Source: Brasilonema angustatum HA4187-MV1 (GTDB lineage: Bacteria; Cyanobacteriota; Cyanobacteriia; Cyanobacteriales; Nostocaceae). Taken from it: a stretch of 64,000 bases of DNA. The notes under the pieces were generated by a model. It was not told the DNA's origin. It searched no databases and worked only from the letters and a program-made list of their open reading frames with translations. The DNA lies in assembly GCA_019359695.1 (NCBI GenBank), contig JAHHGV010000014.1, positions 62,001 to 126,000 on the forward strand, in the 5' to 3' direction. Positions 1 to 64,000 of this stretch are shown piece after piece. Numbering within the stretch: the first letter of the stretch is position 1; each line of letters begins with the position of its first letter. Both the position numbers and the translations under genes were made by a program.

Positions 1-1
1 T

Positions 2-1183
2 TTAGAATCTGCCAAAGATGAAATTTTACAAGCTAATGTTGCTGATTGTGAAAGAGCGATTACAGATGGAATTGCTAAGCCACTTTACAAGCGTTTGCAG
101 TTAGATGAATATAAGTTAAGAGATGCGATCGCTGGGGTGAGAGATGTCGGCAAACTCAGTGATCCGGTTGGTGCAGTGCAGATTCACCGTGAACTGGATC
201 AAGGCTTAATCTTGAAGCGAGTGACTTGCCCTTTGGGTGTGTTGGGTGTCATTTTTGAAGCACGTCCGGAAGCAGGAATTCAAATCGTGACTCTTGCTAT
301 CAAGTCGGGAAATGGTGTGATTCTCAAAGGTGGGAAAGAAGCGATTCGTTCTTGTGAAGCGATAGTTAAGGCGATTAAACAAGGACTTTCTCAAACTGCT
401 GTTCATCCAGATGCCGTGCAGTTGTTAACAACACGAGAAGAAATTTTGGAACTTCTAAGATTAGATAAATATGTGGATTTAATTATTCCTAGAGGTTCTA
501 ACTCTTTTGTGAGATTTGTGCAGGAAAATACTCGTATACCTGTATTAGGTCATGCTGATGGAATTTGTCATCTATATATAGATAAAGCTGCAGATTTAGA
601 AAAAGCGATCGCAATTACAGTTGATGCCAAAACAAACTATCCTGCTGCTTGTAATGCAATTGAAACTTTGCTACTTCATGCGAGTATTGCTGCAAAGTTT
701 TTACCAAAAGTTGCTGAGGTTTTGGTAAAACTCAATGTGGAATTGAGAGGGGATGAACGTACTCGCGAAATTCTACCAGATATTGCAGATGCAACAGAAG
801 AAGACTGGGAGACAGAATACTCTGATTTGATTTTGTCGATAAAAGTTGTGGATTCATTGGAGGATGCGATCACCCACATCAACAACTATGGTTCCAAGCA
901 CACTGACGCTATTATCACTGAAGATGCAGAAGCTGCCCAAACTTTCCTCGCGCTGGTAAATGCAGCCGGAGTTTACCACAACTGTTCTACCCGATTTGCT
1001 GATGGCTTCCGCTATGGTTTTGGTGCAGAAGTTGGGATTAGCACTCAACAAATGCCTCCTCGTGGTCCAGTTGGTTTAGAAGGTTTGGTAACATACAAAT
1101 ATCAGATGATTGGCAATGGTCATATTGTGGCGACTTACACAGGTGCAGATGCCAAGGCTTTTACTTTTAAAGATTTAGGATGA
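2..1183 (+). CDS. proA: Gamma-glutamyl phosphate reductase (5' end outside window)
   Basis: This enzyme reduces gamma-glutamyl phosphate to glutamate-5-semialdehyde with NADPH, the second step of cytosolic proline synthesis. The frame is open from base 2, so the N-terminus lies upstream of the window; 393 codons are visible against about 420-435 for the family. The aldehyde-dehydrogenase-like fold is recognisable from the [15 protein letters not shown] segment and from [13 protein letters not shown], which carries the catalytic cysteine. The C-terminal [16 protein letters not shown] segment is typical of ProA. A TTG at base 95 could be mistaken for a start, but the upstream frame continues with ProA-like sequence. 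A 7-nt repeat array follows the stop. Identification is secure. Confidence 0.95.
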
Positions 1184-1249
1184 ATCAGCGCTCACAAAAT
1201 ACTATAGCAATCCGTGCAGGAGTTGTGAAATTACTCGTTGAGACGCTTA

Positions 1250-1320
1250 ACAGGGAACAGGGAACAGGGAACAGGGAACAGTAAACAATTGATCACTGGT
1301 AACTGGTAACTGGTAACTGT
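1250..1320. repeat. 7-nt short tandem repeats (STRR)
   Basis: About four copies of GGGAACA are followed by about four copies of GGTAACT. Such heptanucleotide arrays are typical of filamentous cyanobacterial intergenic DNA. The same GGGAACA unit recurs near 5950, 30275, 44740 and 54160. Confidence 0.85.
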
Positions 1321-1355
1321 TAAAGTTTTGTCTGACGTTGAGTAGCTAAGATCGC

Positions 1356-2282
1356 ATGAGTGCTGAAAAAGTAAATTGGTTTCAAACCGCCTTACGAGTA
1401 CGAGGTTCAGTTATTCCTGTTATATTACCTCGTATATTTTTGTTTAGTGGATTTGGAGTTATCATATCCATAATCCACTATTACGGGTTTTCTCTACCAG
1501 AGGAAATTGGCAACGTTACAACCAATGTAGCTTTTAATCTTGTCTTAGGTTTGTTGTTAGTTTTTCGCACAAACACTGCCTATGAGCATTATTGGGAAGG
1601 TCGAAAAATTTGGGGTGGGATAGTAGTTAATTCCCTGAATTTAGGCAGAAAAATTCAGATAGCAATTTTAGAAAATGATCCTACAGATAGAGAGAAAAAA
1701 GCAGCATCTCTGCGGCTATTAAGTGCTTTTGCAATTGCCACTAAATTACACTTACGTCAGTCACAAGAAAACAACGAACTAAAACCTTTTCTGACAGAAT
1801 TGCAATATTCACAATTACAAAATGTGAAAAATCCTCCCTTGAAGATTGCTGTTTGGATTGAAGAATATCTCAAACAGCAGCAAATTAACAATCGCTTGAG
1901 TATGGATGAATTGCTGTTGATGAATAATTTACTAAATAACATGGTAGAGTCATTAATCGGCTCTGAGCGTATTTTAAAAACACCAATGCCCTTAATTTAT
2001 GCTATTTACCTTAAGCGATTGTTACTGATATATTTTATTATATTACCCTTGGATTTAGTCGATGATTTACAGTGGTGGACTGTACCCATTGTGGCGTTAA
2101 TAAGCTTTACTTTACTTGGAATAGAAGAAATAGGTAACCAGTTAGAAGATCCATTCGGTTTCGATTTATATGATTTGCCCTTAGATGAAATTTGTCAGAC
2201 ATTAATCAAAAATATAGAAGATTTGATGGCTCGAAGTGAAGACGAGTTAATTAGTCAAACAGAATCAAATTTGCCAAGCTGA
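1356..2282 (+). CDS. Bestrophin-family anion channel
   Basis: This is a predicted membrane anion (chloride/bicarbonate) channel of the bestrophin/UPF0187 family, 308 residues, the usual length for bacterial members. The N-terminal part has two hydrophobic segments (about residues 20-45 and 55-75). Between and after them comes the family signature around NTAYEHYWEGRKIWG at about residues 73-87. Two further hydrophobic segments lie near residues 215-250, and the conserved EEIGNQLEDPFG motif follows at about 255-268. The ATG at 1356 is the first in frame. Substrate and role (pH, photosynthetic ion balance) cannot be read from the sequence. It stands alone between proA and the men genes. Confidence 0.85.
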   Translation: MSAEKVNWFQTALRVRGSVIPVILPRIFLFSGFGVIISIIHYYGFSLPEEIGNVTTNVAFNLVLGLLLVFRTNTAYEHYWEGRKIWGGIVVNSLNLGRKIQIAILENDPTDREKKAASLRLLSAFAIATKLHLRQSQENNELKPFLTELQYSQLQNVKNPPLKIAVWIEEYLKQQQINNRLSMDELLLMNNLLNNMVESLIGSERILKTPMPLIYAIYLKRLLLIYFIILPLDLVDDLQWWTVPIVALISFTLLGIEEIGNQLEDPFGFDLYDLPLDEICQTLIKNIEDLMARSEDELISQTESNLPS

Positions 2283-2382
2283 GCTTGAATAGCAGTACCT
2301 TTTCTTGTCGCATATTATTCACCAAATGTCAAAGCATTACACTATTAAGCAATTATTACAAGCATTGGACAAAATTATAAAC

Positions 2383-2481
2383 TCATGCTTTTAGCAACGC
2401 GAGGCTTTTGAGTTGAAGTTCTGCCAGTTCTTTGTCAGGATCGGAACCAGCAACGATACCAACACCTACGTAAAGTCTGAG
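2383..2481 (-). pseudogene. menF: menF (isochorismate synthase) C-terminal remnant
   Basis: On the minus strand 32 codons plus TGA read as the C-terminal end of an isochorismate synthase, with YVGVGIVAGSDPDKELAELQ, the conserved end of the chorismate-binding domain. Upstream of this the frame runs into a small palindromic repeat (about 2480-2520) and no further menF sequence is visible before menC. As I recall, in related cyanobacteria menF lies divergently next to menA-menC-menE. The arrangement here therefore suggests that a deletion removed most of menF and menA, leaving this scar. The rest of menF must be elsewhere, since phylloquinone is needed by photosystem I. Confidence 0.75.
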
Positions 2482-2520
2482 GCGATACGCGTAGTGTCAA
2501 GCCTCTGGCTTATCGCCGTT
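2480..2520. repeat. Palindromic intergenic repeat at menF breakpoint
   Basis: The segment GCGATACGCGTAGTGTCAAG and the following AGCCTCTGGCTTATCGC form an imperfect inverted repeat. A close copy in the opposite orientation lies at about 54027-54062. It abuts the truncated menF, so it may have taken part in the rearrangement. Confidence 0.7.
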
Positions 2521-2666
2521 GAAGAAGTCAGCATTATATGAATAAACTGTCATAGGTCTAGAAAGAGTAAATTTTTTTGAAGTTAACTTCCAAAAGAGTA
2601 ATATTTCGTGGTCGTATTTTTACAGGTAAAACAAAACAGTTACCTTTTTACCTGCACTGGCTTCTA

Positions 2667-3776
2667 ATGGGTTATCGATTTGAGTTTCGTCCTTATCAGC
2701 ACAAATTGGTGACTTCGCTCATGACAAGTCATGGTATTTGGGATATCCGCGAAGGAATTATTCTTCGTCTCACCGATGAAACAGGAAAAATCGGCTGGGG
2801 GGAAATTGCACCCATCAGTTGGTTTGGTTCAGAAACTCTAGAACAAGCTTTAGAATTTTGCCGTCAGCTTCCACAGCAAATCACACAAGAGACGATTTTC
2901 TCTATTCCTGACGAGTTAAGCGCGTGTCAATTTGGATTTGAGTCTGCTTGGGAAATGATTAGCACCCTCGCCCGCCCGGAAATTAATTTCCGGACTAATA
3001 GCCCAAGTCCATTAAAATGGACAACAAACTTTTTCCAGTCGTCTTTAGATGACTTGGATTATGAGCCTGGGGCTTTAAACCCCAGCCGGTTGTTGCCACT
3101 GGTACAAGATCACAGAAAAATTGAGACATTAAGCTACAGCGCCTTACTACCAGCTGGGGAAGCGGCGCTAGAGGCGTGGCAAAAGCTGTGGAAGGAGGGA
3201 TATCGTACTTTTAAATGGAAAATTGGTGTCTATCCCATTGCTCAAGAACTAGAAATTTTTAAATTACTCTGTCAAACTTTACCAGCTTCTGCAAAACTAC
3301 GATTAGATGCCAACGGCGGACTTAGCTATGAACAAGCTCAGTTATGGCTCGGGAATTGCGATAATATCAAGAGAAATGAAGAATTATTCCCAGAAATTGA
3401 ATTTCTTGAGCAGCCTTTATCTGTGGATCAATTTGCGGCGATGTTGGAGTTGAGTCATTGTTACCAGACGGCGATCGCCTTAGATGAATCTGTCGCCACA
3501 CTCAACCAACTCACGACATGCTTCCAACAAGGTTGGCGAGAAATTTTTGTGATAAAGCCTGGGATAGTCGGTTCACCATCCCGTCTGCGTCAGTTTTGTC
3601 AACTGCATAAAATCGATGCTGTGTTTTCATCCGTGTTTGAAACTGCAATTGGTAGACAAGCTGCACTCCAGATAGCAGCGCAATTATCTCAAAATAACAG
3701 AGCAGTGGGTTTTGGTGTCAACCATTGGTTTGCTCAAGAGGAGACAACGCCCGAAGATTTATGGAAAAAACTTTAG
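2667..3776 (+). CDS. menC: o-Succinylbenzoate synthase
   Basis: MenC dehydrates SHCHC to o-succinylbenzoate in phylloquinone (vitamin K1) synthesis. It belongs to the enolase superfamily. Visible active-site motifs are FKWKIG (general base Lys, around residue 180), LRLDANGG and EFLEQPL (metal ligands) and ALDES. I chose the ATG at 2667 because the family begins with a YRFEFRPY-like strand, MGYRFEFRPY here. The frame is open upstream to an ATG-less TTG at 2577, but those 30 residues do not look like MenC. The product is then 369 residues. Residues around 120-155 are Pro/Asn-rich and look like a lineage insertion. The gene overlaps menE by 16 nt. Confidence 0.92.
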   Translation: MGYRFEFRPYQHKLVTSLMTSHGIWDIREGIILRLTDETGKIGWGEIAPISWFGSETLEQALEFCRQLPQQITQETIFSIPDELSACQFGFESAWEMISTLARPEINFRTNSPSPLKWTTNFFQSSLDDLDYEPGALNPSRLLPLVQDHRKIETLSYSALLPAGEAALEAWQKLWKEGYRTFKWKIGVYPIAQELEIFKLLCQTLPASAKLRLDANGGLSYEQAQLWLGNCDNIKRNEELFPEIEFLEQPLSVDQFAAMLELSHCYQTAIALDESVATLNQLTTCFQQGWREIFVIKPGIVGSPSRLRQFCQLHKIDAVFSSVFETAIGRQAALQIAAQLSQNNRAVGFGVNHWFAQEETTPEDLWKKL

Positions 3777-5176
3777 AACATTTTGTGCAGTATACATTTT
3801 GCCAGCCTCTTTCTAATGACTGGCTCATTTGTCATGATAGCCATTTATTTGCTCAATTAACCCAACAACTTTATTTAGAATTAACCCAGTTTTCATACTA
3901 TCGAGGCACACCAATCAAAATTCTTTTAGCCGAACGTGAACCAGTGCGCTTTTTAGCAGGTTTTCTCGCGGCAAGTGCCGCTCGTTGTCCAGTTTTTCTT
4001 TGCAACCCCGACTGGACAAAACAAGAATGGCAACAAGTTTTTGATTTAGTAAAACCGGATTTAATATTGGGACTAGGGACTAGGAATTGGGGACAAGACT
4101 ATTCCAAATTAAAAAATCCTATGATTCCATCTCCTCACTCAGGACTGATCATGATTCCCACAGGTGGATCATCAGGAAAGATGAAGTTTGCGATCCATAC
4201 TTGGGAAACTTTAATCGCATCCGTGCGAGGATTTACAGAACATTTTTTGATTAATCATGTTAATTCTTTTTGTGTCTTACCGCTCTATCACGTCAGCGGT
4301 TTAATGCAATTTATGCGCTCCTTCACCACTGGTGGAAAACTCGTTATTCTGTCATTTAAAGAAGTAGAATATCGTCAATTCGACAGTACACAATTATCCA
4401 ATTTCTTTATTTCTTTAGTACCAACACAGTTACAACGTCTGCTACAAAATCCAGAGTTAACTCAGTGGTTATCCCAATTTCAAACTGTACTATTAGGAGG
4501 TGGAGCAGCATGGAATGAACTTTTGGAAAAAGCAAGATACTACAATATTCGCTTATCTCCTACGTACGGTATGACGGAAACTGCCTCCCAAATTGCTACC
4601 CTCAAACCAGATGAATTTCTTAATGGTAAAGATAACTGCACTCAAATTCTCCCCCATGCCTCTATCAAAATTCGCAATCAGCAAGGCGAGGAATTGAATT
4701 CAAATCAAATCGGAAACATCACAATCAATTCTCAAGCTCTTGCCCTAGGATACTATCCTAACACTTGGGAGAATCAGGCTTATTTACAAGTGGATGATTT
4801 GGGTTTTTTAGATAACAAAGGTTATTTACATATCGTCGGACGTAACAGCGACAAAATTATTACAGGCGGTGAAAATGTCTATCCAATAGAAGTTGAATCT
4901 ACCATTAGAGCTACAGAAATGGTAGTAGATATTTGTGTCATCGGCATACCAGATAAACTCTGGGGACAAGCAGTCACAGCAATTTACATTCCCAAAGACT
5001 CAAATACCTCTGATATAGAAATCCGAAATTTGCTGAAAGAGAAACTCAGCAAATTTAAAATTCCTAAAAATTGGATTCCTGTACAAACCTTACCTCGCAA
5101 CTCCCAAGGTAAAATCAATCGTCAAGAGCTACAGCAAATAGCCACAAAATTTCTTCAAACTAGCCTCGCTGATTAA
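3761..5176 (+). CDS. menE: o-Succinylbenzoate-CoA ligase
   Basis: MenE adenylates o-succinylbenzoate and transfers it to CoA, the step after MenC. The product is a 471-residue ANL-superfamily enzyme. The phosphate-binding loop is MIPTGGSSGKMKFAIHTW, the A5 motif is SPTYGMTETASQ, the A7/A8 region is VDDLGFLDNKGYLHIVGRNS, and the C-terminal lysine lies in PRNSQGKINR. The ATG at 3761 was chosen because it starts 16 nt inside the end of menC, indicating translational coupling. A longer in-frame start at 3725 adds sequence with no family similarity. Confidence 0.93.
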   Translation: MEKTLEHFVQYTFCQPLSNDWLICHDSHLFAQLTQQLYLELTQFSYYRGTPIKILLAEREPVRFLAGFLAASAARCPVFLCNPDWTKQEWQQVFDLVKPDLILGLGTRNWGQDYSKLKNPMIPSPHSGLIMIPTGGSSGKMKFAIHTWETLIASVRGFTEHFLINHVNSFCVLPLYHVSGLMQFMRSFTTGGKLVILSFKEVEYRQFDSTQLSNFFISLVPTQLQRLLQNPELTQWLSQFQTVLLGGGAAWNELLEKARYYNIRLSPTYGMTETASQIATLKPDEFLNGKDNCTQILPHASIKIRNQQGEELNSNQIGNITINSQALALGYYPNTWENQAYLQVDDLGFLDNKGYLHIVGRNSDKIITGGENVYPIEVESTIRATEMVVDICVIGIPDKLWGQAVTAIYIPKDSNTSDIEIRNLLKEKLSKFKIPKNWIPVQTLPRNSQGKINRQELQQIATKFLQTSLAD

Positions 5177-5191
5177 AGAGAAAAATTACAG

Positions 5192-5259
5192 CATCCCAAT
5201 GCGTGTGAAAGTAGTGCGAGCCGGAAAGCTCGCTTGTGAGTGTACTGCATTTGGGATGA
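5192..5259. terminator. Nested hairpin between convergent genes
   Basis: An outer inverted repeat (GCATCCCAATGC against GCATTTGGGATG) encloses a perfect inner hairpin, GCGAGC-CGGAAA-GCTCGC at 5216-5233. It sits between the convergent menE and thioesterase genes and could end transcription from both sides. No long U-tract follows, so it may simply be a repeat. Confidence 0.45.
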
Positions 5260-5312
5260 TCCCATAAAAATTGGAAAAGAAAAATCTCTTTTAACTCTTG
5301 ATTCCCAACGTT

Positions 5313-5759
5313 TCAAACAACCTCTCTTGACTTTCTTCTCTCTGCTGTTTCTGCACCTCTCTTGTTTCTCTCCAACCATTCCTTCATATTTTCTGGCAAC
5401 TCTGTTTTCGTTTTATTACTTGTCTCAATGCAAACGTGCCTAGTCACAGCTTTAGCAGCGATCACCTCACCAACTATCACCTCATAAGCCACTTCAAATC
5501 TGTCAACACTAAGCTGTTGAGGCATTAACCTAATAACCAAATTGTCTCCACAATATAGCGGACGAAAAAAGTCCACACTAGCATGAACAATCGGAAAAGC
5601 TACAGAAGGATTCGTGAAAAAATCTTTGAGATTAATGCCAGAGATAACTAGAGACTCTTCATAAGCCTCATGACAAATACTCAAGAGATTAGCAAAGTAA
5701 ACTACCCCAGCAGCATCAGTGTCTTGAAAGTGAATGGTGCGGTTATATGTAAAGGCCAT
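5313..5759 (-). CDS. 1,4-Dihydroxy-2-naphthoyl-CoA thioesterase
   Basis: A 148-residue hot-dog-fold thioesterase of the 4-hydroxybenzoyl-CoA thioesterase type. The N-terminal motif [20 protein letters not shown] holds the catalytic aspartate and matches the cyanobacterial DHNA-CoA hydrolase group (Synechocystis slr0204 type). This enzyme releases DHNA from DHNA-CoA before prenylation by MenA, so its position facing menC-menE fits one pathway. The last 25 residues are Arg/Lys/Glu-rich and differ from the compact core. The start ATG is the only good candidate. Confidence 0.85.
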
Positions 5760-5944
5760 AATTCAAGCCAAAGTTCAAGCCAAACTTCAAAAATATATAG
5801 CAAACAAATAGCCTGCTACAGTAAACAATTTTACCGCAATCATCTGGTTTCTAGTATTTGCCAGGTAGAGTAGGACATGAACTAATGAGAAAATACGCAC
5901 ACCACGAGATCATCAAGCCTATTAAGCGTTCGGGTGTTAAGAGT

Positions 5945-5987
5945 TAAGCGTTCGGGTGTTCCCTGTTCCCTGTTCCCTGTTCCCTGC
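5945..5987. repeat. 7-nt tandem repeats (TGTTCCC array)
   Basis: Four tandem TGTTCCC units (reverse complement of GGGAACA) lie just downstream of the HopA1-family gene. Two copies of a GTTAAGCGTTCGGGTGTT-like segment precede them. Confidence 0.85.
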
Positions 5988-5991
5988 TATA

Positions 5992-7080
5992 TCAGTTCAA
6001 GGGGTAATAAATATCCTCAGAGCAAGGATTGAGGTAAGGACGCTGTAAATCAATACCAAGCCGAGTAAAATGTGAGTCAATTGCCTTCATCCGCTGATCA
6101 GTTGAATCGTTATCTTGTTGCCAAACTTCCAACAAAGCATTCGCTACGATTTGACAGCGGTTCATCCCAAAACTTTCCTGTACCGCAAATTTTTGACTAA
6201 GTTCTTCAGCTAAACTCAAGCCAGGTGCTAAAAACTTGGTAAACAAGGGGATTTCTGTGTGGAAATGAGATTGATGTTCTGCATAGACACTTCTTAGGAC
6301 TTTTCGCACTGCTGGATAGTCTTCGCGTTCAAAGGATAGCACTCCTGAATCATAGCGCCCATAAGCAGCCCGATTGTGTAACACCTGAAAACTAAAGGGA
6401 ATTGCTGCAGCGTTCAGTTGTTGTGTCAAGCTATCCATAAGGGCTAAGGCACCCATTGGAGTAACATTAAAGTAAATTCGCCCTGCCCCCAAATCAGTAT
6501 CCGGGTTAGTCTGCAAATCCTGTCCGACATTGCTAAGCGCTATATAAAAGCCGTTTTGTAGTCGATTTTTAGGCATCCATATATTTATCAAATCTCCTAC
6601 CTTGGCAGTTGGCGTTGACGGCTCTAGATTGTGATTGTACTCAACATACAACGTCAAACCACCTTTGCTCACTGCAATACTACCATCTGGTTCCCGTCGC
6701 AACAATTGCCAATCTGGATCAAAGTAGCCTATCCCATGATTACTGGTATGTAGTAACTCGTAAAATTGCCAATCCATCTCTAAGCTAGAATAGCTTTCCA
6801 AGTTTTTCTGTGGCAAATCATGAGCAACATCACTACTGAGTGACAACGTGCTTTGCAGAGAACCATTGTAATAAATACCGTGAACGAAATTCCGCAATAG
6901 CAGAGCAAGATACTTGTGTTGTAATGCTGGCGAATTTTGTCGAAATCGCTCTGCTATTTTAGATGGCAGGGCAAAGGGTTGATATTTTGGATGGCGAATG
7001 CAAAAGTTGGATTGAATTTCGATATTGCTAGCAATATCCAATAGAGAATTTAGCAGTGGTTTGGTAGAAGACTCTAGCAT
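5992..7080 (-). CDS. HopA1-family protein (predicted phospho-Ser/Thr lyase partner)
   Basis: A 362-residue protein of the family named after the Pseudomonas type III effector HopA1. The diagnostic C-terminal part is visible: YFNVTPMGALALMDSL, HNRAAYGRYDSGVLSF, FTKFLAPGLSLAEE and ESFGMNRCQIVANA. In thioviridamide-type and class V lanthipeptide clusters, HopA1-like proteins pair with an APH-like kinase. The kinase phosphorylates Ser/Thr of a precursor peptide, and the HopA1 protein eliminates phosphate to give dehydroamino acids. Here the kinase gene lies 99 bp upstream on the same strand, so I infer a two-gene operon with that chemistry. There is no signal peptide or membrane segment. No precursor peptide gene is seen nearby, so the substrate is unknown. 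Confidence 0.8.
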   Translation of the reverse strand: MLESSTKPLLNSLLDIASNIEIQSNFCIRHPKYQPFALPSKIAERFRQNSPALQHKYLALLLRNFVHGIYYNGSLQSTLSLSSDVAHDLPQKNLESYSSLEMDWQFYELLHTSNHGIGYFDPDWQLLRREPDGSIAVSKGGLTLYVEYNHNLEPSTPTAKVGDLINIWMPKNRLQNGFYIALSNVGQDLQTNPDTDLGAGRIYFNVTPMGALALMDSLTQQLNAAAIPFSFQVLHNRAAYGRYDSGVLSFEREDYPAVRKVLRSVYAEHQSHFHTEIPLFTKFLAPGLSLAEELSQKFAVQESFGMNRCQIVANALLEVWQQDNDSTDQRMKAIDSHFTRLGIDLQRPYLNPCSEDIYYPLN

Positions 7081-7179
7081 GAGTGGAACTTGTCAAGGAA
7101 GAATTATCAGTTATCAGTTTGAGAATTTAGGTTTTAGTCCTTCAGCATAAGCCAACAAGACTATTCACTGTTCACTGTT

Positions 7180-8418
7180 TTAACAACCGCGTAGACGAGT
7201 TTTATTATAATAAAGACGAAGTAAGTTATTCTGTTTTTTTGGATGAGAAAGTTGAACAAATTTTGTAAACAGCTTTAGGATTTCTGACTCTGTGATCCCA
7301 AAAACAGTCAATACAGACTCTTGTGGTCTACTGAGTAAGCTTTGAGCAAATTTGAACATACAAATACTGGAGTTATCAAAGTATTTGTGAAAGTTTATTT
7401 TTTCCTTGATTCGATGAAGTAGAACTAAACCCGCAAATTGGATAACTCGTTGAACAAATTCACAACGATACTCAAGAATCACTGGAAAAGTATCAAGATA
7501 AGCTAGAATAAGAGTTAGTAGTGAAGGTTGGATCACTTCCAATGGAATCGCTGCCAGAAGTAATGACTCTTCTAACTCAAGAGTAGGATCTACCACTAGG
7601 CTTTCTAACCAAAGTGTTAAGTAGCTTGCCACTAAAGTTCCCAAATCAAAAGCTGGATCTCCCCAGGAACAAGCTTCCCAATCAATGAGTCGTATAAGAC
7701 AGTTGTCTAACTTCTCCCACCTTGAATGCACTAAAACATTTTCCAATTTCAGATCATTATGAGTTAAGCAGCAAGGATTCCATTCATACGCCAACTCAGA
7801 AATTGCTGCTTCTAAACTCTCATAACGTTGATAAAGAGCGTAGAATTTCAGCGCCTCTGTAGGAACATTGCCAAAAATTTCTGGCCCAATTGACTCTATC
7901 CCTTGCGCTGGATTATAAAATTGATAGCGAAACTGTCCTTCAGGAGCAGTTGCCATAAAATCACGATACTCCCGGCGGTTGAAAGTGGCACGATGCAGTG
8001 CTCCCAAACTACTACCAATAGCGCTTGCGATCGCTTTTGGAAAGTGCAAATTTTTTTGATAAAAACTTGCTAGTTCAAAATACTCCTTGAGGTAGTGACG
8101 AACAAGAATAGATTTTTCTTGCTCAAAATGCACTACCAAAGATGCCGCAGCAGAAATATTTCCTAAGACTGGAAACTGCTGAAGTAGTTGATGAAACAAC
8201 CACTCATTCCAAAACTCATGTGGGTTTTCGTTATTATCAATACATTGTTCTTGCTTAACCAGCAGCTTCTGATTTCCAGGCAGAGTAACTAGTAAATTTA
8301 AATTTTTTTGACTCGTTTGCGGGAGTTCAAAATAGGAATTTATACCTTCTTCTGAGCTACACAGACCTGCTTGATGCAGATAATGAATAACATTATGAGA
8401 AGACAGTGAAAGTACCAT
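7180..8418 (-). CDS. APH-like phosphotransferase paired with HopA1 protein
   Basis: A 412-residue kinase-fold protein. The catalytic loop THNDLKLENVLV (about residues 218-229) and metal-binding IDWEACSWGDPAFDLG (about 244-259) are the Brenner and DxE motifs of aminoglycoside/choline kinase-like enzymes. A lysine in QKLLVKQEQ (about residue 54) is a candidate ATP ligand. The pairing with a HopA1-family gene 99 bp downstream is that of TvaC/TvaD and LxmK/LxmY-type dehydratase pairs. I therefore infer peptide Ser/Thr phosphorylation rather than drug resistance. The last 30 residues are basic. No LanC, YcaO or transporter gene is adjacent, and upstream DNA to 8790 holds no convincing small peptide gene. 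Confidence 0.75.
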   Translation of the reverse strand: MVLSLSSHNVIHYLHQAGLCSSEEGINSYFELPQTSQKNLNLLVTLPGNQKLLVKQEQCIDNNENPHEFWNEWLFHQLLQQFPVLGNISAAASLVVHFEQEKSILVRHYLKEYFELASFYQKNLHFPKAIASAIGSSLGALHRATFNRREYRDFMATAPEGQFRYQFYNPAQGIESIGPEIFGNVPTEALKFYALYQRYESLEAAISELAYEWNPCCLTHNDLKLENVLVHSRWEKLDNCLIRLIDWEACSWGDPAFDLGTLVASYLTLWLESLVVDPTLELEESLLLAAIPLEVIQPSLLTLILAYLDTFPVILEYRCEFVQRVIQFAGLVLLHRIKEKINFHKYFDNSSICMFKFAQSLLSRPQESVLTVFGITESEILKLFTKFVQLSHPKKQNNLLRLYYNKTRLRGC

Positions 8419-8790
8419 GTCTTATTTCCTAAAGCGTAAGATTGTTCCTAAAACCACTATTTCAGTATTAGCTTTACTTCAGTGGTCTTCAGTAGATATT
8501 CATGGCTCGTGCAAATATCAATAACGATTAGCACAATCTACTAATATCCGATTTATCAAAAATAAACCTGCCAAAATGGCAATGTTACTTTTGCTATTGC
8601 TTTAAATTTTGCTCAGCACTCAGTCAAATCTTTGAAACGACGTTGTAGAATAATTCGCGCTATTATCGCTACTACAACAGGACTTAAAAATAGAAATCAG
8701 AAATCAGAACTCAGAACTCACAACACAGAACACAGAACACAGAACACACCAGAAATATTCACCTGCCTTGGTGTACGTAGTTCATGATGA
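8419..8790. other. Gene-free region upstream of the kinase gene
   Basis: I examined this stretch on both strands for a small precursor-peptide gene. Only ORFs of about 10 codons or fewer were seen. It contains a run of ACACAGA-type 7-nt repeats at about 8690-8752. The promoter of the kinase/HopA1 operon should lie in the left half, but no clear -10/-35 pair can be assigned. Confidence 0.6.
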
Positions 8791-9388
8791 CTACTTAAAC
8801 AGAGAATGAGCTAGTAGGGCTGCTTGGGTGCGATCGCGCAAAGGGCAGACGCAATCATGCGTATCGCGCAAGTTTAAGCGACTGAGAATATTAGTCACAC
8901 AGTTCTTAACAGTATTCTCTGAAAGGAAAAGCGACTGAGCAATCTCACGGTTATTCGCTCCGGAAGCCATTAAACGCAACACATCCAACTCTCTGGGTGT
9001 GAGTAGGGCCATTTCTGGGGAATATTCAACGGATGAGACTAGTAGTCTGCCAAGGTAACAATGCTTGGTTAATAGCAGCAAGAAAAATCTCTTTCTCCCC
9101 CTGCTTCCTCTGCTTCCCCTGCCTCCCCTGCTTGCCTTAACCCGGCAATTTTGGGTTGGTCGAGTACTAGTAGTCCACCACATCAACTTTGCGGGGTAAA
9201 ATAAAAAACCGCGTTCGCGTAGCGTGTCCTCTGGACATAGGCACAAAGAGCGCAAAGGAAGAGGGAAAGAAGACTAGGAGCGAAAATTGATTTACCCATT
9301 AAAGTTTTTGTGGTGAAGTACTAGTAGTGTTATGGACAAAAGTGCTTTTTATAACAATTCAGGTTCAAGTTGAGTATGTCCTTTGGCG
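8791..9388 (-). pseudogene. Broken copy of the NarL-type response regulator
   Basis: The segment 8791-9040 is a near copy of the C-terminal LuxR-type helix-turn-helix of the intact regulator at 11941-12579 (LDVLRLMASG, NNREIAQSLFLSENTVKN, ending TQAALLAHSLF). Three lesions are visible. A 30-bp in-frame insertion, bounded by CGCGCAA direct repeats, adds ten residues between LNLRD and RDRTQ. About 300 bp of foreign repeat DNA interrupts the gene from about 9041 to 9337. Beyond the insertion only a further 50 bp of homology remains (9338-9388), and the receiver domain is gone. It is in the same orientation as the intact gene, about 3.1 kb away, which suggests an old segmental duplication. Confidence 0.8.
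9041..9337. repeat. Repeat DNA inserted in the regulator pseudogene
   Basis: This insert contains three ACTAGTAGT motifs near 9040, 9167 and 9322. It also has a CCTGCTTCC-type purine/pyrimidine array and a copy of the AACCGC...GCAAAG genome repeat (about 9205-9265). That copy resembles the ones at 19215 and 31145. Its left and right edges are defined by resumption of homology to the intact regulator gene. Confidence 0.65.
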
Positions 9389-10036
9389 GTAATTGTCAAC
9401 CAATTTTGGATTTAGGATTTTAGATTTTGGATTAACTCCACCCTAAAAGTGCTCTGCTTGGAGCGGAACAAAACGAAGCCTAGATTTTTAAATTTATGAT
9501 TTTGGATTAATTCCGTCCAACAAGGACGGGGCTTGTACCGAAAATCAACGCCAAGTACCTCTGTCGGGAAACAAGGACTATGGCACAAAGTGCCACGCTA
9601 CGCGCTTGCTGTATTAGCTCCCCAATTTCAAATCTAAAATTTCAAATCTAAAATTGTTTCGGTCAAAAGTCTGGAACGACCAAATCCTGTTAATACACAT
9701 GATGTATCATTTGTACAGTGCTTAAGTGCTATATTTTTTTACTGATTTGGTTATGGATACTCGTGACTTTCTTCCCATTTCATATTGAAAATCACCGTTG
9801 TATATTGAAATCACCTGAAAAAACCTAACTAAATCTACGTGGTAAAAACACCGTAAAACTGGTGAATAAGACAATCAGATTAAGTAAATATTTTTCCAAG
9901 ATGAATTACACGTTGCCGTAAATCAATTGACTAGGCGACTGGCATAAGTATGAGTTGTGTCAGTGTTTTTCTTATTCATACAAGTTTACTCACTTTGTGT
10001 TCTACCCAAGTAAAAATTACTGTAAATGGAGAAAAA
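9389..10036. other. Gene-free region with degenerate repeats
   Basis: The left half is made of repeated ATTTTGGATT and TTCAAATCTAAAAT motifs plus GC-rich repeat fragments. No coding pattern is seen on either strand. The right part (9700-10036) is AT-rich and should carry the promoter of the downstream lipoprotein gene. An in-frame extension of that gene from 9950 is not supported, because the lipoprotein signal begins at 10037. Confidence 0.55.
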
Positions 10037-10426
10037 ATGATCAACAAACAGATAATATTACCAACCCTTCTATCTGCAACTATCCTTCTGGGAGGAATCG
10101 CTGGTTGTTCCGAATCTAAATCATCGGACGCAACCAGTCCAGATGCGTCTGGAACTAACGTATCTCAAAACAGCCCATCTACGACAAACAACAATAAAGC
10201 GGATACACCAGAACGTGCTCAGAAGCGTGAAGAGATTCGCAAACAAATTGAAGCCGTTTTAACCGCAGATCAGGTGAAACAGTTGCAAGCGAAACTGCAA
10301 CAAGGGGAAAAAATGCGTAAAGCAGTGTTGAGCCTCAATCTCACTGCAGAGCAAAAAACTAAAATTCAGGATATTTTTAAGACTGCTTATCCCCATCGTC
10401 AAAGGAAATCTCAAGAGAATTCCTAG
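10037..10426 (+). CDS. Spy/CpxP-like LTxxQ lipoprotein
   Basis: A 129-residue exported lipoprotein. The signal peptide ends in the lipobox LGGIAGC, followed by a Ser/Thr/Asn-rich linker (about residues 27-55). The mature part is helical, with two LTxxQ-type motifs, LTADQVKQLQ and LTAEQKTKIQ. These motifs mark the Spy/CpxP family of periplasmic chaperones or stress sensors. I chose the ATG at 10037 because it has GGAG seven bases upstream and places the signal peptide at the N-terminus. A Ctp protease, a two-component pair and RND pumps follow. In Escherichia coli Spy shares regulation with the MdtABC pump, so an envelope-stress role is a reasonable inference. Confidence 0.75.
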   Translation: MINKQIILPTLLSATILLGGIAGCSESKSSDATSPDASGTNVSQNSPSTTNNNKADTPERAQKREEIRKQIEAVLTADQVKQLQAKLQQGEKMRKAVLSLNLTAEQKTKIQDIFKTAYPHRQRKSQENS

Positions 10427-10517
10427 TAGTTTAATAGGGATGTAAATCTGAGTTTCCAGAAGGTTTGCTGCAATTTTCTGTACTGTTGTTTGTGAATTTA
10501 TTGTTATCAGTGAAAGC

Positions 10518-11798
10518 ATGTTCAAGCCAAAATTGCTCGCCAAGATAAAACTTGCTTTTATGGCAGTATTCCTGACAGGAAGTAGTCTCTATGCTGTAAA
10601 AGCTCTAGGACAATCTCAACCTAGCCCACAACAACTGGTAGATGAGGTGTGGCAAATCTTGAATAAAGATTATGTAGATACCAGCTTTAACCATCAGGAT
10701 TGGAAAGCAATTCGACAGCAGTATTTGAGCCAGAAATATAGCTCTAAACAACAGGCATACAATGAAATTCGAGAAATGGTAGCTAAATTAGGCGATCGCT
10801 ACACCGAATTTTTCGATCCCCAAGAATTCCAGGCTTTAGATAACGACCTTTCTGGCAACCTCAGTGGTGTAGGACTGGAACTAGCGGAAAATGAAAAAAC
10901 CAAAGCTTTAACCGTTATCGCCCCAATTGAAGGAACACCTGCTTTTAAAGCAGGTATCTTGGCGGACGATGTAATTGTCAAAATTGATGGTCAGCCAACT
11001 CGGGGGATGAACATCAACGATGCAGTTAAGCGGATTCTCGGTCCAGTTGGAACTAAGGTGATACTTACGATTCAACGAGGCAATCAATCGCAATCTTTCA
11101 AACTTACCCGTGCCAATATTGCTACTCATCCTGTAACTTACAACATACAAACAACGGCTACAGGCAAAATTGGCTACATTCAACTACCAGAGTTTACACA
11201 AACGGCTCCCATAGAAATGGGTCGGGCAATTCAAGCCTTAGAAAAGCAGCAGGTACAGGGCTACGTTTTGGATCTACGCTCTGATCCAGGCGGACTCGTG
11301 GATGCGAGTTTGGAAATTGCCAGTATGTGGTTGAAGCAAGGGGCGATCGTCTCTTTGGTAAATCGAGACCAAGTAAAAGAGAGCTACAATGCGACAGGAC
11401 ATGCCTTAACCAATAAACCCCTGGTTGTGCTAGTTGATCAAGGGTCTGCCAGTGCTAGTGAAATTCTGGCGGGGGCACTGCAAGATGATAATCGCGCCAA
11501 GCTAGTAGGAACTCGCACTTTTGGTAAAGGTTTAGTTCAATCAATAGAACCACTGGAAGATGGTTCGGCATTGAAACTCACCATTGCTAAATACTACACA
11601 CCCAAAGGTCGAGATATTAATCATGTTGGTATTGTGCCAGATATTACAGTAGAGTTGACCGAGGCACAGCAGAAAGCATTAGTGCAGAACCACACTTTAG
11701 GCACGTTAGCCGATCCTCAGTATGCTAGTGCAGTTGCAGACTTGAGCCAATTGATTCAGACAGGGGCGAACTCTGTTGGTTTACAGCGTGGGAAATAA
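10518..11798 (+). CDS. C-terminal processing protease (S41, PDZ-containing)
   Basis: A 426-residue exported serine protease of the CtpA/Prc family. An N-terminal hydrophobic signal segment (about residues 10-30) is followed by a PDZ domain (about 95-185, with GVGLEL and AGILADDVIVKIDG). The S41 catalytic core holds the nucleophilic Ser in DQGSASASEILAGAL and the Lys in RTFGKGLVQS. It likely acts in the periplasm or thylakoid lumen. Cyanobacteria carry several Ctp paralogues; the one maturing the D1 protein is essential, but this copy cannot be assigned by eye. It lies 91 bp after the Spy-like gene on the same strand and may be co-transcribed. Confidence 0.9.
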   Translation: MFKPKLLAKIKLAFMAVFLTGSSLYAVKALGQSQPSPQQLVDEVWQILNKDYVDTSFNHQDWKAIRQQYLSQKYSSKQQAYNEIREMVAKLGDRYTEFFDPQEFQALDNDLSGNLSGVGLELAENEKTKALTVIAPIEGTPAFKAGILADDVIVKIDGQPTRGMNINDAVKRILGPVGTKVILTIQRGNQSQSFKLTRANIATHPVTYNIQTTATGKIGYIQLPEFTQTAPIEMGRAIQALEKQQVQGYVLDLRSDPGGLVDASLEIASMWLKQGAIVSLVNRDQVKESYNATGHALTNKPLVVLVDQGSASASEILAGALQDDNRAKLVGTRTFGKGLVQSIEPLEDGSALKLTIAKYYTPKGRDINHVGIVPDITVELTEAQQKALVQNHTLGTLADPQYASAVADLSQLIQTGANSVGLQRGK

Positions 11799-11940
11799 GT
11801 TTCTTCACAACAGCCAAGTCCAAGAGGGCGATCCCACTTGAAAAAAATAATTTGTATCTTCTCTCCTGTACCCCAACAGTCATTATCGGTAATTACTGAA
11901 ATAAATTTACAAAAAAAATTATAGCCCCTCAAACTCCCCA

Positions 11941-12579
11941 TCAGTTAAATAAAGAATGAGCAAGCAGTGCTGCTTGGGTGCGATCGCGCAAGTTTAAGCG
12001 ACTGAGAATATTAGTCACATAGTTCTTAACAGTATTCTCTGAAAGGAAAAGCGACTGAGCAATTTCACGGTTATTCGATCCTGAAGCCATTAAACGCAAC
12101 ACATCCAACTCTCTGCGTGTAAGTTGCGCCAATTCTGGAGGTTGTGCAACTGAAGCGGCTGGTGCTGGGGCGGGCGTAAGTGCTTTTTCAAACAATCCTG
12201 GTCCGAGTTGGGTATGTCCTTTGTAGACAGCGCGAATGGCTAGCGCCAATTCATCTGGTTCAGTGTCCTTGAGCAAATAGCCCTTAGCCCCCACTCGCAT
12301 CGCTTGCGAGACGTACCCATCATCATCGAAAGTTGTTAATACCAGAACTTTCGTGTCGGGATATTGTTGAGCGATCGCCCCAGTAGCAGCAACTCCATCC
12401 ATCACGGGCATCCGGATATCCATCAGCACAATGTCCGGTTGTAGGGTAGAGATTTGTTCGATCGCTCGTTGCCCATTTTCCGCCTCACCCACAACTTGCA
12501 TATCGCAATTGGACTCTAGCAGACTTTTGAGTCCTTGACGGATGAGAAGTTGATCATCGACTAACAAGATCCGAATCAT
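11941..12579 (-). CDS. NarL/FixJ-family response regulator
   Basis: A 212-residue two-component regulator. The N-terminal receiver has acidic residues in ILLVDDQ, the phospho-acceptor Asp in DIVLMDIRMPVMDG (about residue 54) and the conserved Lys in GYLLKD. An Ala/Pro-rich linker (about 135-148) leads to a LuxR-type DNA-binding domain (LTRRELDVLRLMASGSNNRE). It lies 49 bp downstream of its histidine kinase, so the two form an operon. The pair is divergent from the membrane-fusion/RND genes, which are its likely targets. A broken duplicate of its DNA-binding domain lies at 8791-9388. Confidence 0.93.
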   Translation of the reverse strand: MIRILLVDDQLLIRQGLKSLLESNCDMQVVGEAENGQRAIEQISTLQPDIVLMDIRMPVMDGVAATGAIAQQYPDTKVLVLTTFDDDGYVSQAMRVGAKGYLLKDTEPDELALAIRAVYKGHTQLGPGLFEKALTPAPAPAASVAQPPELAQLTRRELDVLRLMASGSNNREIAQSLFLSENTVKNYVTNILSRLNLRDRTQAALLAHSLFN

Positions 12580-12628
12580 AAAACCTCGCAGGAGTTTAGA
12601 TACCCTCGTGCTTTAGGCAGGGGAATGC

Positions 12629-13831
12629 TTACAGTAACAAATTTGATATTGGAAAAGAAACACAGACCCGGCAACCTTTTCCCGGTTGACTGTGAAGAGA
12701 AAACTGACCGCCCAACGCCAGTGCTCGTTCTCGCATCCCCTGCAGTCCAAACCCGGTTGTATTTTGAGTTGGATTAAACCCTTCACCATTGTCCTCAATC
12801 GAAAGATCAAGTATCCCAGCCTGATACTGTAGCTGAACGCTCACAGTTGTTGCCTGTGCATGTTTGTAAATATTTGTTAGCGATTCTTGCACAATGCGGT
12901 AGACAGTTGTGTTCACTTCTGTGGGTAAGGATAATGGTAAATTAATTTTACTAGACAGTTCAATCCCTGTGTTGTGCTGAAAATCCTTCAGCAGCTTTTC
13001 AATAGCTGATTCAAGTAATTGTCCTTGCAACGGATTTGAGCGCAAGACAGAAACTGAACGCCGGATTTCCAGCAACGCCTCAGCCCCTAGTTGCTTTGCT
13101 TGTTTGAGAAATGTCAATGCCTTCTCGTCATTCGATTGCCAGAACAGCAGGGCATTATTCATTTGAATGGTTTGAGCTGCTAGGGTGTGTCCAAGTCCAT
13201 CGTGAATTTCGCGGGCAATGCGGTTACGTTCCTGCAAAGTAGCCTGATCCTCAATCAGCAACGCATACTGTCGCAGTTGCTCATGGGTCATTTCTAGTTT
13301 TTGATGGGCAATTTCCAATTGCTTGCGACTTTGCCACTCTGCAAGCAGAGCGTTAATCAACAATAAAGCAAATACTAATGTCAAGCTATATAATAACAAC
13401 GAACTCAGTCGCCAATCCCATACAGCAACTTTAAGCTTCGCAGGCACGATGGGTCTTGACACAAGCAGCATGAGATAGGATGCAAGAGTTAAACTCAATA
13501 CAATCAACTGTCCCTTTCGCTCAAACAGCAAGCAACTCCGCATCACCAATATTAGGCACAGCATGAAAAGAGAGCGAATGGTTAAGCCTTGTGGAGTGAC
13601 TGCAAGCATTATCAAGCCAAACTCCACACTCGTGTAAAGCAATTTTTCTGCCAACTTCTTAGTTGGCAATCTTAAGCCCATTAAACCGAAGGCAGCAATT
13701 ATAGAAATTCGCAGCAGCAACTGCCAAGACAACTCGAACGGCAACAGGATTTCCATTAACACTGCTGTGGCTAACAACAGCCATTCCAGATAAAGCAACA
13801 GACGAAAGGATTGGTAACTCGGGCGAACCAT
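12629..13831 (-). CDS. Sensor histidine kinase (HisKA_3 type)
   Basis: A kinase of about 400 residues. Five or six hydrophobic segments fill about residues 10-165, with short loops, so the sensor is largely embedded in the membrane. A coiled-coil (about 165-195) leads to the dimerisation domain with the phospho-accepting His in RNRIAREIHDGLGHTLAAQ. The ATPase domain has N-box YRIVQESLTNIYKHA, G1 IEDNGEGF and G2 GFGLQGMRERALALGG. This class pairs with NarL regulators, and the regulator is immediately downstream. I prefer the ATG at 13831; the frame stays open to 13978, but the extra 49 residues are Cys-rich and unlike the family. The start is uncertain. Confidence 0.85.
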   Translation of the reverse strand: MVRPSYQSFRLLLYLEWLLLATAVLMEILLPFELSWQLLLRISIIAAFGLMGLRLPTKKLAEKLLYTSVEFGLIMLAVTPQGLTIRSLFMLCLILVMRSCLLFERKGQLIVLSLTLASYLMLLVSRPIVPAKLKVAVWDWRLSSLLLYSLTLVFALLLINALLAEWQSRKQLEIAHQKLEMTHEQLRQYALLIEDQATLQERNRIAREIHDGLGHTLAAQTIQMNNALLFWQSNDEKALTFLKQAKQLGAEALLEIRRSVSVLRSNPLQGQLLESAIEKLLKDFQHNTGIELSSKINLPLSLPTEVNTTVYRIVQESLTNIYKHAQATTVSVQLQYQAGILDLSIEDNGEGFNPTQNTTGFGLQGMRERALALGGQFSLHSQPGKGCRVCVSFPISNLLL

Positions 13832-14196
13832 AGGACTGTCTGAAATAAACGACCAAAGGAACAGTACCACTAGCATTATCCTGATTTTAAAAGGAGTACA
13901 GCGCCAACACAGAACGTTGGAAACCTTAAACTTTTTGCAAAGGTCAACAGCAGTGAACCTAAAACCACAGATGCACACTGATCAACGCTAGTTATTTATT
14001 TGTATCCATCCTTGGTTCTAAATATCCATTAATCATACTTTTGCAAGAAGTTTATTCTCTTCAACTCTTACAAAATTGTTACCAGTATCGATAGAGTTTT
14101 TTCTACTGATTCTCTTTCTGGACTAGGAAAAAAGTCACATCAGTTTTAGTAATTTCTGACTGATCAGCTTAGGAATCCTGCTTCATGTAAATATTC
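13832..14196. promoter_or_regulatory. Divergent intergenic region between kinase and efflux operons
   Basis: This 365-bp AT-rich stretch separates the leftward kinase-regulator operon from the rightward membrane-fusion/RND operon. Promoters of both should lie here. I see no certain operator repeat, and no coding sequence other than a possible N-terminal extension of the kinase. Confidence 0.5.
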
Positions 14197-15975
14197 ATGT
14201 CCATTTCTAAAATTGACATAGTGAATGCGGAGATTTCACCATCAACCATAAACTTAAACCAATTGGAGGCTCTGGTGCTCGATAACATTCCCAAAGAGAG
14301 TTTAGCGGAAAATCACTCAGCGGAAAATCACTTAGAAAAGCAAGATCCTCCATCCAGGAAACGGACTGGTGAGGCTCTGGTGGTCTATGAGATTCCCAAA
14401 GAGAGTTTAGCGGAAAATCACTTAGCGGAAAATCACTCAGAATTCAAGCAAGCTCCTCCATCCAAGAAGCGGACTGGTTTGGTTTTACTCGGTTTGATGT
14501 TGCTCGCTACGCTGGGCTTTTTTAGTTTGCGTAACGTTGCCAAGCCTAACAAAACTGACAGTTCCCAAACGTCGCAAAGGTCTGGACGTAAAGGAAAAGG
14601 ACGGTCAATGATAACTCCTGTAACCGTCGCCAAAGTCGGCCAAAAAACAGTTCCGGTGCAATTGCAGGCAATTGGTAATGTTCAAGCGGAGTCTACCGTA
14701 TCGGTGACACCCCAGATTGGTGGAAGAATTACCGGAGTGTTTTTCAAAAAAGGTCAGCAGGTGAAAAAAGGACAACTTTTGTTCACACTGGATGACCAAA
14801 CACAAAGGGCTGCCATCCAACAAGCAAGAGGAACTGTCGCCAAGGACTTGGCGCTGGTACAGCAAGCCAGAGCAAACTTAGCCAAAGATCAAGGAGCGGT
14901 AGAACAAGCCAGAGCCACGTTAGCCAAAGACCAAGGACTGGTAGAGCAAGCAAGAGTGACGTCAGCCAAAGACCAAGCACTGGTGCGACAAGCTGAGGCG
15001 ACTTTGGCAAAGGATCAAGCGCAAGGACAATACGCACAGGCACAAAGTAATCGTTATACTAACTTGTACAAGCAGGGTGCTGTTAGCCAGGATCAAGCTC
15101 AGCAATACTCTACTAATAGTCAGGTGAATGCGGCAACGCTTCGGTCAGATAGAGAGGCGATCGCCAATGCTCAAGAAGTTGTCAAGGGAGATCAAGTCGC
15201 AATCAAGAACGCTCAAGAAGTCGTCAAGAGCGATCAAGTTGCAATCAAAAATGCTCAAGAAGTCGTCAAGGGCGATCAAGCAGCAATCCAGAATGCACAG
15301 GCGGTCGTCGATTCAGATAAAGGGGTATTGCAAAACGCCCAAGTGCAACTTTCTTACGCCAGAATATACGCCCCAATCTCCGGTCAAGCTGGAGATCTTT
15401 TGGTGAATCAGGGCAATGTGGTCGCAGCTAATAGTACGAGTCCGCTTTTGACAATCTACCAGATTCGCCCAATTCAGGTTTCTTTTTCAGTTCCAGAGAC
15501 GCAACTACCGGAAATTCAAAAGTACGCGAGCAATAACAAGCTGGCAGTGGATGCTACTATCCCCAACACCAATAATCAGATACGAGGCTTTTTGACATTC
15601 ATCAATAACACAGTCGATAACAGCACCGGAACCATAAAACTCATAGGCGAGTTTGATAATGCTCAAGGGCAACTATGGCCTGGTCAATATGTGAACACAA
15701 CACTAACGCTGAGGACACAACCGAATGCGATCGTCGTTCCTTCGCAAGCAGTTCAGAATGGGCCCAATGGTCAGTTTGTCTTTGTTGTCAAGCCAGATAA
15801 CACAGTGGAAAATGTCCCTGTAACTGTTGGCAGTATGATGAATGGTCTAAACGTTATCGAGAAAGGACTGCAAGCTGGTCAAACAGTTGTGACTGATGGT
15901 CAGGCGAATCTTATTTCTGGTAGTAAGGTAAAAGTCAGATCCGCCTCGAAACGAGCAGGAGGTCATCATTCATGA
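14197..15975 (+). CDS. RND efflux membrane-fusion protein with expanded hairpin
   Basis: A 592-residue periplasmic adaptor (HlyD/MdtA-like) joining an inner-membrane RND pump to an outer-membrane channel. The cytoplasmic N-terminus holds a tandem duplication of about 35 residues (two IPKESLAENH...PPSKKRTG units, about residues 29-62 and 67-100). A membrane segment follows (about 100-118). The lipoyl half-motifs flank a long coiled-coil hairpin. Both arms consist of about four 14-residue repeats (AKDQGLVEQARATL type outward, IKNAQEVVKGDQVA type inward). The beta-barrel part ends with QAVQNGPNGQFVFVV. It overlaps the RND gene by 4 nt. At about 590 residues it is longer than the usual 380-450, because of the N-terminal and hairpin expansions. 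Confidence 0.9.
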   Translation: MSISKIDIVNAEISPSTINLNQLEALVLDNIPKESLAENHSAENHLEKQDPPSRKRTGEALVVYEIPKESLAENHLAENHSEFKQAPPSKKRTGLVLLGLMLLATLGFFSLRNVAKPNKTDSSQTSQRSGRKGKGRSMITPVTVAKVGQKTVPVQLQAIGNVQAESTVSVTPQIGGRITGVFFKKGQQVKKGQLLFTLDDQTQRAAIQQARGTVAKDLALVQQARANLAKDQGAVEQARATLAKDQGLVEQARVTSAKDQALVRQAEATLAKDQAQGQYAQAQSNRYTNLYKQGAVSQDQAQQYSTNSQVNAATLRSDREAIANAQEVVKGDQVAIKNAQEVVKSDQVAIKNAQEVVKGDQAAIQNAQAVVDSDKGVLQNAQVQLSYARIYAPISGQAGDLLVNQGNVVAANSTSPLLTIYQIRPIQVSFSVPETQLPEIQKYASNNKLAVDATIPNTNNQIRGFLTFINNTVDNSTGTIKLIGEFDNAQGQLWPGQYVNTTLTLRTQPNAIVVPSQAVQNGPNGQFVFVVKPDNTVENVPVTVGSMMNGLNVIEKGLQAGQTVVTDGQANLISGSKVKVRSASKRAGGHHS

Positions 15976-18900
15976 ACCTCTCGCAACTATTCATCCGTCG
16001 CCCGATCATGACCACTTTGGTTATGGCGGCTATTCTTATCTTCGGTTTGATGAGTTATCGGTTACTGCCAATCAGCGACTTACCCAGCGTTGATTATCCT
16101 ACCATTCAGGTGTCAGCGGCGCGACCAGGAGCTAGCCCGGAAACAATGGCATCTTCTGTTGCCCGTCCTTTAGAAAAGCAGTTTTCTAGTATTGCCGGAC
16201 TTGATTCGCTCAACTCAACCAGCACGTTAGGTAGTAGCCAAATTACGCTCCAGTTTAACCTTAGCCGAAACATCGACGATGCGGCTCAGGATGTGCAGGC
16301 GGCGATATCAGCAGCGTCTGGACAAATTCCTGACGATTTACCTAACCCTCCATCTTACAGCAAGGTCAACCCAGCCGATCAGCCAATTCTTTACTTATAT
16401 ATAGACTCACCGACTCTGCCGCTTTCCCAAGTAGACAAGTACGCTCAAACGTATTTAGCACAAAAGCTTTCTACAATCAACGGGGTGGCTCAGGTACAGG
16501 TTTACGGTTCCCAAAAGTATGCAGCTCGTATTCAACTTGATCCTGAGAAATTAGCAAGTCAGCAGATTGGACTTGATCAAGTGGAAACTGCAATACAACA
16601 AGGAAACGTAAATTTACCGACAGGTAGTATTTCGGGCAAGAACAAAAATTTTACAGTCCAAGCTAACGGTCAATTACAAGATGCTGCGGCTTATCGCTCT
16701 CTAATTGTCGCCTACCGCAATGGTGCACCAATCTACCTTGAACAACTCGGTCGAATTATTGACAGTGTCCAAAACGATAAAGTGGCAAGCTGGTACAATG
16801 ACACCCGCGCCATCATTCTCAGCATTCAACGGCAACCAGGTACAAATACGGTACAAGTTGTAGACACAATCAAAGAATCGTTACCGAAGTTGAGTGACCA
16901 AATTCCAAAATCAGTTGAAATCGGGGTTTTCTATGATGCATCCCAGTCCATTCGAGAATCGGTGGATGATGTCAGATTTACTCTGGTTTTGACCATTGGT
17001 CTGGTGATTTTGGTCATTTTCCTGTTTTTACGGAATCTCTCGGCGACGGTGATTCCCAGTTTGGCTTTACCTGTATCGCTGATTGGGACTTTTGCAGCGA
17101 TGTACATGTTGGGTTACTCGCTGGATAACTTATCAATGATGGCGTTGACGCTTTCAGTGGGTTTCGTGGTTGATGATGCGATCGTCATGCTGGAAAACAT
17201 CGTTCGCCACATGGAAATGGGTGAATCTCGTCTAGAAGCTGCCTTAAACGGTTCTAGAGAAATCAGTTTTACCATCTTGTCGATGACAATTTCACTGGTG
17301 GCGGTTTTTATCCCAATGCTGTTCATGGGTGGAGTATTGGGACGACTATTCCACGAATTCGCGGTAACGATCGCCGTCGCAATTTTGGTGTCTGGGTTTG
17401 TCTCCCTATCCCTCACCCCGATGCTATGTAGTCGCTTTGTAGGCGCACCCAATCACGAAAATCAAAGTCGTCTGTATCGTGCTTCCGAGTATGTGTTTGA
17501 CCGCTTCTTAGCTGTTTACGATTGGACCTTAAAAATAGCTTTAAAGTTTCACCTAACCACAATGATTTTGTCTGGTGTGCTTTTTATTGTCACTATTTAT
17601 CTGTTTATTGTTGTTCCCAAAGGATTTATTCCTAGTGAAGATACTGGACAAATTATTGCAACAACACAAGCAGCACAGGATGCGTCTTTCGATAACTTAG
17701 TGCGTCACCAGCAAGAAGTGGTAAATTTGATTCGGCAAAACCCAGATGTTGATGCGGTTAATTCTAACATTGGTCCTGGTTCGAGTGCGAGCGGTGGTGG
17801 AGGAGCAGTCGCAGGTAATTCTGGGAATTTGTTGATTCGCCTAAAGGAGCGATCGCATCGCCACAACAGCGCTGATAAAATCGTCCAAGAACTGCGCAGC
17901 AAGCTAGCAAGTGTCCCAGGGATTAAAGTCTTCTTACAAAATCCCCCTGCCATTCCCATCGGAACACAACAGACAACTGGACTATATCAGCTTGCGCTTC
18001 AGAGTACTGAGGTCCAATCCCTCGAAAAATACGTCCCGCAACTTGTCGCGAAGATGCAAACTCTCCCAGAACTCTTGGATGTCAACAGCGACTTACAAAT
18101 TGCACCCCAAATCAAAATTAATATTGACCGTGATAAAGCTTCCACCCTTGGCATTACCGCCGAACAAATCGAAAACACTTTGAAAAACGCCTATGGCGCT
18201 TATCAAGTGTCAACCATTTACGCAGCTAGTGACGAGTACGAAGTCATATTAGAACTACAACCGGAGTACCAGCAAGATCCAAATGCTTTAATGAAGCTCT
18301 ACGTTAACACTAGTACGAGTACGAACTCTACCACGAATACCAGTACTAGCACCAGTACAAATTCCACCACGAATACCAGTACTAGCACCAGTACAAATTC
18401 CACTACTGGTCAAGCAGTTCCTCTCAGCACATTTGCCACAATATCCCAAGGTGTTGGACCGCTGATGGTCAATCACTATGGTCGGATGAATGCTGCGACC
18501 ATCTCCTTCAACTTAGCACCAGGTGCATCGCTGGGAGCAGCCACTCAAACCATAGAAGACTTGGTGCATAAAGTGATTCCCGCCAGCATCACAACAAGCT
18601 TCCAAGGAGCGAGTGAGGTATTTCAATCTTCACTGCCGAGTTTGGGATTGTTGCTAGCCGTCGCTATTTTGGTGATTTATCTGATTCTCGGTATCCTTTA
18701 CGAAGATTTTATACATCCTTTAACGATTCTTTCTGGTCTGCCTTCCGCTGGATTTGGTGCGTTGTTAACGTTATTAATTTTTCATGTGGAATTGAATGTT
18801 TATTCATTCATCGGCATCATCCTCTTGGTAGGTATCGTTAAGAAAAACGGGATTATGATGGTGGACTTCGCCATAGAAGCGCAGCGAAACGAAGGCAAAA

Positions 18901-19181
18901 GTCCGTTTGATGCCATTTATGAAGCTTGTTTGATTCGGTTCCGTCCGATCATGATGACGACAATGGCAGCTTTAATGGGAACATTACCAATCGCCCTAGG
19001 TTATGGTGCAGGTTCTGAATCTCGTCGTCCTCTGGGAATTGCCGTTGTTGGTGGATTGGTGTTTTCTCAGATATTAACGCTGTATTTAACACCAGTGTTT
19101 TTTACATACATGGAAGCTTGGCGGAAAAAACTCACACAGGTTAAGTTTCGTCGAGTTTCTTCGTTGACAGGAGTTAGGTAA
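15972..19181 (+). CDS. RND multidrug efflux transporter (HAE1 type), copy 1
   Basis: A 1069-residue proton-driven inner-membrane pump of the AcrB/MdtB class. TM1 follows the N-terminal LFIRRPIMTTL. The proton-relay aspartates lie in LSVGFVVDDAIVMLENI (TM4), and the relay lysine in LLVGIVKKNGIMMVDFA (TM10). Twelve membrane segments are recognisable. An in-frame Asn/Ser/Thr-only tract of about 35 residues interrupts the second porter/docking region (DNA repeat at 18303-18410) and is absent from copy 2. The start overlaps the adaptor stop in ATGA, indicating coupling. Substrates cannot be predicted. Confidence 0.95.
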   Translation: MNLSQLFIRRPIMTTLVMAAILIFGLMSYRLLPISDLPSVDYPTIQVSAARPGASPETMASSVARPLEKQFSSIAGLDSLNSTSTLGSSQITLQFNLSRNIDDAAQDVQAAISAASGQIPDDLPNPPSYSKVNPADQPILYLYIDSPTLPLSQVDKYAQTYLAQKLSTINGVAQVQVYGSQKYAARIQLDPEKLASQQIGLDQVETAIQQGNVNLPTGSISGKNKNFTVQANGQLQDAAAYRSLIVAYRNGAPIYLEQLGRIIDSVQNDKVASWYNDTRAIILSIQRQPGTNTVQVVDTIKESLPKLSDQIPKSVEIGVFYDASQSIRESVDDVRFTLVLTIGLVILVIFLFLRNLSATVIPSLALPVSLIGTFAAMYMLGYSLDNLSMMALTLSVGFVVDDAIVMLENIVRHMEMGESRLEAALNGSREISFTILSMTISLVAVFIPMLFMGGVLGRLFHEFAVTIAVAILVSGFVSLSLTPMLCSRFVGAPNHENQSRLYRASEYVFDRFLAVYDWTLKIALKFHLTTMILSGVLFIVTIYLFIVVPKGFIPSEDTGQIIATTQAAQDASFDNLVRHQQEVVNLIRQNPDVDAVNSNIGPGSSASGGGGAVAGNSGNLLIRLKERSHRHNSADKIVQELRSKLASVPGIKVFLQNPPAIPIGTQQTTGLYQLALQSTEVQSLEKYVPQLVAKMQTLPELLDVNSDLQIAPQIKINIDRDKASTLGITAEQIENTLKNAYGAYQVSTIYAASDEYEVILELQPEYQQDPNALMKLYVNTSTSTNSTTNTSTSTSTNSTTNTSTSTSTNSTTGQAVPLSTFATISQGVGPLMVNHYGRMNAATISFNLAPGASLGAATQTIEDLVHKVIPASITTSFQGASEVFQSSLPSLGLLLAVAILVIYLILGILYEDFIHPLTILSGLPSAGFGALLTLLIFHVELNVYSFIGIILLVGIVKKNGIMMVDFAIEAQRNEGKSPFDAIYEACLIRFRPIMMTTMAALMGTLPIALGYGAGSESRRPLGIAVVGGLVFSQILTLYLTPVFFTYMEAWRKKLTQVKFRRVSSLTGVR
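18303..18410 (+). repeat. 36-bp coding repeat giving an Asn/Ser/Thr tract
   Basis: Nearly perfect 36-bp units (12 codons, STTNTSTSTSTN) are repeated two to three times inside the RND gene. They keep the reading frame and are absent from the paralogue at 19913-23026. Confidence 0.85.
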
Positions 19182-19214
19182 GAATGAAAACATTACTTAG
19201 GCAAAATAATGAAA

Positions 19215-19290
19215 AAATAAACCGCAAAGGACGCAAAGTACGCGAAGAAAGAGAAAAAAGAAGAGAAATTGAAAAGTTCATTTACCCATC
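19215..19290. repeat. Genome repeat (AACCGCAAAGGACGC family)
   Basis: A copy of a dispersed repeat whose core reads AACCGCAAAGGACGCAAAG. Related copies lie near 9205, 19775 (inverted), 31145, 32742 (inverted), 36672 and 46285 (inverted). Confidence 0.7.
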
Positions 19291-19334
19291 AAAATTAATG
19301 CGATAGACCAGTAGTTTACCTCGGAGATTGATCT

Positions 19335-19655
19335 ATGAGTTTAATACTAGAACAAGAAAGTCCTCCCCTAAGTCAAGATGCCACAGGCGCAATTCGAGTG
19401 GGTAAAACAAGAGTTTTGCTGGAACTGGTCATTCGCGCCTTTGCTGATGGTGCATCTGCTGAATCAATTGTTCAGCGTTATTCATCGTTATCCTTATCTG
19501 ATGTTTATCTGACAATTGGTTACTATCTTCGACATCGGGATGCTGTGGAAGCATATCTAGATCAACGTGAGCAGTTAGCTGAATCAGTTCGTCAACGTTT
19601 GTCCAGTGTTCAACCTGATTTGAGACTGATTCGTTCTCGCTTGTTAGCTCAGTAG
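19335..19655 (+). CDS. DUF433 family protein (antitoxin-like)
   Basis: A 106-residue protein with the DUF433 pattern: AIRVGKTRVLLELVIRAFADGASAESIVQRYSS-like core, then a helical C-terminus beginning SDVYLTIGYYLRHRD. DUF433 has a winged-helix-like fold and often precedes a DUF5615/PIN-like toxin gene in cyanobacteria. No such partner follows here, since the next 250 bp are a MITE-like repeat and non-coding sequence. It is therefore either a solitary regulator or an orphaned antitoxin. It sits between the two RND genes and may have split an older efflux operon. Confidence 0.8.
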   Translation: MSLILEQESPPLSQDATGAIRVGKTRVLLELVIRAFADGASAESIVQRYSSLSLSDVYLTIGYYLRHRDAVEAYLDQREQLAESVRQRLSSVQPDLRLIRSRLLAQ

Positions 19656-19741
19656 CAATTCTATGAAGCTTTTAGAAATCAGTAGACACAATAATCTATA
19701 AAATTCCTTTTTCATCATTTTACCTAAGTCCTTAACTTTAT

Positions 19742-19815
19742 TAGGACTTACGCAGGAACTCTCTAAAACTCTTATTCCTTTGTGTCCTTCGCGCCTTGGC
19801 GGTTCGTTTTTCTAT
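19742..19815. mobile_element. Partial MITE, TAGGACTTACGCA family
   Basis: The left terminus TAGGACTTACGCA and body CTCTCTAAAACTCTTATT match the copy at 46232-46322. The right terminus is not recognisable, so this copy is degenerate. It lies between DUF433 and the second RND gene. Confidence 0.65.
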
Positions 19816-19912
19816 TTTTTGTTCACTAGCTATCTAGGATTGCTGTAACTTCACATTTGCCAACATCATCCACCCCAAATTTTGAAATAAAAAATCTGGA
19901 ACAACACAACTC

Positions 19913-22900
19913 ATGAACCTTTCAGAACTCTTTATCCGCCGTCCTGTCATGACAACCTTAGTCATGATAGGTATCGTCATCTTCGGTCTCATGAGTTATG
20001 CACTGTTACCAATTAGCGCTTTACCTCATGTAGAATATCCCTTTATTTCCGTCTCTGCCAGTTTGCCGGGTGCGACGCCTGAAACAATGGCATCTTCTGT
20101 TGCTTCACCTTTAGAAAGACAATTTTCCAGTATTGCTGGACTGAATTCCTTCAACTCCACCAGTTCAACAGGCAGTACCAACATCTCCCTGCAATTCGAC
20201 TTCAACCGCAGCGTGAATGATGTTGCCAAAGATGTCCAGGCAGCAATTTCAGCAGCAGCAGGACAATTGCCACCAGGTATGCCTAAACCACCTACCTACC
20301 GTAAGGTCAACCCGTCGGTTGCACCGATTCTCTACCTGTACATGTATTCCGAAACGCTCCCTATCGCTACAGTGGACGAATACGCAGAGATTACGGTCGG
20401 TCAGCCAATCTCTATGATTGATGGCGTTGCCCAAGTACAAGTATACGGTCAGCAGCAATATGCTGTTCGCGTCCAAGTTGACCCACAAAAATTGACAACG
20501 CGGGGAATCGGGCTAAATCAGGTCAAGACTGCGATCGCACAGTCAAATGTAAACTTGCCAACTGGCAGTGTTTCTGACCGTAACAAAACTTACACAATCC
20601 AAGCAAACGGTCAACTCACGAATGCTGCTGCTTATCGTTCACTAATCATTAGCTACAAAAATGGCGCACCTGTGAGACTCCAAGATGTGGGGCAGGTGAT
20701 TGACAGCGTGCAAAATGATAAAGTCTTGAATCTCTACAACGGCATTCATTCGGTTCTTCTGGCTGTGCAGCCTCAACCAGATGCCAACACGGTGGAAATT
20801 GTCGATACCATCAAGCAACTTCTACCCACTCTGCGCGAACAAGTTCCCAAATCACTTGAGATGGGCATCATGTACGATCGCTCTGAATCGATCCGCGCTT
20901 CGGTTGATGACGTGAAATTCACGTTATTTCTATCAGTTTGTTTGGTTGTCGTAGTCATCTTCCTATTTTTGCGTGAACTCTCTGCCACACTCATTCCCAG
21001 TCTGGCACTCCCTGTGGCACTGATCGGCACATTTGCCGTAATGTATCTGTCGGGCTATTCTCTGGACAACATCTCACTGATGGCGTTAACGCTCTCAGTC
21101 GGCTTTGTTGTTGATGATGCGGTCGTTGTACTGGAAAATATCGTTCGTCACCGCGAAATGGGTGAAGGTCCAATGGAAGCGGCGTTCAATGGCTCGCGAG
21201 AAATCAGCTTCACAATTGTGTCGATGACATTATCGCTGGTGGCGGTGTTCATCCCCCTGATATTTATGGGTGGATTAATTGGTCGGTTGTTTCATGAATT
21301 TGCCGTGACAATTGCCGTTGCGATTTTGGTGTCGGGCTTTGTTTCCCTCAGCCTCACGCCAATGCTATGTAGTCGATTCATCCGTCCACCAAATCATCAG
21401 CATCAAAGCCGTCTGTATCGTGCTTCGGAGCGTGTCTTTGATTTACTGTTGCGGGGGTATGAGTGGAGTCTCAAGCCATTTTTTAGATACCGCCTGACAA
21501 CACTCATCGGTTCAGTCATTCTCTTAGCGTTGACAGTTTACTTGTTTGTCCTTGTTCCCAAAGGATTCATTCCCACAGAGGACACTGGACAAATCATGGG
21601 AAACACGCGAGCAGCACAAGATATATCCTTTGATGCTATGCAGCTTCACCAAGAGAAGATCGTTAACATCATTCGTCAAAACCCTAATGTTCAAGCTGTT
21701 GACTCTATTGTAGGTGCGAGTGGACCCAATGCTGCTGTCAACTCTGGTCGAATTACTATTCTGTTGAAGCCGCGTTCCCAACGCCGTCTCAATTCCGACC
21801 AAATTATTCAAGAAATGCGCCCTAAGTTGATGCGCATACCAGGCATCCAAGTATTCCTACGCTCTCCACCTGCTATCCCTATTGGTGGTCAACAAACTAA
21901 TTCATCATACCAGTTTTCGTTACAAAGCCTGGACTTACAAGCACTCCGTCAATATGTTCCTATACTAAAAGATAAAATTAAAGCACTACCAGGATTCCGG
22001 GACGTTGACAGCGACTTAGAACTGAGTACCCCACAGTTACAAGTCGAGATTGACCACAAAAAAGCAGCAACGCTTGGTATTACGGCAGAACAAGTCGAAC
22101 AAACACTTGGCGCTGCTTATGGTTCTAGCCAAATTTCAAAAATTTATACCCCAGACGATCAGTTTTACGTAATTCTAGAATTAGAGCCGCAGTATCAGCA
22201 CGATCCCAACGCTCTATCGCTACTCTACGTCCAATCGAGTAATGGACAACTGGTTCCTTTAACGGCGATCGCCCGTATCACCCAAGGAGTTAGTCCTCTC
22301 ACCGTCAAACACGTTGGTCAGCTGCCTTCTGCCACTATTTCTTTCGATGTAGCAGAAGGAATGTCTCTGAGTCAAGCGACAGACACCATCAAGCAACTCG
22401 CTAGTCAGATTCTGCCTGAAAGCATCACTACCAACTTTCAAGGTTCTGCACAAGTCTTTCAACAGTCTTTCAATGATTTAGGCTGGCTGTTGCTTGTGTC
22501 GATTGTGGTGATTTATCTGATTTTGGGTATCCTCTATGAGGATTTCATTCACCCCATAACCATTCTTTCTGGTTTGCCTTCGGCTGGCTGTGGTGCTTTG
22601 TTAACACTGTTGATTTTCGATGTCGAGTTAAATCTCTACTCCTTCATCGGAATCATTTTGCTAGTAGGTATCGTTAAGAAAAACGGCATTATGTTGGTAG
22701 ACTTCGCGATTGAAGCGCAGCGACGGGAAGGGAAAAATTCCTTTGATGCTATCTACGAAGCCTGCTTGGTTCGCTTCCGTCCAATTATGATGACAACAAT
22801 GGCAGCTTTGATGGGGACAATACCAATTGCGTTGGGGACAGGTTCGGGTTCTGAAGCACGTCGTCCTTTGGGGATTGCGATCGTCGGCGGATTAGTGTTC

Positions 22901-23026
22901 TCTCAGATTTTGACGCTTTACCTGACTCCTGTGTTTTACACTTACATGGAAGAATGGCGGAAAAAGCTTGGTCAACCCAAGTTTCCGAGATTTTTTTCTC
23001 GCAAGAAAGTTAAGCATTCAGGCTGA
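19913..23026 (+). CDS. RND multidrug efflux transporter (HAE1 type), copy 2
   Basis: A 1037-residue paralogue of the pump at 15972-19181, with the same landmarks. These are LFIRRPVMTTLVMIG at the N-terminus, LSVGFVVDDAVVVLENI in TM4, LLVGIVKKNGIMLVDFAIE in TM10 and a C-terminal EEWRKKLGQPKFPRF tail. It lacks the Asn/Ser/Thr tract of copy 1. There is no adaptor gene of its own, so both pumps may share the single adaptor upstream. One adaptor with two RND subunits recalls MdtABC, where MdtB and MdtC form a mixed trimer. That is inference. Confidence 0.95.
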   Translation: MNLSELFIRRPVMTTLVMIGIVIFGLMSYALLPISALPHVEYPFISVSASLPGATPETMASSVASPLERQFSSIAGLNSFNSTSSTGSTNISLQFDFNRSVNDVAKDVQAAISAAAGQLPPGMPKPPTYRKVNPSVAPILYLYMYSETLPIATVDEYAEITVGQPISMIDGVAQVQVYGQQQYAVRVQVDPQKLTTRGIGLNQVKTAIAQSNVNLPTGSVSDRNKTYTIQANGQLTNAAAYRSLIISYKNGAPVRLQDVGQVIDSVQNDKVLNLYNGIHSVLLAVQPQPDANTVEIVDTIKQLLPTLREQVPKSLEMGIMYDRSESIRASVDDVKFTLFLSVCLVVVVIFLFLRELSATLIPSLALPVALIGTFAVMYLSGYSLDNISLMALTLSVGFVVDDAVVVLENIVRHREMGEGPMEAAFNGSREISFTIVSMTLSLVAVFIPLIFMGGLIGRLFHEFAVTIAVAILVSGFVSLSLTPMLCSRFIRPPNHQHQSRLYRASERVFDLLLRGYEWSLKPFFRYRLTTLIGSVILLALTVYLFVLVPKGFIPTEDTGQIMGNTRAAQDISFDAMQLHQEKIVNIIRQNPNVQAVDSIVGASGPNAAVNSGRITILLKPRSQRRLNSDQIIQEMRPKLMRIPGIQVFLRSPPAIPIGGQQTNSSYQFSLQSLDLQALRQYVPILKDKIKALPGFRDVDSDLELSTPQLQVEIDHKKAATLGITAEQVEQTLGAAYGSSQISKIYTPDDQFYVILELEPQYQHDPNALSLLYVQSSNGQLVPLTAIARITQGVSPLTVKHVGQLPSATISFDVAEGMSLSQATDTIKQLASQILPESITTNFQGSAQVFQQSFNDLGWLLLVSIVVIYLILGILYEDFIHPITILSGLPSAGCGALLTLLIFDVELNLYSFIGIILLVGIVKKNGIMLVDFAIEAQRREGKNSFDAIYEACLVRFRPIMMTTMAALMGTIPIALGTGSGSEARRPLGIAIVGGLVFSQILTLYLTPVFYTYMEEWRKKLGQPKFPRFFSRKKVKHSG

Positions 23027-23070
23027 TTTCTCAAACCTAGTAGGTATTAACTGGAGAAATATGTCAGTAG

Positions 23071-23130
23071 GGTGGGCATTGCCTAAAACAGTTTTTCTGC
23101 AAAGGTTACAAGCTTTGAGTAGGCAATGCC
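23071..23130. terminator. Perfect 15-bp inverted repeat after RND copy 2
   Basis: GGTGGGCATTGCCTA at 23071-23085 is exactly complementary to TAGGCAATGCCCACC at 23116-23130. It lies 45 bp after the RND stop. It could act as a terminator or be a small MITE. No U-tract follows immediately. Confidence 0.5.
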
Positions 23131-23245
23131 CACCATTAATTTAATTTTGTCCACCCACTTATAAGCTCAATCCTAATTAAATAAAATTTGGGTAGTGCTC
23201 AAGATGTAATGATGGAGAAGTAGAGTTTCTTGCTGTTCTCTTTCC

Positions 23246-23545
23246 ATGCCTGCCTGCCCTATTTGTGCGTCTTCCCAAACGGTTAAGAATGGCCACATCC
23301 ACAACGGTAAACAACGGTTCAAATGCCATGACTGCGGACGACAGTTCGTCGAACAACCGACTAAAAAAGTGATCAACCAAGCCACACGGGAACTGATTGA
23401 CCGATTGCTACTGGAACGCATTTCTTTGGCTGGAATCGCTCGTGCAGCCCAGGTTTCTGAACAATGGCTACAAACCTACGTCAATGAGAAATATGCTTCT
23501 GTGCCTCGAAGCGTGCAAGTGACGCCCAAAAAAAGGGAAGGCTAA
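23246..23545 (+). CDS. insA: IS1-family InsA-like protein
   Basis: A 99-residue product with an N-terminal zinc ribbon (CPICASSQTVKNG and CHDCGRQF) and a helix-turn-helix region (SLAGIARAAQVSEQWLQTYV). It is the DNA-binding part of the IS1 transposase. Produced alone, InsA represses transposition in IS1. Near its end lies A7 at 23528-23534, preceded by CCC. There a -1 slip would join it to the catalytic frame, which is open across the slip site. Confidence 0.88.
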   Translation: MPACPICASSQTVKNGHIHNGKQRFKCHDCGRQFVEQPTKKVINQATRELIDRLLLERISLAGIARAAQVSEQWLQTYVNEKYASVPRSVQVTPKKREG

Positions 23546-23955
23546 TGATTCAATGCGATGAGTTATGGTCATTCGTGGACAACAAAGGTAACAAGCAATG
23601 GGTCTGGTTGGCTCTAGATGCAGACACCCGTGAGATTGTTGGCGTTTACATTGGCGATCGCAATGAATCTGCGGCGCGTAAATTGTGGGAATCCTTGCCT
23701 GGTGTCTATCGCCAATGCGCGATCGCATACACTGACTTCTGGGCAGCCTATGCGGCAGTTCTGCCGAGCAAGCGACATCGCGCGGTAGGAAAACAAACAG
23801 GCAAAACCAGCTACATTGAGCGATTTAACAATACGTTGAGGCAACGAGTGTCTCGATTAGTGCGAAAAACCTTGTCCTTTTCCAAGTCCTTGGAGAATCA
23901 CATTGGTGCTATTTGGTATTTTGTGCATTACTACAATGCATCATTACTTGTTTAG
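23545..23955 (+). CDS. insB: IS1-family InsB-like catalytic frame
   Basis: The DDE-type catalytic part of the IS1 transposase: first Asp in MIQCDELWSFV, second in AYTDFWAAYAAV, and Glu in SYIERFNNTLRQR. It lies in the -1 frame relative to InsA, and the most likely functional product is an InsA-InsB fusion from 23246 to 23955. The ATG at 23545 may not be used independently. The catalytic residues are intact, so the element may still be active. Confidence 0.88.
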   Translation: MIQCDELWSFVDNKGNKQWVWLALDADTREIVGVYIGDRNESAARKLWESLPGVYRQCAIAYTDFWAAYAAVLPSKRHRAVGKQTGKTSYIERFNNTLRQRVSRLVRKTLSFSKSLENHIGAIWYFVHYYNASLLV

Positions 23956-24170
23956 CACTACCCGCAGTTCAATTAATTGTTGAAGGTACAGTGGATATAT
24001 TTAAAGCTAATGTACTAAATCTACTACGGTAAGTTATTTCAAGACACCAAATTCTAAAACAGACTTTTCATGGGAAGTTCTCAAACCACGAAACTAGAAT
24101 TACAGTGGGGACGAAAGCTTGAACAAAAACATCATAGAGTGAAAAAGAAAGTTGAAGAAAAGGATTATCC

Positions 24171-25007
24171 ATGAAGGATCAGCAGATTAATTTACCATAT
24201 ATTGACCAGCTTTTGACATTGCTCGACACTGGTCATCCTGAGGTTGATCTAGCGTTTGGGCGTCATGTACATTGGGGCTATTGGTTCAACCCAGAACAAG
24301 CATTGAATACACCAGAAGATTTTAGCAAGGCAGCCGAACATCTGACTCGCGAAGTTTATTCTGCTGCAAATGTTAAGAATGGTCAAGATGTTTTGGATGT
24401 TGGTTGTGGTCTTGGTGGCACAATCGCTAGCTTGAATGAACAGTTTTCGCAAATGAATCTGGTTGGGTTGAATATTGATGGACGGCAATTGGAGCAGGCA
24501 CGAAAAAAAGTAATAGCACGGGATGGCAATACACTTCGGTTTGAAGAAGGTAATGCTTGTATGTTACCGTTTCCCGATCAATCGTTCGATGTGGTGTTAG
24601 CAGTTGAATGCATTTTTCACTTTCCGGATCGTCGGCAGTTCTTTCAGGAAGCCTTTCGCGTGCTTAAGCCAAATGGGCGTCTTGCTTTGTCGGATTTTAT
24701 TCCTGTAGATTGGTTTCTACCACTTGTATGGTATGCTAAACCACCTGAAGGCTTTTACGGCTACTTCGACATAGGATACACTACTAAATCCTACTGTAAA
24801 CTCGCTGCCGAGACAGGTTTCGATCAACTGCTCGAACGGAATATTACGGTCAATACCTTACCAACTTATAAATTTCTTCAGAGTATGAAGCAATATCTTA
24901 AGTTAGACGTAGATCTTTTTTCGGCGTTATCGCAAACTTTAATCCTTGAATGGGTTAGTCGATTGGAATTGATACGTTATATGATCTTCTCATTTAGAAA
25001 ACAGTAA
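24171..25007 (+). CDS. Class I SAM-dependent methyltransferase
   Basis: A 278-residue Rossmann-fold methyltransferase. The SAM-binding motif I is VLDVGCGLGGTIASL (about residues 75-89), motif II/III is SFDVVLAVECIFHFPD (about 140-155) and the post-motif is LKPNGRLALSDFIP. The N-terminal part resembles small-molecule methyltransferases that act on quinones, sterols or secondary metabolites. The substrate is unknown. It follows the IS1 element by 200 bp with no other biosynthetic gene beside it, so it may have been moved with surrounding repeats. Confidence 0.82.
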   Translation: MKDQQINLPYIDQLLTLLDTGHPEVDLAFGRHVHWGYWFNPEQALNTPEDFSKAAEHLTREVYSAANVKNGQDVLDVGCGLGGTIASLNEQFSQMNLVGLNIDGRQLEQARKKVIARDGNTLRFEEGNACMLPFPDQSFDVVLAVECIFHFPDRRQFFQEAFRVLKPNGRLALSDFIPVDWFLPLVWYAKPPEGFYGYFDIGYTTKSYCKLAAETGFDQLLERNITVNTLPTYKFLQSMKQYLKLDVDLFSALSQTLILEWVSRLELIRYMIFSFRKQ

Positions 25008-25015
25008 TCTTGCCA

Positions 25016-25150
25016 TTTAAGTAGGTCGGCGTAAATAATTCTTGTTGGAATAAAGCAGGGAGCAGGGAGCAGGGAGTAGGGAGAGAAAGAATTTGAGCCT
25101 TATTTACTTTTCTTTACACAGTTTGATTTTTTTGCACCGACTTACTTATA
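25016..25150. mobile_element. MITE, TAAGTAGGTCGGCG family
   Basis: A roughly 135-bp element with imperfect 20-bp terminal inverted repeats: TTTAAGTAGGTCGGCGTAAA on the left, and the reverse complement of TATAAGTAAGTCGGTGCAAA on the right. The interior carries AGGGAGC 7-nt repeats. Similar elements lie at 33385-33508 and, in part, at 62232-62258. The size and lack of coding suggest a nonautonomous element. Confidence 0.75.
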
Positions 25151-25513
25151 TATTTATATCTATTAAAGAAATTGAAGAAAACCCATATGCAGAGCCGTCT
25201 AAACCAGCTGAAATAGCGACAGTGCCACAGTGGCTAGTGGTAGCAAAGAATCGACGGGTTAATCGAGACTGGGAATTATTACTGTCGCGTGCGCCAGAAA
25301 ATGCTAGTCGCTGCTATGAGGATTTATCTACCACGCCTATGACGCCGGAAACCTGGGCGCGTTTTTCCGTTGAAAGGCAAACCCTATAAGGGCGCATGGG
25401 AATATGAAGTCACCAAGGAAGATAGGGTATTTTATGTCCCTGACGCTCAACAGCAGAAAGTAGTTGTTTACTATGCTGGAGAGCATCCTAAAAATGCTCC
25501 CCTACCTGAATAG
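25151..25513 (+). pseudogene. Frameshifted small gene, RelE/ParE-like toxin
   Basis: Two overlapping frames together encode one protein of about 100 residues. The first part reads VPQWLVVAKNRRVNRDWE and RAPENASRCYEDLSTTPM. Near 25352 an extra C in ACGCCGGAAACC shifts the frame. In the other frame the protein continues RKPGRVFPLKGKPYKGAWEY, then YEVTKEDRVFYVPD and a final VVVYYAGEHPK to TAG at 25513. The beta-rich C-terminus resembles RelE/ParE-type toxins, at low confidence. No convincing ATG exists, and the upstream end abuts a MITE, so the 5' end is also probably damaged. No antitoxin gene is adjacent. Confidence 0.7.
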
Positions 25514-25594
25514 CGATATCGCTCTTTTTTCATCTAGAAATATAGTGGTGCACAACGTCAAAAACCAATACTGGTTATAACTTGAACGCTGATG

Positions 25595-25915
25595 CTATCC
25601 CAATACCACCAGCTGATTGACCATCATCGCTAGTGCTACCAAACCCAAAATAGCCATAACTCCTGCAGGCATAAACTTCCGTGTTTTCACGAGCCTAACC
25701 CCAAAAGTTATGACTAAAATAGCGGTGATCGCAGCTGCTAACGTCAAACCCCAAGTTTGTCCTTGGAACTGGACAAAAGCAGCAATAATCAGTAATAAGC
25801 CACTGATACCACCACTGATAAGAGAAACTTTGCTATTCGCTTTACGGTAGCCGATGATGCCACCAACCAGAGCCACAACGCCGTAGGCAAGAGCTGTAAC
25901 AATACCTAAAGTCAT
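25595..25915 (-). CDS. TMEM14-family small membrane protein
   Basis: A 106-residue protein made almost entirely of four hydrophobic helices with short loops, and a GGIIGYRKANSKVSLISGG segment near residues 15-35. This matches the TMEM14/UPF0136 family found in cyanobacteria and plastids, where plant members act in fatty-acid export (FAX). The function of the bacterial proteins is not established. I chose the ATG at 25915 rather than the TTG at 25951, because family members begin at the first helix. It is monocistronic, and divergent from the DUF815 gene. Confidence 0.8.
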   Translation of the reverse strand: MTLGIVTALAYGVVALVGGIIGYRKANSKVSLISGGISGLLLIIAAFVQFQGQTWGLTLAAAITAILVITFGVRLVKTRKFMPAGVMAILGLVALAMMVNQLVVLG

Positions 25916-26003
25916 TATTAAAAACCTATGTAGATTTTGATTTTGTTGCAACCATCAGCAGACAATTTACCATAGCTATTGAGCTATATCACTTTTTTGA
26001 TCA

Positions 26004-27365
26004 ATGGATAATCAAGGGACCTTCTACGAAGCGGCTAAGCCGATCGCAAAAGTTCAATTCCTCCAGCGCGAAGCTGCATCCCTCTTACTCTACCAATCCG
26101 TCCTCCAAACCGAACTGGGGAGGGTATATCTTGACCTATTGCAAGCAATACGCTACACTGATGCGGATGGACAAGGTTGTCTCCAAGCATACGGCAATTA
26201 CTTCAGGTGCTTGGCTGCCAGACATCAAAACTGGGAGGAATATCTCATTACTCAAATTCTCAGAGCAGATAATCCTTTTACTCAACTTGCTCAACAACAA
26301 GAATTTGAAAATCTCCCTCCAGCTTTAGTCGCAGCAGTTGAGCATGATTTACGAGCGTTGCAAAGTCTTGATGAGTGTGGCAGTGCTATTTTGAGTCAGT
26401 GGGTGCAAGAAGTAGCTCATTTAAGCGTTTCACCAGTCGTATGGTATGTAGAGCAAAATCGAGTCGCAAGAGTTCACGAATTTCCACTTATAGAGAAGTT
26501 ACAACAGCTGGAAAATTGGGCTGATGCCGTGAAAGAATTGGCAGCGTATTATCGCCAGTTTGGTACAGGTTTATTTGCAGAGTATAAAGCTGCGCGTTGG
26601 CAAGGTGGGGAGTTTATTCCAATACGCTATTGCGATCCAATTGAGTTAAATCAACTTGTGGGTTACGAGTTGCAAAAAGAAGCATTGTTGAAAAACACAG
26701 AGTTTTTATTATCTGGACAGGTGGCGCTGCACGTCTTGCTTTACGGTAGTCGCGGTTCGGGAAAATCTTCTTTGGTGAAAGCTTTACTGAATGAGTATGG
26801 CAATTCCAACTTACGCTTACTGGAAGTCACCAAATCTGACTTGAAAGACTTACCAAAAATTGTGGAACAGTTACGAAGCGTCCCACAGAAATTTATCATC
26901 TTTGTTGATGATCTGTCTTTTGAAGAAGACGATGATGCTTTCAAAGCACTCAAAGTGGTTTTGGAAGGTAATGTAACCGCACGATCTCAAAACATTGTGG
27001 TCTATGCTACATCTAACCGCCGCCACTTAATTCGAGAATTTTTTGCTGATAGACCATCTCCCAGAGACAACGATGAAGTTCATGCATGGGATACTATGCA
27101 AGAGAAGCTATCTTTTAGCGATCGCTTTGGTTTAACCTTGACTTTTGAAGGGGCTGACCAGAAAACTTACTTACAAATTATCCGGCATCTTGCGGCACAA
27201 GCTGGAATTGATATGAGTCAGGAAGATTTGGAACATCAAGCTTTACAATGGGCAACTCGCCATAATGGTCGTTCTGGAAGAACAGCAAGACAATTTGTTG
27301 ATTTCTTAAAAGCAGATTTGACTGTGTCTAGTTCAAGCCATCATGCAGCAAACACAGAATCATAA
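26004..27365 (+). CDS. DUF815-family AAA+ ATPase
   Basis: A 453-residue protein. The N-terminal half (about residues 1-215) is helical and unassigned. The C-terminal AAA+ module follows VGYELQKEALLKNT, with Walker A HVLLYGSRGSGKSSLVKAL (about residues 244-262), Walker B KFIIFVDDLSFEEDDDAFKA, a sensor-1-like NIVVYATSNRRHL and the conserved tail HNGRSGRTARQFVDFL. This is the DUF815 family, whose biochemical role is unknown. It heads a run of four same-strand genes ending with a helicase, with gaps of 126-173 bp. The genes are therefore a neighbourhood rather than a tight operon. Confidence 0.85.
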   Translation: MDNQGTFYEAAKPIAKVQFLQREAASLLLYQSVLQTELGRVYLDLLQAIRYTDADGQGCLQAYGNYFRCLAARHQNWEEYLITQILRADNPFTQLAQQQEFENLPPALVAAVEHDLRALQSLDECGSAILSQWVQEVAHLSVSPVVWYVEQNRVARVHEFPLIEKLQQLENWADAVKELAAYYRQFGTGLFAEYKAARWQGGEFIPIRYCDPIELNQLVGYELQKEALLKNTEFLLSGQVALHVLLYGSRGSGKSSLVKALLNEYGNSNLRLLEVTKSDLKDLPKIVEQLRSVPQKFIIFVDDLSFEEDDDAFKALKVVLEGNVTARSQNIVVYATSNRRHLIREFFADRPSPRDNDEVHAWDTMQEKLSFSDRFGLTLTFEGADQKTYLQIIRHLAAQAGIDMSQEDLEHQALQWATRHNGRSGRTARQFVDFLKADLTVSSSSHHAANTES

Positions 27366-27491
27366 AATAAAAAAATTTCGTTTTTAATTTTTCCGTTTTC
27401 TCGACTCTAATGTTAAAAATAATAACACCTATAGCTTGAAAGGCGACAATGTGAGACTCCTTAACTGAAAAATATTTAGAATGATTTGGCT

Positions 27492-28793
27492 ATGTTAAAA
27501 ACAAGCAATATGCAATCAGCGATCGTGAGTAATCGACTTATTATAGGTATAGTTGCCTTTGGCGTGAGTTTTGGTCTTAGTCTCGTCCTTAGCTGGGATT
27601 TTAATAAAGCCTTTCTCACTGGTCTAGTGACTGTACCTGCTACGTATCTATCAGCCTTATTTGTAGACAAGCGCAAAAGAAATTATGAAATGATGATTTT
27701 AGATTCTCTACAGAGGCGAATTAGAGATCTTGAAGGACTAAAATCTCGCATTGTCACAGAAGTTAATCAACTTGAAGCGCATAACGCTTTACTGCACGCA
27801 GAGTCAAGCAATTTACAAAATCAAGTTATAGAACGACGTAACCAGAGAGATACTCTTAATAGAGAGCTAGGCGTTTATATAATAGAAAAAAAACAGTTAC
27901 AAGGAAAAATAAACTATCTACAAAATGAACTTCGCACAATTGAGGAATCAAAAGTAGAACTTAACAATACCTTTTCGACACTAACCGCTGAAAAACGGCG
28001 TTTAGAATTAAACTCTAATATTTCACGTTCTGAAATTATTCAACTGCAAGCTCAAATCAGCGAACTTCAGCAGCAGAAGCAAGAATCAGAAAACAGCTTA
28101 ATTCTGCTGAATCGGCTTAAGCCTCAACTAGAAGAAAAATTATACGAGTTGCGAGTCCAAATACAAGAGGTTGAAATCCAAGAAAACCAGCAAAAGCAAC
28201 TCATGTTAGAGAGAAAAACTGAGAAAGAACATATAGAAGTAAGCCTGAATGCTTTGCAAACCGAATTAACAGAACAACAAACTCAACAACAACAGCTACA
28301 AGGGCAAGTTATATTGTTGCAGGAGGAACGTGACGAATTGCAAAGTCAAGTTTGGGAACTTCTCCACCAAATGGAAACCCTGACAACTCAAGAAAAAATT
28401 AATGAAAACGAACAGGAAGAGGACGAAGATTTATTTCCTTTCTCTGAATTAATAGATACTTTAGAGCCAATAGATACTATCAGTGTATCAGATGTTTCCG
28501 AAGAATGGGGGGAATTTACCAAGCAGTTACAGGGTTATGAAATTCGGGTATTAAAAGCTATGCTAGAGCAAGACAACCCTTATCCTGTCATTAAAAAGAT
28601 AGCTGAAGAAAATATTACAATGCCAAATCTACTGATTGATTCAATAAATGAACTTGCTAATGATACTATTGGTGAATTGATAATAGATTCGAGTTCAGAA
28701 ACGCCAGAAATTTATGAGGAATATAAAACAAACCTCAAAAAAATACTTGACATGTATGAATATAAAATGACTGAAGAAACCTCACTCAACTAA
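27492..28793 (+). CDS. Membrane-anchored coiled-coil protein with TerB-C-like tail
   Basis: A 433-residue protein with three parts. Two hydrophobic segments (about residues 14-33 and 41-60) anchor the N-terminus. A long coiled-coil (about 70-300) is rich in Gln, Glu and Leu heptads. An acidic linker (ENEQEEDEDLFPF) leads to a globular C-terminal domain of about 100 residues. That domain's pattern VLKAMLEQDNPYPVIKKIAE and NELANDTIGELIID resembles TerB-C domains of tellurite-resistance-type systems, in which the last helix reads NEWA...GD.LIE. I judge that match moderate. The next two genes, a BrxD-like ATPase and an Lhr-like helicase, are known companions of TerB-domain proteins. The TTG at 27486 is less likely than this ATG. 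Confidence 0.7.
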   Translation: MLKTSNMQSAIVSNRLIIGIVAFGVSFGLSLVLSWDFNKAFLTGLVTVPATYLSALFVDKRKRNYEMMILDSLQRRIRDLEGLKSRIVTEVNQLEAHNALLHAESSNLQNQVIERRNQRDTLNRELGVYIIEKKQLQGKINYLQNELRTIEESKVELNNTFSTLTAEKRRLELNSNISRSEIIQLQAQISELQQQKQESENSLILLNRLKPQLEEKLYELRVQIQEVEIQENQQKQLMLERKTEKEHIEVSLNALQTELTEQQTQQQQLQGQVILLQEERDELQSQVWELLHQMETLTTQEKINENEQEEDEDLFPFSELIDTLEPIDTISVSDVSEEWGEFTKQLQGYEIRVLKAMLEQDNPYPVIKKIAEENITMPNLLIDSINELANDTIGELIIDSSSETPEIYEEYKTNLKKILDMYEYKMTEETSLN

Positions 28794-28938
28794 AATTCAG
28801 TACAATATTCTTCCATATTTCAGCTATAAATACTTTCACCTAGGTTACATATTTGGTAAATTGCAACAGAGGAGACGCCCACTCAATGCTTTTCCACGTG
28901 CTTCCTAGGAACAAGAAAAGTTAGGTGTATTAATCTAC

Positions 28939-30264
28939 ATGACAAAGCTCAAAATCTCAAAAAAAGTATCCACTGCGTTGATAAATTCTCTAGGTGCAGG
29001 TGTCGTACCTAGAGTCGGACTAGAACACATAGCAGTAGGGCGGGAACAAGAATTTAAAACTTTATCGCAAAATCTTGATGACATAGCAGAAGGGGTAGCA
29101 GCATTTCGCTTCGTCATTGGTAATTACGGTTCCGGCAAAAGTTTCATGCTACAATTGCTTCGCAACCGTGCTATGGAGCAAGGTTTTGTCGTAGCTGATG
29201 CTGACTTATGCTGGGAACGCCGATTAGCAGGAAGCAACAACGAAGGGTTGGCAACGTATCGAGAATTAATGAGCCATCTTGCGACAAAAACTCGTCCTGA
29301 TGGTAATGCGTTGATTTCCATTTTAGAAGGATGGATTAATAAAATCCAACAAGAAGTTGCCAAACAAACCGGGATGCGTCCTAATGACGAAGGTTTTGAT
29401 GATCGAGTTGAAGCAAAAATCAGGGAAGTCGTTCAATATATAGAAGACTTAGTTCACGGATTTGATTTTGGTAGTGTTATTGTTGCTTACTGGCGCGGAT
29501 ATCGATTGGATGATGATGATTTGAAAAATGCAGCACTGCGATGGTTGCGTGGAGAATTTTCTACTAAAACAGAAGCAAAAGCCGCCTTGGGAGTACGTGT
29601 CATTATTGATGATGAAAGTTGGTATGACTATATCAAGCTTATAGCTAAATTTGTTGCGGAGATTGGCTATAAAGGTCTTTTAATTCTGCTAGATGAAGCT
29701 GCACTTTTATACCAGATATCTCCAACAGTGACAAGGGAAAAAAACTATAACAGATTGCTAGGGATGTTTAATGATATTATGCAGTGTAAAGCAGAACATC
29801 TTGGCATTTTTCTTGGTGGTACGACAAGATTTTTAGAAGATCCAAATCGAGGTCTTTTTGCAGATTCTGCTTGGCGGAGACGGACAAAAGAAAGCCGTTT
29901 TGTCACTCAAGCAGGAGTCCAGGAATATATGGGACCAGTCATGCGGCTGAACCCACTCACACAAGAAGAAATTCTGACACTTCTGCAAAGATTAACAGAA
30001 ATCCATGCCGTTAATTTTGGTTATGAGAAGAATTTAAAAAATAGTGATTTGAAAGATTTTGTACAAGAAATTGTTAACCGTTTGGGTGCAGAAGCTTTGC
30101 TAACACCAGGGGAAATTGTACGGGATTTCCTGAGTGTATTGAATCTTCTTTATCAAAATTCAAATCTTTCTTTTGCTCAACTCATTCATGGTGCTAACTT
30201 TAAACCGACTGTTAAGGGTAAAGATGCAGATTTGGATGATAATGCAGCAGAATTTAGTTTGTAA
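28939..30264 (+). CDS. BrxD/DUF2791-family P-loop ATPase
   Basis: A 441-residue ATPase. Walker A is FVIGNYGSGKSFMLQLLRN (about residues 56-74), followed by the family-specific VVADADLCWERR and GLATYRELMSHLATKTRPDG. Walker B is GLLILLDEAALLYQ (about 248-261), and FLGGTTRFLEDPNRGLF precedes a sensor region. The C-terminus reads LTPGEIVRDFLSVLNLL. This is the DUF2791 family, called BrxD in type 2 BREX phage-defence loci, where it is encoded beside the BrxHI helicase. The same pairing is seen here, but no BrxX methylase, PglZ or PglY is in the window, so this is not a BREX locus. It likely couples ATP hydrolysis to a DNA-processing complex. Confidence 0.85.
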   Translation: MTKLKISKKVSTALINSLGAGVVPRVGLEHIAVGREQEFKTLSQNLDDIAEGVAAFRFVIGNYGSGKSFMLQLLRNRAMEQGFVVADADLCWERRLAGSNNEGLATYRELMSHLATKTRPDGNALISILEGWINKIQQEVAKQTGMRPNDEGFDDRVEAKIREVVQYIEDLVHGFDFGSVIVAYWRGYRLDDDDLKNAALRWLRGEFSTKTEAKAALGVRVIIDDESWYDYIKLIAKFVAEIGYKGLLILLDEAALLYQISPTVTREKNYNRLLGMFNDIMQCKAEHLGIFLGGTTRFLEDPNRGLFADSAWRRRTKESRFVTQAGVQEYMGPVMRLNPLTQEEILTLLQRLTEIHAVNFGYEKNLKNSDLKDFVQEIVNRLGAEALLTPGEIVRDFLSVLNLLYQNSNLSFAQLIHGANFKPTVKGKDADLDDNAAEFSL

Positions 30265-30271
30265 AAGTATA

Positions 30272-30300
30272 GCAGGGAACAGGGAACAGGGAACAGGGTT
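30272..30300. repeat. GGGAACA tandem repeats
   Basis: Three to four GGGAACA units directly follow the stop codon of the BrxD-like gene. The next 130 bp up to the helicase are otherwise featureless. Confidence 0.8.
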
Positions 30301-30437
30301 GAAAGTCTCGTGGTGTCCATATTTTCTCATTAGTTCATGTCCTGATCTACCGGGCAACTGCTATAACTGCAAAATATAAAAGATAACGTAGAGTTACACG
30401 ATGCGTTATAGCAATCCTGTTAAGGTGTAAGTACAAG

Positions 30438-32666
30438 ATGAGCGATGCTATATTTGCCAGACTCGCCCCTTTTATCCAAGAATATATTTATAATCATAAC
30501 TGGACTGAATTAAGACCAGTTCAAATCGAAGCTTGTAAAGTCATCTTTAACACTGATGCTCATTTGCTCGTTGCTACTGGTACTGCTTCGGGGAAAACAG
30601 AAGCAGCATTTTTACCAGTTTTGACTTTATTACATGAAAACCCTTCTGCTACAATTGGCGCACTGTATATTGGTCCTATTAAGGCTTTAATTAATGATCA
30701 ATTTGAACGTCTGAATGATTTGTTGAAAGAGGCTGATATTCCTGTTTGGTATTGGCATGGTGATGTTAGCCAAAGTCACAAAACTAAGCTTCTTAAGAAT
30801 CCTAAGGGTATTCTGCAAATTACACCAGAATCTTTAGAAAGTTTATTAATTAACAAACATCATGAGTTAGCGCGTTTGTTTGGTGACTTACGGTTTGTGA
30901 TCATTGATGAAATTCATGCATTTATGGGTTCAGAACGAGGTTGTCAAATTCTTTGTCAATTAGCACGGTTGGCAAGATTGACGCAAAGAGAACCCCGAAG
31001 AATTGGTTTGTCGGCGACTTTGGGTGATTACTCGATGGCTGAAGAGTGGTTACGTTCTGGGACTGATAAGTTGGTGCTTACTCCGAAGATTGAGGGGGGA
31101 AAACGTCAAATTCGACTTGCGGTGGAGCATTTTTATGTTTTTGAAACGAACCGCCTTAGCGCAGCGTGTCCCCAGGATATAGACGCCAAGGACGCAGAGA
31201 GAGGAAAAGAAGATACAAGTCTATATGATAGATATGTTTTTAATTTGAGTAAGTCTCGGAAGTGTCTGATTTTTGCAAATAATAAGTCGCAAACGGAATC
31301 TGTGATTTCATCTTTGCGTCAAATTGCTTCTGATGAGGGGTATCCAGATATTTATCATGTGCATCATGGTAGTATTTCTGCGAGTTTGCGTCAAGCGGCT
31401 GAAGCTGCTATGCGTGAACCAAATCAACCAGCGGTGACTGCTGCGACGTTGACTTTAGAGTTGGGTATTGATATTGGTTATTTGGAGCGAGTTATTCAGT
31501 TGGAATCGCCTCTTTCTGTTGCTAGTTTTTTACAACGGTTAGGACGTACTGGAAGAAGAGGTGAAGCTGCTGATATGCGGTTTGTTTGTGCTGAGGAGAA
31601 AGTAGATGCAGAAGCATCTTTACCGGAACAAATTCCTTGGCAACTTTTGCAATGTATTGCAATTATTCAACTCTATTTGGAAGAGCGGTGGATTGAACCA
31701 ATTAAGCCTTTGATATATCCTTTGAGTTTATTATATCATCAGACAATGAGTGTTTTAGTAGCAATGGGAGAACTTTCTCCTGCTGGTCTTGCTAAAGAGG
31801 TTTTAAGTCTACCAAGTTTTGCTGCTATTTCTCAGGAAGATTTTAAGTTATTGTTGCGCTATCTCATTGATATTGACCACCTTCACTTAACTGAGCAAGG
31901 TAAACTTATCGTAGGTTTGGTAGGAGAAAAGGTGGTAGGTAAATTTCAGTTTTATGCTGTTTTTCCTGATAATCAGGAATATGTTGTTAAGCAAGGAACA
32001 ACAGAAATTGGTAGTATCACAACGCCGTCTCCTGTTGGACATCTATTTGCTTTGGCAGGGAAAACTTGGGAAGTTGTAGATGTTGATTTTAAAAGAAAGA
32101 TTATTTTAGTTAAGCAGGTAGATGGTAAGGCTAGTATTTATTGGCGGGGTGGTAGTGGTACGATTCATACAAGAATTTTGCAACGAATGCGACAGGTGTT
32201 GTTTGAGGATATGGAGTATAGCTACTTACAAAACAATGCTTTGAAGCGTTTGCAGTCAGTTCGTGAATTGGCAAGAGAAGCTGGACTCGATAAACATAAT
32301 ATTTTGCAATTAGAAAAGGGAAAGTGCTGCATCTTTCCTTGGATGGGTACTGTCGCTTACCGTACTTTGGAAAGATTGCTAAACAGTTTTTGTCGTGAGT
32401 CGTTGGAAATTAGCAGTATAAGTGGTGATAATCCTTATTTTTTGACAGTTAAATTAGCTCAGAAAAAAGTTGAATCTCTTTATTATGAAATTGTTTCGTT
32501 ATGTGAGCAAAGAATAAATAATGAGGATTTAGTGAGTGATATGGATGCTCCACAAATTCAGAAGTATGATGAATTTATTCCTTACCCACTTTTACGAAAA
32601 GCGTTTGCTAGCAATCATTTAGATATGTTGGAATTGAGACAACAAGTTGCTCTTTGGCAAGAATAG
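30438..32666 (+). CDS. Lhr-like DEAD/DEAH-box helicase (BrxHI-like)
   Basis: A 742-residue superfamily 2 helicase. Motif Q/I is LRPVQIEAC and VATGTASGKTEAAFLPVL, Ia is YIGPIKALINDQ, Ib is LQITPESLESLL, II is FVIIDEIHAFMGSERG, III is GLSATLG, and VI is FLQRLGRTGRRGEA. The C-terminal 350 residues lack the four-Cys cluster of DUF1998 proteins. The partner gene upstream encodes a BrxD-like ATPase. Around residues 236-260 an in-frame repeat insertion (TNRLSAACPQDIDAK) replaces ordinary sequence between the two RecA domains. The end is followed by degenerate repeats. It probably unwinds or remodels DNA together with its upstream neighbours. Confidence 0.88.
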   Translation: MSDAIFARLAPFIQEYIYNHNWTELRPVQIEACKVIFNTDAHLLVATGTASGKTEAAFLPVLTLLHENPSATIGALYIGPIKALINDQFERLNDLLKEADIPVWYWHGDVSQSHKTKLLKNPKGILQITPESLESLLINKHHELARLFGDLRFVIIDEIHAFMGSERGCQILCQLARLARLTQREPRRIGLSATLGDYSMAEEWLRSGTDKLVLTPKIEGGKRQIRLAVEHFYVFETNRLSAACPQDIDAKDAERGKEDTSLYDRYVFNLSKSRKCLIFANNKSQTESVISSLRQIASDEGYPDIYHVHHGSISASLRQAAEAAMREPNQPAVTAATLTLELGIDIGYLERVIQLESPLSVASFLQRLGRTGRRGEAADMRFVCAEEKVDAEASLPEQIPWQLLQCIAIIQLYLEERWIEPIKPLIYPLSLLYHQTMSVLVAMGELSPAGLAKEVLSLPSFAAISQEDFKLLLRYLIDIDHLHLTEQGKLIVGLVGEKVVGKFQFYAVFPDNQEYVVKQGTTEIGSITTPSPVGHLFALAGKTWEVVDVDFKRKIILVKQVDGKASIYWRGGSGTIHTRILQRMRQVLFEDMEYSYLQNNALKRLQSVRELAREAGLDKHNILQLEKGKCCIFPWMGTVAYRTLERLLNSFCRESLEISSISGDNPYFLTVKLAQKKVESLYYEIVSLCEQRINNEDLVSDMDAPQIQKYDEFIPYPLLRKAFASNHLDMLELRQQVALWQE
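31145..31215 (+). repeat. Genome repeat embedded in frame in the helicase gene
   Basis: AACGAACCGCC, then GCGCAGCGTGTCCCCAGGAT, then CGCCAAGGACGCAGAGAGAG, match the dispersed repeat also found near 9205 and 19215. The copy contributes about 24 codons without breaking the frame. Confidence 0.75.
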
Positions 32667-32739
32667 AACAAATCGTATTGATACTGTTTTCAAGACTAAT
32701 ACCAATTCTCTGTAAACTTGCACTTAATACTTACTCTTT

Positions 32740-32785
32740 CATTCTTGGCGTTCTTGGCGTCTTGGCGGTTCGTCTAATAAACATT
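32740..32785. repeat. Genome repeat fragment, inverted
   Basis: TTCTTGGCGTCTTGGCGGTTCG-like sequence is the reverse complement of the AACCGCCAAGGACGC family core. It lies in the non-coding DNA after the helicase. Confidence 0.65.
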
Positions 32786-32995
32786 AAGTGCATCTTCATG
32801 GAGAATCGGTATAAATATATAATCACAAATATTCCAATCAGCATCTTCTCTAAGTAGTTGAAAGTAGTCACGTTTGAGTTGGTTAAGTCTGCTGTATGAC
32901 ACTAACAAAGTCTTGCTATTACTAGATCTAATGAGAAGATTTCCTGAAAGACGAACAATTTAAGTTGACACCAATGTGCTGGGTGTCGTCCTCTC

Positions 32996-33124
32996 ATATC
33001 ATGTCCGGTGAAAGACTTATCATTAAGACGGCAGGGAGCAGGGGAGCAGGGAGCAGGGGGAAAGAGGATTTCCCAGTTGTTGCACATATTTGGTAATCAC
33101 AACTAATTAGCCGGACATGATATC
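32996..33124. mobile_element. Small element with perfect 13-bp inverted ends
   Basis: ATATCATGTCCGG at 32996-33008 is exactly complementary to CCGGACATGATAT at 33111-33123. The 129-bp interval contains AGGGGAGC-type 7-8 nt repeats and no ORF. It separates two minus-strand coding-like fragments (about 32815-32975 and 33123-33380), so it may be a nonautonomous insertion that broke a gene. Confidence 0.6.
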
Positions 33125-33380
33125 AGGTACATCTCATATTTTTATCGAACAAAAATTTACCAGATTCTTTTACATAATCGCCAAAATAGCTTACACCGAA
33201 GTCAAGCAACCAAGAGTCGGTTCCAAAAAGATTAGAAAGCTGAATATTAATCTCATTGAGTACCACGTCATAAAAATAGCGATCGCACCCAGTGAGGATA
33301 TGGGGTTCTCCACCATGCTGTCTCAGACTTTTGATAAAATCCTCTTCTTGTGCAAAACCAAGCTTTTCGTCGCCAAACAC
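33123..33380 (-). pseudogene. Possible fragment of an unidentified minus-strand gene
   Basis: An 85-codon minus-strand frame starts with GTG and contains FGDEKLGFAQEEDFIKSLRQ and LLDFGVSYFGDYVKESGKF. The frame is also open upstream into a MITE, giving FYLLVVFGDEKLG, and it ends at the edge of the 129-bp inverted-repeat element. I do not recognise the family. The amino-acid composition is protein-like, but coding status is uncertain. Confidence 0.35.
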
Positions 33381-33384
33381 TACA

Positions 33385-33508
33385 AGTAAGTAGAACGGCG
33401 TAAATAATTCACACTATGTCATAGCGAGTGGAACGAAGCAATCACAGGGGTTTGAAGAATTTTACTTTCTGTTACATAATTAGGTTTATTTTCACCGACT
33501 TACTTATA
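33385..33508. mobile_element. MITE, TAAGTAGGTCGGCG family, second copy
   Basis: The left end AAGTAAGTAGAACGGCGTAA and right end CACCGACTTACTTATA match the ends of the element at 25016-25150. The interior differs and includes a GAGTGGAACGAAGCAATC motif. Confidence 0.7.
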
Positions 33509-34435
33509 CGTGCAGTTGCTTTCAGTTGTGGCGTTTGCTGGGGTATAAGAAGGGTGTATGGAATAAATCTGTGGTTCAAGGTATCTGCCACTGATTTTAG
33601 ACCACCAAATCTACGATTTTCTTAATCAACAAGAATCGAAGCTTGCAAACCTCTGATATTTAATCATGGAGTAATGTCCTTCATCAATCGGGACAAGATA
33701 TCCCAATCTTTACAGCAAATGAAGGGCTGATTCGATAAATGATTTAATAGTGATAGGAGTTACTAAATTTATGTAGTCAATGTCACTCTTGTTACACTTT
33801 ATTAACGATTGTAATTATAAATACTTTTATGTAGTATATAAAATTACTATTTTCGAGGTTTTCAATCACTGTTTCTTGTTAAAAATATTAGAAAAACACC
33901 GAAAACATACAAAAAAACAGAGATAATACTAAATATTAATAGCTCAGTTGCCAAAATATATTTTTCTCAAAAAGTGACTTCAGGTAAAGGTTACAGACTT
34001 ATTTGTTAAGTAAAATACTATATTTCTTGGAAGATAATCAGGGAAAATTACTGCAAAAAACAGACTTTATAATTGATGCTATGCTTTTCTGAAACATACG
34101 AAATTTTTTGTAACAAAATTGTGGATGGCAATTATTGTATAAAAGAAATTACGAGTGAATAGGCGAAACAAAGTAGTGAAGCTTCTGTTTTATTGAGGTT
34201 CATTGCTTTTATAACGATTGTGAATTTTTCTCAGATACTAAAAGATAATCTAGTCTTTTGGAAGAGGATGTTCTTGCTATAAGAAAGCAAATGGTTAAGA
34301 TTTTTATAATCTTGGCTTCAAGTTTTTCTTGTGCGATTCTCCGTCTGAGAAGAAGTGCAAAGCTTAATCCTTCACTTCCTGTTTTAAAATCACATCATTC
34401 ATTCTCAACTCATCAAAATTTAGGAGATTTCAACT
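33509..34435. promoter_or_regulatory. Long AT-rich leader region of the phycocyanin operon
   Basis: This stretch of more than 900 bp has no convincing gene. It contains the left 60-bp flanking repeat (33748-33807) and then about 630 bp of AT-rich DNA up to cpcB. The operon promoter and a long 5' leader should lie in the right half. A ribosome-binding site TAGGAGA is present 13 bp before the cpcB ATG. No known sulfur- or light-responsive operator can be assigned by eye. Confidence 0.55.
33748..33807. repeat. 60-bp direct repeat, left copy flanking cpc locus
   Basis: This block matches 38062-38121 at 52 of 60 positions with no gaps. Its left 37 bp, from GTGATAGGAG to TCAATGTCAC, form an imperfect palindrome. 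Together the two copies bracket the phycocyanin operon and its leader. Confidence 0.9.
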
Positions 34436-34957
34436 ATGGTGCAGGATGCTTTTTCTAAAGTTGTTGCCCAGGCTGACTCACGAGGAGAATACCTTAATGA
34501 CTCTCAATTGGATGCTCTACTAGGTTTAGTTAGAGACGGTAACAAGCGCGTTGATGTCATCAACCGGATTACTAGCAATGCCTCTACTATTGTTGCTAAT
34601 GCAGTTCGACAGTTGTTCGCTGAACAACCTCAGCTGATAGCGCCTGGTGGAAATGCTTACACAAGCCGTCGTGCTGCTGCTTGTGTACGGGATTTGGAAA
34701 TCATTCTACGCTATGTGACTTATGCGATTTTTGCAGGAGATGCCAGTGTATTGGATGATCGTGCCCTCAATGGTTTGCGGGAAACTTATCTGGCACTAGG
34801 CACCCCTGGGGCTTCTGTTGCTGTTGGTATTCAGAAGCTGAAGGATGCCTCGATCGCCATTGCCAATGATCCCAACGGTATTACCCGTGGTGATTGCAGT
34901 GCACTGATTGCGGAAGTTGCAACCTATTTTGATCGCGCGGCGGCGGCTGTTGCCTAA
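34436..34957 (+). CDS. cpcB: Phycocyanin beta subunit, sulfur-poor
   Basis: A 173-residue bilin-binding subunit of the phycobilisome rod. Both chromophore cysteines are present: Cys83 in [11 protein letters not shown] (conventional Cys82) and Cys154 in RGDCSAL (conventional Cys153). The third, non-bilin cysteine usual in CpcB (DDRCLNG) is Ala here (DDRALNG). Except for the initiator there is no Met, including the usual MAAC position, which is AAAC. This pattern matches the sulfur-starvation phycocyanin (CpcB3) of Calothrix PCC 7601. The methylated-Asn site GGNAYT is kept. RBS TAGGAGA fits the start. No cpcE/F lyase genes are in the operon, so chromophorylation must use enzymes from elsewhere. 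Confidence 0.96.
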
Positions 34958-35015
34958 ATCGTCACAACTACATCAAATCAATCCTTTATAGAACAAACTT
35001 GGAGATATTAAGTCA

Positions 35016-35507
35016 ATGAGTAAGACGCCTTTAACGGAAGCGATTGTTTCTGCGGATTCCCAAGGTCGCTTTTTGGGTAGCACTGAAATCCAGGTTGCAT
35101 TCGGTCGTTACCGGCAGGCAGCTGTCAGCTTAGAAGCGGCAAAGACGTTATCTAAAAAAGCGTCAAGTCTGGCTGAAGCCGCAGCTAACGCTGTGTATCA
35201 AAAGTTTCCTTATACCACCCAGTTGGATGGACCTAACTACGCTTCTAGTTCCACTGGCAAGGCAAAATGTGTGCGCGATGTAGGCTACTACCTACGGATT
35301 ATTACTTATGCTTTGGTTGTAGGTGGAACAGGTCCAATCGACGATTATTTGATTGCTGGCTTAGCTGAAATCAACCGCACCTTTGAGTTATCTCCAAGCT
35401 GGTACATTGAAGCCCTCAAACACATCAAGGCCAATCATGGTTTATCAGGTGACCCCGCTGTTGAAGCGAACTCCTACATTGATTATGTGATCAATTCTTT
35501 GACCTAG
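35016..35507 (+). CDS. cpcA: Phycocyanin alpha subunit, sulfur-poor
   Basis: The 163-residue partner of CpcB. The single cysteine is the bilin-binding one in [15 protein letters not shown] (conventional Cys84). No Met occurs after the initiator, where ordinary CpcA has several, for example YYLRMVTYC, here YYLRIITYA. The C-terminal [20 protein letters not shown] is fully conserved. It lies 58 bp after cpcB with RBS TTGGAGA. Some residues are PecA-like, but the phycocyanobilin-type context and CpcB partner favour phycocyanin. It is probably expressed under sulfur limitation, by analogy with cpc3. Confidence 0.95.
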
Positions 35508-35836
35508 CGGAAGTCTTTCAGTTTTGTGTGATGCAGCAAGAAAATAATTTGGTAATTTTGCATCCAAAGTAATGTTATTACGAAATTATTTTCACCAAAC
35601 TTCGTTACATAGTTCCACAAAACTGAACCTAAAGTTTGCAAATGCGTCGAGCCTTTGTGTAGTCAGCCTGAAAGGCTTCAAACACTGGCATCATTATCTG
35701 TTCTCTCAATTCAAACTGACTGAGATACTTATGCTGTTGGAGTTTTCTAGCTTTTCAATGACTACGCAAGGGTTTTTTTTAAATGTCTTTTTAACCAGAT
35801 TCGCAGTTGTGTGATCGAGATTTAAGAGGTGGAATT
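35508..35836. other. Intergenic leader between cpcA and first linker
   Basis: This is 329 bp without a gene, unusually long within a cpc operon. It includes a weak hairpin AGCCTGAAAGGCT near 35663. Such spacers in cpc operons lower linker expression relative to subunits by partial termination or processing; that role is inferred here. Confidence 0.5.
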
Positions 35837-36652
35837 ATGGCAAGGCTGGGAGAAGCAAGCCGATTAGGAATTAGCCCATTTGCAGATGCTGAAAAGGTTG
35901 AACTGCGTCCTGTGAGGACAGAAACTGATGTCCAGGCGGTGATTTGGGCGACCTATAGACAAGTTTTGGGCAATGAACATCTGATGCAAAGTGAGCGTCT
36001 TTTGAGTGCAGAATCACTCTTGCGTCAGGGACAGATTACACTACGGGATTTTGTGCGTGCGATCGCCCAATCAGAACTATATCGACAAAAATTCTTCTAT
36101 TCCAACTCTCAAGTTCGCTTCATTGAATTAAATTATAAACATCTTTTGGGTCGTGCGCCCTACGACGAGTCAGAAATTGCCTACCACGTCGATCTCTACA
36201 ATTCCCAAGGTTACGAAGCTGATATTAATTCCTACATTGATTCTGTCGAGTATCAACAAAGCTTTGGAGATTCCATTGTCCCTTACTATCGAGGCTTCCA
36301 AACCGTGGTAGGACAAAAAACAGTTGGGTTTCCGCATTTTTTCCAGTTGTATCGAGGTTATGCGAATAGTGATCGCGCCCAAAGCAAGCCCAAAGGACAA
36401 TTAACTTGGGATTTAGCAAAAAACCTGGTATCCCCCATCTACCCTGCTTCTGCTGGCACTTTAACTGGCACTTCAACAGGTCGTCGCGGTGGTAACACTT
36501 ATCGAATTCGCCTCACGCAGGCGGCTTCTCCTAACTCTACAGTTATCCGCCAGAGTATTAGTGAAGTGGTTGTCCCTTTTGAGCAGTTGTCGGATCGATT
36601 GCAACAACTCAATCGCCAGGGACGCAAGATTATTAGCATCACTCTTTCATAG
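35837..36652 (+). CDS. cpcC: Phycobilisome rod linker, sulfur-poor (first)
   Basis: A 271-residue rod linker. The N-terminal linker domain (about residues 15-180) has the signatures [20 protein letters not shown] and [20 protein letters not shown] CpcD-like capping domain lies at the C-terminus (about 218-271, YRIRLTQ to GRKIISITL). There is no Cys, and one Met besides the initiator (NEHLMQSE). The ATG at 35837 has AGAGGTGG upstream; earlier in-frame starts at 35807 add a non-homologous, Cys-containing extension. The stop codon TAG lies inside the left terminus of a MITE (TAGGACTTACGCA). In cpc3 nomenclature this would be one of cpcH3/cpcI3. Confidence 0.92.
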
Positions 36653-36785
36653 GACTTACGCAAAGTTATGGAAAAACGAACCACAAAGACGAGGCAGTGC
36701 GTTGCGGGGGTTCCCCCCGTTGTAGCACCTGCCGTGCAAAGGACACGAAGAAAAGAGGTTAAGAAGAGTTTTTGCGTAAATCCTG
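36650..36785. mobile_element. MITE within the cpc operon, with a nested repeat
   Basis: Left end TAGGACTTACGCA (36650) and right end TTTGCGTAAATCCT (to 36784) match the family seen at 41377 and 46232. The body carries the AACCACAAAGACG and GCAAAGGACACGAAG halves of the dispersed repeat. These are split by a GC-rich palindrome (GGCAGTGCG...CACCTGCC, about 36690-36734). The first three bases are the stop codon of the upstream linker gene. Confidence 0.8.
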
Positions 36786-36819
36786 TTTCATAAAAGTTTT
36801 TAATCAAGGAGACTTTTAG

Positions 36820-37686
36820 ATGGCTATTACAACAGCCGCATCTCGACTCGGAACCTCTGCTTTTAGTAATGCTGCCCCTATTGAATTATGGTCTAATGCC
36901 AGCCAGACAGATCTTTCTGCTGTGATCGCGGCTGTTTATCGTCAAGTCTTAGGCAATGATTATTTATTAAAATCCGAACGCCTGACTGGCGCAGAATCTC
37001 TGCTGTTGAATGGCTCAATAAGCGTGCAAGAATTTGTCCGTCAGGTGGCAAAATCCCAACTGTATAAAGCTAAGTTTTTCTCCAGTAGCTTCCACAGCCG
37101 TTTCACTGAGTTGAACTACAAACATTTTTTGGGTCGTGCCCCTTATGATGAATCTGAGATAGCCTATCACCTGGATTTGTACCAAACCAAAGGATACGAC
37201 GCTGACATTGATTCCTATATTGACTCAAGCGAGTACCAAGTCAACTTTGGGGAAAATATCGTACCCTACTATCGGGGATTTAAGACTCAACCTGGACAGA
37301 AAACCGTGGGCTTTACCCGGATTTTTCAGTTGTATCGTGGGTATGCGACGAGCGATCGCTCCCAAATCCCAGGCAATTCCCCTCGTCTAGCTAGTGAACT
37401 GGCGAAAAATAGTGCATCAACCGTAGTTGCTCCTGCCCCTAGCAATAATGGCTTTGCCTATCGTCCTCCGCTAAGAGGAGAAACTCCCAGCAGCACATTT
37501 GGAGGCTCACAAGCTTTTGGCACAGGACGACTCTATCGAGTTGAAGTGGCAAGTATTTCCAAACCAGGATATCCCAAGGTTCGCCGCGTCAACCAAGCAG
37601 TCGTTATCCCCTACGAACAGCTATCAGATTACTTTCAAAGGGTTCAACGCCAAAATGGCAAGATTGCCAGTATTACGCCTCTTTAA
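36820..37686 (+). CDS. cpcC: Phycobilisome rod linker, sulfur-poor (second)
   Basis: A 288-residue paralogue of the preceding linker, with N-terminus [14 protein letters not shown] typical of CpcC. The linker domain has [20 protein letters not shown] and [20 protein letters not shown] Pro/Ser/Thr-rich connector (about 195-230) leads to a CpcD-like domain ([10 protein letters not shown] to GKIASITPL). There are no Cys, and no Met after the initiator. RBS AAGGAGA lies 8 bp before the ATG. Together with the first linker it sets rod length in two hexamer layers. Identification is secure; which linker is proximal cannot be told. Confidence 0.94.
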
Positions 37687-37710
37687 TTCAGACTTTATAA
37701 AATTTGTCAA

Positions 37711-37727
37711 TCCCCCGATAAGGGGGA
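37711..37727 (+). promoter_or_regulatory. Hairpin between second linker and cpcD
   Basis: TCCCCC-GATA-AGGGGGA forms a short stable stem followed by AT-rich sequence. It lies between the linker stop and cpcD and may attenuate or stabilise the transcript, adjusting capping-linker dose. Confidence 0.55.
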
Positions 37728-37760
37728 ATTTAAATTTCCTTTAATTTCTGGGATAATATA

Positions 37761-38009
37761 ATGGTTTATCAAATTGTTAGCGGCAGAGGCAACAACTCCA
37801 TTGCAGCGAATCGGAGTTTCCGGTTTGAAGTGATCGGTCTCCATCAAAATGAGGTTACGGATAATAACAATTATGCCATTCGCTCCAGTGCCAGTGTGTT
37901 TATTACGGTACCGTTTAGCCGCTTAAATCAAGAACTCCAGCGGATTAATCGACTCGGTGGCAAAATCGTTAATATAGAACCGTTGGCACCTGAAACTGAT
38001 CAAGCTTAG
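37761..38009 (+). CDS. cpcD: Phycobilisome rod-capping linker CpcD, sulfur-poor
   Basis: An 82-residue capping linker of the CpcD/ferredoxin-NADP reductase N-terminal fold, with FRFEVIGL, VFITVPFSRLNQELQRINRL and GGKIVNIEPL. It closes the distal end of phycocyanin rods. It has no Cys and only the initiator Met, like the rest of the operon. It is the last gene; the right 60-bp flanking repeat starts 53 bp after its stop. Confidence 0.94.
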   Translation: MVYQIVSGRGNNSIAANRSFRFEVIGLHQNEVTDNNNYAIRSSASVFITVPFSRLNQELQRINRLGGKIVNIEPLAPETDQA

Positions 38010-38061
38010 GACAAATTCCCATTTGATTTGCAGATAAAATTAAAAATTAAAGGTAATGACA

Positions 38062-38121
38062 TAGTGATAGGAGTAACTAAATTTTAGTAGTCAATATCAC
38101 TTTTGTTACACTTGATTAATC
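38062..38121. repeat. 60-bp direct repeat, right copy flanking cpc locus
   Basis: This is 87 percent identical (52/60) to 33748-33807 in the same orientation. Its right end includes the stop codon and last codons of the minus-strand TIR-Roco gene. The left 37 bp, from GTGATAGGAG to CAATATCAC, are a better palindrome than in the left copy. Confidence 0.9.
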
Positions 38122-41108
38122 TTGGATGCTGCTTCTTTGATTTTACTACAGATGTCCACCCAAGCTCCATCTTGCTCTGCCTCACTCAACCTACTTAGAG
38201 GATTCTTGGGATCGTGCGCTGCTTGATACTTTTCAATTGCTGTTTCTTTGTAACTGCTAAAACGCAACGGTATCCAAATAATCGTAAGTCCTTTGGCTTG
38301 AGCTGTATTTAGTAGTGGAGGTAACTCATTCTCAGCAATGAAATCTGATGCTAAAAAGTCAGGGCTAACCATCAACACAGCTACTTTTGCTGCTGCGATC
38401 GCTTCTTCGATTTCTTGTCGCCACTCAGCACCGGCTTTGATCTTGGTATCATCCCACACCGCGAGTTTTTGATTGCGAATCATGGGTTTTAGGTGTTTCT
38501 GGAGTTCGGTAAGCGATTGTTGGTCTTCATGACTATAGCTTATGAAGACTTGATTTCTGATTATGGGTTCTGGCATAAATGATTGCTGAGATTCATTTTT
38601 CTTCTGTTCTAATTCCCGTTGCAACTGTGCACCCGAAGTTTGCTCCATAACATCATCAATCAACTTTCGGACATCTACCATTTGAAAGCTGTTCTCGCAC
38701 TCAATTTGTTTTCGACCAGCTTTTAAGCGCTTTTGCAGTGCATCCAGAGGATAAGCATAAGGCGTCTGACTTCCTTGACAGCTTTGGCAATTGCAGGGAA
38801 CAAAGATTTCAGGCTTCAAACGCTTGAAAGACTGATGAATTTTTTCGAGTTCGTGGGTGACAACTGCTAGCAGTTCTTTCTTGCGGTTTCCGGCGACACG
38901 AATTTTAATTTCCCTTTGATTATAGTTTTCAATAACTTTGGCACGGGTTTGGTCTTTATTGAGAACAACGCCGCTTTTCCAAACGAGTTTTTGTTCATCA
39001 ATCCAAGGGTATGTCTCAACGATGAAGCGGGTGAGGATACCTTTGGGCATGAATTCCTTGTATTCGTAGCGCAAAATCAGGTTGTTGGTTTCGTCCCAGG
39101 TGTAGTCGGGTTGGTTAGCACAAAGCAGTTGAGGTGCAATATAGGTGTCAGGAAGATTGTCAGGACGATTGGGAATTTTGTAGCACAGTTTAAATTTCAT
39201 CATTAGCTGCAACAGTTCTGCCCGCATATCGGTATATTTGTTGTCATGCCAAATTTTTGCTAAATCATTGCGGTCAAATTTACCCAAGTTTTCAATGACT
39301 TGTGGGTTATCCAAAACTTTGTAAACGGCATCTGTACCCCAACTAGGTTTGAGAATCACGGTTTTTCGTAGCAAGTCATCCTCTTGGAAGTGAAGACATA
39401 CGCCTAAATCATGCAGATAGCCGCTGAGTTGGAATTTGTCCTTATTTGCAGTAAACCCATATTGTTGACAAATAGTGAGATATTCTTCCAAGCTAATATA
39501 TTCGCGGGGGTCGTCTTCTAAAGCTTCCCGGACTTTAACCCAGGTTTTGGGGAGTTCTGTTCCTACATGGGGTAACTTTTGAATGTAATGCTTAATATTA
39601 TTAAGGATTTCTGGAAGACCACGATTAGTAGCAAGATTTGTAGTGAGTGTTTCTTTAAAATTAGTGAACTGACCCCGTAACTCCCGTTCGTTGATTTCTG
39701 GTTTACGGTCCTGCTTTTCGTTTTTGATAATTAACAAAGGACTATTATCGCTGAGTAACTCTACCACTTTTAGCCAGTAGTAAAAATCTGTATCTTCTTT
39801 ACGAGTATCTGCGACCACAACATAAAGGGAGCGTTTGGTGAGGAAAAATTGGTGAGTAGTATGATAAATTTCCTGACCGCCAAAATCCCATATATTAACC
39901 TGAAACTCTCTGCCAGTTAAGAGTGGAAATTTCCATTGAATAACATCAATACCTTCGGTAGAGATTTCATCCTGTTGTAGCTGATAATTTTGGTCTTGAA
40001 TTTTTTTTGCTAGCGTAGTTTTGCCCGCTCCAGCTTCTCCTACAATAAGTAATTTGGCTTCGTAGAGGTAATCAGTTTCTTGTTCTAGCTGTTGCCTGTA
40101 AAACTCCAGAATTTTTCTAAATCCTTTTGTTTGGATTTCTGGTGGAAGTGATTTTAGGGGATTGTGATCAAGCTCAAGGTTTGTGAGTTTAGTGAGTCGT
40201 CCAATTTCCCTTGGCAAGCTGTTCAGTTGATTGCTGCCCAGGTAGAGCCATAGCAGGTTGGTGAGTTGTCCAATTTTTGCTGGCAGTGCGCTCAGTTGAT
40301 TCCTGTCGAGGTGGAGCTTTTGCAGGTTGGTGAGTTGTCCAATTTTTGCTGGCAGTGCGCTCAGTTGATTGCTGCCCAGGTGAAGCTTTTGCAGGTTGGT
40401 GAGTTGTCCAATTTTTGCTGGCAGTGCGCTCAGTTGATTGTCGCCCAGGTGGAGCTTTTGCAGGTTGGTGAGTTGTCCAAATTCGGGTGGCAGTGCGCTC
40501 AGTTGATTGTCGCCCAGGTAGAGCGTTTGCAGGTTGGTGAGTTGTCCAAATTCTGCTGGCAGTGCGCTCAGTTGATTGCTGTCGAGGTGGAGCGTTTGCA
40601 GGTTGGTGAGTTGTCCAAATTCTGCTGGCAGTGCGCTCAGTTGATTGCTGCCCAGGTGGAGCGTTTGCAGGTTGGTGAGTTGTCCAATTTCTGCTGGCAG
40701 TGCGCTCAGTTGATTGTCCCAGAGGAGGAGCGTTTGCAGGTTGGTGAGTTGTCCAATTTCTGCTGGCAGTGCGCTCAGTTGATTGCTGCCCAGGTGGAGC
40801 GTTTGCAGGTTGGTGAGTTGTCCAATTTCTGCTGGCAAACTGCTTAAGCGATTATCAGTAACCTGAAGTTTTTCAAGATGGTGAAGCTGTCCGATTTCTG
40901 TAGGTAAAGCACTCAGGTTATTCCCGATAGTACCATCAATACAGCCCGCGTCATTATATTTATATTTGCCGATAATCAGTTTTTTGAGTTGAGTCAACTT
41001 GCCAATCTCAGGCGGTAAAACTGTCAACTCATTACCCGATAGGTCAAGTTCTCTGGCTCCCTCACTCGCCGCCTCCTCAATTACCCGCTGCAATTCTTCC
41101 TGAGTCAT
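38106..41108 (-). CDS. LRR-Roc-COR-TIR (Roco) protein, NLR-like
   Basis: A 1000-residue multidomain protein. An N-terminal leucine-rich repeat array (about residues 18-325, 23-residue units such as LSALPAEIGQLTNLQTLHLG) is followed by a Roc GTPase. P-loop is LIVGEAGAGKTTLAKKI, the G3-like motif is NIWDFGGQEIYHTTHQ and the G4-like motif is IKNEKQDR. A COR region extends to about 710, and a Cys-containing segment (PCNCQSCQGS) follows. The C-terminal TIR domain (about 855-990) begins NQVFISYSHEDQQ. Its SPDFLASDFIAENELPPLL segment holds a candidate catalytic Glu. TIR domains of this type often cleave NAD+, so I infer a sensor-switch-effector defence or cell-death protein. The start is the ATG preceded by TTGCTG. 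Confidence 0.9.
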   Translation of the reverse strand: MTQEELQRVIEEAASEGARELDLSGNELTVLPPEIGKLTQLKKLIIGKYKYNDAGCIDGTIGNNLSALPTEIGQLHHLEKLQVTDNRLSSLPAEIGQLTNLQTLHLGSNQLSALPAEIGQLTNLQTLLLWDNQLSALPAEIGQLTNLQTLHLGSNQLSALPAEFGQLTNLQTLHLDSNQLSALPAEFGQLTNLQTLYLGDNQLSALPPEFGQLTNLQKLHLGDNQLSALPAKIGQLTNLQKLHLGSNQLSALPAKIGQLTNLQKLHLDRNQLSALPAKIGQLTNLLWLYLGSNQLNSLPREIGRLTKLTNLELDHNPLKSLPPEIQTKGFRKILEFYRQQLEQETDYLYEAKLLIVGEAGAGKTTLAKKIQDQNYQLQQDEISTEGIDVIQWKFPLLTGREFQVNIWDFGGQEIYHTTHQFFLTKRSLYVVVADTRKEDTDFYYWLKVVELLSDNSPLLIIKNEKQDRKPEINERELRGQFTNFKETLTTNLATNRGLPEILNNIKHYIQKLPHVGTELPKTWVKVREALEDDPREYISLEEYLTICQQYGFTANKDKFQLSGYLHDLGVCLHFQEDDLLRKTVILKPSWGTDAVYKVLDNPQVIENLGKFDRNDLAKIWHDNKYTDMRAELLQLMMKFKLCYKIPNRPDNLPDTYIAPQLLCANQPDYTWDETNNLILRYEYKEFMPKGILTRFIVETYPWIDEQKLVWKSGVVLNKDQTRAKVIENYNQREIKIRVAGNRKKELLAVVTHELEKIHQSFKRLKPEIFVPCNCQSCQGSQTPYAYPLDALQKRLKAGRKQIECENSFQMVDVRKLIDDVMEQTSGAQLQRELEQKKNESQQSFMPEPIIRNQVFISYSHEDQQSLTELQKHLKPMIRNQKLAVWDDTKIKAGAEWRQEIEEAIAAAKVAVLMVSPDFLASDFIAENELPPLLNTAQAKGLTIIWIPLRFSSYKETAIEKYQAAHDPKNPLSRLSEAEQDGAWVDICSKIKEAASKINQV
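40190..40850 (-). repeat. Homogenised 69-bp LRR-coding tandem repeats
   Basis: About nine consecutive 69-bp units are nearly identical at the DNA level, differing mostly in the codons for two or three surface positions (Gly/Asp/Trp/Arg in LHLGSNQ, LLLWDNQ and LHLDRNQ). This points to recent expansion or gene conversion. Confidence 0.9.
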
Positions 41109-41376
41109 CAGCAATCTACTGAACTATTATTCAATATATTAAAGGTAGCCCAAATTCTGAGGTACACCTACTCCTTTCCCACCCGAAGATTACCGTTTAG
41201 GTAGCAGGGGAGCAGGGGAGCAGGGAAGCAGGGGAGAAGAAATTACATCGGTAATCTTACACAGGGAAGGGAGTAAATAAAAATCAAGCCCGCGTTAGCG
41301 AAGCGCATAGGCGGGCTTTGTTTGTTTCGCCCCACCCTTCTAGAATGTGGGCGTATATTTGCAAAACTGACGTACT

Positions 41377-41480
41377 CAGGACTTACGCAAAGAAACCCGG
41401 TTTCTACCAAAAATCGTCTGTTTCGCAACCAAAGACGAACGAAGAAACCGGGTTTCTAGCAGATGGTGCGTAAGTCCTAG
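41377..41480. mobile_element. MITE, TAGGACTTACGCA family, intact
   Basis: AGGACTTACGCA at the left and TGCGTAAGTCCT at the right are perfect inverted repeats. Inside lie inverted AAACCCGGTTTCT and AGAAACCGGGTTTCT segments. GTACT-like sequence flanks both sides. The total length is about 104 bp. Confidence 0.85.
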
Positions 41481-41487
41481 TACTTTC

Positions 41488-43470
41488 TTAAGCAATGAGC
41501 AACCTAGCCTTATCCGCTTGCTCTTGCACACTTTCCTTAAGCCACTCACTGATAGATTTACCCAATTTGACACCTATTGTTGGATCTTGGATTAAAGTCT
41601 GTTGAATTTTTTGCTGCAACTCTGGTTTCTTCTGATAGGCTAATTCGTCAATTTTTTGATCAGGCACCAATTTGCGTATCCAGCCCGGTATATCTGTTTC
41701 CTTAACTAAGGACTCACCTATAAAGTAAGCTATTATTCCAACAATCGGTGCAATGATTCCCGTAAAAAGTAGGATATGGAATAATCCTGCTAGGACAACG
41801 CCTACGATTAAAGCAACAAGGTGCCCAACAAATATAGAAAGCCCAGTTAAATCATCCAAAGATATAGATGTGGGAACTTTGTCTGTGTGATCGCCCAAGT
41901 CAATTGTTTTGCTGCCAAATGTTTCGAGTGGTAAACTATATTTTCTACAGATTGAATCTGTTTTTTCCCTCACCTCGTTTTGAACTTTTGACAACCACTC
42001 AACTAAACAGGTCGTCACTTTATTATTGGCATCACTTCCTGTTAGCCAAGCTTTGGCTTTCTGCTCTATTTCCGATTCAAGAGATGATAGCGTTATGATC
42101 TTTCTGTTCCGCCAAGATTGCACGCTTGGTTTTATCACGTCGTCTACCAAACCATTTGCCAGTTCTTCGGCTAATTTTTCCAAGAAGACGGGTATATAAT
42201 TTCCTACAATACCTGTCAGTTCTCGGTCAAGAAATTGATTAATTTCTTCCAGAAATCCCGCTGTGCGAATGTACACACGTCCCCAACGTGCCAGTCCTTT
42301 GGCAATACTAAGTTCAGGTTCTCCATCTCGCTTGCAAGGCAAATCGGGAAAGACTTCTTGGCATATTTCCAGAACAAATGACATCTTGGAAGCACTACCT
42401 GTCAGGAGGATGGCACTTGGTTGAATGCCTATGTGTGGCAACTTTTCTTTGACTGCCTGCAACTGGTCACGGAAAGCATCACGCCAACTTTTATTGTCAA
42501 GTTCTCGTAGAGGTTGACTGAGAATAGTGTTCATTATTTTGCCATTGACAAGAGGCAAAAACTTAAATTTTCTCTGAATATCTTCAATACCTACATTAAC
42601 AATAGTTTCTTCGTAAGAATCTTGATAATTAAAATACTCTTCTTTTGCTTTCCGGCATCGAAGTTCACAGCGATTTTTGTATATTGGGTTTTGCTCAAAA
42701 ATTTTTTCAAGTTGCGAAATTTCTTCTAGTTGCAAAATTTCTTCATCTTTAAGAATTTCTCCAAGTCGTAAAATTTCTTCGCGTCCCTCCCTATATTGTG
42801 TTTGACATTCCAGGGTTTTCTTAAGAATTTCTTTCTCAATTAAGGATGCACCCAAGTCGTGTCCAAAATCTATCGGAGTGTCAGACATACCCTTGACAAG
42901 GGTGTAATCTGTGGTGGAAGAACCAATGTCAATGACCAGCACCGACTTTTGTAATTCTTCTATGGTGAATATGCCACTTTCTTTGGCGTGCATCAAAGCA
43001 GCGCGTGACTCTTTGACTACGGTTGCATTTGGCAAGCAATCTTTAGAGAGGAGTTGTTTGTAAGTCTCAATTTCTTCTTGCCACCATCCTGATGGACAAC
43101 CGATGAAAAAATAGTTGTTATCTCCAGACTGAATTTGTTGGGTATCAATCAAATGCTGGTATATAGCATTTACAAATTCTTTAATATTTTTTTGATATGC
43201 GGTTTCATTAAAACGCCTAGATTTGAAGGCGATTTCAAAGATGGTGGCATCGGGCATTTGACATGCCATTTCACCAATTATTATTCCTTTTTTAGGATGA
43301 TGGGCAATGGCAGTGATTTGGCTTTTCCTATTATTAATGAGTAAACTTTGAGGAGTCGTTTCTGCATTATCTGCTCGCACCCAGCTAAGAGCCGTTTCTC
43401 CATGCCCTAAATCAAATCCAATGATTTTGATATTATGATAATCGCGCATGAGTAATTCTGTTTGCTCCAT
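41488..43470 (-). CDS. Membrane-anchored Hsp70/actin-like ATPase
   Basis: A 660-residue protein of the Hsp70/actin ATPase fold. Phosphate-1 is IIGFDLGHGETALSWV (about residues 15-30), phosphate-2 is VLVIDIGSSTTDYTLVKG (about 172-189) and the adenosine motif is SAILLTGSASKMSF (about 352-365). There is no canonical substrate-binding domain. The C-terminal third is helical and contains two hydrophobic segments (about 545-585, VALIVGVVLAGLFHILLF and GIIAPIVGIIAYFIGE). The TIR-Roco gene lies 380 bp downstream and a GrpE-like gene 83 bp upstream on the same strand. Such noncanonical Hsp70s occur with NLR-type conflict genes in multicellular bacteria. A role in sensing or gating the effector is inference. 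Confidence 0.8.
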   Translation of the reverse strand: MEQTELLMRDYHNIKIIGFDLGHGETALSWVRADNAETTPQSLLINNRKSQITAIAHHPKKGIIIGEMACQMPDATIFEIAFKSRRFNETAYQKNIKEFVNAIYQHLIDTQQIQSGDNNYFFIGCPSGWWQEEIETYKQLLSKDCLPNATVVKESRAALMHAKESGIFTIEELQKSVLVIDIGSSTTDYTLVKGMSDTPIDFGHDLGASLIEKEILKKTLECQTQYREGREEILRLGEILKDEEILQLEEISQLEKIFEQNPIYKNRCELRCRKAKEEYFNYQDSYEETIVNVGIEDIQRKFKFLPLVNGKIMNTILSQPLRELDNKSWRDAFRDQLQAVKEKLPHIGIQPSAILLTGSASKMSFVLEICQEVFPDLPCKRDGEPELSIAKGLARWGRVYIRTAGFLEEINQFLDRELTGIVGNYIPVFLEKLAEELANGLVDDVIKPSVQSWRNRKIITLSSLESEIEQKAKAWLTGSDANNKVTTCLVEWLSKVQNEVREKTDSICRKYSLPLETFGSKTIDLGDHTDKVPTSISLDDLTGLSIFVGHLVALIVGVVLAGLFHILLFTGIIAPIVGIIAYFIGESLVKETDIPGWIRKLVPDQKIDELAYQKKPELQQKIQQTLIQDPTIGVKLGKSISEWLKESVQEQADKARLLIA

Positions 43471-43553
43471 ACAATTAATACTATTGATTCGTTCCCATGA
43501 TCTACGTGAGAACGAGAGTAAAATGATGAATATTGCCCACCTTACGATATTGG

Positions 43554-44591
43554 TTATACAGGCTCAATTACGCTACCTGGTAAAAGTACTTGGTTATCTT
43601 TAACAAAGGCTTGTTTCAAGGTGATGTAATCTGTAATTTGTGGATCGAGACTTGGCTCAAAGTAAAACATTGACCAAGCTTCCATTCCCGAGTCCTGTTC
43701 CTCTATTGGTTGATAAACTCGTGTCTCAATTCCGTAGCGTCTCAAAATCGTCGCAGCTTGTTCAATGCGCCTACGCACCGCAGTTGGCAGTTGAGTTTGT
43801 TCATCGAGTCCGTCTGCCATCAGGTCTTGTAAATACTCTAACAAGTCTAGATGATTTTCCAGACCGGGTTTGAATGATTTCTCTTCGCTTCCCCCGTACG
43901 CAGCAACAGTTAGATCAATTGATTGAAAAGCTTGATAGAGATGGTCAAGTAATTTATCAATATCTATTTTTACAATACTTGTTTTCAACGTGTTTTTAGG
44001 TGGTTCTGGCTGCGAGACAACACCTGTGTTTTCAGACGACTGGGTTTGCTGAACTATTTTTCCAATCACTCCTCCGGTAATTGCTCCTATTAACCCCCAT
44101 ATATAACCCCCTGCCAAGGTTCCCGTTATACCGCCAGCAAGTAAGCTACTCATAACCTCGCGGTTTTGCTGTACTTGTTGTGATAATCCCTGCTTGTAAT
44201 AGTCAAGCGATGTCAATGATTTCAGATTTTTTTCTATCTGAATCATTGTGTTAAATGGCGCTAAAGTGTTAGAGGTTAATTCAGTCAAGCCTAGCTGGTT
44301 TTCGGATTGTGAGTTAGCACTACTGTGAGATTTTTCCGAAGTGCTTAGGATTGAATCTTGCAGTTTGACTAATATCAAAATGCTCGTGTATTGATTAAGC
44401 GCCTTTAACATGACTGTAGCAAGGCGTGCCTGTGGTGGGGTTAATCCTCTAATGTAATCACCACTCAAGTCTGCAAGCTTGTTAATCTCGTCTTGAACTA
44501 TCTTGACGACTTGCTCAGTTGTTTCTGTTCGTTCTAATTGAGACTTTAGCTTTTCTTGTATTTCTTTGTAATAAGATATAAGTGTTTTCAT
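43554..44591 (-). CDS. Putative GrpE-like membrane partner of the Hsp70-like protein
   Basis: A 345-residue protein. The N-terminal 60 residues are helical. A glycine-zipper membrane segment lies at about 147-183 (SLLAGGITGTLAGGYIWGLI and ITGGVIGKIVQQ). The C-terminal domain (about 215-345) has a long helix with RRRIEQAATILRRYGIE, then a beta-rich end (WSMFYFEPSLDPQITDYITL). That layout resembles nucleotide-exchange factors of the GrpE type that accompany noncanonical cyanobacterial Hsp70s. The similarity is weak by eye. The 83-bp gap to the Hsp70-like gene and common strand support an operon. Confidence 0.55.
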   Translation of the reverse strand: MKTLISYYKEIQEKLKSQLERTETTEQVVKIVQDEINKLADLSGDYIRGLTPPQARLATVMLKALNQYTSILILVKLQDSILSTSEKSHSSANSQSENQLGLTELTSNTLAPFNTMIQIEKNLKSLTSLDYYKQGLSQQVQQNREVMSSLLAGGITGTLAGGYIWGLIGAITGGVIGKIVQQTQSSENTGVVSQPEPPKNTLKTSIVKIDIDKLLDHLYQAFQSIDLTVAAYGGSEEKSFKPGLENHLDLLEYLQDLMADGLDEQTQLPTAVRRRIEQAATILRRYGIETRVYQPIEEQDSGMEAWSMFYFEPSLDPQITDYITLKQAFVKDNQVLLPGSVIEPV

Positions 44592-45032
44592 AATAAAAAA
44601 ATTTAAGGTATCCTATTTCTATACTATCGTTGCGAGATCACAGGGTGATATTTATGTTTGTTGGGTTTGCACAACTCTTATAGTAGTATTTTCAGTATAT
44701 AGGAATCCGGTTTGATTTCTGAACAGCTCGTCAGGGCAGGGAACAGGGAACGCTTAACAGGGAACAGGGAAAAAGCAATACAGGTATACTGAGTTTTTTT
44801 CAAAAATCAAATAGGAGTCCTATATATAGAATTTGTTAAATAAAACACTTTCATATTGAACCCTTGGTAGCTAATACCTTTCCCTCTCCTTTATAAGGAG
44901 AGGGATGCCCGATAGGGCAGGGTGAGGTTTCCACGGGGTTTTAGTTAGTTCAATGACTTCTATGTACACCATAGTCTTGCGGCGAGGAAAGCCTAAGCGC
45001 AGGTTTTGCTGGGTAGAGTTCTTCAAATCTAC
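44592..45032. other. Gene-free region with MITE and repeat DNA
   Basis: This region holds the MITE at 44696-44829. It also holds a common cyanobacterial hairpin repeat (CTCTCCTTTATAAGGAGAGG and GATAGGGCAGGGTGAGG, about 44880-44935). No coding sequence is seen. The promoter of the GrpE/Hsp70/Roco run should lie at its left edge. Confidence 0.6.
44696..44829. mobile_element. MITE, TATAGGANTCC family, compact copy
   Basis: The left end TATATAGGAATCCGGTTTGA and the reverse complement of the right end, TATATAGGACTCCTATTTGA, are imperfect inverted repeats. The interior has GGGAACA tandem units. A second, much expanded copy in the opposite orientation lies at 54112-54556. Confidence 0.8.
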
Positions 45033-46175
45033 TTACTGACCTCGTAGAATTCCAACACCCGCTTTTGTCTCTATATAATCTGCTAAGCTGATAAAGTCAT
45101 CACGTGGATAGCACCTTCCTCCAATCAAGTCAAATGCCAATCTGCTAGATGGATTTTCTGGATTTTCTAGAATATGTATTCCCCAGTAATAAAGTTGTTC
45201 ACTGGCTCGAATACAAACTTCTTCTGGGTCTATACAATGAAACTTATCATCTTTTGTGAGAATATCTTTATATGTCTCTAAATAAACTTTTCTGAGAAGA
45301 CTTAATTTTTGATATCCAGGATTTTTAAAGTTATTAACTAAAACAAATAAGTGAGCATTTTTGTTTATGTGACGTATTTCTGTTACAGTATCTCGAATCA
45401 CTTGACCATGCTTATTTAAGCCGAGTGGATTTAAGGTGGTTGGTATGATGCAATAGTGCAATTTTTCGAGTAAGTTTGTGGGGTTCCGCTCAAGTGCAGG
45501 AGAGCAATCGCAAATAACTATTCTACAATCACGGGCGGAATCTTCATGCCAATCCCTGCCATCAAATACTTCTATCGTCGTACCCCTACCTCTAGAATTA
45601 GGAACAAAAACCCCATCTCCTACTAGCTTTTGCAAATTTTGTTCTGGATCTAAATCTACAAGCGCCACATTGAATCCTTGTAGTGCAAATGCTCCTGCTA
45701 GATGCGCTGCTATAGTTGTTTTTCCAACCCCTCCTTTACAAGTAAAAATGCCAAAATAAATCTTTTCTGAGGTTGTGGAATCGTCATTAATTCTATCTTC
45801 GTAATCAGCGCCATCAATGCCAACTAGCTTTTTTTCCTGAGCAATTCCACAGCGGATTTTAGCATCTTTCCCCCAGGATCTAATTAAAGCCAGTGCTGGT
45901 CCACTGAAACCTCTTGTTGTTATGAATAAGCCAAATTGAAATGTTTTACCTTCATCAGAATCGAAAAAATTAGCAAACTTTAAAAGCTGCGGTGCTGCGA
46001 CATTATTTCTTAACCACTTGATGCAAACAGCGCCATATAAATTTCCTTTTTTCACAACCAAATCGTAACCAGACTGGTTTGATTTGGCAGCTATCACTGT
46101 CCAACCCGCCCTATGGAGAAGTGTTGCTACGTGCTGTTCAAAGTGGCTATAATCCTTTATGTAAGCAGGCTCCAT
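45033..46175 (-). CDS. Mrr-like nuclease domain fused to ParA/MinD-type ATPase
   Basis: A 380-residue fusion. The N-terminal domain (about residues 8-115) has the restriction-endonuclease-like Mrr layout: HFEQHVATLLHRAGW, then the metal-binding Asp38 in GYDLVV, then VCIKW with the catalytic Lys53. The usual Gln or Glu two residues before that Lys is Cys51, so activity is uncertain. The second domain has the deviant Walker A CKGGVGKTTIAAHLAG (about 152-167) and VALVDLDPEQNLQ. The switch region IVICDCSPALERNP follows, then a helical tail. ParA-type ATPases dimerise on DNA or membranes, so ATP may position the nuclease. It lies 440 bp upstream of the GrpE-like gene on the same strand. I know no named system with this fusion. 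Confidence 0.78.
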   Translation of the reverse strand: MEPAYIKDYSHFEQHVATLLHRAGWTVIAAKSNQSGYDLVVKKGNLYGAVCIKWLRNNVAAPQLLKFANFFDSDEGKTFQFGLFITTRGFSGPALALIRSWGKDAKIRCGIAQEKKLVGIDGADYEDRINDDSTTSEKIYFGIFTCKGGVGKTTIAAHLAGAFALQGFNVALVDLDPEQNLQKLVGDGVFVPNSRGRGTTIEVFDGRDWHEDSARDCRIVICDCSPALERNPTNLLEKLHYCIIPTTLNPLGLNKHGQVIRDTVTEIRHINKNAHLFVLVNNFKNPGYQKLSLLRKVYLETYKDILTKDDKFHCIDPEEVCIRASEQLYYWGIHILENPENPSSRLAFDLIGGRCYPRDDFISLADYIETKAGVGILRGQ

Positions 46176-46231
46176 AGATTAGATTTAGGGATACTGTAAG
46201 CTTATAGTAGCTCAAATAACTTTGTTAATAA

Positions 46232-46322
46232 TAGGACTTACGCAAGAACTCTCTAAAACTCTTATTTCTTGGTGTACGAGTGCGTCCTTGGCGGTTCGTT
46301 TTTCCATAATTTTGCGTAAGTC
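46232..46322. mobile_element. MITE, TAGGACTTACGCA family
   Basis: Left end TAGGACTTACGCA and right end TTTTGCGTAAGTC enclose a 91-bp element whose body is the inverted AACCGCCAAGGACGC repeat. It lies between the Mrr-ParA and metallophosphoesterase genes, which diverge. Confidence 0.8.
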
Positions 46323-46470
46323 AAGACTTAAGTTTGTTATGAAGACGAAATCTAGTTTAACATCCACAAGAACTTTGATAAATTTTTCAAAAAGTTGTTC
46401 CAAACCCTATACTCGCTTGGCAATGATTTGTTAAGCTGTAAGCGCTGGTAAGCGGAGCCATGTCAGCGCA

Positions 46471-47304
46471 ATGCACTGGTTGTTATCTGGACCTTTAAGC
46501 GTCGAGAAGTTAACGGTTAATATTGCAGGGTTGCCAGCATCGTTACAAGGTACGAAGCTGGTTCATATGTCGGACCTGCATTATGACGGTAAGCGGCTGT
46601 CGGAAAAAATGTTGGAACAAGCGATCGCAGTTTGCAACGAAGCTGAACCCGATTTAGTTGTTTTAACAGGTGACTATGTGACTGACGATCCGTCACCAAT
46701 TCATAAGCTAGTGCTACGACTCAAACATCTGCAAAGTAGCGCTGGGATCTATGCCGCACTTGGTAATCATGATATATATTATACTCGTTCCAAAGCAGAA
46801 GTCACAGCTGCATTTGAAAGTATAGATATTAAAGTTCTTTGGAATGAAATTGCATATCCTTTAGGGAAAGAACTACCCTTGATTGGGTTAGCTGATTACT
46901 GGTCACGAGAATTTAAGCCTGAAATTGTGATGAATCAGCTAGACGATACTATTCCTCGTATTGTGCTATCCCACAACCCAGATAGTGCTGAAATATTACA
47001 AAAATGGCGAGTGGATTTGCAACTGTCTGGTCATACCCACGGCGGTCAAATTGTATTGCCAGGACTTGGTCCTGCGGTGATTTACTATAAGCCGTTTATT
47101 CGCAAACTTCCCCGAAAACTACGGCGAGTGGTGCCATTTTTACGAGGAGACTGTTCTAGAGTTATGAAACACTGGGAATGGGCGCAGGGTTTTCACAAAA
47201 TAGGAACAAATCAGCTCTATGTTAATCGTGGGTTAGGGACTTATCCACCAGGACGTTTGTTTTGCCCACCAGAAGTCACTGTGATTACTTTAATTAGCCA
47301 TTAA
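46471..47304 (+). CDS. Calcineurin-like metallophosphoesterase (YaeI/YkuE type)
   Basis: A 277-residue dimetal phosphoesterase. Metal and catalytic motifs are HMSDLHYD (about residues 33-40), LTGDYV (about 67-72), ALGNHDIYY (about 95-103), LSHNP and the C-terminal SGHTHGGQI. The class includes enzymes acting on lipid A precursors and other phosphodiesters; the substrate is unknown. It is on the plus strand within an otherwise minus-strand conflict-gene region and may be unrelated to it. A GC-rich hairpin terminator follows at 47311. Confidence 0.88.
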   Translation: MHWLLSGPLSVEKLTVNIAGLPASLQGTKLVHMSDLHYDGKRLSEKMLEQAIAVCNEAEPDLVVLTGDYVTDDPSPIHKLVLRLKHLQSSAGIYAALGNHDIYYTRSKAEVTAAFESIDIKVLWNEIAYPLGKELPLIGLADYWSREFKPEIVMNQLDDTIPRIVLSHNPDSAEILQKWRVDLQLSGHTHGGQIVLPGLGPAVIYYKPFIRKLPRKLRRVVPFLRGDCSRVMKHWEWAQGFHKIGTNQLYVNRGLGTYPPGRLFCPPEVTVITLISH

Positions 47305-47310
47305 CGGATT

Positions 47311-47360
47311 AACCGCCGAAAGCTACGATGGATGCGTATCAGCAGCTTGCGGCGGTTTTG
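47311..47360 (+). terminator. Hairpin terminator after metallophosphoesterase gene
   Basis: AACCGCCGAAAGCT and AGCTTGCGGCGGTTTT form a strong stem ending in a short U-tract, 7 bp after the stop codon. This is the clearest intrinsic terminator in the window. Confidence 0.75.
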
Positions 47361-47830
47361 TAGGTGTAAATGATTGAGAAGAGTAAAAAATGAGAAGAAA
47401 GTCACTCAACTAAGGTGGACAAGGTTCACAACCAATATCTTCGCAATTGTGTATTCTCGATTCAAGCTAAGCAGGCACTTTTGCTGTCAGTTAAAAAACC
47501 TCCAAAACGACTTTACTAAACTTTAGGCGAAATACATCACAACAGAACACAACAACTGAGAAATGGTCGCGAATATATTAGAGCAGGAGGCACAGGCTCT
47601 AACAAGTGAAGGTTTAGATAAATTTCTAACTTCCATGCGCCTACTTTTAAGTTAGCATCTCCTGCTGAGAAAGGTTTATATATTTACCAAATTTTATAAC
47701 GATTCATCTGTCTTAACATTTTATAAAATTTGTTATAAACATAGTCTTTTTTTACTCTCTTACCGGAAAAATTGATTTGCATTGCTTGATCTGCTGATTT
47801 CATTTGCAGTCTCCAAGTGCTTTGCCCAGC
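47361..47830. other. Gene-free region between convergent genes
   Basis: This 470 bp lies between the metallophosphoesterase and the convergent WD40 gene. The sequence is AT-rich and shows no coding pattern, tRNA or repeat that I can name. Confidence 0.5.
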
Positions 47831-50158
47831 TTAATCACAAGGCAATAGCATGACAGTGTTATCACCATAGCCACCCACTGCCAAAGTCTTACCATCTGGA
47901 CTAAAGACAACACAATAAATTGGATCTTCACCAAGAGTGAAAGTACGGATTTCCTTCCCTGTCTCCACTTGCCAAAGCCTTACCGTCTTGTCTTTACTAC
48001 CACTTGCGATCTGCTTACCATCTGGACTGAATGTTACAGAACAAATATCATCAGAATGTCCCCCAATAGTGCGGAGTTCTAGACCATTTGAGAGTTGCCA
48101 AATTTTAATTGTCTTATCTGTACCGCCACTTGCAAGAGTATTTCCATGTGGACTAAAAGCAACAGAATAAATTCCTCCCAATTCTTCAGAGTGACCTTTA
48201 AGAGTCAAAAATTTATTTTCAGCCAGATACCACACTTTGATAGTTTTATCCTTTTTACCACCACCACTAGCTAAAATATTTCCATCTGGGCTGAAAGCAA
48301 CGCAGAAAATCTCGTCACAATGCCCGTGGAGTGTAGATGTTTCTTTATTTGTATCTATAGACCAAAGCTTGATACTCTTATCTTTACTGCCGCTAGCTAA
48401 AGTTTTTCCATCTGGGCTAAATGCTACAGTATAAACCTTATCTTTATGCCCTTTGAAGGTGGAGATTTCCTTTCCAGTGGAAATCTCCCACAACTGAATT
48501 GTTTTGTCATCATTTCCACTTGCCAAAAGTTTTCCATCAGGACTCAATGCTACAGAATTCACTGCGCCAGAACAGGAAAATCCTCCGGTTTCCCTAAGCA
48601 TGCGAGGTTCCTTGTCAGGCAAATGCCAAGTTTTTATAGTTTTGTCATCACAACCACTAACTAATGTTTGTCCGTTCGGACTAAATGCGACGGACGTCAC
48701 TTTATATGAAACAAGACTTTCTGTTGTCAAACTTTCTAGTGTTGGTGGTGATGTTGTTGTGCTGACAACAGGTGTAGAAACTTCCGGTTTTGGGGGTGAT
48801 GTTGTTGCGCTGACAACAGGTGTAGAAACTTCCGGTGTTGGAGGTGATGTTGTTGCGCTGACAACAGGTGTAGAAACTTCTGGTGTTAGGGGTGATGTTG
48901 TTATGGTGACAACAGGTGTAGAAACTTCTGGTGTTAGGGGTGATGTTGTTACGGTGACAACAGGTGTAGAAACTTCCGGTTTTGGAGGTGATGTTGTTGT
49001 GCTGACAACAGGTGTAGAAACTTCCGGTGTTTTATGATTGACCTGAGAACTTGGGTTTTGTGTCACCGTCACTGGAGATAGATTTGGAGAAAAATTTGTT
49101 GTCTGTTGCTTCTTTTCCTGCGGGGGTGGTGGTGGTGCTGGTGATTTAATCGTTACTTGAGGAGGCTTGAAACCTTCTGGTTTTTGTTTTTTTTCCGACA
49201 GGTTTTGAGATTGCTGCTTTCCCAAAGACAACTCCTGTAGTTCAGTTTGTATGAGTGCGATCGCGTACTGAAGTTCTTGAAACTGTTTTTGAGTATTTGC
49301 ACTTAAATTTTGTGTCAGGGCATCCAGTTCAGTCAGGTGTTGTCTAACATCATCCACATTTTGTTCCTGCTGGGTTTGCTGTAATGCCTGTACCTGGTGC
49401 TGAGTGTATCGATTTAATTGCTGTGCAAAAGAGTCCAGTTGAGAAAGGCGCTGAGAAAGTGGATTAATTTGCTGTTGTGTCGTTGTACTCAACTGTTGCA
49501 TGATGGTGTCGAGTTGAGTGAGTCGTTGACTCACAACATCAATATTTTGTTCCTGCTGGGTTTGGTGTAATGTCTGTATCTGCTGTTGTGTCCTTGTACT
49601 CAACTGTTGTGTCAAAGCATCAAGTTGTGCAAGGCGCTGATAAATAGGGTCTATCTGTTTGTGAGTGTTTGTATTTAATTCTTGCGTTAAGGTGTCGAGT
49701 TGAGTTAAGCGCTGTTTGAGATCATCGGTATTTTGTTCTTGCTGATTTTGCAGTAATCCTTGTATCTGTTGTTGAATGTTTGTACTGATTTGCTGGAAAG
49801 AGGCATCAAATTCTTCAAGACGTTGAGTGAAAATATTGGCGTCTTGCTGCTGGTTCTGTCGTAACTCCTCAAGCTGCTGTTCAGTTGTTGCACTGAGTTT
49901 TTGAGTGAAAGTATCAAAGTTTGTCAGTCGTTGTCGCAGTGGATCCATGAGTAGATCCTGTTTGGCAATTGTTGCTTGTTGATGCTGCTCAATCAAATAC
50001 TTTAACCTTTCTCGATTAGCAACGTTCAAGCAAACTGTTACAGTCAAAGGAGCAGCTACATAAATCATCTGTTGCGTGAGTGCGGCTGTGACTAATCCCA
50101 GTGCAGAAAAAGAGACGGAGGCGTATTCGCTAACTTCTAACCAGTGGAGTTTGGCCAT
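47831..50158 (-). CDS. Membrane/coiled-coil protein with seven-bladed WD40 propeller
   Basis: About 775 residues from the ATG at 50158. I prefer that start because many cyanobacterial proteins begin with a similar WLEVSEYASV and PLTVTVCLNVANR membrane segment. A long Gln-rich coiled-coil (about residues 45-310, repeats of QRLTQLDTLTQQLS) is followed by a Pro-rich stretch with six 16-residue PEVSTPVVSTTTSPPK units. Seven WD40 repeats (VAFSPDGKTLASGSKDKSIK type) make one propeller at the C-terminus. It probably scaffolds complexes at the membrane. A DnaJ-TPR gene lies just upstream on the same strand. No enzymatic domain is visible. Confidence 0.85.
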   Translation of the reverse strand: MAKLHWLEVSEYASVSFSALGLVTAALTQQMIYVAAPLTVTVCLNVANRERLKYLIEQHQQATIAKQDLLMDPLRQRLTNFDTFTQKLSATTEQQLEELRQNQQQDANIFTQRLEEFDASFQQISTNIQQQIQGLLQNQQEQNTDDLKQRLTQLDTLTQELNTNTHKQIDPIYQRLAQLDALTQQLSTRTQQQIQTLHQTQQEQNIDVVSQRLTQLDTIMQQLSTTTQQQINPLSQRLSQLDSFAQQLNRYTQHQVQALQQTQQEQNVDDVRQHLTELDALTQNLSANTQKQFQELQYAIALIQTELQELSLGKQQSQNLSEKKQKPEGFKPPQVTIKSPAPPPPPQEKKQQTTNFSPNLSPVTVTQNPSSQVNHKTPEVSTPVVSTTTSPPKPEVSTPVVTVTTSPLTPEVSTPVVTITTSPLTPEVSTPVVSATTSPPTPEVSTPVVSATTSPPKPEVSTPVVSTTTSPPTLESLTTESLVSYKVTSVAFSPNGQTLVSGCDDKTIKTWHLPDKEPRMLRETGGFSCSGAVNSVALSPDGKLLASGNDDKTIQLWEISTGKEISTFKGHKDKVYTVAFSPDGKTLASGSKDKSIKLWSIDTNKETSTLHGHCDEIFCVAFSPDGNILASGGGKKDKTIKVWYLAENKFLTLKGHSEELGGIYSVAFSPHGNTLASGGTDKTIKIWQLSNGLELRTIGGHSDDICSVTFSPDGKQIASGSKDKTVRLWQVETGKEIRTFTLGEDPIYCVVFSPDGKTLAVGGYGDNTVMLLPCD
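48728..49040 (-). repeat. 48-bp coding tandem repeats in the WD40 protein gene
   Basis: Six near-identical 48-bp units encode PEVSTPVVSTTTSPPK variants. They form the spacer between coiled-coil and propeller. Confidence 0.85.
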
Positions 50159-50325
50159 AATCAGGTGAGTGCTGTGCTTGGTGCCTAAATCAGAAAATAA
50201 CTTGAGCGCGTAACGCGGTTTCACTACCCTATCCTCATCTTCTTCTAATAAATTTCAAAGAATCTATGCCCAGAAGTACTCATGTCAACAAGACATGACA
50301 AACACAAGTGCATCCGGATGACCTC

Positions 50326-52060
<1,735 letters not shown>

Positions 52061-52090
52061 AAATGGTATCATGTTGAATGATATCTGTTT

Positions 52091-52431
52091 GGGGCTGTAG
52101 CTCAGCAGGATAGAGCGAGCGCCTCCTGAACTATCGGGCACTATAGAGGAAACTCTATGAGTGAATGTAGTTAAATTCGGTGAACCCTAAAAAGAAAGGA
52201 AAAAGTAGGATTGGTTGTCTTTCGACTACAATGCTGACACTTCATGGGAATACCGAGCCAAGCCTGGGCTAAGACTTGTCATTTCTTATACAGGTCTGCT
52301 CAGGAAGGTGTAGAGACTAGAAAGCTACCACCTAAGGGCTTAAAGCCTATGGTGAAGGTATAGTCCAGAGAGTGGGGAAACTCACACAAATCTGAAGCGC
52401 TAGGTCGCCGGTTCGAATCTGGCCAGTCCCG
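52091..52431 (+). tRNA. trnR-CCU: tRNA-Arg(CCU), interrupted by a group I intron
   Basis: The exons 52091-52127 and 52395-52431 join into a 74-nt tRNA. The acceptor stem is GGGGCTG with CAGTCCC, the D-stem GCTC/GAGC, the anticodon stem AGCGC/GCGCT and the T-stem GCCGG/CTGGC with loop TTCGAAT. The anticodon loop is CTCCTAA, hence anticodon CCT. The intron follows the third anticodon base. CCA is not encoded. Confidence 0.93.
52128..52394 (+). ncRNA. Group I intron in tRNA-Arg(CCU)
   Basis: A 267-nt intron. Its 5' site follows U (CCU), which can pair with GGG at 52136-52138 as a short P1. CTATAGAG-GAAA-CTCTATGAG forms a P2-like hairpin. The conserved-core segments GTAGAGACTAGAAAG and AAGGTATAGTCC (S element, 52355-52366) are present, and the intron ends in G. 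There is no endonuclease ORF. Group I introns in this tRNA are known in cyanobacteria and Agrobacterium; self-splicing is expected. Confidence 0.9.
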
Positions 52432-52510
52432 TCCTCTAATACATTTGATAAACTACTTGGGAAATCTTTGGATTTGCTTAGATGGAGGTTATAATCATCC
52501 ATTGAATCTG

Positions 52511-52551
52511 GAGATGTCTCTTATTTTTAGGCACAGATAAGACCACATCTC
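52511..52551. other. Hairpin in the tRNA-YdcF intergenic region
   Basis: GAGATGTCTCTTAT and ATAAGACCACATCTC are near-complementary. It lies in 346 bp of otherwise featureless DNA (52432-52777). No U-tract follows, so termination is uncertain. Confidence 0.45.
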
Positions 52552-52777
52552 GTGTCTGTTAGTTCAATAAACCCTGAGAATTGTGAGTCGTGGTTTGTCA
52601 AAAAATATTCTGATATTGGGACTTTAGAAAAGAAAGATATTTACACCAGTGGTGTACAAAATTCGTGGAACAGAAATATGATAAAAACACAAATGTGAGT
52701 TAAATTTTTATTGCTTTGATAATGTACGTTATGATTCCCGCAAAAAATTCAGTTTAAGCAACCGAGGTGATAAGCCC

Positions 52778-53371
52778 TTGAAAAAGCAACAATCTAAAGG
52801 TATTTATTCTCGGTTTATGTTCCTAGCACTACCACTGATGATGTTGTGGGGTTACAAGGAAATTCAAACCCAATTTATGCAGCCTCAAGCAATTTTGGTT
52901 TTAGGTGGTTCAACATCTAAATTAGAGCGAGAGAAGTTTACAGCAAATTTTGCCCAAAAACACCCCAATTTAAGCATTTGGATTTCTGGAGGTAGCCCTC
53001 CAAAGGTAACTAAACAGGTGTTTGCTAAAGCTGGAGTTGATACAAGGCGGTTGCGTCTAGACTATAGAGCAAATAATACTGTAGAAAACTTTACAACCTT
53101 GGTAGATGATTTGAAAAAAAGAGGCATAAAAAGTGTCTATGTAGTGACTTCTGACTACCACATGCGCCGTGCTAGAATCGTTGGTGAAATTGTTTTGGGT
53201 AGTCGAGGAATTGATTTCAAACCTGTCACAGTCCCTTCAGAGACTTCTCCCGAACCAATTGGAAAATCTATCCGTGATGGAATTCGAGCTATAGTTTGGG
53301 TAACAACTGGTTACACGGCTACTGATGAAATTAAAAACAAGCAGTCATCAAATCAGTTATTAAAAGAATAG
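52778..53371 (+). CDS. YdcF/DUF218-family protein
   Basis: A 197-residue protein with an N-terminal membrane anchor (about residues 12-30) and a DUF218 Rossmann-like domain. That domain has AILVLGGSTSK, IWISGGSP, NNTVENFTTLV and VVTSDYHMRRARIV. The family includes ElyC/SanA/YdcF, linked to envelope polysaccharide biogenesis, with the domain facing outward. The start is TTG, preceded by the good RBS GAGGTGAT; no ATG fits better. It is monocistronic. Confidence 0.82.
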   Translation: MKKQQSKGIYSRFMFLALPLMMLWGYKEIQTQFMQPQAILVLGGSTSKLEREKFTANFAQKHPNLSIWISGGSPPKVTKQVFAKAGVDTRRLRLDYRANNTVENFTTLVDDLKKRGIKSVYVVTSDYHMRRARIVGEIVLGSRGIDFKPVTVPSETSPEPIGKSIRDGIRAIVWVTTGYTATDEIKNKQSSNQLLKE

Positions 53372-53443
53372 TCAAAAAATTATAATTTAAAAAATATTTC
53401 AAATTGAGGAAACTGAAGAACTTTAGCGATCGCTTTATCTTTT

Positions 53444-53746
53444 TTAGGGAACAGTTTTTTCTTGTATCATCACGTAAGGTTGTACAATTAAAGTTTTAAA
53501 ACGCTTTGCACCCTGAGTGTTCCATTCTCCTATTTGTGTAACCGAGGGTTTGGTAATCAATGCCTCATCTATCCAAGTTTCGACTTGCGATACGTTATCG
53601 CCAGCGATCGCCACTCCCACATCTAGTATATCTAGCCCTACCGCCACGAGAATTAGAGCATCCCGTTGCGCATGAGGAATCAGCCATTCCCACTCTGCCT
53701 CATCTAAATTTTCTGTTAATTGCGCTCTTAAATCTGTATCACTCAT
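53444..53746 (-). CDS. DUF2288 family protein
   Basis: A 100-residue acidic protein with the pattern LDEAEWEWLIPHAQRDALIL and VGLDILDVGVAIAGDN, characteristic of DUF2288, widespread in cyanobacteria and some proteobacteria. Its function is not known. It has no membrane segment or catalytic motif. It is convergent with the YdcF gene. Confidence 0.75.
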   Translation of the reverse strand: MSDTDLRAQLTENLDEAEWEWLIPHAQRDALILVAVGLDILDVGVAIAGDNVSQVETWIDEALITKPSVTQIGEWNTQGAKRFKTLIVQPYVMIQEKTVP

Positions 53747-54564
53747 TAGTCATGATTTCTTAGCTATCAGTTACTATTTATATCATAAATAAATCCAACA
53801 CAAATAACATGTTTTTTTGCCATCTTTAAATTATGTATCAAAACATTATACTTTGCGATTAAGTATATTTATTATTAAATTTTTAGAAGTAGTTCAACAT
53901 TATTAAATGTCAAATATCATTATGATTAGAACTAAATTAAACGTAAGCGCATAGCGCACGTCCAAAGTGCGTTATCAAAGCGTCAGGTGGAGAAGATACA
54001 AAGCTGCCTGCCTCTTTTAGACTGGTGCGATAAGCCGGAGGCTTGACGCTACGCGTATCGCAAAATTTCTTTTTTAATCTTTTTAGGTTGACTGACTTAA
54101 TGACTAATATAGGACTCCTATTTGATTTTTGAAAAAAACTCCGTACGCTTTTATTGCTTCTTCCCTGTTCCCTGTTAAGCGTTCCCTGCCTCTACGAGTC
54201 AATTCACCCTATGGCTAACGCCACGCCTTACGGTGAGTCCAGCGCTGCGGGAGGGGAGCCAGTGCGTTGCGGAGAGCAGCGCCTTGCGGGGGTTCCCCCC
54301 GTTGTGGCGACTGCGGAGGGTTCCCCCCGTTGTAGCACCTGGCGTTCTCCCTCGTGCCGGCTCTGGCGTATGCGCTTTGCGCACGCCCAGAGGTCTAAAG
54401 CGCAGCGAGACCGGAGGTCTTCCCCGGAGGGCTATCGGGGAGAACCTCCGGTTCCGCTAGCCCCTAAGGGGGCCGGAGCTAACGCAAACGCTAGATGCCT
54501 AGGTCGGGAAAGCCGTCATTCGCAGTGGTCTCACCAAATCAAACCGGATTGCTATAGCTAATGA
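53747..54564. other. Long non-coding region of nested repeats
   Basis: The left part (to about 53930) is AT-rich and featureless. Then come a GCGATAAGCCGGAGGCTTGA palindromic repeat (about 54027-54062) and the expanded MITE at 54112-54556. Open frames over GC-rich repeats at 54154-54561 are composed of repeat units and have no ribosome-binding site, so they are not called genes. Confidence 0.65.
54112..54556. mobile_element. MITE, TATAGGANTCC family, expanded by nested repeats
   Basis: The left end AATATAGGACTCCTATTTGA and right end TCAAACCGGATTGCTATAGC match the two ends of the 134-bp element at 44696-44829, in the opposite orientation. Between them, after TTCCCTG repeats, about 330 bp of GC-rich palindromic repeats (GGGGGTTCCCCCCGTTGT, twice) have accumulated. 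Confidence 0.75.
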
Positions 54565-55602
54565 CTAAACTTCAGCTTTCATTTCATCAATTTCAAATAA
54601 AGCAACTAAAATTCCAGCAATCGGAATAGAAATAAAAATTCCTAATAAATCTGCAACCTTAGCCCCAACGAGTAAAGCAAAGAAGACAACGACAGGATTA
54701 AGATTAAGAGCACCTCGCATAATTCGAGGCGCAATTAAGTTATCTTGGATTTGCTGCAGTACAATACAAGCTACCAAAACTTTGAGTGCCAACCAGACAT
54801 TTTGCGATAAAACTATGAGAGTCACTATACAAACTCCTAATGTGGCTCCTATACCAGGAATTATGATAAGTAGTCCAGCAATCAATGACAATACTAGTGG
54901 AAAAGGCACATTTAAGACCAAGAAAATAATGAAAGTTGAAGCTGTATGAAACAAGGTTAATATTAATTGGCCTCGAAAAAATCCTAAGAAACTACGTTTG
55001 ATAATCTCCGTAAATTTAGAACGTCGTTTCTGTGGAACTACTTTGATGACAAAATGCCAAAGCTTTTCACCATCCAGTAGCATGAATAAAGTCACAACTG
55101 CGATCCATATAAATGTTACAAAGTTAGTCAGAAAGCTTTGGAAAATAAGGAAACTCGAACCAAGTAGAGATATAGCTTGATTTCGCAGTTGTTCTTCTAA
55201 TAAACTTAAATCTATTCTCAGATTCCGGTTACGAAGATATTCTTCAAGTCGCTGGACTAAAGGTACTAAAGAGTTTAAAAATCCAGTGACACTGTCAATT
55301 AATTGTTGCGCTTGAGATAAAACTGTTAAGCCTACAGTAACTGTTAAACCGCCAAGAATCACAAGCGTAAGCAAGAAAACAATAACCACAGCTACACCGT
55401 GAGGCAAAAAACGCCGTAACCATTGTACGGGATAGCTTAGTAAAAAAGCCAAAATTGCAGCAACTGTAAAAATAACAATAACTGATTGAAAATAATCTAG
55501 AAGTAGTGTAACTGCCCATCCGGAAGCAACTAAAAGCAAAAAACGGACTAACGCCAGATTATTCAGGCGATACCAAAAATTGTTGCCATCAAAACTGCTC
55601 AT
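54565..55602 (-). CDS. AI-2E/PerM-family transporter
   Basis: A 345-residue membrane protein with about eight hydrophobic segments. It has the family features: two N-terminal helices, an extracytoplasmic coiled region (about residues 95-150) and the C-terminal motifs GIGATLGVCIVTLIVLSQN, IQDNLIAPRIM and LNPVVVFFALLVGAKVADLLG. Members export AI-2, act as sodium/proton antiporters or have unknown substrates; the substrate here is unknown. It stands alone. Confidence 0.88.
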   Translation of the reverse strand: MSSFDGNNFWYRLNNLALVRFLLLVASGWAVTLLLDYFQSVIVIFTVAAILAFLLSYPVQWLRRFLPHGVAVVIVFLLTLVILGGLTVTVGLTVLSQAQQLIDSVTGFLNSLVPLVQRLEEYLRNRNLRIDLSLLEEQLRNQAISLLGSSFLIFQSFLTNFVTFIWIAVVTLFMLLDGEKLWHFVIKVVPQKRRSKFTEIIKRSFLGFFRGQLILTLFHTASTFIIFLVLNVPFPLVLSLIAGLLIIIPGIGATLGVCIVTLIVLSQNVWLALKVLVACIVLQQIQDNLIAPRIMRGALNLNPVVVFFALLVGAKVADLLGIFISIPIAGILVALFEIDEMKAEV

Positions 55603-55871
55603 ATATTATTTCGGAAGAGCTTGATGAGGGTGAATGAAGTTCAGCAGCGTGGAACTAATATCAAGTCGAACTTAAGATTTTAGATTAAGGTTTTTTACTC
55701 TCTTTCCCTAAAGATAGATGCAAAAACTCTACTAATGTTCAGATAATTATTGATAATTTTTTACGTCAATTACCGATCCAAAATCTCAAATTAAAATTGT
55801 ATGGTTTTAAATTGGCATAAATTCAGTGGCTGTTGCCACCTCCTTTAAGCATATTTTTAGGCTCTTCCAAA

Positions 55872-56510
55872 TTATCGTCCCAACTCGTGGAGCGTGTTAA
55901 TTGCTGCTGCACACTTTTGCGTTAACGTCTCCAATTCTTCTTTATCATTAGAACTGGGAGCATTTATCAGTTCGCCAATTCGCACTGTGACTGGAACTGA
56001 AACAGGAGTTTTTGAACCTTTTTGCTCAATTGCCTGAGTTCCCCATAAAGATACGGGCAAAAGTGGGACTTTGGCTTTAGCAGCAATCAGGGCTGCACCT
56101 CTTTTAGGATCTGTAATGCGTCCGTCTGGAGTACGTGTTCCTTGTAGAAAAAGACCTACAGCCCACCCGTCATCAAGATACTTCATAGCTGCACGGATAG
56201 CAGTGCGATCGGCACTACCTCGACTCACAGGATAAGCACCGTACAACTGAATTGCTTTACTGAGAATTGGGATTTTAAAGAGTTCTTCCTTTGCCATAAA
56301 AGCTACTGGACGGCCTACGCAATTAGAAACAATGGGTGGATCGTAGTTACTAGCATGATTGCTAACTACTAGTAGTGGTCCTGTTTTAGGGACATTTTCA
56401 GCACCATAGATTCGTCCCTTGAAATAAACCTGAAGCATGGGACTGACTACTGACCACTTAAATGCGTGGTAAAGTAACAAACTTACATATGGTTCACGGC
56501 TTCGAGACAT
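55872..56510 (-). CDS. plsC: 1-Acyl-sn-glycerol-3-phosphate acyltransferase
   Basis: A 212-residue enzyme making phosphatidic acid. The catalytic SNHASNYDPP (HxxxxD, about residues 52-61), the substrate-binding FLQGTRTPDGR and KVPLLPVSLWG motifs are all present. I prefer the ATG at 56510 to 56606, because the 32 extra residues are translated from a purine/pyrimidine repeat (GGGAGAGAGGG) and look like low-complexity sequence. It is the last gene of the plsX-fabH-fabD-plsC run, so acyl-chain initiation and membrane lipid assembly are encoded together. Confidence 0.9.
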   Translation of the reverse strand: MSRSREPYVSLLLYHAFKWSVVSPMLQVYFKGRIYGAENVPKTGPLLVVSNHASNYDPPIVSNCVGRPVAFMAKEELFKIPILSKAIQLYGAYPVSRGSADRTAIRAAMKYLDDGWAVGLFLQGTRTPDGRITDPKRGAALIAAKAKVPLLPVSLWGTQAIEQKGSKTPVSVPVTVRIGELINAPSSNDKEELETLTQKCAAAINTLHELGR

Positions 56511-56692
56511 AGTCGAAAGGGAGGGAGAGAGGGAAAGAGGGAAAGAGGGAGTATTTTTGCTTTCTGCTGCCTTAACTTCTATGAGATCTCGTGGGAAAAG
56601 TAACAATTGCCACTGTAGTGGAGAAAGGGAAAAGGTTTTTTATATTCTTTCCCCCTTACCTCTTACCCTACAACTGACGCGAAGTTTATTGT

Positions 56693-57571
56693 TTACGCTC
56701 CTAAATCATCTAGGCTGCTGACGTTTTTTAGAATTAAGTCAGAGCAAGTGCGTTTAATTAAACCAGTTAGCACATTACCAGGACCAATTTCTACTACTCG
56801 TTCAATGCCATTTTCTGGTAGTGCTAATGAAATTTCTCGCCATCGCACTCCTCCAGTCATTTGTTGTATTAAACGTTTTTTCAAAACACTTGCATCAACA
56901 GTGGGAACTGGTTCTACGTTTGATAATACTGGTAAAAAAGCTTGATAAAATTCGACTGATTCTAAAATATCTTGAAATTCAGCTGCTGCTGGTGCCATTA
57001 AAGGGGAATGAAATGCTCCAGAAACATTTAAAGGTTTAGCACGCCTTGCCTTAACTTGAGACATTACGGCTTCTACTGCTGCGGGTGTGCCTGAGATGAC
57101 CACTTGAGCTGAACTATTATCGTTTGCTATCACTACCTCAGGAGTTTCAGCAATGACTTTTTCCAACTGTTCACGATCAAAGTTCATTAAAGCTGCCATC
57201 ATCCCACCTGCAGTGGTCTCCATAAGTTCGGCACGACGCTTTACTAAACGCAACCCATCAGACCACTCGAATACTCCAGCCACGTAAAGGGCGACGTATT
57301 CTCCTAAACTGTGACCTGCAACTAAATTCGGTTTTTCTTTTTCTCGCATAATATCAGCGAGAATGCTTTCTACAACGTATAAACAAGGCTGTGTGTAGAG
57401 AGTGTACGCCAACTTTTCGGGATTGTTCTGACAGATTTCGATGACAGACCAGCCCAATATTTTCTCAGCTTGAGCAAATTTTTCTTGTGCGGATGGCACA
57501 TCTAATAAGTCTATTCCCATTCCCTGGGACTGCGAACCTTGTCCAGGAAATACCCATGCAGTTTTAGTCAT
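56693..57571 (-). CDS. fabD: Malonyl-CoA:ACP transacylase
   Basis: A 292-residue acyltransferase loading malonate on ACP for fatty-acid synthesis. FPGQGSQSQGMG marks the N-terminus, the nucleophile is in VAGHSLGEY (about residue 92) and the catalytic His is in SGAFHSPLM. EIGPGNVLTGLIKRT closes the fold. It is 80 bp downstream of fabH, separated by ATTGGTTATT-type tandem inverted repeats. Confidence 0.95.
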   Translation of the reverse strand: MTKTAWVFPGQGSQSQGMGIDLLDVPSAQEKFAQAEKILGWSVIEICQNNPEKLAYTLYTQPCLYVVESILADIMREKEKPNLVAGHSLGEYVALYVAGVFEWSDGLRLVKRRAELMETTAGGMMAALMNFDREQLEKVIAETPEVVIANDNSSAQVVISGTPAAVEAVMSQVKARRAKPLNVSGAFHSPLMAPAAAEFQDILESVEFYQAFLPVLSNVEPVPTVDASVLKKRLIQQMTGGVRWREISLALPENGIERVVEIGPGNVLTGLIKRTCSDLILKNVSSLDDLGA

Positions 57572-57640
57572 TAGTCATTAGTAATTGGTCATTGGTCATT
57601 GGTTATTGGTTATTAACAAATAACAAATAACCAATGACAA
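57572..57640. repeat. Tandem/inverted ATTGGTTATT repeats between fabD and fabH
   Basis: TCATTGGTTATTGGTTATT and AACAAATAACCAATGA form a long AT-rich hairpin in the short gap of the fatty-acid operon. TCATTAG 7-nt repeats precede it. Confidence 0.75.
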
Positions 57641-57651
57641 AGGATAAAAAA

Positions 57652-58644
57652 CTATCTTCCCCATTGGAAGATGGCTGCACCCCAGGTGAGTCCAGCACCA
57701 AAGCCAGAAGTGACAATAATATCACCCGTCTTGATTTTGCCTTGCCGCACTGCTTCATCTAGGGCAAGCGGGATGGAGGCGGCAGAAGTGTTGCCGTAAT
57801 TGGCAAGATTACTAATAACTTTGTGTTCTGGAATATTCAGGCGTTGAGCAACAGCGTCGAGAATGCGCTGATTTGCCTGGTGCAATAATAGCCAATCTAT
57901 TTGGTCAACACTAAGGTTGGCGCGAAACAAAGCTTTGTCAATAACTTCTGGCACTTTTTGTACGGCAAAGCGGTATACTTCTTTACCATTCATGGTGATG
58001 GGTTGGAAGTTGCCTTTTCCAACATTGACTTCTTGAGTCAGTTGTGTGGGTTGTGTTGCATAGGCAAGGTTAAGGCAGTTATTTTGAGTTCCGTCGCTTC
58101 TGAGTTCAAATCCCAGCAAGTAATCCTTCTGGTTTGCCTGTATGACTACAGCCCCAGCACCATCACCGAACAATACACAAGTACCCCGGTCTTGCCAATC
58201 TACCCAACGAGAGAGAAAATCCGCTCCAACAAGCAGTACGTTTTGATAAACCCCAGTCCTGATGTATTGAGCAGCAGTCACTAGCCCAAACACAAAGCCA
58301 GAGCAAGCTGCGGTTATATCAAAGGCTACCGCTTTAGTAGCTCCCAATTGGGCTTGAATGTGACAAGCACTGCCAAACAAGTCATCAGGACTAGAGGTTG
58401 CTAACACAATTAAATCTAAGTCTTGTGGGGAAATTCCAGCCATGGCGATCGCCTGCCCACTAGCAGCAGTCGCAAGTTCAGTTATCGTTTCACTTGCTTT
58501 TGCCAATCGCCGTTGACGAATTCCTGTTCTTGTGGTCACCCATTCGTCTGACGTTTCAACCAGTTTTGTTAGTGCCTGGTTATCCAGGAAAGTTGCTGGT
58601 ACTGCTGATCCACTTCCTGTGATTGCTATTCCTAAGTTTTGCAC
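57652..58644 (-). CDS. fabH: 3-Oxoacyl-ACP synthase III
   Basis: A 330-residue condensing enzyme that starts fatty-acid synthesis from acetyl-CoA and malonyl-ACP. The triad is visible as Cys in AFDITAACSGFVFGL (about residue 112), His in LLLHQANQRIL and Asn in LANYGNTSAAS. The N-terminus GIAITGSGSAVPATFL and C-terminus SGFGAGLTWGAAI are standard. It lies 147 bp downstream of plsX with a palindromic repeat in between. Confidence 0.96.
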   Translation of the reverse strand: MQNLGIAITGSGSAVPATFLDNQALTKLVETSDEWVTTRTGIRQRRLAKASETITELATAASGQAIAMAGISPQDLDLIVLATSSPDDLFGSACHIQAQLGATKAVAFDITAACSGFVFGLVTAAQYIRTGVYQNVLLVGADFLSRWVDWQDRGTCVLFGDGAGAVVIQANQKDYLLGFELRSDGTQNNCLNLAYATQPTQLTQEVNVGKGNFQPITMNGKEVYRFAVQKVPEVIDKALFRANLSVDQIDWLLLHQANQRILDAVAQRLNIPEHKVISNLANYGNTSAASIPLALDEAVRQGKIKTGDIIVTSGFGAGLTWGAAIFQWGR

Positions 58645-58677
58645 TCTGGCATCTCCAAAGCTATCAGCTTTTAGTGA

Positions 58678-58733
58678 TTAGGAGGCAGTGCGGTGGACGG
58701 GTTCCCCGGCATATAGCACCTGCCGTTCATTAG
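58678..58733. repeat. GC-rich palindromic repeat between fabH and plsX
   Basis: ATTAGGAGGCAGTGCGGT at one end and GCACCTGCCGTTCATTAG at the other match, inverted, the ends of the larger element at 62016-62202. The core resembles the palindrome nested in the MITE at 36650-36785. Confidence 0.8.
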
Positions 58734-58791
58734 TCTTTAGTCGTTAGTAAAAGACTTTTGAGTTTGACTTTGACTGAAAACAAGGGAAGTG

Positions 58792-59817
58792 TTAACCACT
58801 TTCTTGCTGAATGCTTTGATATTGAGACTGAATTCTGTGCAATACTCGGTTATCTACAGCTTCTTTTGCCATGCGAATTGCATTAAAAATCGAAGGTGCT
58901 TGGGAGCTACCGTGACTGATAATGCAAATTCCATCAACGCCTAAAAGCAAGGCACCTCCATGTTCTGCATGGTCCATGCGCTGCTTTATTCGCTTGAGGT
59001 TAGGTTTTAAAATTGCTGTCCCAATTTGACCGTGTAATCCTTGGGGTAATTCTTCTCGGATAATCTGGAGCATGACTTCCCCAACTGCTTCGGCAAATTT
59101 TAACAACACATTGCCCACAAATCCATCACACACAATCACATCAAAGCGACCGGAAAGAACATCACGTCCTTCCGCATTGCCAATAAATGAGATTTGGGGA
59201 TTTTCACGCAGTAGTTGGTTAGCACGAACAGCGGCGTCATTGCCTTTGGTGTCTTCTTCGCCAATATTCAACAAACCTACTTGAGGTTCTGGAATACCCA
59301 AGACATACTGACTATAAACTGACCCCATAATAGCAAACTGCTCTAAAAACTTAGGACGGCAGTCTACATTTGCGCCGACATCAAGTATGAGCACTGGTTT
59401 TCCTGCTACCATAGTTGGGAACATTGCACCAATTGCTGGACGGTCAATTCCTCGCAGTCGTCCCAAGCGGAGCAAAGCTGCTGCCATTGCTGCCCCAGAG
59501 TGACCGGCAGAAACCACAGCATCAGCCTGGTGATTTTTTACCAAATCCATAGCTACGTTGATCGAAGCCTTAGGTTTGCGTCTGATACCGCTTAAAGGCT
59601 CCTCGTCCATTGTGATCGTCTCCTCAGCAGGAACGATCTCTACTTGCCGCAGATGAGTTTTTGGCGGCAGTTTGCTTTCTATTTGTTGGGGATCGCCTAC
59701 TAATAAGACTTCTACACCCAATTCTTCTCGTGCTCGCAGTGCGCCAGCAACGATTTCACCGGGTGCGTAATCCCCTCCCATTGCGTCAATTGCGATCCGT
59801 GCGCCAGTCGATCCCAT
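58792..59817 (-). CDS. plsX: Phosphate acyltransferase PlsX
   Basis: A 341-residue soluble enzyme converting acyl-ACP to acyl-phosphate for phosphatidic acid synthesis. Signatures are IAIDAMGGDYAPGEIVAGA at the N-terminus, VSAGHSGAAMAAALLRLGR, DVGANVDCRPKFL and VCDGFVGNVLLKFAEAVGE. It is first in the plsX-fabH-fabD-plsC run, the usual cyanobacterial order. The promoter should lie just beyond 59817. Confidence 0.96.
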   Translation of the reverse strand: MGSTGARIAIDAMGGDYAPGEIVAGALRAREELGVEVLLVGDPQQIESKLPPKTHLRQVEIVPAEETITMDEEPLSGIRRKPKASINVAMDLVKNHQADAVVSAGHSGAAMAAALLRLGRLRGIDRPAIGAMFPTMVAGKPVLILDVGANVDCRPKFLEQFAIMGSVYSQYVLGIPEPQVGLLNIGEEDTKGNDAAVRANQLLRENPQISFIGNAEGRDVLSGRFDVIVCDGFVGNVLLKFAEAVGEVMLQIIREELPQGLHGQIGTAILKPNLKRIKQRMDHAEHGGALLLGVDGICIISHGSSQAPSIFNAIRMAKEAVDNRVLHRIQSQYQSIQQESG

Positions 59818-60387
59818 TGCTCAGAGCTTCTAGAAACCTTACAAATTTTACCAGATGCCTCTACTGAAAGTAGTAGATGTTCTGATCAAGGCAAAAGTGA
59901 TGAAGTATGAGTTATAAAACTTTCAAGCTTCATTCTTGAGCCTTGATCGTTTCTCAAGAGGTGCTAACAAGCTCAACATAACATGAATTACCTCTGTAAC
60001 TGAGAAGCAAAACCACAGTATTGAGGATAAAGTTTAATCTGTTAGTCAACCCTTTTCACAAAAGCAGGATTTTTGGCAACACACAAAGCACCACAGCTAC
60101 CTAAAATCATAAAATTAGCCTGATTTGGGCGTAAACCTCAGAAATATGTGGGATAGACAAAAATGAGTACCCTGCATTAACAACTAGATTCACCAAAAGT
60201 GCAAATGAAGACTTTCTATTTTCAAATGTTTTGGACGAATGGTTATACTTTCTACCAAAGCTTCTTTGCATGCCCTACTTCCGCATGGCAAAAACTGCGG
60301 TTATCATGACTCAATGCCTAGTCTGCAGGGAACACTTACGTAATCATACATTAAACAAAATAGCATATTCTACAGAGGCAATGAAGC
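59818..60387. other. Gene-free divergent region
   Basis: This 570 bp between plsX and the carboxypeptidase gene should hold both promoters. No convincing ORF, RNA or repeat is seen; small frames inside it lack ribosome-binding sites and family resemblance. Confidence 0.5.
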
Positions 60388-61710
60388 ATGCTGGAATTGT
60401 TCGGTTCGGGTTTAATTTCTATTTGGCTGGAAATGGCTGGAGTCAATGTCAAGCCCATAAATGCTTTGGATATCTTAACTTGGCAAGGTAGCCCCGGCTT
60501 AGTTGTTGCCGCCGATCCAAATCCAGTTGGTGCTACTACGGTGCTGGAATATCTAAAAGGACTACAAACATCGAAATTAGTGCCAGCAAATCAGATCGAA
60601 AGTCAGGGAATTTGGATACAGTCTGGACCGATGCTTATGGCTAATCACCAAGGCACGACTCCTCTTCCAGCCGCTTCCTTAACCAAAGTTGCTACCTCAC
60701 TCGTTGCTTTCAAAAATTTTGGTCCAGATCACCAATTTCAAACTTTGGTCAGTACTACAGGACCTTTGCAGAATGGTGTGTTACAGGGTGACTTGGTGAT
60801 TACAGGTAGTGGCGATCCGATGTTTGTTTGGGAAGAAGCCATTGCCCTTGGTAATAGTCTCAACCAGATGGGCATTAAACGTGTTACAGGAAATTTGGTG
60901 ATTACCGGGAATTTTGCGATGAATTTCCAGCGTAATCCAGTACTCGCAGGTCAGATGCTTAAGCAAGCCTTGAATTATGCTACTTGGTCCCGTGCTGCTA
61001 GTTTTCAACACTTGCTGATGCCAAAAGGAACTCCCAAGCCTCAAGTTGTGATTGCAGGGGGAGTGAAAGTAGAACCAATAGCAAATCCTCAACCGACTTT
61101 GCTATTGCGTCACCACTCACTACCTTTAAAGCAAATCATCAGGGAGATGAACGTTTTCAGTAACAATGACATAGCTCAAATGCTAGCAGATGCTGTGGGG
61201 GGAGCGGAGGTTGTGCAATCAACAGCTGCTACTCTGGCAAGGGTACCGCAGTCAGAAATTCAGTTAATTAACGGTTCAGGGTTAGGACCGGAAAATCGCA
61301 TTTCTCCCAGAGCAGTTTGTGCTATGTTTATGGCAATTCAACAGGAAGCATTGGCTTATCAGTTGACTTTGGCTGACTTATTTCCAGTCTCCGGATTTGA
61401 CCATCGGGGAACGATGCACTCTAGACATTTACCTGCTGCGACGCTCATGAAAACTGGCACTCTACGGGATGTTAGTGCTTTAGCCGGAGTAGTGCCCACG
61501 CGCGATCGCGGTTTGGTATGGTTTGCCATTCTTAACCGTGGTACGAATGTCTCAGGTTTCCGCACTGGACAAGACCAATTGTTGCAACGTTTAGTGCAGC
61601 AATTACAAGTTGCTCCAGGTGTTCCTGCTACTGTCACTCCTCACATAGCTATCAATACAATACCTCAATTAGGTGCAGCTAGTCGTAATGAAATGTTATA
61701 CGGAGGCTAG
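60388..61710 (+). CDS. dacB: D-alanyl-D-alanine carboxypeptidase, PBP4 (S13) type
   Basis: A 440-residue class C penicillin-binding protein trimming or cleaving peptidoglycan peptides. The SxxK motif is PAASLTKVATSL (about residues 95-106), SxN is NVFSNNDIAQML and KTG is LMKTGTLRDVSAL. The N-terminus (ELFGSGLISIWLEMAG) is hydrophobic but not a classical signal peptide with basic residues, so export may use an unusual anchor. The domain II/III insertion between SxxK and SxN is present (ITGSGDPMFVWEEAI). It is monocistronic. Gene symbol by family. Confidence 0.85.
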   Translation: MLELFGSGLISIWLEMAGVNVKPINALDILTWQGSPGLVVAADPNPVGATTVLEYLKGLQTSKLVPANQIESQGIWIQSGPMLMANHQGTTPLPAASLTKVATSLVAFKNFGPDHQFQTLVSTTGPLQNGVLQGDLVITGSGDPMFVWEEAIALGNSLNQMGIKRVTGNLVITGNFAMNFQRNPVLAGQMLKQALNYATWSRAASFQHLLMPKGTPKPQVVIAGGVKVEPIANPQPTLLLRHHSLPLKQIIREMNVFSNNDIAQMLADAVGGAEVVQSTAATLARVPQSEIQLINGSGLGPENRISPRAVCAMFMAIQQEALAYQLTLADLFPVSGFDHRGTMHSRHLPAATLMKTGTLRDVSALAGVVPTRDRGLVWFAILNRGTNVSGFRTGQDQLLQRLVQQLQVAPGVPATVTPHIAINTIPQLGAASRNEMLYGG

Positions 61711-62310
61711 TAAGAAATTCAAAATTCAAAATTCAAAATTCAAAAATAAGAAATGAGCGTCCTGGTAAGTATCGTGCTTATTAACTAAGTACTGCATTTC
61801 ATAAATCCGTATCGAAAAGTGTCATGCTGTAGACGCTTTGCGGCTTCCCGCAGGGTGCGTAACGCAGTAAAGCGAAGCATCTGGGATTCTTCGTTCCGCT
61901 TCACTCCACTCAGAATGACACACATAACGCTACGAACTTGTGCAATGTTGTACTAAGTAGATAGGTGGAAAAAAACCTAACTATGTTAAGAAATGTAAAA
62001 ACGCCTCAAACCCTTACTAATGAACGGCAGGTGCTCATGGGGGAAACCACGCCACATGCTACAAGTCGGCAGAGCCGGACGCCCTTCGGGGAGAACCTTC
62101 GGTTCCGCTTCGCTAACGCCAGTCGCCTACGGAGGGAGACCCTCCTACAGTACTGGCTCCCCAACACAGTGGCTCCCCAAGACCGCACTGCCTCCTAATG
62201 ACCAATGACTAATGACTGCCAAAACTAGTTAACTTTATTTGTACCGACCTACTTATATGTGTACCTTTGGGACTTACAAAGCACGTTCTTAGAATGCGAT
62301 TAGAGCGGTA
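61711..62310. other. Non-coding region of stacked repeats
   Basis: In order it holds four or five AAATTCAAAATTC units (61715-61745), then a hairpin repeat with TGTCATGCTG against CAGAATGACA (about 61822-61922). Next is a 187-bp GC-rich palindromic element (62016-62202), and then a terminal fragment of the TAAGTAGGTCGG MITE family (62232-62258). No gene is supported. Confidence 0.7.
62016..62202. repeat. Expanded GC-rich palindromic repeat element
   Basis: The ends CTAATGAACGGCAGGTGCTC and CGCACTGCCTCCTAATGACC are the same as those of the 56-bp element at 58678-58733. The interior is enlarged by further palindromes (CCTTCGGGGAGAACCTTCGG). The short frames over it are not genes. Confidence 0.75.
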
Positions 62311-63519
62311 CTATTGATTTTTCACTTTTCTGTCTTGAGGAATAATCTCTGTCACGACCTTTTTACCAGAACCATCGCTGTTGACGACAATCGTTTCTGC
62401 CTGCAAATCACCGGAGGCTTTTTGACCTGTAAAAGCTAATGGAGGATCTGCTTGGCGATAAACGACATCCCCTTGAGCCTCAACTAATTTCTTGTCAAAA
62501 TACCATGTTAAGGTCTTTGATTTAAGAGACTGGCCACGCTCTCCAACTCCAGAGACGTTTCCTGTTAAATAAACACTGTTTTCCGGTATCTTCATTTCGC
62601 CTTGATTTGCAGTAACTACTACTTTTTCAGCTTGATGGAAGACCCGCACAGGAGAATTAGTTTTTACTGTTTCTGAGTTTAGGTTCCAAGTCATAGAGTT
62701 ACTAGCGACTTGCACTGGTGGGTCTAATAACTCTAGCTGTGCATTTTTGTTAACGGTAGCAATATTTGTCTTCAAGTTAACTTCAGCAGAATCTCCTTGA
62801 CCTCGGTCGGTAATTTGGTTGTTTTTATAGTGATCCATTTGCACAGGGCGATCGGCTATTAATGTTTCTTGTTTTATTCGCCAAGTCAAATGCTCGGTTC
62901 GCATTTGTAATTGCGGTTCCAAGCAGTTTGCAACCACTCCTCCAGAAAATTCCATGCGTTGTTCGCGAGTTTTGACTCGCGCCTCCTGCGCTACTGCTTG
63001 TAGTTGTTTATGAGTTCCATGAAGCTGGTTACGGACAATGAGCAAATCTTCTTTTGGTCGCCACTCCAACTCATTACCGTGCAATACAACACCATTGCGA
63101 GGATCTATTGCAACAATTTTCCCTTTTAGAAACAATTGCTTACCATCTTGCGCAATGTCTGCCATTTGAGCTTGTACTTGATAAACAACTTTGCCATCTT
63201 GGTAAAGTTCACCATATGGACTTTCCGCTGCACCAATTTGTTTTTCTTTGGTGTATTTTGCCTGTTTTGCTCTGACTCTCCAAATTGGTCTGCCAACTTC
63301 ATCTGCTTGCTCTAAGGTGACACCAAAGAAAGTCAGGTTACTATCTTTCTCTCCAGGTGATGGACTCTCAACAGGTGGTTTGGTCGTGACGTGAGTTTGG
63401 CTCCCAGCACAAGCAACTAGCCCTACGGAGATTAGGGAAATAAGCAGCCAGCGCCATGAGGAGGACAGCGTTGGAGCAAACTTTCCAAGAGGAATTTTGA
63501 ATTGATTTGTCCGCCTCAT
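62311..63519 (-). CDS. lptC: LptC-like LPS-export lipoprotein
   Basis: A 402-residue periplasmic protein. The N-terminal signal ends in a lipobox (VGLVACAG), and a Pro/Ser linker (KPPVESPSPGEKDS) follows. LptC-type beta-strand repeats run from about residue 60 (LTFFGVTLEQADEVGRPIWR) to the end (MKIPENSVYLTGNVSG, VYRQADPPLAFTG). It is roughly twice the length of proteobacterial LptC, as is common in cyanobacteria, with two beta-jellyroll-like halves. It probably bridges LPS from the inner-membrane ABC complex toward LptA/LptD-like proteins. It is 36 bp downstream of the LabA-like gene on the same strand. Confidence 0.82.
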   Translation of the reverse strand: MRRTNQFKIPLGKFAPTLSSSWRWLLISLISVGLVACAGSQTHVTTKPPVESPSPGEKDSNLTFFGVTLEQADEVGRPIWRVRAKQAKYTKEKQIGAAESPYGELYQDGKVVYQVQAQMADIAQDGKQLFLKGKIVAIDPRNGVVLHGNELEWRPKEDLLIVRNQLHGTHKQLQAVAQEARVKTREQRMEFSGGVVANCLEPQLQMRTEHLTWRIKQETLIADRPVQMDHYKNNQITDRGQGDSAEVNLKTNIATVNKNAQLELLDPPVQVASNSMTWNLNSETVKTNSPVRVFHQAEKVVVTANQGEMKIPENSVYLTGNVSGVGERGQSLKSKTLTWYFDKKLVEAQGDVVYRQADPPLAFTGQKASGDLQAETIVVNSDGSGKKVVTEIIPQDRKVKNQ

Positions 63520-63554
63520 CCTCCTTATCTCCCTTTCTCGTGTTGCTTACTGCT

Positions 63555-64000
63555 TCATGACTCTTGAATTTCAATCTGCTGGCTGTCGCTTTCCCTGGGA
63601 TCTTCCAAAAATCCTATAGGGGCTAGTGATCGATCTAGTGCTCGATAAGGAAAGCTTTGGCGAGGGGTTTTCTGAATGTCTTCTTTAATTGCTTCTAAAT
63701 CAATATAGCGATCGCTCACATTAATCAAACTGTCGCTTGTCATGGAGCGTAAACTGACCACCTCAACCCGCACACCGCGATAGCTGACTGAATTCACTGC
63801 ATACGCCAGATCCCCGTCACCACTGACTAACACTGCTGTATCATAGGAATCTACTAAAGCCATCATATCTACCGCAATTTCTACATCCAAGTTGGCTTTT
63901 TTGGATCCATCTGGCAACTGTACCAAATCCTTGGCAATAACCCGGTATCCATTGCGTCGCATCCACAACAGAAAACCCTGCTGCTTTTCATTTGTGCGGT
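63555..64000 (-). CDS. NYN-domain LabA-like protein (5' end outside window)
   Basis: The 3' 148 codons of a NYN (PIN-like) domain gene; the frame stays open to the window edge. ANLDVEIAVDMMALVDSYDT and AVLVSGDGDLAYAVNSV carry the conserved acidic residues of the metal site, and VEVVSLRSMTSDSLINVSDR is typical of cyanobacterial LabA-type proteins. LabA in Synechococcus affects KaiC-dependent output of the circadian clock; NYN domains are predicted RNases. Which LabA paralogue this is cannot be decided without the N-terminus. The last 35 residues are a poorly conserved tail. Confidence 0.88.
   Translation of the reverse strand, partial: RTNEKQQGFLLWMRRNGYRVIAKDLVQLPDGSKKANLDVEIAVDMMALVDSYDTAVLVSGDGDLAYAVNSVSYRGVRVEVVSLRSMTSDSLINVSDRYIDLEAIKEDIQKTPRQSFPYRALDRSLAPIGFLEDPRESDSQQIEIQES

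Follow-up and report, generated by a model that had tools for sequence, protein, structure and literature searches.

A methionine- and cysteine-depleted phycocyanin operon of the cpc3 type in Brasilonema angustatum and its purged relatives in other cyanobacteria

The 64,000-nucleotide stretch of the Brasilonema angustatum HA4187-MV1 genome analysed here (the window) carries an operon for an alternative phycobilisome rod, comprising phycocyanin, two rod linkers and a cap, from which sulfur amino acids have been purged; this rod is very probably made in place of a sulfur-rich rod when sulfate is low. Few proteins of the cell are more abundant than those of phycobilisome rods. Under the mechanism that we propose, low sulfate would cause the purged set to replace the sulfur-rich set encoded on a second contig (C85), a replacement that would keep light harvesting going while saving Met and Cys; the Cys spared from the purge are the three that must hold bilins. 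Low-sulfate induction in this strain, together with replacement of the other rods, is what this reading would predict.

The five genes lie on one strand (Table 1), and three of the products score above their NCBIfam cut-offs, CpcB as C-phycocyanin beta, CpcA as C-phycocyanin alpha and CpcD as the rod-capping linker. All three bilin Cys are present, and the two PF00427 rod linkers and CpcD complete what is expected of a cpc rod operon. The start of rod linker a was taken as the ATG at 35837, a TTG at 35807 upstream of it being the alternative. In a genome-wide profile search, the cpcD of the window gave the only short, stand-alone CpcD above cut-off.

Table 1. Features of the sulfur-depleted cpc operon and its promoter (window positions)
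Feature	Position	Strand	Description	Met and Cys besides initiator
Conserved upstream promoter element	34099..34119	+	CGAAATTTTTTGTAACAAAAT; two TAA-type half-sites ~11 bp apart	
Likely -10 box	34138..34143	+	TATAAA; implies a leader of ~285 nt (transcription start inferred)	
cpcB	34436..34957	+	173 aa, phycocyanin beta; TIGR01339, 298 bits (cut-off 279)	Bilin Cys83 and Cys154 the sole Cys; no internal Met
cpcA	35016..35507	+	163 aa, phycocyanin alpha; TIGR01338, 293 bits (cut-off 269)	Cys85 (bilin) the sole Cys; no internal Met
Rod linker a	35837..36652	+	271 aa; PF00427, 177 bits	Met50 the sole sulfur residue
Rod linker b	36820..37686	+	288 aa; PF00427, 169 bits	None
cpcD	37761..38009	+	82 aa, rod-capping linker	None

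The depletion is as severe as the first-pass annotation had counted it, with three Cys and one internal Met over the five proteins: their 972 residues, initiators excluded, include 4 Met/Cys, namely the three bilin Cys and one Met, against 23.7 expected from the 2.4% Met/Cys of the window's 41 other ORFs (P 6e-7). Beyond the bilin Cys there is 1 Met/Cys in 969 residues (P 1e-9, same background), and a background drawn from 34 of the 41 ORFs gives 23.3 expected and P 9e-7. Every one of the proteins is nearly free of Met and of non-bilin Cys, as in the cpc3 type. Two substitutions that had been read directly from CpcB also hold up against the alignment, in which Ala110 replaces the ordinary third Cys (Cys in 35/35 normal rows) and Ala80, three residues ahead of a bilin Cys, replaces Met (34/35). 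The operon genes are under purifying selection, with dN of 0.005 to 0.13 and dS of 0.11 to 1.9 against three relatives.

A rod swap would have been undercut had this been the organism's only cpc operon, and a count of Met and Cys in the genome's cpc paralogues revealed a further, sulfur-rich one. The genome holds two CpcB, one on contig C75 (the purged operon) and one on C85, where Met plus Cys, initiators excluded, come to 6+3 in cpcB, 2+2 in cpcA, and 5+2 and 3+0 in the linkers. This housekeeping operon encodes the same protein families (78% identity for beta, 80% for alpha) and has a similar core promoter layout by eye, but, unlike the window operon, its four proteins carry 20 Met/Cys once initiators and bilin Cys are set aside, and it has no adjacent CpcD over cut-off. 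ApcA, ApcB, CpeA, CpeB and PE-linker-like proteins of the genome (the readable ones, named by eye) have 2 to 5 internal Met each. Retention of a separate sulfur-rich operon argues against an alternative in which the purged rods serve as a general antenna low in sulfur, either constitutive or under the control of light or development, and are not swapped in at low sulfate. We regard this alternative as unlikely and return to it below.

A close known counterpart is the cpc3 operon of Calothrix/Tolypothrix sp. PCC 7601 (Fremyella diplosiphon), which has the gene order cpcB3A3H3I3D3 and depleted linkers. To our knowledge, sulfur-sparing antennae have been argued for mainly from this one strain. 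Like the window operon, PCC 7601 cpc3 ("sulfate-driven elemental sparing") is a second cpc operon poor in Met and Cys, although the strain belongs to a different genus group and the likeness is one of description, with sequences compared via other Calothrix. PCC 7601 acclimates to low sulfate through antenna proteins poor in sulfur amino acids (PMC4424289), and this response in the characterised strain is again contrary to a general antenna.

Relatives were collected as 80 named loci, the best 80 of 116 found, picked by similarity to the window CpcB. The window and 22 fetched loci form one clade (clade I) that spans five orders by organism name. The window operon has the same gene order as purged operons from Calothrix, Scytonema and elsewhere and shares a clade with them; the purged Calothrix operons L039 and L042 fall within clade I (SH-aLRT 98 and 99). 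At least two CpcB were present in 15/15 clade I genomes searched. The window operon has a single internal Met, and so have those of its relatives in Brasilonema and Scytonema; no regained Met or Cys appeared among close relatives at the aligned sites compared. The purging of both linkers and CpcD, which had been singled out as notable, is real but is not special to this organism and is the rule in clade I wherever these genes are present; in the 12 fetched loci with both linkers found, the linkers have 0 to 1 internal Met and no Cys.

These comparisons also bear on two readings in which sulfur is not the object of selection. No residues are more readily oxidised than Met and Cys, and their loss might confer oxidation resistance instead of saving sulfur. 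We consider this very improbable, given that CpcB plus CpcA hold 3.0 sulfur residues in clade I versus 13.6 in normal rows, whereas neither Trp, Tyr and His (Tyr 17.5 vs 16.4, Trp 1.0 vs 1.0, His 1.3 vs 1.1) nor side-chain nitrogen is reduced, and that several sister operons neighbour sulfur-uptake genes. Drift, or a by-product of the amino-acid bias of rods, could draw on the fact that linkers are already Cys-poor in many cyanobacteria, yet the P of 6e-7 for the window operon, the 3 to 5 sulfur residues in purged rows versus 15 to 26 in normal ones over four proteins, and linker trees that give at least two purges leave it with almost no probability. The assignment of the window operon to the cpc3-type sulfur-sparing operons, a known kind, is supported at the level of sequence: a sulfur-sparing second phycocyanin, as the first-pass annotation proposed, fits the sulfur-rich C85 operon, the gene order, the clade and the unreduced nitrogen and oxidisable residues.

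The neighbourhoods of the sister operons point the same way. A family search covered 13 clade I genomes out of the 16 available, omitting G005, G009 and G011; in 7/13, SsuA or SbpA lay no more than 20 kb from the purged cpcB, against 0.34 expected. We relied on this search in place of a tblastn count, which was biased because its queries came from clade I loci; that count found sulfur neighbours at 14/23 clade I loci, 0/7 clade II, 0/2 clade III, 0/18 partial and 2/46 "normal" loci. Two of the 46 controls (L147 and L162) duplicate loci already counted in clade I, and the two "normal" matches are one in L147 and a 42% CysA match in L154. The SfnB-like gene name is weak, its score being 36 bits where the cut-off is 431. 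No SsuA or SbpA over cut-off was found on the window operon's own contig, and a reading by eye of the gene starts within the window turned up no sulfur gene next to the operon. Because several sister operons, not the window's, lie near sulfur-uptake genes more often than chance, the sulfur-saving role is supported, and the proximity in several clade I operons runs contrary to a general antenna.

The promoter, by contrast, offers that alternative some support, as the core promoter of the window operon resembles those of housekeeping cpc operons. In the motif search the strongest motif was at first the ribosome-binding site, and once this had been masked a conserved element surfaced ~290 to 340 nt ahead of cpcB in 12/16 clade I promoters, with a TATAAA-like box 15 to 18 nt downstream of it in all 12. 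It is present in 16/23 clade I loci scanned, the seven without it being L045, L047, L048, L049, L051, L056 and L057, and weaker forms occur ahead of partial or housekeeping cpc operons in Nostoc. A scan of SsuA/SbpA loci totalling 230 kb gave 0 matches above 14 bits. We therefore rejected the element as a sulfur-regulon motif, since it is common to housekeeping cpc promoters and missing from SsuA/SbpA loci. The search of clade I promoters gave no sulfur-specific motif, and no Rfam family, riboswitches included, matched positions 32500-38200 at an E of 1 or lower.

A general antenna draws further support from Nostoc. No second CpcB was found in 5/6 of the Nostoc clade II genomes searched, and the purged phycocyanin thus seems to be the only phycocyanin in some Nostoc, so purging need not imply a sulfate switch. 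The phycocyanin of Nostoc sp. R76DM, known from crystal structure 6JPR in the PDB, is also purged, its aligned chains having the three bilin Cys and no Met by eye; it groups with Nostoc clade II, outside the window's clade, and its beta chain matches that of Nostoc ATCC 43529 at 170/171 aligned residues. This protein was purified from Nostoc cells grown in BG11. Given its near identity to the clade II form, a purged phycocyanin is therefore a functional pigment protein that cells produce even when no sulfur starvation is imposed. The paper describing it names 12 substitutions, five of which are Met or Cys losses, and the words sulfur and methionine are absent from its text (PMC6614406).

The purge appears to have had more than one origin. 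In quick trees, the linkers reject a single origin of clades I and II (AU p 2e-6), as do the four proteins combined (p 4e-5). CpcB plus CpcA protein does not reject one origin of all 32 purged rows (p 0.51) or any pairwise joint origin (I+II 0.50, I+III 0.57, II+III 0.32), and at the DNA level the same two genes reject I+III (p 0.0017) while I+II is not rejected (p 0.15). The linker trees thus indicate that the purge arose at least twice, and the housekeeping cpc operon of Nostoc clade II seems to have been purged separately, a point that the linkers decide and CpcB plus CpcA alone do not. Because the linkers reject I+II and CpcB plus CpcA do not, the Nostoc locus may have received a copy of cpcBA alone from clade I.

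Among the literature matches listed, which consist of titles and abstract starts and leave subscription papers mostly uncovered, none dealt with sulfur-purged Nostoc phycocyanin or linkage to ssu genes. As far as these searches show, the spread of one purged-operon clade over five orders, often near sulfur-scavenging genes, is apparently new, as are the separate Nostoc purge and the recognition of 6JPR as a working purged form.

Sulfur-purged antennae are now seen in many genomes, with linkers purged at least two times independently, and sulfur purging of rods is probably a recurrent adaptation reached by two routes. One is an accessory operon, often near sulfur-scavenging genes, as in clade I, which includes the window operon; the other is an in-place purge of the housekeeping operon, as in Nostoc clade II and probably in Amazonocrinis/Dendronalium and, partly, Geminocystis. 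If this is true, the in-place route would yield cells whose sole phycocyanin is permanently sulfur-poor, and a sulfur reading becomes available for published Nostoc phycocyanin substitutions discussed without reference to sulfur. Comparison of the two routes could test the cost of purging to the pigment, the keeping or loss of the switch, and the genes of the low-sulfate response.

All five genes of the window operon (cpcB, cpcA, two rod linker genes and cpcD) lie on the plus strand, and their products contain 4 sulfur residues in 972, initiator Met excluded (see table), confirming the proposed five-gene make-up with sulfur limited to the bilin Cys and one Met. The remaining 41 ORFs listed in the window average 2.4% Met+Cys, and at that rate 23.7 such residues would be expected (P = 6e-7). 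In pairwise comparisons with three relatives, dN was far below dS, and we concluded that selection maintains the genes. The operon region gave no Rfam match at an E value of 1 or better. Directly after the operon, on the minus strand (38106-41114), lies a gene for a large leucine-rich-repeat (LRR) protein with a GTPase-like middle and a TIR-like end; elsewhere in the window (14197-23026), a gene for a membrane-fusion-like protein precedes two for large RND-type transporters, with a small ORF between (identified by eye).

Sulfur residues of window operon proteins (initiator Met excluded)
Protein	Sulfur residues
CpcB	Cys83, Cys154
CpcA	Cys85 (sole)
First linker	Met50 (sole)

Under low sulfate, strain PCC 7601 makes antenna proteins poor in sulfur amino acids (PMC4424289), and the window strain would likewise make sulfur-depleted antenna proteins under such conditions. 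Purging might instead reflect general economy or resistance to oxidation, but side-chain nitrogen, Trp, Tyr and His did not fall alongside sulfur, which favors sulfur saving over either; Phe was slightly lower (9.0 versus 10.0).

The window lies on contig C75 of an 8.5-Mb genome in 98 contigs, and the operon is not the only cpc operon there: one further cpcBA operon, on contig C85, is sulfur rich, with internal Met+Cys counts of 6+3 (CpcB), 2+2 (CpcA) and 5+2 and 3+0 (linkers). The two CpcB proteins are 78% identical. The readable allophycocyanin-, phycoerythrin- and PE-linker-like proteins (named by eye; this count omits the C1 core linker and the unreadable linker frame L027) have 2 to 5 internal Met each. 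The only short stand-alone CpcD over the cut-off in the genome is that of the purged operon (G000:C75:99761), with none beside the sulfur-rich operon; the other CpcD match over the cut-off falls inside a 437-residue frame (C62:132067) that, judged from its length, is probably ferredoxin-NADP reductase.

To place the operon among its relatives, we used 85 CpcB+CpcA pairs, drawn from the genome's own two operons and from 80 loci found by a contig scan, the best 80 of 116 relatives by similarity to the window CpcB. Brasilonema sp. CT11 was the closest named relative among these (99% by CpcB). We called purged those pairs that have the three bilin Cys but no internal Met and no other Cys, while accepting four rows with a single additional Cys. 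On this basis, 32 pairs were purged, 18 partial and 35 normal, counts that are not prevalences, since resemblance to the window CpcB decided which loci entered the set. In a tree built without Met/Cys columns, 23 purged rows, including the window's, formed one clade (clade I; SH-aLRT 98, or 99 with DNA) covering five orders, as NCBI ranks the names on the records. From the Nostocales it includes Brasilonema, Scytonema, Calothrix and Trichormus; the others are Elainella with Tildeniella, Stenomitos with Leptolyngbya, Nodosilinea, and a Lyngbya assembled from a metagenome. In each of the 15 clade I genomes searched, at least two CpcB pass the cut-off. Wherever both linkers were found in clade I, they hold 0 or 1 internal Met and no Cys, so the linker purging singled out in the first-pass annotation, although present in the window, is the rule in clade I and not a special trait. 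Neither linker was found in ten clade I loci (L045, L046, L047, L048, L049, L051, L056, L057, L064 and L098), and at L054, whose contig is short, only part of linker b is seen. In seven Calothrix and Scytonematopsis loci (L045, L047 to L049, L051, L056 and L057), purged cpcB and cpcA were the only operon genes found, and next to them lies a conserved acyl-CoA-dehydrogenase-like gene with a weak relation to SfnB. In Leptolyngbya-type and Trichormus loci L040, L044, L046 and L050, a normal cpcBA operon accompanied by cpcE/F-like genes lies head-on to the purged one, within ~4 to 7 kb.

Several clade I operons lie near sulfur genes. NCBIfam models identified the sulfate importer genes cysA, cysT and cysW at L045, SsuA with an SsuB-like ATPase (the latter below the cut-off) at L042, MetX and MetY at L051, NtaA/DmoA-type monooxygenases at L038 and L056, and a TauD-like protein below the cut-off at L098. 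As a less biased test of proximity, we took all SsuA and SbpA matches over the cut-off in 13 of the 16 clade I genomes. Such a match lay within 20 kb of the purged cpcB in 7 of the 13 (0.34 expected; P = 9e-9, which is overstated, since one neighborhood common to G004, G006 and G007, and several neighbors common to G008 and G016, leave ~4 to 5 independent cases) and within 10 kb in 5 (0.19 expected). None lay within 20 kb in the window's genome, G001, G002, G003, G010 or G032, and no sulfur gene was seen by eye adjoining the window operon. Reading the same lists, we saw none over the cut-off within 20 kb of sulfur-rich cpcB copies; in G003, a match below the cut-off lies 15 kb from one. At Scytonema locus L036, the place of the window's LRR gene is taken by a gene named TauE/SafE-like by eye; it scored 75 bits, below the cut-off, against an unnamed model. 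On contig C65 of the window's genome (L030 and upstream), an SsuA gene and a cpeBA-like operon are ~12 kb apart, and the interval holds a permease-like and an ATPase-like gene; the CpeB there is not purged (5 Met, 7 Cys).

An element ~290 to 340 nt before cpcB was found by motif search in 12 of 16 clade I promoters, followed after 15 to 18 nt by a TATAAA-like box. A scan of 23 clade I loci showed it at 16; the remaining seven are Calothrix-type and carry cpcBA only. Weaker forms occur upstream of Nostoc partial operons and the Calothrix NIES-4101 housekeeping operon, the C85 operon has a similar promoter layout by eye, and no SsuA/SbpA locus gave a match over 14 bits. We take the element to be a general cpc promoter.

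Seven other purged rows (clade II) grouped not with clade I but with 17 partial Nostoc-type rows (support 91 with CpcB+CpcA, 97 with linkers and 99 with four proteins), and most of them have the flanks of the partial loci, phycobilin-lyase-like genes upstream and cpcE- and cpcF-like genes downstream (named by eye). A single clade of all purged rows was rejected by the linkers (P = 2e-6; 65 rows, of which 20 were purged and two represented the same operon) and by the four proteins combined (P = 4e-5); CpcB+CpcA alone did not decide between single and separate origins. Clade I has Val/Ile at CpcB 39 and Leu/Thr/Ser at CpcA alignment column 266, whereas clade II and the partial rows have Ala/Thr and Gln. 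Counter to separate purges, however, clade II agrees with clade I at CpcB 80 (Ala), mostly at column 295 (Ala), and at CpcB 87, 110 and 135 (Leu, Ala and Leu; one clade II row keeps Cys), where partial rows retain Met or Cys. Of the six clade II genomes searched (all but L083), five have the purged CpcB as their sole CpcB; the sixth, metagenome assembled, has a second CpcB- or PecB-like frame of 130 residues. Each of nine partial Nostoc-type genomes searched (of 17) has a single CpcB, as does Geminocystis.

A third purged pair, from Amazonocrinis and Dendronalium, retains the third cysteine of CpcB, and both genomes encode another, less purged CpcB at a different place (8 and 7 Met+Cys); joining the pair to clade I was rejected by DNA (P = 0.0017) but not by protein. 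The partly purged Geminocystis pairs with a normal relative (support 99), and grouping it with all purged and partial rows was rejected (P = 2e-4), whereas the same group without it was not (P = 0.46). In Geminocystis sp. GBBB08 (L102; Chroococcales), the sole phycocyanin has 1 internal Met in CpcB and 0 in CpcA, against 5 and 2 in its nearest tree relative, an apparent separate, partial purge.

One purged phycocyanin has already been CRYSTALLISED: the solved structure nearest to clade II CpcB and CpcA (6JPR, from Nostoc sp. R76DM) is identical to the Nostoc ATCC 43529 protein at 170 of 171 residues in beta and 159 of 161 in alpha; its aligned part has no Met and bilin Cys only (counted by eye). 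BG11 medium contains sulfate. The structure paper describes cells grown in BG11, a hexamer of the usual kind in which each alpha-beta unit carries three bilins, a maximum blue-shifted to 611 nm and 12 substitutions; these include Cys to Ala in alpha and, in beta, Met to Ala, Cys to Ala and two cases of Met to Leu (PMC6614406). In its main text, "sulfur" and "methionine" do not occur, and "sulphur" occurs once, within a species name; we infer that the substitutions amount to sulfur purging. A purged phycocyanin therefore works, and cells can produce it when no sulfur starvation is imposed.

The window operon is a further example of an already known type. Of greater interest is the comparison with its relatives, in which purged phycocyanin is widespread, lies near sulfur-scavenging genes in some lineages and appears to have arisen separately in a housekeeping operon.
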